DNA from: Brachycybe producta
Taxonomy: Eukaryota > Arthropoda > Diplopoda > Playtdesmida > Andrognathidae
Direction of reading: 5' to 3'
DNA length: 64,000 nt
Assembly (NCBI GenBank): GCA_036925085.1
Contig: JAUPFP010000150.1
Span: forward strand, 1 to 64,000
A model generated the notes under the pieces. The model worked only from the letters and a program-made list of their open reading frames with translations, did not search any database and was not told the DNA's origin. Shown piece by piece: positions 1-64,000 of the stretch. The first letter of the stretch is position 1. Each line of letters starts with the position of its first letter. A program made the position numbers and the translations under genes.

Positions 1-15000: not shown

Positions 15001-18000
15001 TAACCTAACCTAACCTAACCTAACCTAACCTAACCTAACCTAACCTAACCTAACCTAACCTAACCTAACCTAACCTAACCTAACCTAACCTAACCTAACC
15101 TAACCTAACCTAACCTAACCTAACCTAACCTAACCTAACCTAACCTAACCTAACCTAACCTAACCTAACCTAACCTAACCTAACCTAACCTAACCTAACC
15201 TAACCTAACCTAACCTAACCTAACCTAACCTAACCTAACCTAACCTAACCTAACCTAACCTAACCTAACCTAACCTAACCTAACCTAACCTAACCTAACC
15301 TAACCTAACCTAACCTAACCTAACCTAACCTAACCTAACCTAACCTAACCTAACCTAACCTAACCTAACCTAACCTAACCTAACTAACCTAACCTAACCT
15401 AACCTAACCTAACCTAACCTAACCTAACCTAACCTAACCTAACCTAACCTAACCTAACCTAACCTAACCTAACCTAACCTAACCTAACCTAACCTAACCT
15501 AACCTAACCTAACCTAACCTAACCTAACCTAACCTAACCTAACCTAACCTAACCTAACCTAACCTAACCTAACCTAACCTAACCTAACCTAACCTAACCT
15601 AACCTAACCTAACCTAACCTAACCTAACCTAACCTAACCTAACCTAACCTAACCTAACCTAACCTAACCTAACCTAACCTAACCTAACCTAACCTAACCT
15701 AACCTAACCTAACCTAACCTAACCTAACCTAACCTAACCTAACCTAACCTAACCTAACCTAACCTAACCTAACCTAACCTAACCTAACCTAACCTAACCT
15801 AACCTAACCTAACCTAACCTAACCTAACCTAACCTAACCTAACCTAACCTAACCTAACCTAACCTAACCTAACCTAACCTAACCTAACCTAACCTAACCT
15901 AACCTAACCTAACCTAACCTAACCTAACCTAACCTAACCTAACCTAACCTAACCTAACCTAACCTAACCTAACCTAACCTAACCTAACCTAACCTAACCT
16001 AACCTAACCTAACCTAACCTAACCTAACCTAACCTAACCTAACCTAACCTAACCTAACCTAACCTAACCTAACCTAACCTAACCTAACCTAACCTAACCT
16101 AACCTAACCTAACCTAACCTAACCTAACCTAACCTAACCTAACCTAACCTAACCTAACCTAACCTAACCTAACCTAACCTAACCTAACCTAACCTAACCT
16201 AACCTAACCTAACCTAACCTAACCTAACCTAACCTAACCTAACCTAACCTAACCTAACCTAACCTAACCTAACCTAACCTAACCTAACCTAACCTAACCT
16301 AACCTAACCTAACCTAACCTAACCTAACCTAACCTAACCTAACCTAACCTAACCTAACCTAACCTAACCTAACCTAACCTAACCTAACCTAACCTAACCT
16401 AACCTAACCTAACCTAACCTAACCTAACCTAACCTAACCTAACCTAACCTAACCTAACCTAACCTAACCTAACCTAACCTAACCTAACCTAACCTAACCT
16501 AACCTAACCTAACCTAACCTAACCTAACCTAACCTAACCTAACCTAACCTAACCTAACCTAACCTAACCTAACCTAACCTAACCTAACCTAACCTAACCT
16601 AACCTAACCTAACCTAACCTAACCTAACCTAACCTAACCTAACCTAACCTAACCTAACCTAACCTAACCTAACCTAACCTAACCTAACCTAACCTAACCT
16701 AACCTAACCTAACCTAACCTAACCTAACCTAACCTAACCTAACCTAACCTAACCTAACCTAACCTAACCTAACCTAACCTAACCTAACCTAACCTAACCT
16801 AACCTAACCTAACCTAACCTAACCTAACCTAACCTAACCTAACCTAACCTAACCTAACCTAACCTAACCTAACCTAACCTAACCTAACCTAACCTAACCT
16901 AACCTAACCTAACCTAACCTAACCTAACCTAACCTAACCTAACCTAACCTAACCTAACCTAACCTAACCTAACCTAACCTAACCTAACCTAACCTAACCT
17001 AACCTAACCTAACCTAACCTAACCTAACCTAACCTAACCTAACCTAACCTAACCTAACCTAACCTAACCTAACCTAACCTAACCTAACCTAACCTAACCT
17101 AACCTAACCTAACCTAACCTAACCTAACCTAACCTAACCTAACCTAACCTAACCTAACCTAACCTAACCTAACCTAACCTAACCTAACCTAACCTAACCT
17201 AACCTAACCTAACCTAACCTAACCTAACCTAACCTAACCTAACCTAACCTAACCTAACCTAACCTAACCTAACCTAACCTAACCTAACCTAACCTAACCT
17301 AACCTAACCTAACCTAACCTAACCTAACCTAACCTAACCTAACCTAACCTAACCTAACCTAACCTAACCTAACCTAACCTAACCTAACCTAACCTAACCT
17401 AACCTAACCTAACCTAACCTAACCTAACCTAACCTAACCTAACCTAACCTAACCTAACCTAACCTAACCTAACCTAACCTAACCTAACCTAACCTAACCT
17501 AACCTAACCTAACCTAACCTAACCTAACCTAACCTAACCTAACCTAACCTAACCTAACCTAACCTAACCTAACCTAACCTAACCTAACCTAACCTAACCT
17601 AACCTAACCTAACCTAACCTAACCTAACCTAACCTAACCTAACCTAACCTAACCTAACCTAACCTAACCTAACCTAACCTAACCTAACCTAACCTAACCT
17701 AACCTAACCTAACCTAACCTAACCTAACCTAACCTAACCTAACCTAACCTAACCTAACCTAACCTAACCTAACCTAACCTAACCTAACCTAACCTAACCT
17801 AACCTAACCTAACCTAACCTAACCTAACCTAACCTAACCTAACCTAACCTAACCTAACCTAACCTAACCTAACCTAACCTAACCTAACCTAACCTAACCT
17901 AACCTAACCTAACCTAACCTAACCTAACCTAACCTAACCTAACCTAACCTAACCTAACCTAACCTAACCTAACCTAACCTAACCTAACCTAACCTAACCT

Positions 18001-18415
18001 AACCTAACCTAACCTAACCTAACCTAACCTAACCTAACCTAACCTAACCTAACCTAACCTAACCTAACCTAACCTAACCTAACCTAACCTAACCTAACCT
18101 AACCTAACCTAACCTAACCTAACCTAACCTAACCTAACCTAACCTAACCTAACCTAACCTAACCTAACCTAACCTAACCTAACCTAACCTAACCTAACCT
18201 AACCTAACCTAACCTAACCTAACCTAACCTAACCTAACCTAACCTAACCTAACCTAACCTAACCTAACCTAACCTAACCTAACCTAACCTAACCTAACCT
18301 AACCTAACCTAACCTAACCTAACCTAACCTAACCTAACCTAACCTAACCTAACCTAACCTAACCTAACCTAACCTAACCTAACCTAACCTAACCTAACCT
18401 AACCTAACCTAACCT
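1..18415. repeat. Telomere, (CCTAA)n = (TTAGG)n
   Basis: Uninterrupted tandem array of CCTAA, about 3,680 units, with the C-rich strand on top, so the G-rich TTAGG strand points to the left end as expected at a left telomere. TTAGG is the ancestral arthropod telomerase product. I see three imperfections: two adjacent units lacking T (CCAACCAA at 4491-4498), one T-to-G change at 14516, and one unit lacking a C at about 15384. No TRAS- or SART-like retrotransposon interrupts the array. Confidence 0.99.
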
Positions 18416-18472
18416 GTGACCCGACCCGTGACCCGACCTGTGACCCGACCCGTGACCCGACCTGTGACCCGA
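18416..18472. repeat. Telomere-junction repeat, GTGACCCGAC
   Basis: Immediately inside the last telomere unit are five copies of an 11-base unit alternating CTGTGACCCGA and CCGTGACCCGA. Diverged copies recur as separators inside the subtelomere at 19501-19557 (five GTGACC/ATGACC units) and 19825-19840, where the repeat type switches. It is GC-rich compared with the AT-rich repeat beside it. Confidence 0.9.
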
Positions 18473-19845
18473 TTTTGAAATTTTGAAATTTTGAGATTTT
18501 GAAATTTTGAGTTTTTGAAACTTTGAGATTTTGAAATTTTGCGATTTTGATATTTTGAAATTTTAAAATTTTGAAATTTTGAGATTTTGAGATTTTGAAA
18601 TTTTGAGTTATATTTAAATTTTTAGTAATATTTAAATTTTAAAATTTTGAGATTTTGAGATTTTAAAATTTTGAGATTTAAAGATTTTGAGATTTTGAGA
18701 ATTTGAGGTTTTGAGATTTTGAGATTTTGAGATTTTGAGATTTTGAGACTGAAATTTTAATATTTTGATATTTTGAGATTTTGAGGTTTTGAGATTTTGA
18801 GATTTTGAGATTTTGAGGTTTTGAGATTTTCAGATTTTGAGTTATATTTAAATTTTAAAATTTTGAGATTTTGAGATTTTAAAATTTTGAGATTTAAAGA
18901 TTTTGAGAATTTGAGGTTTTGAGAATTTGAGGTTTTGAGATTTTGAGATTTTGAGGTTTTGAGGCTTTGAGGTTTTGAGATTTTGAGATTTTGAGATTTT
19001 GAGATTTTGAGATTTTGAGTTATATTTAAATTTTGAGTTATATTTAAATTTTAAAATTTTGAGATTTTGAGATTTTAAAATTTTGAGATTTAAAAATTTT
19101 GAGATTTTGAGAATTTGAGGTTTTGAGATTTTGAGATTTTGAGATTTTGAGATTTTGAGATTTTGAGATTTTGAGACTGAAATTTTAATATTTTGATATT
19201 TTGATATTTTGAGAATTTGAGGTTTTGAGATTTTGAGATTTTGAGTTACATTTAAATTTTGAGTTATATTTAAATTTTTAAATTTTGAGATTTTGAGATT
19301 TTAAAATTTTGAGATTTAAAATTTTTGAGATTTTGAGAATTTGAGGTTTTGAGATTTTGAGATTTTGAGGTTTTGAGAATTTAAGATTTTGATATTTTGA
19401 TAATTTAAACTTTTGAGGTTTTGAGATTTTAAGGTTTTGAGATTTTGCGGTTTTGAGATTTTGAGGTTTTGAAAATTTAAGATTTTGATAGTTTGATATT
19501 GTGACCTGACCCGTGACCTGAACCATGACCCAACCCGTGACCTGACCCATGACCCGTTGAGATTTTGAGATTTTGAGATTTTGAGATTTTGAGATTTTGA
19601 GGTTTTGAGATTTTGAGATTTTGAGACAGATTTTGAGATTCTAAAATTTTGAGTTTTTGAGATTTTGATACTTTAAACTTTTGAAGTATTGAGAGTATAA
19701 GATTTTGATATTTTGATATTTTGATAATTTAAACTTTTGAGGTTTTGAGATTTTAAGATTTTCAGATTTTGAGGTTTTGAGATTTTGAGGTTTTGAGAAT
19801 TTACGATTTTGATAGTTTGATATTGTGACTCGACCCGTGACATCA
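18473..19845. repeat. Subtelomeric TTTTGAGA octamer array
   Basis: Degenerate tandem array of an 8-base unit, GATTTTGA, with variants carrying TTTTGAAA, TTTAAA and GAGGTTTT. A longer block containing GAGTTATATTTAAATTTT recurs near 18603, 18838, 19017 and 19246, so the array carries a higher-order duplication of about 180-235 bases. It is split by GTGACC blocks at 19501-19557 and 19825-19840. The complement contains no stop triplet, so long reading frames on the minus strand here have no coding meaning. Confidence 0.93.
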
Positions 19846-22800
19846 TGAAAAAAGTATAGAAAATTGAGTAGAAGTAGAGAAAAGTACAGAAAAATGAAGT
19901 AGAAGTAGAGAAAAGTACAGAAAAATAAAGTTGAAGTGGAGAAAAGTACAGAAAAACGAAGTAGAAGTGGAGAAAAGTACAGAAAAATGAAGAAGTGGAG
20001 AAAAGTACAGAAAAATGAAGTAGAAGTGGAGAAAAGTACAGAAAAATGGAGTTGAAGAAGAGAAAAGTATAGGAAAATGGAGAAGTAGAGAAATGCATAG
20101 AAAATGAGTAGAAGTAGAGAAAAGTACAAAAAAATGGAGTTGAAGTGGTGAAAAGTACAGAAAAATGGAGTTTGTGGAGAAAAGTACAGAAAAATGGAGT
20201 TTGTGGAGAAAAGTACAGAAAAATGTAGTAGAGAAAAGTAGAAAATGGAGTAGAAGTAGAAAAAAGTAGAAAATGGAGTAGAAGTAGAGAAAAGTACAGA
20301 AAAATGGAGTTGAAGTGGAGAAAAGTACAGAAAAATAGAGTTCATGTGGAGAAAAGTACAGAAAAATGGAGTAGTAGAGAAAAGTAGAAAATGGAGTAGA
20401 AGTAGAGAAAAGTACAGAAAAATGGAGTTGAAAAAGAGAAAAGTACAGGAAAATAGAGTAGAAGTAGAAAAAAGTATAGAAAATGGAATAGAAGTTGAGA
20501 AAAGTACAGAAAAATGAAGTTGAAGAGGAGAAAAGTACAGAAAAATGGAATAAAAGTTGAGAAAAGTATAATAAAATGGAGTAAAAGTGGAGAAAAGTAT
20601 AGAAAAATGAAGTTGAAGTTGAGAAAAGTGCAGAAAAATGAAGTAGAAGCGGAGAAAAGTACAGAATAATGAAGAAGTGGAAAAGAGTACAGAAAAATAA
20701 AGTAGAAAAAGAGAAAAGTACAGAAAAATAGAGTCAAAGTGGAGAAAAGTACAGAAAAATGGAGTGAAAGTGGAGAAAAGTACAGGAAAATGGAGTAGAA
20801 GTAGAGAAATGCATAGAAAATTGAGTAGAAGTAGAGAAAAGCACAGAAAAATGAAGTAGAAGTAGAGAAAAGTACAGAAAAATGGAATGAAAGTGGAGAA
20901 AAGTACAGAAAAATGGAGTAAAAGTGGAGAAAAGTACAGAAAAATGTAGTAGAGAAAAGTAGAAAATGGAGTAGAAGTAGAGAAAAGTACAGAAAAATGG
21001 AGTTGAAGTGGAGAAAAGTATAGAAAATGAAGTAGAAATGGAGAAAAGTACAGAAAAATGGAGTTGAAGAGAAAAGTACAGGAAAATGGAGTAGAAGTAG
21101 AGAAAAGTATAGAAAAAGGAGTAGAAGTAGAGAAAAGTACAGATAAATGAAGTTGAAGTGGAGAAAAGTACAGAAAAATAGAATAAAAGTTGAGAAAAGT
21201 ATAATAAAATTTAGTAAAGTGGAGAAAAGTATAGAAAAATGAAGTAGAAGTGGAGAAAAGTACAGAAAAATGAAGAAGTGGAGAAAAGTACAGAAAAATA
21301 AAGTAGTAGAGAAAAGTACAGAAAAATGGAGTTGAAGAGAAATGCATAGAAAATTGAGTAGTAGAGAAAAGCACAGAAAAATGAAGTAGTAGAGAAAAGT
21401 ACAGAAAAATGGAGTTGAAGTGGAGAAAAGTACAGAAAAATGGAGTTCATGTGGAGAAAAGTACAGAAAAATGAATTAGTAGAGAAAAGTACAGAGAAAT
21501 GGAGTTGAAGTGGAGTGGTATAGAAAAACGAAGTAGAAGTGGAAAAAAGTTTAGAAAAATGGAGTTGAAGTAAAGAAATGTACAGAAAAATTGATTTAAA
21601 AGAGGAGAAAAGTACAGAAAAATGGAGTTGAAGTAGAGAAAAGTACAGAAAAATGGAATAAAAGTGGAGAAAAGTACAGAAAAATGGAGTTGAAGTAGAG
21701 AAAAGTACAGAAAAATGGAATGAAAGTGGAGAAAAGTACAGAAAAATGGAGTAAAAGTGGAGAAAAGTACAGAAAAAGGTAGTAGAGAAAAGTAGAAAAT
21801 GGAGTAGAAGTAGAGAAAAGTACAGAAAAATGGAGTTGAAGTGGAGAAAAGTATAGAAAATGAAGTAGAAATGGAGAAAAGTACAGAAAAATGGAGTTGA
21901 AGAGAAAAGTACAGGAAAATGGAGTAGAAGTAGAGAAAAGTATAGAAAATGGAGTAGAAGTAGAGAAAAGTACAGAAAAATAGAATAAAAGTTGAGAAAA
22001 GTATAATAAAATTTAGTAAAGTGGAGAAAAGTATAGAAAAATGAAGTTGAAGTGGAGAAAAGTATAGAAAAATGAAGTAGAAGTGGAGAAATGTACAGAA
22101 AAATAAAGTAGAGGTAGAGAAAAGTACAGAAAAATGGAGTTGAAGAAGAGAAATGCATAGAAAATTGAGTAGAAGTAGAGAAAAGCACAGAAAAATGAAG
22201 TAGTAGAGAAAAGTACCGAAAAATGGAGTTGAAGTGGAGAAAAGTACAGAAAAATAGAGTTCATGTGGAGAAAAGTACAGAAAAATGAATTAGTAGAGAA
22301 AAGCACAGAAAAATGGAGTTGAAGTGGAGTGGTATAGAAAAACGAAGTAGAAGTGGAGAAAAGTTTAGAAAAATGGAGTTGAAGTAAAGAAATGTACAGA
22401 AAAATTGATTTAAAAGAGGAGAAAAGTACAGAAAAATGGAGTTGAAGTAGAGAAAAGTACAGAAAAATGGAATAAAAGTGGAGAAAAGTACAGAAAAATG
22501 GAGTTGAAGTAGAGAAAAGTACAGAAAATTGGAATGAAAGTGGAGAAAAGTACAGAAAAAGGGAGTAAAAGTGGAGAAAAGTACAGAAAAATGGAGTAGA
22601 AGTAGAGAAAAGTACAGAAAAATGGAGTTGAAGTAGACAAAAGTACAAAAAAATGGAATGAAAGTGGAGAAAAGTACAGAAAAATGAAGTTGAAGTAGAG
22701 AAAAGTACAGAAAAATGAAATGAAAGTGGAGAAAAGTACAGAAAAATGGAGTAAAAGTGGAGAAAAGTACAGAAAAATGGAGTAGAAGTAGAGAAAAGTA

Positions 22801-24880
22801 CAGAAAAATGGAATGAAAGTGGAGAAAAGTACAGAAAAATGGAGTAGAAGTAGAGAAAAGTACAGAAAAATGGAGTTGAAGTAGACAAAAGTACAGAAAA
22901 ATGGAATGAAAGTGGAGAAAAGTACAGAAAAATGGAGTAAAAGGGCTAGAAAAGTACAGAAAAATGGAGTAAAAGTGGAGAAAAGTATAGAAAAATGAAG
23001 TTGAAGTGGAGAAAAGTACAGAAAAATGAAGTAGAAGTGGAGAAAAGTACAGAAAAATAAAGTAGAGGTAGAGAAAAGTACAGAAAAATGGAGTTGAAGA
23101 AGAGAAATGCATAGAAAATTGAGTAGAAGTAGAGAAAAGCACAGAAAAATGAAGTAGTAGAGAAAAGTACCGAAAAATGGAGTTGAAGTGGAGAAAAGTA
23201 CAGAAAAATAGAGTTCATGTGGAGAAAAGTACAGAAAAATGAATTAGTAGAGAAAAGTACAGAAAAATGGAGTTGAAGTGGAGTGGTATAGAAAAACAAA
23301 GTAGAAGTGGAGAAAAGTTTAGAAAAATGGAGTTGAAGTAAAGAAATGTACAGAAAAATTGATTTAAAAGAGGAGAAAAGTACAGAAAAATGGAGTTGAA
23401 GTAGAGAAAAGTACAGAAAAATGGAATAAAAGTGGAGAAAAGTACAGAAAAATGGAGTTGAAGTAGAGAAAAGTACAGAAAATTGGCATGAAAGTGGAGA
23501 AAAGTACAGAAAAATGGAGTAAAAGTGGAGAAAAGTACAGAAAAATGGAGTAGAAGTAGAGAAAAGTACAGAAAAATGGAGTTGAAGTAGACAAAAGTAC
23601 AGAAAAATGGAATGAAAGTGGAGAAAAGTACAGAAAAATGAAGTTGAAGTAGAGAAAAGTACAGAAAAATGAAATGAAAGTGGAGAAAAGTACAGAAAAA
23701 TGGAGTAAAAGTGGAGAAAAGTACAGAAAAATGGAGTAGAAGTAGAGAAAAGTACAGAAAAATGGAATGAAAGTGGAGAAAAGTACAGAAAAATGGAGTT
23801 AAAGTAGAGAAAAGTACAGAAAAATGGAATGAAAGTGGAGAAAAGTACAGAAAAATGGAGTTGAAGTAGAGAAAAGTACAGAAAAATGGAATGAAAGTGG
23901 AGAAAAGTACAGAAAAATGGAGTAAAAGTGGAGAAAAGTACAGAAACATGGAGTAGAAGTAGAGAAAAGTACAGAAAAATGGAGTTGAAGTAGACAAAAG
24001 TACAGAAAAATGGAATGAAAGTGGAGAAAAGTACAGAAAAATGAAGTTGAAGTAGAGAAAAGTACAGAAAAATGGAATGAAAGTGGAGAAAAGTACAGAA
24101 AAATGGAGTAAAAGTAGAGAAAAGTACAGAAAAATGGAGTAAAAGTGGAGAAAAGTATAGAAAAATGAAGTTGAAGTGGAGAAAAGTACAGAAAAATGAA
24201 GTAGAAGTGGAGAAAAGTACAGAAAAATGGAGTTGAAGAAGAGTAATGCATAGAAAATTGAGTAGAAGTAGAGAAAAGCACAGAAAAATGAAGTAGTAGA
24301 GAAAAGTACCGAAAAATGGAGTTGAAGTGGAGAAAAGTACAGAAAAATAGAGTTCATGTGGAGAAAAGTACAGAAAATGAATTAGTAGAGAAAAGTACAG
24401 AAAAATGGAGTTGAAGTGGAGTGGTATAGAAAAATGAAGTAGAAGTGGAGAAAGGTTTAGAAAAATGGAGTTGAAGTAAAGAAATGTACAGAAAAATTGA
24501 TTTAAAAGAGGAGAAAAGTACAGAAAAATGGAATTGAAGTAGAGAAAAGTACAGAAAAATGGAATAAAAGTGGAGAAAAGTACAGAAAAATGGAGTTGAA
24601 GTAGAGAAAAGTACAGAAAATTGGAATGAAAGTGGAGAAAAGTACAGAAAAATGGAGTAAAAGTGGAGAAAAGTACAGAAAAATGGAGTAGAAGTAGAGA
24701 AAAGTACAGAAAAATGAAGTTGAAGTAGAGAAAAGTACAGAAAAATGGAATGAAAGTGGAGAAAAGTACAGAAAAATGGAGTAAAAGTGGAGAAAAGTAC
24801 AGAAAAATGGAGTAAAAGTGGAGAAAAGTATAAAAAATGGAGTAAAAGTGGAGAAAAGTATAGAAAATGGAGTAGAAGTA
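19846..24880. repeat. 31-bp subtelomeric minisatellite
   Basis: About 5 kb of a 31-base unit built around GAGAAAAGTACAGAAAAATG followed by GAGTWGAAGTR, with indel variants. Rare marker variants show higher-order copying: GAAATGCATAGAAAATTGAG occurs near 21338, 22150 and 23104 (with a variant near 24244), and GAAAAATTGATTTAAAAGAG near 21581, 22400, 23354 and 24492. Blocks of roughly 0.8, 0.95 and 1.14 kb have therefore been duplicated. The unit is purine-rich on the plus strand, and its complement has no stop in any frame. That explains the long F/S/L-rich minus-strand frames, such as one of 577 residues at 19641-21374. Confidence 0.95.
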
Positions 24881-25380
24881 GAGAAGGGTCTCCCTAAAAC
24901 GAATAAAATAAAATAAACTGGAATCTTAGAAGACATTATGACACTTGTGGCTCCCTTCACTTGCTGAAAATATTTTTCAAACCAGAAATATTTTTTAAAT
25001 CGGAAAAATTGATAATTGATATTTAATAAGTAATTTCTATGGTAATTGCTTTATTTAATAATTTCATGAATTAATATCAAATTTTATAAACCATTTCAAA
25101 CACTGTGTAACGATCATATCGATTATCGATTTGCATTAACATGTAGTGTTGTTTTTCATAAGGAAGGGGTTGGCAAGCTCAAGGACCACCCAGGGCGGCA
25201 CAAACTAGCAATGCCACTGTTAAAATGGACACAAAACGGCACTGAAAATGAACACAAAATGGCGCTAAACATGGGCACAAATTGTCTATAATATTTTTTC
25301 AAAAAATAGCAAGCAATGAAAATCTAGGTGCCCTGAAAATCGTATTCACCTTATTAATTAAGATTAATAAATAATATATA
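24881..25380. other. AT-rich spacer between subtelomeric arrays
   Basis: The minisatellite stops at about 24880 and sequence becomes mostly unique and AT-rich. Around 25190-25290 there are three diverged pieces of the form AAAATGGACACAAAACGGC, and no plausible coding region. The satellite with GGCGCCATCT cores begins at 25381. Confidence 0.6.
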
Positions 25381-25664
25381 GATGCAGTGGCGCCATCTAT
25401 TGTTTACATTTCCATTAATAAGATGGACGACTAGAAAATTGTATTCAAACGTCATGAAGATCAATAAACAATATACAGATGCAGTTGCGCCATCTATTGT
25501 TTACATTTTCATCGCTAAAATTAACGACAAGAAAATCGTATTCAAATGTCATGAAGATAAAGAAACGATATACAGATGCAGTGGCGCCATCTATTGTTTA
25601 CATTTTTATTACTAAGATGGACGACTAGAAAATTGTATTCAAACGTCATGAATAGATCTGTGCG

Positions 25665-25676
25665 CCACCAGGGGCG
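25665..25676 (+). promoter_or_regulatory. Second CTCF-like motif in the array interruption
   Basis: CCACCAGGGGCG lies in the non-satellite interruption. It matches the GC-rich vertebrate-type CTCF core except for one missing G in the G-run. The match is on the plus strand, opposite to the satellite cores. Motif resemblance is the only evidence. Confidence 0.3.
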
Positions 25677-28600
25677 AAAACACTGCCGCCAGTGATTTTG
25701 AAGCTAATAACGCTGCCGCTCACTGCTTGTAATTTTTTCAAAAAACCCGCCGCCACTCGTCACCGGTGTATGACTGGCGGCCGCGAATTCAAATTTTGTT
25801 TTGGTTGGTTTTGTTTCAAAAACTGTCATAGGAATGAAATGATACCATATTTGATATTTATCAATTTCAATTTATATCGATATTTACCACACTCACTATA
25901 TTGATATATCGATATATTTGTTCAATAGGATCAATCTCAGATGCTGGTAGTTGCCGCCGCTGCTCGTATTTACTCTCACCTGCTGCTGCCGATCAATATG
26001 CTATGTCACACAGGTCTAGTCATGAAGATTAATAAACAATTTACAGATGCAGTGGCGCCATCTATTATTTACATTTTTATTTCAAAGAAGAATGACTAGA
26101 AAATCATTCAAACGTCATGAAGATTAATAAATGATATACGAATGCAGTGGCGCCATCTATTGTATACATTTTCATAACTGAGAAGACCAGCATAAAAGAA
26201 AATCGAATTCCCCGTTAAGATTATAAACGATATACAAATGCAGTGGCGCCATCTATTGTTTACATTTTCATTACTGAGATGAACGACATAAAAGAAAATC
26301 AAATTCATGGTAAGATTATAAACGATATAAAGATGCAGTGGCGCCATCTAGTGTTTATATTTTCATTACTAAAATGAACAAGAAAATCGTATTCAAACGT
26401 CATGAAGATTAATAAACGATATACAGATGCAGTGGCGCCATCTATTGTTTACATTTTCATTACTGAGATGAACGACATAAAAGAAAATCGAATTCGCGTT
26501 AAGATTATAAACGATATACAGATGCAGTGGCGCCATCTATTGTTTACATTTTCATTACTAAGAAGACTGCCATAAAAAAAATCGAATTCACATTAAAATT
26601 ATAAACGATATACAGATGCAGTGGCGCCATCTAGTGTTTATATTTTCATTACTAAAATGAACAAGAAAATCGTATTCAAACGTCATAAAGATTAATAAAC
26701 GATATACAGATGCAGTGGCGCCATCTATTGTTTACATTTTCATTACTGAGATGAACGACATAAAAGAAAATCGAATTCGCGTTAAGATTATAAACGATAT
26801 ACAGATGCAGTGGCGCCATCTATTGTTTACATTTTCATTACTAAGAAGACTGCCATAAAAAAAATCGAATTCACATTAAAATTATAAACGATATACAGAT
26901 GCAGTGGCGCCATCTAGTGTTTATATTTTCATTACTAAAATGAACAAGAAAATCGTATTCAAACGTCATGAAGATTAATAAACGATATACAGATGCAGTG
27001 GCGCCATCTATTGTTTACATTTTCATTACTGAGATGAACGACATAAAAGAAAATCGAATTCGCGTTAAGATTATAAACGATATACAGATGCAGTGGCGCC
27101 ATCTATTGTTTACATTTTCATTACTAAGAAGACTGCCATAAAAAAAATCGAATTCACATTTAAATTATAAACGATATACAACGTCGATACATAGATGCAG
27201 TGGCGCCATCTATTGTTTACATTTTCATTACTGAGAGGACCGCCAGAAAAGAAAATCGAATTTAGGTTAAGATTCTAAACGATATATGGATGCAGTTGGG
27301 CCATCTATTGTTTACATTATTATTACTAAGAAGACCGCCATAAAAGAAAATCAAATTCACATTAAGATTATAATTTATAAACGATATACAGATGCAGTGG
27401 CGCCATCTAGTGTTTATATTTTCATTATTAAAATGAACAAGAAAATCGTATTCAAACGTCATGAAGATTAATAAACGATATACGGATGCAGTGGTGCCAT
27501 CTATTGTTTACATTTTCATTACTAAGAAGACCGCCATAAAAGAAAATCGAATTTACATTAAAATTATAAACGATATACAGATACAGTGGCGCCATCTATT
27601 GTTTAGATTTTCATAACTGAGAAGACCGTCATAAAATAAAATCGAATTTACATTAAAATTATAAACGATATACAGATGCAGTGGCGCCATCTATTGTTTA
27701 CATTTTCATTACTGAGAGGACCGCCATAAAAGAAAATCGAATTCACATTCAAATTATAAACGACGTACAGATACAGTGGCGCCATCTATTGTTCAGATTT
27801 TCATAACTGAGAAGACCGCCATAAAAGAAAATCAAATTTACATTAAAATTATAAACGATATACAGATGCAGAGGCGCCATCTATTGTTTACATTTTCATT
27901 ACTAAGAAGACCGCCATAAAAGAAAATCGAATTCACATTAAAATTATAAACGATACACAGATGCAGTGGCGCCATCTATTGTTTACATTTTCATTACTGA
28001 GAGGCCCGCCATAAAAGAAAATCGAATTCACATTCAAATTATAAACGATATACAGATGCAGTGGCGCCATCTATTGTTTACATTTTCATTACTAAGAAGA
28101 CCGCCATAAAAGAAAATCGAATTCACATTAAAATTATAAACGATACATAGATGCAGTGACGCCATCTAGTGTTTATATTTTCATTACTAAAATGAACAAG
28201 AAAATTGTATTCAAACGTCATGAAGATTAATAAACGATATACAGATGCAGTGGCGCCATCTATTGTATACATTTTCATTACTGAGAGGCCCGCCATAAAA
28301 GAAAATCGAATTCACATTCAAATTATAAACAATATACAGATGCAGTGGCGCCATCTATTGTTTACATTTTCATTACTGAGAGGCCCGCCATAAAAGAAAA
28401 TCGAATTCACATTCAAATTATAAACGATATACGGATGCAGTGGCGCCATCTATTGTATACATTTTCATAACTAAGAAGACCAGCATAAAAGAAAATCGAA
28501 TTCGCGTTTAGATTATAAACGATATACAGATGCAGTGGCGCCATCTGTTGTTTACATTTTCATTACTGAGATGAACGACATAAAAGAAAATCATATTCAT

Positions 28601-29227
28601 GGTAAGATTATAAACGATATACAGATGCAGTTACGCCATCTATTGTTTACATTGTCCTTACTAAGAAGGACAATAAGAAAATCGTATTCACATCATGAAT
28701 TTTAATAAACGATTAACAGATTCACATTAAAATTATAGAAGATATATACAGATGCAGTAGCGCCATCTATTGTTTACATTTTCATTACTAAGAAAAGCCA
28801 TAAAAGAAAATCGAATTCACATTAAAATTATAAACGATACACAAATGCAGTGGCGCCATCTATTGTTTACATTTTCATTACTGAGAGGACCGCCATAAAA
28901 GAATATCGAATTTACATTAAAATTATAAACGATATACAGATGCAGTGCCGCCATCTATTGTTTACATTTTTATTACTAAAATTAAGACAAGAATATCGTA
29001 TTCTAACGTCATTAAGATTGATAATAGATATATGGATGCAGTGGCGCCATCTATTGTTTACATTTTCATTAAATGAAATAAACGACAAGAAAATCGTATT
29101 CAAACGTCAAGATTCATGAAGATTAATAAACGATATACTGATGCAGTTGCGCCATCTATTGTTTACATTTTAATTACTAAGATGAACACAAGAAAATCGT
29201 ATTCAAAAGTCATGAAGATTAATAAAC

Positions 29228-29235
29228 GATATACG
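29228..29235. repeat. Left 8-bp target-site duplication of the P-like element
   Basis: GATATACG, part of the normal satellite monomer, sits directly against the element's left terminus. The identical octamer flanks the right terminus at 33094-33101. Eight-base duplications are typical of P and hAT transposons. Confidence 0.93.
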
Positions 29236-29727
29236 TTGAGCCCTATATTAACAGAGTTATGTCAATGAGTGATGCTTTTTGATTCATTGCTGCAATCACG
29301 TGGGAGCTGTACGCCATTTTGAATCCTAAGAATGGCATGCATTCAATGAAAGTCTATGGCAGCATATCATTTGGCAGTAAGCATTATTTAAATCTATTTA
29401 ACTTAAGTATTAAATTAAATGAATCTATTTAAATAAAATAATATTAAACAAATTGTAGATAAAAGTTTTGCAGTATTTTGCACAGATCTTTGTAAAATAA
29501 ATGCACTGTAGTTACTGTACAGTAGTTTAGCTTTCCAAATTAATCCTTTTGAAAGTTTCACAAATATGTTTATGATACGTTTTTAAAATCAGAAATCTGT
29601 TTGACATGTAGGGGTTGAAAATTCATAAGCAATACAGTTTGTGAATACAAATTACAAAAGCAATACAGCTTGGTAGATCATGTCTTTTTTTTTACTTTTC
29701 ACATGTAATTTTGTGATATATGTTACA

Positions 29728-32448
29728 ATGCCTTGTTGTGTCACCGTGAATTGCAACAACAGGACAGAAAAGGGTTTCCATTTGTTTCGTTTCCCTGCTG
29801 ACCCTCAACGGAAATCATTGTGGGTAACAAAAGTTCGGCAAGATTGTTGGGAACCAAATGGTAGTTCTTATCTATGTGAAGTAAGATGACATTTCAAAAT
29901 AATTGTGGACCTAATATATTTCATATAATAAACAGATATTCCCTGAAAATATAACAATTAATGCATTTTAGGCTCATTTTGATGACAAACAATTTCAAGC
30001 AAATTGCCAGGATGGCCACAAGCTCCTGAAACTGAATGCAATACCAAAAGTTTTTTCACATAAAATTATTCCACATAAAAGAAAATCTCCAAAGAAACCA
30101 GGCAGAGAATAGGATGATATTGTTCATGCAAAAAAAAAGCTGAAGTTTGTTCATCCATATTCAGTATCACCATCAAAATGGCCTAAACATTCAAAATCTG
30201 GTAGCCAGCTCGAACTTGAAGGTTTGGTTTAATTTTAATAAATCATTTACAAATCAATACTGACTGGGATCTGTTATTTTATTTCATTTTGTTTAGATGG
30301 AGATACGAGTGGGAACTATAATCAACATGTCACAGATGGAATTCAAAATGCTGCAACAGATGTGTCCATCAAAAGCTAACTGCCAGTTGTCCTCATTATT
30401 ACAGGCAAGGTTGAAACACATGACTAATAGAATGAAGATGATGAAAACAAAGTATCAGAAGATCATGTTCAGCAATAAATTGCTTTGTAAACAAGTTAAA
30501 AGACTGGAGACAGAGAATGAAAAGCAGTGTGCTGCATTAAAAGATATTTTCAATTCATATCAACTAGCATCTCTCTAAAGAAGATCAAAGGATTTAAGTG
30601 GTCATCATGTACAGTAAAAAAGGCACTGTGACTTCATTTTTCTTGTGAAAAATCAGGGTATGATCTGATGTTACAGCAAAAGCAACCACTACCAGGATAT
30701 TGCACACTGCAGTGATGAATAGAAGGGATAAAATTTGAAAGTGGCATATTACATGAGGTGTTCTGTTTTATGAAGTTCAAAGTAGATAAAATGAATGGAC
30801 AACAAAAGGAATGCTGCCTGGCACTGGATTAAATGTCAATTGATCCACATATAGAATATGACTCAAGGAGCAAACAAATGATGGGGAATGTAACACTACC
30901 AAACCACAATGGTGTTGCAACCCATGCTTTGGTATTCTTGTTGGGTGGAATCAGTACTCATTGGAAACAGACCATAGCATATTATTATACAGAAAAGAGC
31001 ACTGATATGTCAGTATTGAAGGAGATAATTGTTAAGATTCTTTTCTTTGCTCAAGACATTAGTTTGCATGTGGTATGTGTTACATCTGACATGGGTAGTG
31101 TTAGCAGAGGTATGTGGAAAGCTTTAGGAATTGTCTGTTGGAAGAACAGCAGAACAGTCAACAAAGTTGCACATCCTTTCAATGCCAGTGAATTTCTTTA
31201 CTTCATGCCTGATGTTCCACATGCCTTTAAAAACATTCGATATGCACTTATTAACAACAAAACTTATTTTGCCAGAAAATATTGTTGTAAACTACAACCT
31301 TCCAGCAGATGCAGTTTCAATTGAACCACTTCACCAACTACAGAAGCTACAAGGTGACAGAGCTGAAACTAGTTCCTAAGCTTTCTGAAGACCATCTGTC
31401 TCCAGGCCATTTTGACAAGATGAATGTCTCAATGGCTATTCATATATTAAGTCGTACACTTAGTTCTGCATTGCGCTATCTTGTTCATTCGGAACACTGG
31501 GATCAAGGCATTTTTACAACAGCATGGTTTCTTGAATTAGTGAGCAAGTGGCATTCATTAATGTCATCTCATCATCCTGTACTTGCATTGAGTTGTTTAA
31601 ACCCAGAAAAGTATAGTGAGACTATAGCTTTTCTCAAATCAGTTATTGCTGTATTTGAAGATATAAAAATTAGCAACGAATGGAAACCAATCCAAACAGC
31701 TGTCATCCTAGCCACAACCACAGTTTTGGATCTTCAAGAAGAATTTCTCAGTTACAGAGGCTACAAGTTTTTACTTACTTCTAGACTAACCCAAGATTGT
31801 TTAGAATTTTTTTCCATGTGTCAGGCTAAGTTGCACAGTATTTGAATTACACAGCATCATCAAGCTATGAAGAAGATGACAGATCCTTTTTAGCTAATTT
31901 TCTAGATAATCCAAACCTTTGCAAAAATGAAACTAATGGGTTTTCTGCAGACATGCACCTATGTTTCCAAGCACCAACTGTACAGCCAACAAATGTAATT
32001 GAAGTTGTAGATGAAATTGACAAGTCTATAATTTATTCTTTGGCATGATGCATCATTTGCAAAATCCAGCAGAACAATGTGCATTGTCATGTGTCTCAAC
32101 ACAATGAAAAGTGTTCAAGTTGAAGTCAATTCCAGTATTGCACAATTTGTGGCTGAGAAAGAATATGTGGCTGGCACCCTTACTCATCCAACAAAAGCTG
32201 CATTCAATTTGGCTATGGATTTGGAAAATATTTTTCAAATTGAGAAGCCCACTCTTATAAATGATCGTGAAGACATGAGAAACTGGCTCATGAAAATAAT
32301 AGATAAAACAGCCCATTGGAACTTAATTTCAGATTGCCACAAAATTAAAAAGAAATTCATTAGTAAGTTCCTTGGATTTCGGCTGCAAATTTTTGTAAAG
32401 TGGCATAGAGACAAATACAAGAAAGAAGAAAAACAACTGCGTGAATGA
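29728..32448 (+). pseudogene. P-element-type THAP transposase, disrupted
   Basis: A cut-and-paste transposase that would bind the element's DNA through an N-terminal THAP zinc finger. Exon 1 (29728-29880) starts MPCCVTVNCNN and ends with the Cys of LCE. After an intron (29881-29971), exon 2 continues AHFDDKQF, completing the C2CH set, then NAIPKVF, the usual AVPTIF-like end of THAP domains. A coiled coil follows at about 30297-30578. The catalytic-core stretch has LALD at 30821-30829, SDMGSV at about 31087 and MPDVPHAFKN at about 31205, all P-family landmarks. Visible lesions: TAG at 30110-30112; a frame change near 30380; frameshifted sequence at 30580-30800; TAA at 30830-30832 directly after the first catalytic Asp; and further frame changes near 31320, 31845 and 32050. 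The remaining pieces reach about 32448. Confidence 0.9.
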
Positions 32449-32534
32449 GAATTGTTTGGTAGCTAATCAGTTGCTATGTGAAAAGCAGTTAAGAAAATTC
32501 GTTAAAAAATTAAAAAAATGTCAACATATTTGTG

Positions 32535-32618
32535 ATTTTTCAAAATTCTTTAATATGAATTATTTTGGTACATTTTTAAATGTACCAAAATAATTCATAT
32601 TAAATAATTTTGAAAAAT
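32535..32618. repeat. Long AT-rich hairpin inside the P-like element
   Basis: Arms of about 40 bases are nearly perfectly complementary around a 2-base loop at 32576-32577. The inner arm reads AATATGAATTATTTTGGTAC and its complement follows. It lies about 90 bases after the last transposase-like frame and could act as a transcript-end structure or as subterminal transposon DNA. Confidence 0.85.
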
Positions 32619-33093
32619 TAACTATAGTGCATTTATTTTACAATATTATGTACGTACTGTAAATCTTTCCTCTTCCATTGTGTAAATTAGTTTAGTATTA
32701 TTTTAATTTAATATTCATTTACTTTTAATACTTTAATTTAATATTCATTTACTTTTAATACTTTAATTAAATCGATTAATTTAATTTAATTTATTTAATT
32801 AAATATTAATTTATATTATTTTTTATTTATTTTATTATACTATTTTACATTTATATTAAATTTGTTTTATTTATATTTAAATTTAAATAATCTAATTAAA
32901 TTTAAATTATATTTATATTATTTTATTTTATATTATTTAAATTTAAATAGATTAATTTAATTTATTTAATTAAATTTAATATAAGGTTCGTAAGGCACTT
33001 TCATTATTGTCACATTTGCAGTAAATAGTAGGCTTAAGACTCAAAATGGCGTTCAAATTTTCATTGACGTTACTCTCTTAATATGGGGCTCTA

Positions 33094-33182
33094 GATATAC
33101 GGATGCACTGGCGCCATCTATTGTTTATATTTTAATTACTAAGATGAACGACAAGAGAATCGTATTCAAACGTCATGAATGT
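33094..33182. repeat. Right target duplication plus last satellite monomer
   Basis: GATATACG (33094-33101) repeats the left flank of the transposon. It runs straight into GGATGCACTGGCGCCATCTA and the rest of one monomer, ending near GTCATGAATG. This is the innermost unit of the 94-95 bp satellite and marks the boundary with the gene-bearing region. Confidence 0.92.
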
Positions 33183-33314
33183 CAATCCGCCAGCCGTCCA
33201 TAACGGAAATGATGGAGGAAGTAGACCCAATGATAATTTTTAACCGTGCGGCCCCCACTTGCCTGTGCTGCGCCATATCTATGATGTCTTTATTCAATGC
33301 GCGCTAACATTGCT

Positions 33315-33618
33315 ATGGCGCAGGGAAAGCTGAAAGTGAAAAACCAAAGGGACTCTTCGGTCCTTGCTAAACAAATGCGAAACAAGAAGATTAAAAAGGG
33401 AGGAGGCAGCAGTTTCACGCCGTCTTCTTTTTCGTCTTCCAAGAGGAAGAAAGGAGGTGAGTTTGAAGTTCCCGTTTATTTCCTTGCCTTCTTCTGAGTC
33501 GGTCCACGTGTCCCCCATTTCGTGGTAAGATTCCGAAGAAGCACGTGTTTTCAGGTGAAAAAGAAGGAAGGATTGGGTTTAGGTAATCAGACCCTTCGTT
33601 CATTAAGTTGTTGTTCTT

Positions 33619-33656
<38 letters not shown>

Positions 33657-34396
33657 GTGTGTATAGGAAGATACATCAGTCCGAAACAGATGAAAGCGAA
33701 AGAAGCGGAAAAAGTGCGGAAGGTTAGGTTCAAAAATTCAACTAGACCAACCACTAATAACTATACACTAATACAAGAAAGAATCATTTAAAAACTTGAA
33801 CCCACTTATTTAGTGCCCTTGAACCTTTCTATATTTTCTAATTGCCCATAAGAAGCTTATTTGAGGGTAAGATATCAATATGAAAGTAACAATGACTTGT
33901 TTGAGCTACCCCCCCTCTTTCTAGTTGCAAATTAAAACACTTTCAAGCTTCTCGTCATTTTACTCCAGAAAGTTTAGTTAAACAGAATAATCAAAACCAC
34001 CTTAACATTTTACTAAATCACCATTTCCATTGCGTTTCTTGAGATCGATGGTTCGATTCAGCTAAGACGAATTGCTCTAAGTGAGACTTGAGACGAAGAA
34101 GGAAAAACCTTTTCTAAATTTGTCCATTGAAAAAAGTAGAAATTATTAAAATTATTTATTAGTTTTGTTATTGATTTCGGTGATGGTGTTGTGCTCCAAA
34201 AGGGGGGGGGGGTAGTATTAGTGGTTATTCATTTTAATGATTGTTGTATTTCTCATTGTGTTGTTTTAAGGGATTGGAGAACGTGATCAAGGAGAATATC
34301 GAGGAGGAACTCAAGGCGAAGGCGTCAAAAGAGGGAAAACCTTTTCATGTCGTCAAAGAAAAAAACAAAAAGAAATCATTGCTGAAAATAAAATAA
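33315..34396 (+). CDS. C19orf53: C19orf53/UPF0390-family small basic nuclear protein
   Basis: Three coding exons (33315-33456, 33667-33722, 34271-34396) join in frame to 107 residues, close to the 99 of the human homologue. The product starts MAQGKLKVKN and is very Lys-rich. A conserved middle, GGRYISPK (residues 47-54), is followed by a helical stretch with GLENVIKENIEEELKAKAS, the spacing seen in the UPF0390 (Leydig cell tumor 10 kDa homologue) family. Its molecular role is poorly defined; the charge suggests a nuclear or nucleolar location. All introns are GT-AG. The acceptor of exon 2 lies just after a (CT)n run at 33624-33654 that may serve as its polypyrimidine tract. Intron 2 contains a copy of the dispersed CTTCTAGTTTC repeat. 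It is the first gene inside the satellite, only about 130 bases from the last monomer. Confidence 0.8.
33624..33654. repeat. (CT)n microsatellite
   Basis: About 15 CT units in intron 1 of the C19orf53-like gene, 12 bases before the splice acceptor TATAG of exon 2. Length variation here could affect splicing efficiency. Confidence 0.9.
33864..33990 (+). repeat. Dispersed intron repeat, copy 1
   Basis: Diverged copy in intron 2 of the C19orf53-like gene. It runs GATATCAATATGAAAGTA, GAGCTACC, CTTTCTAGTT, AAAACACTTTCAAGCTTCTC, CAGAATAATC, the same order as the copies at 35542, 45283 and 49744. Confidence 0.75.
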
Positions 34397-34559
34397 ACAC
34401 TTGATATAAAAACGTTGTCTGTTTTTCGTTGAAATGCCTTATGTACAAATAAGGTGAAGAAAACAAATGTTGGACGGTTCTTTCTCATCCCACGTTAAAT
34501 AAAAAAATGAATTGCATTAACGTCCCGATGACGTCACACCTTTGATTGGGTGGGAGGGG

Positions 34560-34564
34560 TATAA
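34560..34564 (+). promoter_or_regulatory. Possible TATA box of the two-pass membrane protein gene
   Basis: GGGGTATAAGGAGAG lies about 220 bases before the ATG at 34787, in a locally GC-richer stretch after the end of the C19orf53-like gene. There is no transcript evidence, so this is a motif-level suggestion. Confidence 0.35.
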
Positions 34565-34786
34565 GGAGAGAAAAAAAAACCGGTTTGACCACTTTACATT
34601 GTAAAAGTTGTTCATATATTAAATATGGTCACAAAGAAACAAAAGAAGTTGGGTTTGGCAGATTTTATTTAATATTTTGAGCGAATGGGAGGAGATGGTT
34701 TAAGGATCGGAAGACAGACACCGGACACGACCGTGTGTGGCTAAACAATTTCATTGTTTGCTAACGTAGAAATACGTTGAAGGAAC

Positions 34787-35248
34787 ATGTCTTCTAGAAC
34801 TGGAAACGAACAGGACGCGAGATCGGAATCATCATCATCATATGTGTACGGTCCACCGTCGACGACTTCTCGCACGACGAGAGGCGCTCGAGTGACGGCC
34901 TCCTTAGACGTGGCCGAGAATCCTCTGTGCCCACGTATTCGAGGCCTATGTTGCCTTCTCTTGCTCTTCAATTTGGCCATCGCTCTCGTCTGTCTCGGTT
35001 TCGTTATTGTTTGTCAACTTCCCGATCCGGGATTCATCTGGTGGATCGGCCTTTTCATCCTCATCTTCGGATTTGTCACCCTCGTCGGCAGTTTCATCTA
35101 TTGTTTCATCGTCTGTCGTCAACACAAACAAGAGATGGAAGAAAGAGGCAATGATTTGAGATGGAACCATCACTGGAGCAAAACGGTCAACTTTGGTGAA
35201 ATCAATTACGATAACAACGAAGGACAACAACGTGCAGCTTACAGATAA
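34787..35248 (+). CDS. Unrecognised two-pass membrane protein
   Basis: A single-exon frame of 153 residues that I cannot assign to a family. Residues 1-45 are polar and Ser/Thr/Arg-rich (SESSSSYVYG), as in a disordered cytosolic tail. Two hydrophobic segments follow, about 53-78 (CCLLLLFNLAIALVCLGFV) and about 83-108 (FIWWIGLFILIFGFVTLVG), with a short LPDPG turn between them. Residues 110-153 are charged and end in NEGQQRAAYR. Positive charge on both flanks with a very short loop suggests a hairpin with both ends in the cytosol. The start is the ATG at 34787, the first Met of a frame whose composition differs from its surroundings. A TATAAGG motif lies upstream. Overlapping opposite-strand frames look like shadows. 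Confidence 0.75.
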   Translation: MSSRTGNEQDARSESSSSYVYGPPSTTSRTTRGARVTASLDVAENPLCPRIRGLCCLLLLFNLAIALVCLGFVIVCQLPDPGFIWWIGLFILIFGFVTLVGSFIYCFIVCRQHKQEMEERGNDLRWNHHWSKTVNFGEINYDNNEGQQRAAYR

Positions 35249-35541
35249 TTATTAAGACATTCGTTTTAAAATGCACGAAGTAATCATTTCGTATAATATG
35301 AAAACTGTTTTGAACTGGCGGCAACTTTGGGAACGTGGTTGCAAAACTAATTCATACGCCACCTTATTCAATTCGTAATAGTAATAGATCTCTTGTGTTA
35401 TTTGAGTTTACTTGACAAACTTGTTGGAAGTATTTTTCGAACGAGAGTTGATAATGTAATCACAGCACCTCCATTTACCTTTACCTTTTAGAAACAACTT
35501 TAAAAAAAAAACTTGAAATGTAAAAATACAAGTTTACTTTG

Positions 35542-35655
35542 TAAGATATCAATATGAAAATACTGCTGAGTGTTTCAGCTACAAATCTAGTTTCTAAAAC
35601 ACTTTCAATTTTTTTTTTATAGTGTTTTGCTCTTCTGAAAAGCAGAATAATCAGA
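35542..35655 (+). repeat. Dispersed intron repeat, copy 2 (intergenic)
   Basis: Contains GATATCAATATGAAAATAC, CAGCTAC, TCTAGTTTCTAAAACACTTT and GAAAAGCAGAATAATCAG in the family order. It lies between the two-pass membrane protein gene and the CUB gene. The rest of 35249-36159 is AT-rich and holds no gene I can support. Confidence 0.75.
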
Positions 35656-36159
35656 TTTTGAATATCAGCTGTTGATGAAGTTGATTTCTAAATAATCCTT
35701 AAAATCATTGAAATTTTAAATATTTTTAGTTGCTGCTTCATAAAAACAAATGAATAAAGGAGATAAAACTGCGGCCAAAACCACTTAATGAAATTGTGAA
35801 AATAACGTATAAACGTCTAAGAAATTAAAAATTTCTCTATGTAAAATTAAAATTTATACGACCGTTTTATTACTCGTTCGATCCAGGCACCGAGAGGAGC
35901 AGAAAACTAGACTCGGAGACCATTTGAGAAACCAAAATAAAACGACATCTCCGCCTTATTATTATTTTTTATATATATAAAAAAACATGCTACAGAATGG
36001 TATTACATCACAAAACGGAGAAATAATTATATTACACAATTACCACAAACAAAAAAAACCATCCGATAATATTAAACACAAAAACAAAATCACCGGATCG
36101 AACAGTTATTATAAATTACAACCACTTCCAGATTTTCACGTTACGCTTCCTTTTTCCCC

Positions 36160-38633
36160 CTACTGGGACTTGATAATCCGACGCACTTCCGCATATTTAC
36201 GAAGCAACTTCACGTCCAGAGCTGTAAGAAAGACGACAAAAAAACCCGGATCACAAATCTTAAAAGCGGCTTTGCAAAAAATAATGCAAAAAGAAGCTGC
36301 ACCTTGAACCTCTACTGAGAATCCCGTTGGATAAGAACCGTCGCCACTGGACGAAAGATAAAGACTGATTTCACTGCGTGCAAAAGACGAGTGACCGGGT
36401 CTGTCTCCCGAGACACCGCACCACCTGAGATTGCCGTTGAGTTCACAAGAAACGGTTAGAAAGAATCTTTAAAAGTTAAGTTTTGAGACCACAGGTAGGT
36501 TATACCTGGATTGGAACCCGTTGCTCTCTCTTTCCACTGCGATGTAATGGTCTTTACAATCTGACGTTTCCGGTGTACTGAATGTCTTAAACGTCAACAA
36601 AAGCGGAACACCGGGATCACTCTGGAAAAACGCAACAGAACCAACACTTTGACCACCCTTTCTTGCAAAACAACCACAAACAAATCTACAATTCCCATTA
36701 AGCTAGTTTTATAGTGTAACCTCTGATAATTCTGTCTTTCAGGAATAACATTAAAGGAATCACTTAAGGGCACATTTTTACGTTGAAATCTTTCAAAATA
36801 AGCTTTTTACAAGAGTTTTAAAAATGACCCAATTTTAAACAGATGATATTTTTAGCTCCCCTTTTCTAGTTTCTAATGCACTTTCAAAATATATGCAGTC
36901 TTGCTCTTGAAACGCACAATATCCAGAGTTTTACTAAAACATAAGAATACTCTCTAAGAAATGGTGAATTTTACAAAAAATTTCGAATCGATATGCAATC
37001 AGAAATAAACACCCACCTTGAAGATCCACTTGCAAAGAGTTCCGTTGGTCGATCGTTCATTCCGTATCAACTGCCGTCGGCTCGTGTGGCGTTTCGAATT
37101 CGAATTCAGGCTCTTCATCGGCAGGGTGCCGTCAGGCGAACGAACAACTGTCACGTAATGAACAGGACTCTCGTGTAACAAAGGCAAAGGTGGGACTTTG
37201 GTCGACAGATTGTAGTCACCCGTCAATGTGGAATCTCCTCCGGTTAGACTTGAAGAATTCGTGCCCACTGATGGACCTAGCACGGATGCGATCCCCACTT
37301 CCGATTCGGACCCTGATGCAGGTGGTAACGTGAGGGCCCTTTCCAGGAAGACCGGTTTCGTGCCACGTGCCGGCACTTTGCCCTCATCGACCCATCCGTC
37401 ACTTTCCATTTTCCAAGAGCTACTCGTCGACAGACTCGACCGTTCCACAAGATGTGATTCCTTCGAATCGTCGCCTAAATCGGTTTCGACAGTAGAATTT
37501 GCTGCAACGTCGTCTAAATTATTCGGAAACGCCGTGGAATCTTCGGTACTATGATTATTTATTGCGGGATCTCGAGGATCCACAACCAGAATATCAAGAT
37601 CTTTTGGCAAATCGGTGAAAACGATGGCCCAAGACTCGGTCACACCACCCATCAGAGACGATTCGGTTCCGTCGGAAGAAACCTCATCTCTCTCCCCATT
37701 CTCCTCCGTAGAGATCAAAGACGACGAGGAAGAAGTGACATCCGTTTCGTCATCTCGTCCTCCACGACTTCCAAGAGATGTCTCGTCGCTTTTCGAAGAT
37801 TGGTTCGAAACATCGTCACTGACGGAAGAACGAGAATCTCGTTCGGGATCCATACGAACCACGCTTTCAGTCGTCTGTTCATTTTTGAAACCGTCCGAAT
37901 GGTAACCTAAAGTGCTCGAAATAGTCGTATTGGTCGTTGTCTCGTCCGAATCTAATGGCAGAGTGGAAGACGGATCTTCGAGTGGAACTCGAGAGGAACC
38001 TTTGGCGTCGGTCGAGACGTCGTCAGAAAACTCAGTCGTGTCAATGTCCAAGACGGTTTCATGATCTTCTGACTGGTTCTGTCCCAACCAATAGACAACC
38101 GATATTTTCTGTCCTCTCGTGATCGTGATCGACTGAGGTTCATCGCAACTGGGAAGAGAAAATGCTAAAAAAAAAAACGCAAATAAAGATCGAAATTTCA
38201 ACAATTATTATAGAAAGCTTCCAATCAAAAAAAAAAACTCGGTCCTAGATAATGTCAATCAATATACATGTGATTGTAAAATTTATACCAGCATGGTCGT
38301 CATTGAAATTACCATTTTTAAACGTTCTTAACTTTTAAAATTACACTTTTTCAAATTTCAATTAAAATAACAAATAAAATTCCTGAAAATTTACTTCAGC
38401 ATTTTATATTTCCATTTTCCTCACTTGATTTTTAATTATTTGAAGAGATAAAATATTAGAATAATGAATATAGTCTAAATTATAGTTAATAAAGAAAATC
38501 CGATTTTAATCGTTTTTTCACTTCTTTTTAATCAAGAACTTTTCTTTGTACCAAACGACAAAAAAAAAACATGAAACATCTAACCAAATGCAAGAGACAA
38601 CAACAACAGAATGTAATTAATTGCGGCTAACAT
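36160..38633 (-). CDS. Secreted CUB-domain protein with long Ser/Thr/Asp-rich insert
   Basis: Five exons on the minus strand (38633-38585, 38164-37017, 36621-36506, 36424-36303, 36221-36160) give 498 residues. The large exon has no good ATG: upstream its frame runs into a T-rich splice acceptor at 38166-38165. A separate 49-base exon starting MLAAINYILLLLSLAF supplies a textbook signal peptide and joins in matching phase. After CDEPQSITITRGQ (about residues 23-35) comes an extracellular stretch of roughly 300 residues, rich in Ser, Thr, Asp and Glu, with several N-glycosylation sequons. The C-terminal part looks like a CUB domain: CKWIFK (C394), LLLTFKTF, DCKDHYIAVE (C421), WCG (C440), then SEISLYLSS and YPTGFSVEVQ. 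The ligand is unknown. Intron 2 holds a copy of the dispersed repeat. The last exon, 20 codons, is the least certain. Confidence 0.72.
36730..36930 (+). repeat. Dispersed intron repeat, copy 3
   Basis: Lies in intron 2 of the CUB gene. Landmarks are AATCACTTAAGGG, GAAATCTTTCAAAATAAGC, TAGCTCCCCTTTTCTAGTTT and GCACTTTCAAAATATATGC. It is more diverged than the other copies. Confidence 0.65.
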
Positions 38634-39730
38634 CCATTGATTATATAATTATAATAATCAGTGCAGATTGATTGCTATTTTCTAAGTGAAGGTGAGACCT
38701 CGGTACGAAAAAAGCGACACGAAACACAAATTCCGAAGAAGAAGAAGAAGTACACCGGACGACACCATCGTCACACCACCAACAAACGACTAGAACACGA
38801 TGGGTTCCTTCCTTCTCGGGCCACCAATATCGTACTCCTCTAAACCTCCTCCTCCTGTTCTTCTAACTCTTCTTAAAAAATGAAATCTCACAAAGTGAAA
38901 GTTTTACAATTGGATGAAACTATTAAAGAGAAAAAAGACGGATAAGCAGAGAGAGAGAGAGAGAGGAAAAAAGGAGGGAGGGAGGGAGGCGGCAAGTGAA
39001 AACTCAGCTCCAGGCGACTAACCCAGTAAGGGACGTTCACTCTCTTTTCTCTCTCAATCTCAATTTTCCCCCAAATGTTGTCAAGAGACTCCCGTCGATA
39101 ATTTACATTCCGGTTACACAGGTTCTGTTTTGCAAATATTTCAAAACATAAATAAACGTGGGTTTCATAAAAAAGAGGTTGATGGATAGAATTTGAGTCC
39201 TACTTCTTCTACCTACCTACCTACCTACATACATAGTATGCGTCAGTACTATAAATAGGCCTGTAGGTTCGGAGTTCACAGCAGGGATCTTTCGCTCTCT
39301 CGACCTTGACCCCCCCCCCCCCAATGCATGACGCCCGTGAAAATGCATCAATTCCAGGCTCCAACTCCTCCAGTATGAGACTAGCTCACCACCCGTGAGT
39401 CTATTCAATGTCCTGTGTGTTTATTGAATCAGATATTAATGAGGATGTTCCTATTCCACACTTAATTCAAACCTTTAAATTTTCAACCTTTGGCATTGGA
39501 TTTGCTGCTTTTTTTCCCATCGTGAATGTTTCAGTTTCAGTACAACCACCACCACCACCATCCATGTTGTTGCTGTTTCCCCTGCAGCCATTCTAGAAAA
39601 AAAGGGAAAGTTCACTTGGGCCAACGAACCCTTAAACATCCCACCCCTAATTCCACCTTTCCCAATCCCCTCCCCACCCTAAAGCACACCTGAAGTCGAA
39701 AAAGACGAGTCAAAAATGTGATTTTGGAAG
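38634..39730. other. Gene-free upstream region with simple repeats
   Basis: Upstream of the CUB gene's first exon. It contains (GA)n at about 38948-38966 followed by GGGAGGGAGGGAGG, (CTAC)n at 39209-39228, a poly-C run at 39311-39322 and a short ACCACC run near 39545. No coding sequence with credible composition or splice structure is visible. The promoter of the CUB gene is expected here but I cannot place it. Confidence 0.6.
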
Positions 39731-39731
39731 G

Positions 39732-39782
39732 GATTATACCTTAGACTATTACTTTAGGTAAAGTAATAGTCTAAGATTATAC
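39732..39782. mobile_element. 35-bp hairpin flanked by 8-bp direct repeats
   Basis: A 16-base stem (CTTAGACTATTACTTT and its complement) around a 4-base loop occupies 39740-39775. GATTATAC flanks it as a direct repeat at 39732-39739 and 39775-39782. A duplicated octamer around a pure hairpin looks like a minimal transposon end-pair or an excision remnant. It is too short to classify. Confidence 0.6.
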
Positions 39783-39795
39783 TCGGCCTGCAACT

Positions 39796-39957
39796 CTGCA
39801 ACACAGGCAAGATTAACCAGCACTAGCTTTTCGTTTGCTCCGCCCTGTTATGAGCGTCATCAATTTCTAACTGGTTTGTTATTTGATCTGACGCTCATAA
39901 AAGGGCGGAGCAAACGAAAACTTAGTGCTGGTTACACGTACATGCCTGTCTCTGCAA
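39796..39957. mobile_element. Short inverted-repeat element (MITE-like)
   Basis: The core arms 39814-39859 and 39889-39934 are near-complementary over about 46 bases (TAACCAGCACT, TTTTCGTTTGCTCCGCCC, GAGCGTCA). Weaker outer arms extend through ACAGGCA and CTGCAA to about 39796 and 39957. The spacer is about 30 bases and non-coding. Confidence 0.75.
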
Positions 39958-40079
39958 CAGATTCAGGAATCCACATTATCAGATTCATATAATGATACAC
40001 ACGGCACAGAATAAAAAGTTATATAGAAGGGAAACTCTCTGTCGGAACCTTTGATGTTGCTGTGACAGGAAGTCTTTAT

Positions 40080-40980
40080 TTAAGAGCCTAGATACATCGT
40101 TTAATTCGAAATTTCTCCGAATGTAGGCGCTGCCATCGTTGTTGATTGAAAAACGGTTTTTTAACGTTTTTTCTCCCGGTTCGAAGTCACATATTAATTA
40201 ATAGAAAAATAATTTCGGGTGCTAATCTTATAAAAAGGAAACATGGTGAAGCCAATAGATTAATGCACGTGCTAATTTTTGTATGATTGTTCCAAGTCAT
40301 TTTAATGGGAGTTCTTCAAATGTTTGGGTGACGGTTTTTTGGTCCTATGGGAATTAACATGGAGTTCAAAAACAATCGATTTTGAACCTTGTTTAAAAAT
40401 AGACGGACCTTTTAGAATTTCGAAAAAAGAATCATCCTGAAGGCAATAAACATGTGTAAGTACGTGCTAATTTTTCTGATTTCTCTAAATCATTTTAATG
40501 GGAGTTCTAACGTTTGTGGGACGGTGGTTTGCTCCTATGGGACTTAACATGGAGTTAAAAAACGTACGATTTTAAACGTTATTAAAAAATAGAAGGACCT
40601 TTTCAAAATTTATGAAAAGGAAACATCGTGAAGCCAATACATGAATGTATGTGCTAATTATTTTGTTATTGTTCTAAATCGTTTTTAACGAGAGTTTTTC
40701 AAATGTTTGTGGGACGGTTTTGGGGCCAATGGGATTTAACATGGGGTTAAAAAACGAACGACTTTGAACCTTGTTTAAAAATAGAAGGACCTTTTCAAAA
40801 ATTATATAAATCGAGCACGTGAAGAACAATACTTTTTATTGCATTTTGCACTTTACTGTATTTTAATTGAGCGATTGTGAGGTGATTTCTTGCAGTTTTA
40901 GTAACACCATATAAGAACACTCATTTGTCTCGTTGTCGTCTGCTCAAAACAACAAGATGGCGGTGTACCTAGGCTCTTAA
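40080..40980. mobile_element. 901-bp non-autonomous element with internal tandem repeat
   Basis: Terminal inverted repeats begin TTAAGAGCCTAG on each side (left 40080, right read inward from 40980). They continue with TACA(T/C)CG and a shared GCCATC(G/T)TTGTTG. Flanks GTCTTTAT (40072-40079) and GTCTTGAA (40981-40988) look like a diverged 8-base target duplication. The interior holds three units of about 185-200 bases starting at about 40268, 40468 and 40648, each with GTGCTAATT, GGGAGTT, GGGACGG and GGACCTTTT. There is no coding capacity. The GAGCC terminus resembles the P-like element at 29236, so it could be a P-related MITE, but this is uncertain. Confidence 0.75.
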
Positions 40981-41022
40981 GTCTTGAAACTGTGGGCAGA
41001 CTCGGTATATACTCTATATATA

Positions 41023-41080
41023 GCTGGGTTTACACGAGTCTAGTGCATTGATCAACTCACTAGACTCTTGTAATGCCAGC
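41023..41080. repeat. 58-bp hairpin
   Basis: GCTGGGTTTACACGAGTCTA at the left pairs with the complement of TAGACTCTTGTAATGCCAGC at the right. The 23-base arms at 41023-41045 and 41058-41080 have about four mismatches. It is probably another very short inverted-repeat element. Confidence 0.6.
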
Positions 41081-41250
41081 TTCATATGGGGAGTTCATCA
41101 TTACCCAGTTTCAAGATGGCGACACCCAAAATAAAAAGAAACATCAAAGGATATCAGTAGTGCCGCGGCACATGCGCAGAAGAATCTCTGTCACAGAAAA
41201 ATAATCCGGTTTCCCTTCTGTCGCAGAAAAATAATCCAGTTTCCCTTCTA

Positions 41251-41579
41251 TCACAGAATAAGGAGAACAACAGAAGAGAAACTGAGCAAATAACTTGTGA
41301 CAGAATTTTGCTGCACATGTGCGGCTCCACTGCCGCACACTGAAATGTATTACTTTCACACCACAGTAATACATGCCAAAATATCGGCTATCAAGTAACC
41401 GGTTAAAAATGCCATTTTGAAATGTAATTCTTTCACATATGCAGTAATACATTCCACAGTGGTGGCTATTAAGTAACCGGTTAAAGTAAGAGAGAGGTCC
41501 AAGGTCATGAAATTCTGTCACAGCAACTTCAAAGGCACCACATGAGTTTCCCTTCTGTTGTTCTCCATATTCTGTGACC
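41251..41579. mobile_element. Inverted-repeat element with internal direct duplication
   Basis: The left arm (about 41251-41284, TCACAGAATAAGGAGAACAA) is repeated in reverse complement at about 41544-41579. Two direct copies of a block of about 75 bases lie inside, each with GTAATACAT and GGCTAT, then TAAGTAACCGGTTAAA (near 41340-41410 and 41415-41490). There is no credible protein. It abuts the LINE remnant that follows. Confidence 0.6.
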
Positions 41580-41669
41580 ATAAGATGCTAAGAAAATAAA
41601 CAAATGGATATAGTACAGTCAATGAGTATATGGATAGTACACAACTTCCAACAACAGAAACTAGTCGCC

Positions 41670-42542
41670 ATATCCGGGATGAGCTGTGTCACCAAGCCTT
41701 TTTAAAATGGACAACCATGGGGCGAGGGGCAGGTGTGGCACTTTATGCCGAAGTGCCATATGCTAATAAATGGGTGACCAACAAAGCAGGCCTGTCCACC
41801 TCAGAGTGGACCTAAGGGCTGAAGCTGACAGGCAACCTGACTACTGTTTGAGGGAATGCTGGGCGCACACATGCTGAGGACGGAAACCTTTGTCAACACT
41901 GTCACAAAGAGACCGAAACCATTGCTCACGTCCTAGGCAAGTGCAACCAAGGGTACCTTCTTTGTAATGCACATCACAATCATATCAGATCAGCAATTGC
42001 ATCTGCTCTTCACATGGCAGGGTTTATGGTCGATGAGGAAATTCATGGCCAAGCCTTAGGTGGCAGCAACAAAAGGGCCGACATCAGTGCCTTCCGTAAG
42101 GGTGAGAAGAAGGAGTACAAGATAGACTCAACTGTCCTAACGAAACATGATGTGGATCAGCCAAAATGTGTGTACACCAAAAAAGTTGAACACTATAAGG
42201 ACACAATCTCCCCTTTTCTGGAGCGTTACGGACTAGAAGATATTGAAATCATCGGTCCTATGGTGGGTGCTAAAGGTAAAATTCCCAGACTTTTTGAGAA
42301 CTTTTGCACTAGATTCAATCTGCCAAAATCATTGGTTACCGAAATTGTGACCTCTTTAATCAAGGACTCAGTACAGATTGTGAGAAACCACCAGCATAAT
42401 GCTACCCATTTACTTAGTTAGAAACTATACCAATTCCATGTTATTTTGCTTGTTTTCACTTTTATGATCATTTGTATTCTGAGTCGCTTGTCGGCTAGTC
42501 ACGTTGGCGACCAGAGAGCAATAAATGCTATTCTTCTTCTAT
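41670..42542 (+). pseudogene. 5'-truncated RLE-type LINE (R2/R4/NeSL-like) 3' remnant
   Basis: A single frame contains the C-terminal end of a non-LTR retrotransposon polyprotein, broken by a TAA at 41813 and a TGA at about 41851. In order it shows the end of the reverse-transcriptase thumb-like region (LSTSEWT, GLKLTGNL, GNAGRTH), a CCHC knuckle (CQHCHKE...AHVLGKC at about 41898-41942), and a restriction-like endonuclease segment with KRADISAF and KKEYKIDST, the RAD/D pair of RLE domains. The frame ends at 42421. A 3' tail follows to GAGCAATAAATGC. The reverse transcriptase core is missing, so it is a dead-on-arrival copy. The clade cannot be fixed from this part. Confidence 0.8.
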
Positions 42543-42792
42543 ACTTGCCACTAGTTTTTCTATTCTAATATGAAAAGACATTATTTCTCTAACGAATTAC
42601 CATTTTAATCGCTAAATGAAAAAAAAGCCTTAACATGCAGCGCCACTCGAGTAGTAAAATTCGTATACAGAACAACCAAATAGAAATTGTAAAAAGTTTC
42701 TCGTCATCTGTATGAGCGTATTCTTCCGGACACTAATAAAACCAAGGAGGTTAGAATCAAGGTTTATAGAATACTCTATAAACCTTGGGTTA

Positions 42793-43505
42793 AGCCTAGT
42801 ATACACCGGGATTCTTTGTTGTGATACATTGTTGCGGGGCTGAATCGCGTCAGCTCATTGTTGTGGGACATTTCATGGTGTGGACATCTTTTGAAACATG
42901 AACAAAGACTCAAAAGGCTCAGTTTGCTTTTAAATTATGAGACGTCTTTAATAATTAAAAGCAAACTGAGCCCTTTGAGTTTTTTTAGTGGTCCACGTCA
43001 TTTTTTAAGTCTATAGAACTAGACTTAAAAAAATGTGTACCACTGAAAATATTCTTAAACTAATTGAAAACCTTCTGTATGAATTGTGTTTGTGGGGAGT
43101 TATGGTCTTCTGACTACAAAGGAAAATAAAAGAAATGAATTTTAGAAATCCTGCTCCATCTTCCAATTTCAAGGTGTCCAAAAGGCTTAAACCGAATGTG
43201 CTCACAGCTGAGAAGAGCTTGTGTGCCCAATACCGTTTCTGCTTTATTTGCCCCTCTTTATAAATCATTGTGTAGGCCCATATTGCAAGGGCTACTTCCG
43301 CTGGTAATATTTACATGGTGGTACTTTGATGCCAAAATGTGCATTTTGCCAGGTTACTACGGTTACCAGGTTACTGAGTGTAGGTGTAGACACTGAACAA
43401 TGTTGCGGGTCTGAATCGCGTCAGTTGCGATTCTGCCCCGCAACATTGAATCGGAGCAGTCCCACAACAATGTATCGCAACAAAGAATCCGGTGTATACT
43501 AGGCT
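42793..43505. mobile_element. 713-bp TTA-flanked inverted-repeat element
   Basis: The left end AGCCTAGTATACACCGG and the right end (its complement) are flanked by TTA at 42790-42792 and 43506-43508. Similarity continues through ATTCTTTGTTG and GATACATTGTTG. Inside are secondary inverted repeats (AGCAAACTGAGCCCTTTGAG around 42961; AAGTCTATAGAACTAGACTT around 43007-43026) and repeated GAATCGCGTCAG motifs. A 3-base TWA duplication is the PIF/Harbinger habit, but no transposase is present, so the class is inferred. Confidence 0.78.
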
Positions 43506-43855
43506 TTAGAATATTCCAACCTCCTAGAATAAAACACCTGCAGGACGTTAGACAAAGCGCCGCAGTACAGCATGTCAGCAACTAATATCGAGCCTAATGA
43601 TACATCGATATAACAAATACAAGCAAACAAGCAAAAAAATACAAAAAATACAGCAGGGTTCGATTTATGACGTCATATAATGACGGTCACGAGACGGGTT
43701 GATGATGACGTCATTTTCACCATAAATTACTTTTTCTAGTCCCCTTTCATAGTTTCATTCTTTTTGTTTGTTTGTATTTATCCGTCTTTTCTTACAGAAT
43801 TATTTATTGTTTCCATACTCCATAGGCGAAACAAAGGAGCTAAGGGTTTTAAAAG

Positions 43856-44941
43856 ATGAATCGCTTGTTCGGAAAAGGGAAACCGAAAGAACCGCCGCCG
43901 AATTTGACGGATTGCATTTCAGGGGTCAGTCTTGTTATTAATAATAACAATTAATAATCACCTTCTTTCTTGCTTGGGTGTGACGACGATCAAAATGTTT
44001 TTTTTTCTGTTCCCGTTTAACGAACAGGTTGACGGTAGAGCAGAGTCGATAGACAAAAAAATTTCTCGACTGGATGCAGAACTCAAGAAGTACAAGGACC
44101 AGATGAAGAAGATGCGCGATGGACCAGCAAAGGTCAAAGGTCGTTCATTCGTTCCCAATGATACAACGACTCATAGGTATCTCTCTTCCTTCCTGGCGCG
44201 CGTGTAGAACGCAGTCAAACAGAAGGCGTTGCGCGTCCTCAAACAGAGAAAAATGTACGAACAACAGTACAACAACCTGCAGCAACAGTCGTTCAACATG
44301 GAACAGGCGAATTTTGCGACTCAGACCCTTAAGGACACACACACTACCGTTCAAGCAATGAAGACGGGCGTCAAGGAGATGAAAGCGGCTTACAAGAGGG
44401 TCAACATCGATGACATAGAGGTAGGACAGGGTCAACTCTTTTGTTACACACACCCCTATGTCTCTCATAGCACTCTGTATCTTACCATTTGATGTTTTCG
44501 GTAAACAGGACGTTCAGGATCAGCTGGAAGACATGTTGGAGCAGGCGAATGAAGTCCAAGAGGCACTGGGAAGAAGTTACGGGATGCCAGAAATGGATGA
44601 CGACGAACTGGAAGCAGGTTTTCAAACGATATCACATTTCACTCTCGAAATGAACAAACTCGATTGTTCTTTTTTTGTTTTCTTTCTAGAACTGGAAGCA
44701 TTAGGTGACGAAATCGGACTGGACGAAGACGCTTCTTATCTGGATGAAGCCGTCAGCGCTCCGAATGCGCCCACTAAGGAACCGGGAGCCGAAAGCGTCA
44801 CCAACAAGGCAATTTGAATACCATTTCAATGCACTTTAACCGCTGCTGCTATAAGATGTTTTTTTTTTCTTTCTTTCTTTCTACGATTAGGATGGGGTTT
44901 TGGTGGACGAATTCGGTTTGCCTCAGATACCTGCAACGTAA
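43856..44941 (+). CDS. CHMP5: Charged multivesicular body protein 5 (ESCRT-III)
   Basis: Six exons (43856-43924, 44028-44132, 44208-44420, 44509-44617, 44690-44808, 44891-44941) encode 221 residues, against 219 in human. It begins [20 protein letters not shown] and ends [16 protein letters not shown], both diagnostic. CHMP5 is a cytosolic ESCRT-III accessory subunit in multivesicular body sorting. Its C-terminal half binds LIP5/VTA1, which activates the VPS4 ATPase. The Snf7 fold is visible as a basic helical N-terminal half ([20 protein letters not shown], coiled coil) and an acidic C-terminal half ([20 protein letters not shown]). Intron 5 begins GC, not GT (AAG then GCAATT after 44808), and ends AG at 44890. 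Only that join restores [12 protein letters not shown]. Poly-A signals AATAAA lie near 45082. Its neighbour aralar is convergent. Confidence 0.97.
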
Positions 44942-45179
44942 TCGACACACAACTTCTTCTGGATCGAACATTATTTTCCTCTCGTCGTTTTTAAACATCT
45001 CGTCACAATGACGATTTCTTTCTAGCTTTCTATCTTTTCGTACTTAATCGCTTGTGTCAATGTCACTATAAGATTTGTAAATAATAAATATATCGACATT
45101 AAAATGTTTTACAAACAAGATGATTTTTGAACTCTGTGATTATTCCTCAGTTTCAGTAGAGCAGAGCAACAATAACGAG

Positions 45180-45420
45180 AATTTGAAAGTGTTGTTAGAA
45201 ACTAGAATGAACAATAATTAAAAAAATAGTTAGCTTCAGGATGGATATATTTTCAGACTCAAATAAAAAGCTTATTTTAAAAGATGTTTATCAGCATGAA
45301 AAATAACCTTAATATTAATGATCGAGTGAGCCACCCTTCTAGTTTCTAAAACACATTCACGTTTGTCTCCCTGGATGACTGAAAACCAGAACAAAATAAG
45401 CCGTTTACACATCAAAACCA
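45180..45420 (+). repeat. Dispersed intron repeat, copy 4 (intergenic, palindromic)
   Basis: Left arm AAAGTGTTGTTAGAAACTAG, then right arm CACCCTTCTAGTTTCTAAAA in reverse complement, with AAAAGATGTTTATCAGCATG before the right arm. It lies between CHMP5 and aralar. Confidence 0.75.
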
Positions 45421-45860
45421 CCGTTAAGGTTTTTGGTCCCCTCATAAAACAAAATCCAATCTCGCAACAGGTAACAACAATCCCTCACATTTTATTCTTG
45501 ATATTTAACTGTCTTTTTAACAACTTTCCCTCGACCACCGCTCCCCCCACAGAGACGTCATTAATCTCTCAGCGAGTCGCGGTCATTAACGTGGAATTTA
45601 ACGTTATATATATTATAATAAATACCTTGCAATAGCATCAAACAGGTAAAAGTTAAAACAACGATGCTCATAGGTAATTAATTGAACACACATTCAAACA
45701 ACGCTGTTGGGGCTTTTGGAACTCAATTCTTCTTCCTCTTTGTAAAATCACACAACAGAATAAAATAATTTGTTAAAGCTATTTATCACTACGGTCTTTT
45801 TGTTTTAATAATCGGTCCACTTTTAAGATTGTGGAGGAACCTGAATCCTTTTTTTTTTCT

Positions 45861-45875
45861 CCTAACCTAACCTAA
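45861..45875 (+). repeat. Interstitial telomere-like triplet
   Basis: Three CCTAA units in the aralar 3' flank, following a T-run. A slightly longer run lies at 61323. Such short tracts can be chance, repair insertions or ancient end remnants. Confidence 0.85.
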
Positions 45876-45999
45876 TCCCCCCTACCTTCCTCCATGTTCG
45901 ATGTAAGGTTCCCACTACAATGCAGGCATTGTCCTACTGTTTCTAAAGACTAACTCACACTCGTTGCCAAAGTCGTTCGGTTTTAATCTGAACGGTTTT

Positions 46000-48900
46000 C
46001 TAATTGACGACCGTCGTGCGGAACTTTGGCAGAAACAGACCAAACTTGGATTCTATACCAGAAAAAACCGGGATGGCTAAACGATAGCCTCCTATGTGGT
46101 CGGGATTGTCCGATTTGATCTCTCCTGCATGGATGGGAACCGTTGCTGTTGAACCGGAAGGACGGCTTAGAAAAGAAAGAGAAATCGATAGAAAAACGCA
46201 AAATGTAAAGACCTACGTCGAAAGGAATAACTTACTAGCCACCAAAGTCGACATAAAACAGACGCTGCAGAACTTCGTAAGTTGCCAGAGTGACTCCGAA
46301 TTGCGGTGACGAACGGAAAACACGAGCTTACAAACCAAAAAGAAAAGAAAACACGTTCCAATGAGGTGAACGCGATTCGATCCGTCTCAAATAATTAAAA
46401 AGTGTACCTGCCGTTCCCTTCCAAAATGCCCGTCCCCCTTCTTCGGCCCATATCTTCCGAGTTGCATCCAAAACGCCCGAGTAAGTAGTTTGACCGGCTC
46501 TCGCTTGAACTTGAAGGCGCGTCTTGATGACGTCGGCGGGCGTCACCAATGAAGCCGCAGGAATACCTAACCACGTAACAAATCACCCAAAAAAAACGTA
46601 TTAACAGGGGTTTATTTTCGATCCGATGTAAGGGAGTTAAATGAATTACGCAACCTGCGATGGCTGCTGCGACCAGAAGAGACAAAGGACTGTTGTAACC
46701 GTTTTCATCGGCCAACGCGGATTTGAAATGAGCATAAGCGGGGAAATATATTGCAGAGAACGGGATGTCACGTAAGAAACATGCTCTAGCTCCCTAAACG
46801 AATAATTAAAACGCTCATAGATAGTAATTCTTCTGAGAAACCACCGAATCGAACGGGAGTCACCACAACCTTATAAAGTCCCAAGAATCCGAGATCCTTG
46901 AGCACCTGGACGGCACTGACCCTCGAAGTCGATGCGATTTCACCGGCCACCTGAAGCCGAATCTTTACTATCTCAATGGGATTGGTGAAAATCACCTGAG
47001 AGCCACCGGCCTACATTCGATAAATTCAAACGAATCGTTTGCAAAGTGGTTTTAGGAAGTCCATATCAAAGTGTAATTATACACATCCTCCGGCTGCAAA
47101 CTCCGCCCAAAGAGCGATGTCTCCCTTATCCCCCCTCAGTTTATCCCTCATGAGATCATTCACCTACAATTGACATAAAAAAATTCCATAATTGAACGAC
47201 AACAGTTTAAAAAAAAAGTGCGGAGACTAACTGTCAATTTGATGGCCTTCTCGGGCGCAACTCCCATCAGTTGCGGAACTAAACCACGGTAAAGTCCGGC
47301 CACTCCCTCGTGACGAATCACTTTCTTGAAACAGTCGAAACTGTTCTTGTACATCAATTCACCGATGTAAGAACCAGAACGTTGATTTTGAAGACGTGTT
47401 TTCACCAGGTCGATCGGATAAACGGCCGTCGCGCCAGTCGCTTTTAAAAACGATAACACAATTTTGTATTTAAAAAAACACGATTGAAAGGAAGTAGAAA
47501 ACACCTCCAGCAATCGATCCGAGCGTGAATCTGTAAGCATTCTCCATGATCTGAACTAAAACGCCCCGTTCATCCCGACTCTTTAGTAGACAAACAAGAG
47601 GAAAGAAACAAGAACGGCATAGCCATCAAAAAGCTAAACTCGGCTTCCTTTTATTCGGCATCAAACCTGAACAGCTTTGACCTCCCTAATGGACCTCGTG
47701 AGCGAGCGCGTCATTCGCTCCGGAGCCAACCTCTCGAGATCAGAATAAGTCACTCGGCTGCCCAACAAAGAAAACAATTCAATTCAACTGCCACATGTTT
47801 TAAATCAATTGAGTCACTCCAGCATTGGCACGCGCTACCCTTGGTGCAATGTTAAGTGAAATAATGATATTTCCAAAAACATGGTCTCGATTCTAACTAC
47901 AAATCCCTCTTCAAACTTTGTTTCGAATAACAATTGAAGCTGCAATTGCTTCTTGAATGTTGTGGTCAAGTTTTAAGATCTTTTATTTTCGTTTAAAATT
48001 GTATGAAAGAAAAAAAAACCCCTTTAAATATTAATTTAAAGGGATTTTTATTTTATACGATTTTGAATGAATTATGCTAATTTTCCTGACCCATCATGTT
48101 CAAGACCATCGAGCTCAGAAAAGGTCCACTTTCCCCAACCACTTTCCCACATGCTTTTTAGAAAAATGGTTTGTATTTTTTCAGACTATTACAGGGAATT
48201 TCGTGACGTTTCGAACTGGCGTTTGGCGTTGCTAGAGCAACTTCGAAACAGCCAAATCGAAGACCCACGTCGAGTGACACGTGTAACACTGGAGTCTCTC
48301 TATAGGCTCTGAACAAAGATTGTTATTCAAATGATCATGACCCCTGACCCCGTCTGATGGAAGAATCCGACCAGTTGAAAGAGAATGTCGACTTCGAGCG
48401 GAGTGAACTGCGACATCTGTTGGGCCGAGTGAAGAAACTCCTCTGAATAACAGATTCAAAAGTGAAATTAATATATCTCCACAGTCAGATTCCGAAAAAG
48501 GAAAGGAGGAGTTTACACGTTACCTTTGGTGACCTCCAGGTCGTGACTGCCTTTCGAGAAAGTCAAATAAATCTTTTTAGTTAGCTCCATGTTATTGAGG
48601 AGTGAATTAAAAGCCATGAAGTAGGGAAAACTAACAATGTGACCTCCAGATCCACCTCCGGCCGCCTTTTAGCATTTCAAACGGTAATCATTAATTAAAA
48701 AGACCTACAACATCGCTCCGCAATTTCGGTCGTAATTGGCGAATCACAAAATACTGACGGCGACGAGGTTTTCTCGGACATCCTTCGTAAGAAGGTGACT
48801 CTTGATCAGAGTCATTATGTCGTTGAAATCCAGGGCCGTGATCTGTCCGGAATGGTTCTTATCGAACCTCTTGAAAGCCTGAATTGCATGTTCCTCGTGA

Positions 48901-50251
48901 AAATCCTACAAGTTAATCATACGAACAAGAAAACAAAAGAATTGGAACGAACGGCGTCGACACGAAACGGTCCAGAACATGAACAAACACAAACGCACGT
49001 GCAAAAACTGACTGAATTCCACGTAAGTCACGATCCGTTTCTTATCTTTTCCGAAATATAACTTGATGAAGTCACTGTCCAGATCGAACGGAATCCTTTC
49101 GTGTAACGTCGTCTGTTTGATCACCTCTTGAAACTCCTCTGAAGAAGAAAAAGACATCCGAAAGACATTCGATTGTCGTCAAAAGTAAGAGACACACAAC
49201 CGAAAGTGACGTATCCGGATCCCTTCGTATCGAACAGCTGAAAAGCGGCCTTATAGAGGGCGTCCGGACCCGAAAGAACGGCTTCAAAGGCCTGAAATTC
49301 CGGAAATGATATCAACCTATTCGTAATAAAATAGGAAAGATCAGAAGTGTAAATTGGTTAGGTTCCGGTAGAATTAACTATAAACGCGTGTTTAACCGAC
49401 CCATCTTTACTGGTGTCGATGATTCCACCCAAGAGTTTCACCGAATTTACATTGTAATTGGGATCCCTGAATATTCCCAAATAACTTCGGACAAAATCCG
49501 TTGGGGTCATGAACTTCTCTCCATTTCTCACCTCGGACGCATACTGAACATATTATTAAAAAAAAACATGATAAAAATAGAAGTGAAGCGTAAACGGGAT
49601 CTTTCGAACTCTGATTGGAAACTAGAAAGTGTAGCTCTGCAATCACTTAATGGGGTATTTTCATGTTGTACGTGACATCTTTCATAATAAGCTTTTTTCA
49701 AAGTTAGTTTGACACTTTTATCAATAAAAAAAAGTTTATTTTGAAAGATATCACAACGTGAAAATACCCCATTAAGTGATTGCGGCTACCCTTCTAGTTT
49801 CTAAAAAAAACTTTCTAGTTTCTCTTAATTTTGTACCTCCTGAAAGAAACAGAATAATTGTATTTAAATATATGTTTGTTAATAATGTCTCACCTTGTTG
49901 AAAATCTCTTGTAACTTTTCAGTGTTGGCTCTTTTCACAAAAACCGCTCCCTGTCGAAGCACAAAACGAAAACATCATAAGAAAAATAATAAAGCGCAAT
50001 GTTCCAAAAGAAAACCGAGTGTCCCAACGGGGAGCCTCGTAATAATTACGAAGAGGGGGAGGACACTATTTGCACCACGTGGAGAGGTCAAAGGCCACGA
50101 GAACGCCACGGAAGGAATGGACCCTCCCCTCCCCCCCCCCCCAAAAAAAAATGAGGAGAAATCCCGCCAATCTGAATTGGAAGACGGATATGATCGAGCA
50201 ACAGTTGCTTGCAAGATAAAATACCTGAGAAGCGGCGAATAAAGTTTCCAT
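46000..50251 (-). CDS. aralar1: Mitochondrial aspartate/glutamate carrier (aralar/citrin)
   Basis: Seventeen minus-strand exons: 50251-50225, 49950-49894, 49543-49401, 49316-49201, 49138-48999, 48905-48759, 48665-48524, 48442-48349, 47757-47667, 47580-47505, 47440-47232, 47163-47083, 47010-46870, 46793-46655, 46566-46408, 46326-46236, 46165-46000. They join in phase to 672 residues (human 675-678). The protein exchanges matrix aspartate for cytosolic glutamate plus H+ across the inner membrane and is activated by cytosolic Ca2+; it serves the malate-aspartate shuttle. The N-terminal half has EF-hand folds. One loop is canonical and intact: D71, S73, D75, L77, S79, E82 (DTSKDGLISFPE). The carrier half carries three signatures: PIDLVK (353-358), PIEIVK (452-457) and PADVIK (544-549). 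The tail ends [10 protein letters not shown]. Met1 heads a 9-codon exon and is the least certain point. Intron 2 holds a palindromic repeat copy. Confidence 0.97.
49596..49862 (+). repeat. Dispersed intron repeat, copy 5 (best palindrome)
   Basis: In aralar intron 2. The left arm GCAATCACTTAATGGGGTAT pairs with the right arm ATACCCCATTAAGTGATTGC, and each arm carries a copy of the GAAACTAGAA core. The arms are separated by about 100 AT-rich bases. The right arm reads GATATCACAACGTGAAAATA, GCTACCCTTCTAGTTTCTAA, GAAACAGAATAATTG. Confidence 0.85.
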
Positions 50252-51895
50252 GTTTCAATTTGAAATTGAATTGTGTCTCAAGTGGAATTGTTCACTTCTC
50301 TTTCAACCGAATTAATGAGTCTCTTCTTCTTTCGCGGTCACTTTTCAGGGGGGGGGGTCACTTTAGGTCAACCAGATACATAAATGGGGAGGGTGGAAGT
50401 TAAGGAGGAGGTTGTATAATGAGGGCGAAAGAAAGAAGGAGTAAATTCGCTGAGAAAACGAGAGAGAGAGAGAGAGAGAGAGATCCGATCTGAACAGTAC
50501 TCTAGCTGAAGGACGTTCTTCTAACTTCGTTACCCAATGACGATTATGATGAACCAATTGATAAATCATATAGAAATAAAGGCGTCCTTCTGTCTCTCTT
50601 CACTTTTTTTGTTTCGTCATCTTTTTCTTATTCAAAGGAAAAGTCCTTCAAATTCACGATTACCAGGTTATAATATCGTTTCTGCTTCTAACTTTATTTC
50701 CGAATTTCAGTTTTATTCTTCGATCTTTGCTTCTGATGACGTCACCCCGACACACACACCTCTGTAATGTAAATTATTTCTACAACACCTTCTCCTCCCA
50801 CCGTACAGTAGGTGTACTGTTCTTCCAAAGGTATATCTGTCACAGCGTTTGAAGAACGCTTGTGACGTCGAAGGGGTGAACGTAAAATTAAGGAATGTGT
50901 CATTTGTAGTCTGAAAGAAAAGGGATTAGATCAAAAGTTTCAACAAAAGGGTTTCCCCACCATTCTTTTATTATTGTCCCCGTTTTGAATCAGACTAATA
51001 AATGGCATAAGCCCATATTTACAGGTCTACCCTGCTGACGTCATAAGCTGCTACTTAGGATGGCTCAAGTATGTAATTATATCCATGACCTTTGACCTCC
51101 CACCAGGTTGAACATGTCACGTCATCATCTCTTTATCTATTATATTTTGTACTAATAATTTTTAATCTAATAATCAAACACACAGAAAGAAAACACAAGA
51201 AAAAGATCATTTACAAAGTTTAAAAATGTATAGGGAGAAATATAAGGAGGGGCCCTGTGAGGATGGGACCTGGGCCCTGAGGGTAGAAGAAGAGAGAGGG
51301 GGTCAAAGGTGCAGGCCATTAGGAAAGAGTTTGTTTGTGCATTTTTTTATATAGAAAAAACTATCTAAGCTTGCATAACAAATGCATTAATAATACAATT
51401 AATGACAAGGTGATTAGGAGGATGAAGGGGGAGGGGGAGTATGTTAATTAGTATACCTCTTGACACAAGGCAACAGTGAATAAGTTGAATCCGTCCATCG
51501 TGGTGGGCCTTAAGGATTGAGGGACCCCCCACGATGAACCCCTGAATTCCTCCTTTGATTCATTTTTCCTCTTCATCGGAATCTGAATAAAGAGAATCGA
51601 AATTAATCCCACAAATTCTATTTAAAACAAAAAGTCGCACACTTTTCTATACGAAGACAAATGCATTAAAATGCATTTAAATTAGTAGAAATAGAAATAA
51701 AACAATAATTAAAATGAAGACACAGTTTCCCCTCCTTCCCTCACCCACCCCCTAAACAAGGCGCTCATGTGGTGCAGTGAATCATTGAGACAGGGGCAAC
51801 TACAGCCACACTTTCGCAATTAATTATTATATTGTGTTATTATTAGTACAGAAGCAATAGGAAGGTGAAACCCAAGAATACGAAACTAGTACTAA

Positions 51896-51929
51896 CACAG
51901 AATAAGGATATATATATCCTTATTCTGTG
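51896..51929. repeat. Perfect 34-bp palindrome
   Basis: CACAGAATAAGGATATA followed immediately by its exact reverse complement with no loop, flanked by TACTAA on the left and GGTACTAAC on the right. It could be a cruciform-prone site, a fused pair of transposon ends or a transcription-factor dimer site. Confidence 0.9.
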
Positions 51930-52287
51930 GTACTAACAAGAAGAGACCTTGAGTAGAGACTATACGCCCGGAGGAAGAGACTAACATTATGGCCCACATT
52001 CAAGACCTTCACTTCAACGGAAACTTGAACCCTCTGAACATGGTTATAAGTTTATGACCAAAATAAAACCCGCCCTAATTTATTGAGATTCATAAGAACC
52101 CTCTCTGTCGAATAGAACCCTCTTCAGAGGGTTCCAGTTCCTTTCTTGAATATGGAACCTGAACCGCCTTTTCCAATTAAGATTTATACATGAAAGAAGC
52201 TCAACTTAAAGATCTCGCTATTACCAGAGTCCGTCGATCTTCCCCCTCCTATTTACGGGGTAGTGTGTCATAATTATCTGATTGTAG

Positions 52288-52301
52288 CCAACAGATGGCG
52301 C
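52288..52301 (+). promoter_or_regulatory. CTCF-like motif upstream of HUS1
   Basis: CCAACAGATGGCGC fits 13 of 14 positions of CCASYAGRKGGCRS and shares AGATGGCGC with the subtelomeric satellite core. It lies 368 bases before the HUS1 ATG, on the strand opposite the satellite cores. Confidence 0.4.
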
Positions 52302-52656
52302 TTCTTCTACTTAGAGCTAACATCTTGCTAAATGACACCCCACATCAATAAACAAAACAAAAAACAATAAATTGTATAAGATATTTTAAGATTATCTTTA
52401 TAAAGAATGGGAAGTAGGAGGAATTAAAAAAAACCTTGAAGAGAAGCTGAACACTTAAGCTCACTCAACTATGACATTTTCTCTAAAAATAGGTTTAGTT
52501 ACCTCTATGTATTTATTTTCCACTGATACCAACCGATAGGGACGATTCCCTTTTCTCTGTTTTCCCCTACTTATTTCTGTATAACTGTATTCAATTCCAT
52601 TTTGCGCCTTTCAACTTCAACTAAAACACATTTTGGAAGGTCGAAATCCAACTTTG

Positions 52657-52664
52657 TTTATAAA
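52657..52664 (+). promoter_or_regulatory. TATAAAAG just upstream of HUS1 ATG
   Basis: TTTATAAAAGAG ends a few bases before the ATG at 52669. It is TATA-like but too close to the start codon to be a normal TATA box for this exon unless the leader is very short, so it may be incidental. Confidence 0.2.
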
Positions 52665-52668
52665 AGAG

Positions 52669-54314
52669 ATGAAGTTCCGCGCCAGAACGACGGAACACTT
52701 TTGCATCCATAAGTTCACACGTAAGTATTACGATTGACTGTCACCGTGTGTTTTGCGTGCCTTATAACGAATAATGCGAATTGCGCCCGAAATGCATCGA
52801 TCATTCCTCCCAGGTATAGTTGCGACAGTCGCCAAAGTGGCCGAAGTTTGTGTTTTCCGACTCACTCCAGACAAGATCTACTTCATCATGTTAGACACGA
52901 ACCGTGCCAACATGTGGTGTGAACTATCAAGGGTTAGAAACACGCCACTTAATTCTGCTGCATTGTATAATTTGTATCTATGCACAATTCTTCTCAATTT
53001 TTTTCTAATTAAAAAAGGAACGATTCTTTCGAGAGTACAACATGGAAGGCATATCCGAAGAACAGAACGAAATCTACTTGGAGGTTTATACTGCAAACTT
53101 AGCGACCGCTCTGAGATCAGCTCAGGATGCGAAAGCCGTCAAAATCCACCTGACCAAGAAACACGGAGCTTCACTCACAGTAGAAGTGGACGCAGTCGGT
53201 TTCTCTTTTTCGTGAATTTTATTTATCGTCGATAGTTCATCTTTCGTTTCACCATTTTCAGTGTCTGCCGGGATCACGAAGTCGACTTCTCGTTCACGAC
53301 GTTCCCGTGGTTGTAGTTGCAAGAAGGATGTGGCACGAACTTCAAGAGCCAAACTTGCCGCCTTTCGACGTAACACGAAACGCCACCACAGAGTCGCCTC
53401 TGTTGTCCTTTAAATGTATCTCTTACAGGTAGGAGTCATCCTTCCATCGCCAAAGATCCTCAGGAACGTTGCTGATCGTATGACACATTTTGGACAGCAC
53501 GTTGTAATATTTCCGATTCGTCGCAGATTGAATCTTTTTCTGTGCAATGAAACCGTTTCTATCGATTCAGATCGTATCGCTGACCAAATCGGGAACAATG
53601 AGCATCAAAGTGGAGACAGACCAAGTGAGCGTGGAAACCGTTTTTAACAATCCAGATGGAGAACGCCTATCGAAGGACGGAGGAGAAACCAGCTCCGTAG
53701 TCGTTCATCGTGCGGAGGAAACCAATCGGGATGAGGATTCGTCATCCGAAGTTCGGGTCGAAGTTCGAAAATTGTCTCTGTTTCTCTCCGGACAGCAGAT
53801 CAACGAAAACAAAGTGATCTGTAGTAAGTTTGCCCCAATGACGCCAAGAGAGACACTAATGTTTCTACGACGAACGTTAACATATTTTATGTAGAGCTGA
53901 TTTTCAAAGCCGGGTTATTCTGTTTTTGTTTTTTTTTTTGGAGCAAAATCGTGAAAAATTAGAAAGTGTTTAAAAAAAACTAGAAGGGTAGCTCGTCAAG
54001 TAAAGGGTATTTTTATGTTTATATTATTTATATTTATAAATTAGAAAATATCGTCTTTCAAACTGACATAAAAAGATTATTTCGATAAGTTATCATCACG
54101 AAAATAACCCCTTTTAGTTTATAAAACACATTCGAGTTTTTCTTCATTTTGCATCTGAAAGACAGAATACTCAGAGAATTCGAAAGGCCCCCATTTACAC
54201 TTTTAAACTTTTCAACTCCTTTCGACAGACATCGTTCATCGTCGGATGATTCATTTTGTCGTTGCCGACGACGGCGTCACTTTGCAGTACTTTCTACCTG
54301 CCGTCGACACTTGA
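52669..54314 (+). CDS. HUS1: Checkpoint clamp subunit HUS1 (9-1-1 complex)
   Basis: Seven exons (52669-52720, 52814-52932, 53018-53194, 53262-53369, 53429-53500, 53571-53823, 54229-54314) join to 288 residues (human 280). HUS1 forms the PCNA-like RAD9-RAD1-HUS1 ring, loaded at damaged DNA by RAD17-RFC to activate ATR signalling in the nucleus. Family landmarks are MKFRA at the start, the KFTRIVATVAKVAEVC helix, FRLTPDKIYFIM, MWCELSRERFF, EEQNEIYLEV, AQDAKAVKIHLTKKHG, HDVPVVVVARRMW, GTMSIKVETDQVSVETVF, FLSGQQINENKVICNIV and the C-terminal DGVTLQYFLPAV. All introns are GT-AG and mostly under 100 bases. The donor of exon 3 (GCA then GTCGGT) is weak but is the one that keeps frame. Intron 6 (405 bases) contains a palindromic repeat copy. 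ATXN7L3 ends 210 bases downstream on the opposite strand. Confidence 0.96.
53903..54180 (+). repeat. Dispersed intron repeat, copy 6 (palindromic)
   Basis: Fills most of HUS1 intron 6. The left arm, read on the complement, gives GAGCTACCCTTCTAGTTTT, then AAACACTTTCTAATTTTTC and CAGAATAACC. The right arm gives GAAAATAACCCCTTTTAGTT, AAAACACATTCGAG and GAAAGACAGAATACTCAG. Confidence 0.85.
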
Positions 54315-54523
54315 GTAACTCCCGAAGACGTTCTCACCATCATTATTTAACTTCGAACATCACCTTATTTCTTGTAAATGCAACTGTTTGAAATAAAAAA
54401 ACAAAAAGTTGTTTGTAAGTTGTAAATAACATAAATAAAACCGTTTCAGACACAAACACAAACATTTAGATTTATTCGTCTTTTTATCATCACATTTTTT
54501 AAATAAATTATTAGAAATTATGA

Positions 54524-56405
54524 CTAAGAGGAATTGTTGACGTCTAGAACCGCCGCAGACGAATTCGAGCCGCTTTTATTTTTCGAACTCTGGCATGACT
54601 TCTTATTTCGAAACGACGACGAACCGTTCTTAGAACGTTTATCCTTCTTCTTACACGATGCGGTACCTGAATAAATGACGAAAATGAACCCCACGAGTGA
54701 CGAACAACAAGTCTTAACTCCAGAAACAAGTGTTTACTGTTATTTGTGGAAGTCGAGTCGGTGGGCGACGGATTGGATGACGAAATTCCGTCCCACATGT
54801 TACCGAGAGAATCTCTCAACATCTGACCATCCAAATCGTCCAAAGTGTCGATGTCCACTTGGATGTCGTCAGTCGCATCGAGACTCACCCTTGTAACGAC
54901 AAACAATAACCGCATGCGACTATTATTACTCAATCTTAAATACTCAAAATAAGAACAATTCGGTAAAGATTAGGACTAAAAGGTTTTTTCCCATTGTGAT
55001 ATCTTAAAAGATAAACAATTTTTTGATACTTTGAAAAGGATCCATTTCTTCATGTATTTTGTTTTATGAAACGACCGGTTTATAAAAGGTTTATATTGAA
55101 AGACATCCTCGTAAAAAAGGCTTTTAACACTACAACCAACTAGTCTAATTTCTAAAACATTTCGAATTTGTCCATAAAGTGCGGGGTGAACTAGAGTTCC
55201 GTTGTCGAACCCTCGTACCCTTGGTGTCCGAGGAGACCGACTCGAACGGCTTTTCTCTGCTCATCCGTGTGTTGAGGGCAACGGTGAGAACGAGTGCACA
55301 TTTTCTTAGTGTGTTCCGAAACGACTCCGCACATCTGTAACGACCAGCAAACCCCATCAGAAAAATAACCAACGACGTAAAAAAAAACTCATCGTAAACT
55401 CACCTGCATTAATAACGTCTTTTTCCCTTCTACAAAAACAAACGATGATTAATCAAAAAAATAAAATCGAGTTGGCGATAAGACGAAGCAAAAAAAAAAA
55501 CTCACCGACGGACATTCCTTCAAAGTTAGACAAAGAGCCGGACACATCGGAAACGCCCGGCAAATCTCCTAACAAACACAGAGAAAAAAAAACTATAGAG
55601 TGAATAAAAAAGTGTCTCAAATATTCTCAGAGAAGGCGAAATTCATCATCATCACCGTTCTTTATTATCTTTGGCAATTTTGGCCTCCGTGGCGAATGGT
55701 TATTGCTGTTCCCGCCTCTCTCTCGTTTCTTCTTCGAACCTTAAACGAAAACCAAGAAAGACAAAAGTTGAGACTGAATAAGAGCGAAAGAGAGAGACGA
55801 CAGACTCTTTCTATCCGAGTTGCAAGTCCAGTCGTCATCGTTCTCGTCATCTTCGCTTCCTGCATCTTTTCCGCTGTTCGCAATCCTCCTGTTTGCGATC
55901 CTCGAACTGCTCCGTCCCATTCCCATGCACTTCTCAAGGTGTGGTGCAAAACGAGAGGCAGCCAGGTTGCGTTGACAGTTGGGACAGACGCATTCAAGCT
56001 GCTTCTTCATCGGTACTTGGCCAAAAACGTCCAGTCCAATTTCATCCACTATTTCTTGGGGAAAAAAAGACACGAACACGAGTCGGCCATAAAAAGAACG
56101 GCTCTCTCTTAGAATGTGTTATACGTTAAAAGTGGAAACGAGACGCCAACTCACCGTATTCCTTCTCGCTTCTGAAACGGAAAACATCAACAAAAAAAAA
56201 AAAGATTGCATTATTATGATTATTATTAGCAGATGGACTATGGTCAGCTTTTGTGCGGAAGCCGTCTTTTACTGTTAAATTACGTTTCGTCCATTTCGTC
56301 CAAGAAGAAAGTTCCCATTTTGAGAGAGCGATGGATTTCGAAGCAAAGTCCGAGGATGACCTCATCGACGAGGTCATCACAAACACGGTTGAAGGCGGTC
56401 GCCAT
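54524..56405 (-). CDS. ATXN7L3: ATXN7L3/SGF11, SAGA deubiquitinase module subunit
   Basis: Nine minus-strand exons (56405-56284, 56171-56155, 56054-55806, 55739-55656, 55568-55506, 55429-55404, 55334-55219, 54889-54738, 54666-54524) give 323 residues (human 347). The protein binds and activates the USP22-type protease that removes ubiquitin from H2B in SAGA, linking it to nucleosomes in the nucleus. The N-terminal helix [20 protein letters not shown] anchors it in the module. The Sgf11 zinc finger is C70, C73, H85, C89 ([20 protein letters not shown]), followed by [17 protein letters not shown]. The SCA7-type domain has C189, C200, C206 and H209 ([19 protein letters not shown]). A Lys/Ser-rich tail ends the protein. 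Exon 2 is a 17-base microexon. The acceptor and donor phases match at all eight junctions. The donors of exons 3 (A then GTCTGT) and 7 (GG then GTACGA) are weaker. Confidence 0.94.
54965..55190 (+). repeat. Dispersed intron repeat, copy 7
   Basis: In ATXN7L3 intron 7. It contains TGTGATATCTTAAAAGATA, GTTTATATTGAAAGACATCC and ACTAGTCTAATTTCTAAAAC followed by ATTTCGAATTTGTCC. It is diverged and only partly palindromic. Confidence 0.6.
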
Positions 56406-56755
56406 CGGTGGTGGGTGGGGGGGGGTCACTATCACTGGTCAACGAAAGGTCACTACTTCTACTACTATCACTGGTCAAACGGCAGACACAGATTCAAATG
56501 CGAGACACACGAACGACCCATTCATTAATAACGATCACATCTAGAGATTTACAAGTAAAACATAACGTAAATTATATGATGAATGAAAGAACGCTTAAAA
56601 TAAATACTTGCGACTCCTTCGTCCGTAGGATAACATGAAAATCGTATAAAAACTCAGGAATTGACAACAAAAACGTAGAGAGAAAAAAAAACGATATGGC
56701 AAAGTTATGATTTATATCGGTGGTAAATAGAAAACACGGCGAGACGCTATATTCT

Positions 56756-56995
56756 TGACGCTAAAAACTGTACCAATATGGCGTTTTTCACGCATATGAT
56801 GCGGGGTCATTTCAATTGCAATGTTGGCTACGCGGATTGCTTCAAACATTTACTGTACGCGGGTCTCTAATGCCCTCTTCCCCTTCAATATTATCCATAA
56901 CTTATATATCGATTACAATATCGATACACACGTCGAAGCTTGTGTCAACTGTTAAATATCTGGAAGCTCATTTTTACTGCAAATGGGTGACAAAA
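56756..56995 (+). repeat. Diverged direct repeat, copy A
   Basis: Begins TTGACGCTAAA and carries TTTCAATTGCAATGTTGGCT, CAAACATTTACTGTACGCGG, ATGCCCTCTTCCCC, ATATATCGATTACAATATCG and TTAAATATCTGGAAGCTCAT. The same order recurs 2.6 kb downstream at 59347-59575, so the TE-rich stretch between is bracketed by an old direct duplication. Confidence 0.75.
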
Positions 56996-56999
56996 AAAT

Positions 57000-57860
57000 G
57001 GCTTCATTACTGTAAAAAACACGCGATTGAGAAGACATATTGGAACACCCATAGCCAACGCCTTCCATACATGTACATACAATTTTAATTATTTATTGAG
57101 TTTGTGATTAAGTGAACAATTAATTACAATAAATTATATACTAATATATGTCTTTAAAAATACCTACAAAGGTCCGTAAACATCAGGTAGATAATAAAAA
57201 GTACAGAAACAATAGTGGGGGTGTTGTTTTAAAATAACGTCTACATTAAGGTATGCCGCTTCAGATAAGACATTTTTTATAGGCTTACGCCAGAGGCCAG
57301 AGTTCAATTCGTGGACCTTATCTGATAGAAACAATTTCTTTTTTTTCTCATCATTTTCTAACAAGTACGTTTCTTATTGCGTATATTTTAGGTAGGTTTA
57401 GTTAGTTTTAGTTTTATTGAATTAATTATTTGATTTTTTTTTTAATTTGTAATTGATTGATATTTATTTAAAATTTAAAAAACACAGTACAATAACCAAA
57501 CTCGGGCCGCTCGCATAGTAGCTAGCAGAGACATTACCACTCTATACTGTTAAATTGTCATATTTTTGCAGAGGCATACGTTCACATATTCTAAACAATC
57601 CCCAAAACAAGATAGGGTCGTGAGTTACTGTATGGACATAGGGCCAAGAAAAATGATATATAGTCACCACTTTTAGCTTCAACAATGAAATATAGCCAAA
57701 TATTTGGTCAAGAAGAAGAAAAAAAAGAGACAAAATGCCACACTTAAATATTACCACCTGGAAATGCATAGAGAAAAGTGTTTATTTTTAAATAGTGTTT
57801 TTTTTTTATATATAGATCAATTAATTAAAAAAATATGTTCTCTAGTAGTGACCGGGAATG
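57000..57860. other. AT-rich gene-free stretch
   Basis: Between the copy-A repeat and the nested transposons. It is strongly AT-rich with T-runs. The small frames present show no conserved features, and I see no RNA gene or clear element here. Confidence 0.5.
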
Positions 57861-57884
57861 CCACCTTCTAGGCTAACACAGTTA

Positions 57885-58191
57885 TACCTTGTACACACAA
57901 ATGAGCTAAATGAATTCAAGTTAAATGTATTTAGGCGAATTATACGGAATCCAGTTAAGGACATGAACGCCAAATAAAAATTGACTTTATTATTAATATT
58001 TTAAATTAAAATACTAAATCAATATTTGATCAATAGTTTATATAATATTATATTTAAGTATTAACTCAATATTTTGAGATTATTAAAGTGAATAAATTGA
58101 ATTCGACATATTGTCCATTTGCCCTTCACAGGGCTCTGTAGAACGTGTTTAATATTTAAATGCATTTAACTGTGTATGTGTGTACAAGGTA
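57885..58191 (+). mobile_element. 307-bp MITE, TTA target duplication, copy 1
   Basis: Terminal repeats TACCTTGTACACACA at the left and TGTGTGTACAAGGTA at the right, flanked by TTA at 57882-57884 and 58192-58194. The interior is AT-rich (CAATATTTGATCAATAG) with no coding. A second copy in inverted orientation lies at 62876. The 3-base TTA duplication suggests PIF/Harbinger mobilisation; this is inferred. Confidence 0.85.
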
Positions 58192-58400
58192 TTAGGCTTA
58201 ACATGGAGAACTACAATCAATTTAAATAAAATTCAGTTTCAGTAAACAGAATGACACAGAATTAGCTTTATATCCGCCTATAATGCATGCTAAACATGCA
58301 GCTGATATTTGTTTTTTGTTTAAAAAAATGTACACAAGACAAAAAACATTCTCTAAAATTTGATCTGTACTAGAGAGCTACAATTGTGCAAAAAATTGAA

Positions 58401-58590
58401 GCCCAGCCCATGAGACTTTATACCAGGCCCACAAAGCCCACCAGGACCATGAAGCACACCAGGCCCACGAAACCCACCAGGCCCACAAGGCCCATGGGCC
58501 TTTAACATAAAAATGCCAGCTCAAGCCCAGGGCTGGGCTTGGCTTTTGTTAAAGTCCATCGGCCCATGGGCTTTATGTAGGTCTCTAATT
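58401..58590 (+). repeat. GCCCACNAGGCC tandem module, copy 1
   Basis: A short-period GC-rich tandem repeat (CCCACCAGGCCCAC and variants), then CCTTTAACATAAAAATGCCA, a GCCCAGGGCTGGGC palindrome and CCATGGGCTTTATGTAGG. The whole module is repeated at 58827-58969. Its composition contrasts sharply with the AT-rich surroundings. Confidence 0.85.
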
Positions 58591-58826
58591 CCGACGACCA
58601 TAAAAACCCATAAATTCAAAAAAGGAAAGATTGTCAAAAAATGGAATTCTTCCAAAAGTATATACGCTTGGAAAATTCTCAAAAAGCAGCAAAAAACGAA
58701 AGCCTTCTAGATGCCCTGAAAAGTACTGAAATGAACTCAGTAGGGTCCAACAGATAATATGTGATTCAATTCTATACATTTGTATAGAATCAATCCCATG
58801 AGAGAAGTGATGAACACCTTCCAAAC

Positions 58827-58969
58827 CCATGATGCCCACAATGCCAACGAGGCTCACAAAGCCCACGAAGCCCACCAGGCAAATGAAGCCCACCAGGCCC
58901 ATGGACCTTTAACATAAAAATGCCAGCAAATGCCGGCCCATGGGCTTTATGTACTGTAGGTCTCTAATC
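58827..58969 (+). repeat. GCCCACNAGGCC tandem module, copy 2
   Basis: Second direct copy of the module: AATGCCAACGAGGCTCACAA, AGCCCACCAGGC, ACCTTTAACATAAAAATGCC, CCATGGGCTTTATGTAC and GTAGGTCTCTAAT. The short tandem part differs in unit order from copy 1. Confidence 0.85.
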
Positions 58970-59248
58970 TGTACAATTCTGAAAGATAATGGCACATGTT
59001 TAGCACATAGTAGGCAGTTAGCGAATAGATTTTTATGTAATTCTGTTGACCAAAACAGATTTATTTTAAATTGATTGTAAGTCTATGTTTGTTAGCCTAG
59101 AAGGTGTCTTTCTTGTCGAATAAGAAGTACGGCGGCCCCCTAGAAGGTGGACCGTTTTACAGTATGTCAGGACTAATGAGATGGACGTTATAAATCATAA
59201 ATCATGAAATGGACAGTTCTTCGCCAAATTTCATTTTTGATAGATTTC

Positions 59249-59308
59249 ATTAGTGATATCACTAAATGAATTAGTGATATCATAAATTAAATTAGGGATA
59301 TCACTAAT
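59249..59308. repeat. Triple palindrome TTAGTGATATCACTAA
   Basis: The 16-base palindrome TTAGTGATATCACTAA is complete at 59250-59265, half repeated at 59271-59282, and near complete again at about 59292-59307 (TTAGGGATATCACTAA), spaced about 21 bases apart. Function unknown. Confidence 0.8.
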
Positions 59309-59346
59309 TCGGAGTCTTTTCGACATGAACGGCCCCTCATAATAAT

Positions 59347-59575
59347 GACGCTAAAGCGTATCTTTTTGAAAGTTCATTTCAACAGCAATGTCGGATACGC
59401 GTCTTTAGCTTCAAATATTTACTGTAAGCGGATGTTTCATGCCCTCTCCCCCTTAAATATTAGGCATTGATATATCGATCACTAGAATATCGATATACAC
59501 TTCGATTACGACTGCCGCTCATTATTGAGACATGACGTCAAATATCTGAAGCTTATTTTGAATGTAAATGGCGTC
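59347..59575 (+). repeat. Diverged direct repeat, copy B
   Basis: Counterpart of 56756-56995: GACGCTAAAGCG, TTTCAACAGCAATGTCGG, CAAATATTTACTGTAAGCGG, CATGCCCTCTCCCCC, ATATCGATCACTAGAATATC and GTCAAATATCTGAAGCTTAT, in the same order. Confidence 0.75.
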
Positions 59576-59841
59576 TTTACCAAAAAAAAAAAAAAGATAA
59601 AGATCAATGTAATTAAATTATCATTTGAAAGTCTAAAACATTTGAACATGCAAATTATTCCTGTCCTCCTCCCCCCCCCTTTGGGGCACCTCTTCAAGTC
59701 CCAATTACTCCCCCATCAAAACAGAAAACTCTCAGCCAAATATGTTTATTTTAGTGAAATTCTATTCTATGCAAAAACCGAACTTAATAATTACATAAAA
59801 AAGAAGCACGTCGAACAAAAGCCATTGTTCTAATACGGTTG

Positions 59842-61305
59842 TCAGATAAGTCGCGACGCCCCATTTGCAACATTGGATATAACCAATGGGGGGCAAGGGT
59901 CGGGCGGCCCCCGTTGGATCCCAAAATAAGAAAATGACTGTGGTGGTAGTGAGGAGGAGGAGGGTTCGCCACCGCCACCGCCACCGAGGCCAGGAATCGT
60001 TTTGGGTGTCATCTCGAGGGTGGTGGTAGTCACGAGAGATTTCGAATGGGTAAAGCCGAGATTCGTTGGTCCGTCGTTCGAAGGTGGTTCCGAGTGGGAA
60101 TGGGTCGCCGCCGCCGCCGGATGGTTGAATAGCCACAGCCGGTCCCCAATGTACATGGGCCGTGCTGCATAGATGCCCATCGAGGAGTAATATTGATGGG
60201 CGATCACTTCCAAATCATTCGTGTATTTGCGTTTCCATTTTGTACGACGATTTTGAAACCAGATTTTTATCTGTATCAAATAAAAATGAACCAATTATAT
60301 TTGTATTATTAAAATAAAAATTTTTTAATTCTGAACAACAAAAAAGTACAAAATGGTTTTTTATTTTTCCTACCTGAGTCTCAGTCAATTTGAGGCTTTT
60401 TGACAATTGCATCCTTTTGGAGACAGACAGATATTTGTTTTTTTCGAATTCGTTTTCAAGCATTTTGATCTGAGATGCGGTAAAAGCGGTTCGAGGACGT
60501 TTCTTCTTGGGATCCTCATTCCCACAGAAATCTGTGGAAACCATTTCATTCATAAATTAGAATATTTACAAGCAAAAAATATTGGAAAAAGTAAAAATCT
60601 CGACATTTAAGATACACATTCCAGGTGAAATTCCTTTAAATCTCTTCCTGTGAATCATGTCCTAACCTCCTTATTACCCTCTTAAGATGGTTTTTTTTTC
60701 GAAATCTTTCTAATGAACTTTTCAAAATAAACGTTTTAGAGACAAAAAGTAAAAAATATCGTCTTGCTTAAAATCTATTTATTTGGAAAGTAGCCCCCCC
60801 CCCCTTCCCCTGGTTACAATTTAAAATTATCTTTAATCATCTTACCATTGTCATCTTTTTTCCGGTGTAAATCGTGGTGTAAACTACTGGTATTGAATTT
60901 AAGAACTGATTGAAAAGAGGAATTGGAAGAGGAGGAGGAGGAGGTGGAGGTGGAGAATGCAGAAGAGATTTGAGAAAATGGTTCCTCATGGTCCTCTTTG
61001 GACATCCTTTGAGATGAAGACATGTCCAGGACCAAATTTGTAACTGGAATTTGCAATCCAAATGGCTTGTGGTCAACGGTGGACGTGGACATGGATCTAA
61101 ACGGAGGAGACATTCCTCCTCTTGACGAAGGGCGAGGATGGAACATTAGTCGAGAAGTACCTTCAGATGACAGTACCGACTCCGTTGCGGTGGTGGAGCA
61201 TGTCGTCGGAACCGTTCTCTTATCAGACAGAAGTGTCTCTATCTTGAAGGCATTGTTGGAGGTCATTCTTGTGGACCCATAACTCGGATTCGAAGACGAA
61301 ATCAT
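59842..61305 (-). CDS. NK7.1: NK7-like homeobox transcription factor
   Basis: Three minus-strand exons (61305-60846, 60531-60374, 60270-59842) give 348 residues. The N-terminal 150 residues are Ser/Thr-rich with FKIETLL near residue 20, an Eh1-like short motif position typical of NK proteins. The homeodomain spans residues 163-222: KKRPRTAFTASQIKMLE, then WFQNRRTKWKRK with W210, F211 and N213, all intact. The intron splits the domain before IKIWF, at Q206. After it comes KYTNDLEVIAHQYY and GDRLWLFN, a tail I associate with the invertebrate NK7.1 group. Then follow an Ala/His run and a poly-Gly/poly-Ser region. It should be a nuclear DNA-binding regulator of development. The homeobox call is certain and the NK7.1 assignment is moderate. 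A CCTAACCTAA run lies 18 bases before the ATG. Confidence 0.88.
60690..60835 (+). repeat. Possible dispersed intron repeat, copy 8
   Basis: Intron 1 of the homeobox gene has CTTTTCAAAATAAACG and AAGTAGCCCCCCCCCCTTCC, then TGGTTACAATTTAAAAT. These parallel the GAGCTACCCCCC and TAGTTGCAAATTAAAAC parts of copy 1. Similarity is weak. Confidence 0.4.
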
Positions 61306-61322
61306 CTTTCAAGAAATTGAAC

Positions 61323-61340
61323 ACCTAACCTAACCTAACC
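61323..61340 (+). repeat. Interstitial telomere-like tract near the homeobox start
   Basis: CCTAACCTAACCTAACCT, 3.6 telomere units, 18 bases upstream of the homeobox ATG. On the coding strand it reads AGGTTAGG repeats, probably within the 5' leader or core promoter. Confidence 0.88.
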
Positions 61341-62870
61341 TAGTATGTTTTAAATCAAACAAAAGCTTTGCAGTGAAAGTTGTTTTCAGGCCGATTTGAA
61401 CTGAAATCACGTCGCTAAAAACTTTTGAATTTATTTTATGTTTGGACTCGAGAAACTTTTCGAAATACTTTCGGTGTTCGCAAAGATAAAATCACTCGAA
61501 ATACGTTTCTGTCTTTCTCATTATGAGGAGGAGGAGGAGGAAGAGCAGAAAAAAGATCTTTTTAATTTGGGTCCTTCCCTCTCTTATAAACAACACACAA
61601 AACCAAAATATAGACAAGTAGTTAGTTATCTATATATACTAATTAACTAAAGTTAAGAGATGAAAACTCGGGCGGAGTTTTAACTGTCACTCTGAAACCA
61701 TATCCACCCCTCAAGTGCATCCTCATCCTCCCCACCCCTTTATAAAATATGAGCAAAAAATGTGAAATTTTGTAAAGAAGAAGAAGAAGGAACTGTGGGC
61801 ATCGTTAGCACCCACTATTGGGATACATTAGGATTTTCCACGCCCTCCTCCTCCTCCTAGACCATAACATAAAGACAAGACATTGGAAAATCACAACAAT
61901 TGTTAACAAACTTCACATGTGCTAACTAACTAACTACTCTATCTATGTAAGCATTTTTAGTCTTACGTAGCCGTAAGCCAACATGTGAGCCATAGAACTC
62001 CACACACACACATAAATATATAAATAGGATTATAGATAAAATAGAATATGTAAAGAATTAAAAAAAACGTATGTCGACCAGCAGCAGAATCTTCTATTTT
62101 AAAAGCCTAACTTGAAAAGGGAGGAGTTGAGTGAAAGCGAAAATGATAAAGTGGAAAGGAAGAATGAAGATCTAAAAAGACGTTTCTACTTTCTTACAAC
62201 TGGTATGTTTGTATAGGGACAGTGACACATACAAATACACACACACACATCATAAGGCGCTTTTTTGTTCCCTTTTTTCAGGATGAGGCAAAATAATCTT
62301 TAAGTGGGAACAGACGACCACAAAAAAAAATGAAGAAAGTGTTGTTTCCCCCCCCCCCCCTGCCTCCTATTAGACACACATTACACCTCTGAATGTATAT
62401 GTTGGCTAAGCTTGGTTGAATTACTTTGACATTTAAGCAACTTTTAAAATGGTGATAAATGAGTTGGGGTTTTTTTTTAAAATAGAAGGAATGAAGAGTG
62501 TTCGGAGGAATGTCAATCCAATGGCAATTCCAACGGTTGACACTTGACTGAAATGGAAATTCAAAAAAAGGGGAAGAAAATTTCTACTTTTCTAGTATGT
62601 TCAATTCCAATGACGTCTCAAAAAAGTTACATCTATTTGGAAATGGTACGGAACTAAAAAGGCGCTAAAAGTCATCAGCAAACACATTTTGAACTCATTT
62701 ACTAACTATAGGGACATTAAGAAGGGACATTTTCAATTCGAGCAATCTCATTACTCCTCTATACACTAAGATGAATGGCTAATGGTGAGTCTCAAAGCTA
62801 AATGCTAAACTCGTCAACTTTCACATAGTACTTGTACCTTTGACTTAGCAATCATCTATAAGAATACAAG
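61341..62870. other. Upstream region of the homeobox gene, no gene seen
   Basis: Contains GAGGAGGAGG near 61524, GAAGAAGAAG near 61780, CTCCTCCTCC near 61847, CACACACACA near 62000 and 62240, and a poly-C run at 62349-62361. No coding frame with animal-gene character or paired splice sites is visible. The promoter of the homeobox gene should lie in its proximal part. Confidence 0.55.
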
Positions 62871-62875
62871 CCTTA

Positions 62876-63190
62876 TACCTAGTACACACACAGCTGATAA
62901 TTTAAATGCATTTAAATAATAAACGTGTTCTACAGAGCCCTCTGTGAAGGACAAACAATAATATGTCGTCGAATTCAATTTATTCAGTTAATTAATCTGA
63001 AAATATTGGGTTAATACTTAAATATAATATATAACATATATTGACAAAATATTGATTTAGTATTTTTCAATTTAAAATATTAATAATAAAGTCAATTTTT
63101 ATTTGGTTGGTGTGTCCTTAACTGGATTCCGTATAATTCACCTAAACACAATTAATTTGAATTCATTTAACTCTATGTGTCTATAAACTG
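62876..63190 (-). mobile_element. TTA-flanked MITE, copy 2 (inverted)
   Basis: Starts TACCTAGTACACACAC after TTA (62873-62875). It contains the reverse complement of copy 1 (57885-58191), such as GTCAATTTTTATTTGG, GTCCTTAACTGGATTCCGTA and GAATTCATTTAA. The right terminus is degenerate and replaced by a duplicated CTATAAACTGT, so the exact end is unclear. Confidence 0.8.
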
Positions 63191-63228
63191 TCTATAAACT
63201 GTAAATGCAGGTTGTACGGCTAACCTTA

Positions 63229-64000
63229 TACAGTGCGTTTCATATATATAGACGCACCCCAAAAATTGGTTATAACTCGAGTTATAGTCAATGGATTCAC
63301 CTGAAATTTTCAGCATAAAGAGATCATCTTATATTCTAAACTTTCTGCTAGGCAGAAATTGTTTTCTTTAAAAGGTAAAAATTAAAAAAATTAAAAACTG
63401 GAAAATGACCGTTTCATAATTATAGACGCACTAATGAACTTTTCACTTTTATTAATTATTGTGACAAAATAACATGCTGAATCATTAAAAATAGTAAGGT
63501 ATACAACTGTTATGATGTTTCAAAACTTAAAACATTCTTTTTTACAGAATTAAACAATATTTATAAGCAAATTTGCAGAAATTCTACCCCAAAACAGCTA
63601 AAATGGGACTTTTCAACTCTGCTATTGTAGTATAATCATAGCAATCTGTAAATCATTATTGTATGATGTTGTCCCGAAAGTTCTCTGTAAGATTTAAGTC
63701 CGGGGACACCCTGGCCATTCGAGAGTGGTGATATTCTGGTTTCGTAACCATTGATTCCTTAGATTACTGGAGCGAACTGGTACATTTTCTTGCTCGAATG
63801 CTAAGCTAACGCTAGGAAATCGACTTTGGCAGGTCAGTAAACACTATCATAATATTGTCTGATAATAAACATTATTTTTTTGTTGGTTCAAATGCGCTAA
63901 ATACTTCGCATATTGTTAGGCCACCACCACCGACATATCTGAGTGCGTGAAAAAATTCAATCTCGATGATTCTGACGGTTTTTTTTTTCTTTCTTCATAT
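63229..64000 (-). mobile_element. Tc1/mariner-type element, truncated by the window end
   Basis: A TA dinucleotide (63229-63230) followed by CAGTGCGTTTCATATATATA, the CAGTG-type terminus of Tc1 elements. The motif GTTTCATAATTATAGACGCA returns about 175 bases in (63410-63429), giving the double direct-repeat (IR/DR) arrangement. A transposase remnant lies on the minus strand. The other end is outside the window. Confidence 0.85.
63660..63960 (-). pseudogene. Tc1-type DDE transposase remnant, frameshifted
   Basis: On the minus strand one frame reads ENVPVRSSNLRNQWLRNQNI and then TTLEWPG. The adjacent frame continues SPDLNLTENFRDNI. These are the DNAPxH, LEWPGxSPDLNPIEN landmarks of DD34E transposases, with the first Asp changed to Glu and a one-base frame change between WPG and SPDL. 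Farther upstream (about 63885-63935) VGGGGLTICEVFSAF matches the GGGSVMVWGCFSA segment, with stops between. The copy is non-functional. Confidence 0.85.

Follow-up and report, generated by a model that had tools for sequence, protein, structure and literature searches.

At the low end of contig C150 of Brachycybe producta, does the satellite that borders the telomere carry a binding site for the architectural protein CTCF in each of its monomers, as a sequence-only reading had proposed, or does the likeness have another origin? C150 is a 143,661-base contig in a 295-Mb assembly, and the window, meaning the whole 64,000-nucleotide stretch analysed here, is its low end. Our preferred answer, to which we assign a probability of about 0.5, is that the core AGTGGCGCCATCTATTG is a predicted CTCF-type binding site that occurs approximately once per monomer of a subtelomeric satellite.

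Layout of the chromosome end

The contig opens with an 18.4 kb CCTAA telomere array (positions 1 to 18415; read as TTAGG from the minus strand and called as a tandem repeat with 99% matches), and the interval between telomere and satellite is occupied by 12-bp, 8/18-bp and 31-bp subtelomeric repeats (18412 to 24885, called as tandem repeats with no strand assigned). The satellite starts 6.9 kb from the telomere and is tandem, with a called period of 94-97 bp. The region 25381-33182 had been described as satellite throughout; instead, it comprises three satellite blocks with insertions of 366 and 3858 bp between them. The first three monomers, of 95/97 bp, lie on the plus strand at 25360 to 25652, as defined by the tandem repeat call and anchored monomers, and are followed by a MITE-like insertion (25653 to 26018, no strand assigned) with short inverted ends TAGAYCTGTG. 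The main block of 33 anchored 95-bp monomers (26019 to 29235, plus strand) is organised in 190- and 285-bp higher-order units, and ends at a P-type (THAP/TNP-like) transposon with imperfect inverted ends (29236 to 33093, plus strand), past which a final plus-strand monomer was recognised by satellite match (33094 to 33180). On either side of each insertion, 8 bp of satellite sequence are exactly duplicated (GTCATGAA for the MITE-like element, GATATACG for the transposon), which rules out a single uninterrupted array; since both insertions entered satellite sequence, the final monomer is part of the same array. Together they account for 4224 of the 7802 bases, or over half.

The open frames of the P-type transposon are split over several pieces. 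Separate frames match the THAP, TNP-like RNase H N-terminal and TNP-like GTP-binding insertion domains, and a domain search with a fourth open-frame piece returned no match. The 366-bp MITE-like element has more than 20 related copies elsewhere in the genome at 85-88% identity among the matches listed. Further downstream, at 44208-60556, lie ordinary animal genes with matches to Snf7, a mitochondrial carrier, Sgf11 and a homeodomain, together with a Hus1 match that falls below its cut-off.

A search for the same satellite at other chromosome ends, which the sequence-only reading had suggested as a check, placed it in plus-strand orientation close to the low ends of seven further contigs (C224, C79, C50, C94, C30, C21 and C138), 7.8 to 58 kb in, giving same-stranded arrays near the low end of eight contigs with C150 included. 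CCTAA repeats were seen at the low end of C50, a companion repeat (CGTGACCCGACC) on C79, C21, C138 and C94, and the same 8-, 12- and 31-bp repeats behind masked sequence on C224, whilst neither CCTAA nor the companion repeat was seen in the first 500 bases of C30. The repeat order of the C150 subtelomere recurs on C224 and C79. The 95-bp repeat is thus a subtelomeric satellite, that is, a tandem array near telomere repeats that is common to several chromosome ends. One inverted partial monomer is also present on C94, and C15 has an internal copy. On C50, a different subtelomeric satellite of 183 bp lies on both sides of the 95-bp array in opposite orientations (C50:17225-20027 and 22813-24243).

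The CTCF-like core and its conservation

Monomers of the C150 array were anchored on GCCATCT (n = 37) and scored against the 14-position consensus SYGCCMYCTRSTGG, the reverse complement of the CTCF consensus CCASYAGRKGGCRS as supplied by the earlier reading. Matches of 12/14 were found in 30 monomers, 13/14 in four and 11/14 in three (at 26057, 27300 and 28635). The proposed fit of 12-13 positions on the minus strand was therefore borne out in 34 of the 37 anchored monomers, all 34 in one orientation, and the broader statement that every monomer carries the core stands with the qualification that three reach only 11/14. A profile search of the array returned 39 stretches, some of them partial, from which we estimate that approximately two monomers lack the GCCATCT anchor. 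The common core departs from the consensus by a T at the S position, which is meaningful, and by a T for the last G, which is weaker, hence its score of 12/14.

Scoring with an approximate human CTCF matrix yielded 34 CTCF-like 19-mers of 11.5 to 18.7 bits on the minus strand between 25388 and 33127, mostly 94-97 bp apart. With this matrix, every one of the 34 array sites of at least 11 bits was on the minus strand (34/34), the common satellite core scored 14.3 bits and an AGTG variant, represented by four sites and recurring with the 285-bp higher-order unit, scored 18.7 bits. At the same threshold and with the same human matrix, no sites were detected in the telomere, in 18416-25339 or inside either insertion, and four were detected in the remaining 30.8 kb of the window beyond the array. 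When the 3611 bp of satellite were shuffled 50 times, the mean was 0.04 sites of at least 11 bits and the maximum was one.

The satellite had also been described as variable except for this one stretch. Conservation was assessed on 116 of 128 profile hits (12 short ones were dropped) from nine contigs (C150, C224, C79, C50, C30, C94, C21, C138 and C15), of which 93 were distinct; the retained rows include two with seven core differences that are probably not true monomers. Among the 93 distinct monomers, the 14-bp core agreed with the consensus at 0.965, compared to 0.849 for the remaining positions, or 0.898 for these if gaps are disregarded. Of 79 windows ranked by conservation, that of the core came 4th and was overlapped by the top window; by array it came 5th on C150, 2nd on C224 and 14th when the seven other arrays were pooled (17th with gaps ignored). 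Once gaps are ignored, GAAAATC and other monomer stretches are equally conserved, which, with the rank of 4th, excludes the core as the sole conserved stretch. The earlier reading had named as refuting a core conserved no more than the rest of the monomer; the core is more conserved on average, but not uniquely so, and homogenisation, visible in adjacent 286-bp units that are 100% identical, blurs this comparison and weakens any claim of selection made from within the array.

The same core in dissimilar repeats

A second satellite, with units of 37-41 bp, carries the same core. Its arrays have plus-strand orientation close to three low ends (C3, C30 and C1) and minus-strand orientation close to two high ends (C217 and C43), so that at all five judgeable ends (5/5) the motif faces the nearer end of the contig; hits on C107 and C254 were excluded from this orientation count. 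A telomere was seen at only one of the five, C3, which is CCTAA-tipped. Near the ends of C3, C43 and C217 there is also a solitary unit in which the core is reversed and points away.

Counts across the genome were compared with those of the same pattern reversed, a control that preserves base composition but not dinucleotide order, and they pool repeat-borne and singleton sites. Chance expectations throughout come from such reversed counts and from the shuffles. Under this comparison SYGCCMYCTRSTGG occurred 818 times (21 reversed), GGCGCCATCTAKTG 514 times (0 reversed), GCGCCATCTNNTG 3035 times (544 reversed), GCGCCCYCTRNTGG 248 times (0 reversed) and GCGCCCTCTATTGH 115 times (0 reversed), and the count for GCGCCCYCTRSTGH, 125 against one reversed, indicates that the last G is dispensable. 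Flanks were then compared for 97 dispersed sites, the first-listed matches of four pattern searches, in which C1-C9 are over-represented. With the core masked, these sites clustered into a family designated MITE-A (28 sites), further clusters of 9, 5, 5 and 3, four pairs (8 sites) and 39 singletons. Visual inspection suggests that about five of the 39 singletons belong to families (three to MITE-A, two to another listed family), and the MITE-A consensus itself stayed alone in the clustering because of the offset rule applied. As 58 of the 97 sites fall in repeat clusters, much of the motif excess is repeat-borne and part of it is not.

MITE-A is an old dispersed family of approximately 100 bp that includes TTTAGCTCTAAGTAGAGGTGGCGCCATCTATTGGCTACACTCAGC and contains the CTCF-like core GGTGGCGCCATCTATTGG; a copy within the window (52285-52317) scores 18.2 bits with the human matrix. 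A query with its downstream flank gave 41 matches, of which 36 were aligned and 22 were kept after removal of duplicates and of copies below 50% upstream identity, a filter that favours the flanks as well as the core; four further retrieved stretches were left out. In these 22 copies, agreement was 0.89 over the core, 0.75 upstream, 0.82 in the adjoining downstream stretch and 0.85 further downstream; six copies show a consensus-compatible C at the M position, and six show an A, contrary to the consensus, in place of the last G. The two satellites and MITE-A share an identical core, and a consensus-compatible core is found in two more dispersed families, which resemble the satellites in the degenerate consensus only and not in letters, and in a 177-bp tandem repeat (C1:2711200-2712400). 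Five copies of the latter carry CTGCCATCTAGTGG, a 14/14 match to the consensus, and its unit also contains ACCGGAAGTT, which we take to be ETS-like. In a core-masked test of seven consensuses (the 95-, 41- and 37-bp satellites, MITE-A, the two dispersed families and the 177-bp repeat), the lowest p among 21 pairs was 0.045 (the 41-bp satellite against one dispersed family), approximately what chance would give, and the 41- and 37-bp satellites compared at p = 0.075. No similarity thus remains by which the satellites could be recognised as decayed MITE-A copies.

The main rival to a CTCF-type site is inheritance without function, whereby a fragment of roughly 17 bp from an old mobile element (GGTGGCGCCATCTATTGG in MITE-A) was captured when the satellites formed and was kept by homogenisation, its likeness to a CTCF site being idle at the telomere. 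We regard this as possible, if on balance doubtful. The exact stretch common to the satellites and MITE-A is 16-17 bp, longer than the 14-bp consensus, and so fits shared descent as well; satellites and MITE-A both have T rather than the consensus G/C at the S position, and the two identical adjoining 286-bp units attest to homogenisation. However, neutral decay would have had to spare the core alone, given that nothing outside it can be aligned when the satellites are compared with MITE-A or the 95-bp repeat with the 37-bp one, and there are families that spell the same consensus in other letters (GCGCCCCCTGGTGG, CTGCCATCTAGTGG and GCGCCATCTGGTGG).

It is improbable that the core is instead read by another zinc-finger protein, such as YY1/PHO, or by a transposase. 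The YY1/PHO core is CCAT, and GCGCCATCT overlaps a YY1-like GCCAT, but the enriched variants GCGCCCTCT and GCGCCCCCT have C for the A of CCAT, which fits the M of the consensus and not YY1; we downgraded this candidate on account of such variants lacking CCAT. Several mobile families contain the core internally, as a transposase site might, although a single transposase sits poorly with a core found in different families and at singleton loci with unlike flanks. Least probable of all is a fortuitous resemblance to a CTCF site of some arbitrary conserved stretch in a homogenised satellite, for which the equally conserved stretches elsewhere in the monomer could be cited, since coincidence is contradicted by the monomer matches, by the shuffle mean of 0.04 and by the same core recurring in dissimilar repeats and at singleton loci far above the reversed-pattern control.

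CTCF in the host and comparison with known systems

The predicted CTCF-type site has a candidate reader, as the genome encodes a CTCF orthologue on C16 in which eleven fingers align to human; identity is 70% across human fingers 4-6 and 44% across fingers 7-11. At the contact residues (-1, 2, 3 and 6), the core-reading fingers 3, 4 and 5 are identical to human and finger 7 is similar (S to T, V to I), whilst finger 6 differs (QGTM to QNSA). In CTCF structures, the DNA around the S position is contacted by finger 6, whose change here may explain the T that is common there in this genome. The CTCF reading is favoured by the orthologue, the motif enrichment, the presence of the core in dissimilar repeats, the co-oriented arrays near several contig ends and the better-kept core of MITE-A. 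It is weakened by the T at the S position, the altered fingers 6 and 7, the many enriched sites that are repeat-borne, the reversed units on C3, C43, C217 and C94, the internal copy on C15, and a core that is not uniquely conserved. Separately, long open frames with C2H2 zinc-finger matches were observed densely clustered at C33:1.89-2.11 Mb, as secondary matches to the CTCF fingers.

On the CTCF reading, CTCF would occupy many of the core sites in the satellite. The CCASYAGRKGGCRS strand runs 5' to 3' towards the telomere, and a motif that points at the telomere places the N-terminal side of CTCF towards it. The array would then stop cohesin or chromatin states arriving from the telomere side, not from the interior, and might separate telomeric from chromosomal chromatin, support telomere-directed transcription of the kind found at human 17p-type subtelomeres, or both. 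The full proposal, that telomere-facing CTCF barriers are built from at least two unrelated satellites with one motif per short monomer, that many repeat families converged on the same site and that finger 6 accepts T at the S position, is speculative and, taken whole, unlikely.

Repeat-borne CTCF sites (PMC3368268) and human subtelomeric CTCF sites (PMC5727389) are already known. Among the records listed in a search of open-licence papers, we found no short satellite in which almost all monomers have a CTCF-type site and which is echoed by a second, dissimilar satellite, and no CTCF-bearing satellite in arthropods. Retroelements have spread CTCF sites in mammals, with ChIP-seq evidence (PMC3368268), and the D4Z4 macrosatellite is described as a CTCF-dependent insulator of 3.3-kb units whose function was tested (PMC2639723). 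Like the former, the motif-carrying repeat families here disperse a site through the genome, but they also include subtelomeric satellites and MITE-like elements, with sites that are predicted. Ours shares with D4Z4 a tandem organisation, a place close to a chromosome end and a link to CTCF, here predicted, but has units of 95 bp rather than 3.3 kb (PMC2639723). Open chromatin of an annelid contains the CTCF motif more often than any other, mostly at promoters, so that CTCF is not necessarily architectural in every invertebrate (PMC7854359). If satellites and dispersed repeats prove to share one architectural-protein motif, the present genome offers a clear case in which they share nothing else detectable.

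The closest comparison is with human 17p-family subtelomeres, where CTCF sites lie at TERRA start regions and CTCF, cohesin and TERRA have been measured (PMC5727389). The orientation expected of a human-type arrangement was found at C150, with 34/34 sites on the minus strand and the telomere at the low end. As in the human case (PMC5727389), the motif in the arrays of both satellites is directed towards the nearer contig end, whereas the solitary unit points away. The two systems differ in that human 17p has two motifs approximately 35 bp apart, compared to approximately 34 motifs approximately 95 bp apart here, in a TTAGG telomere context and in an unrelated repeat (PMC5727389); unlike the measured sites of 17p and the tested function of D4Z4 (PMC5727389, PMC2639723), ours are predicted from sequence. 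Should CTCF bind these arrays, the reason for its presence at telomeres could be tested by comparing unrelated satellites that do the same job, and the link between CTCF and chromosome ends known from human cells would extend to a distant animal lineage, where it would be built from different DNA.
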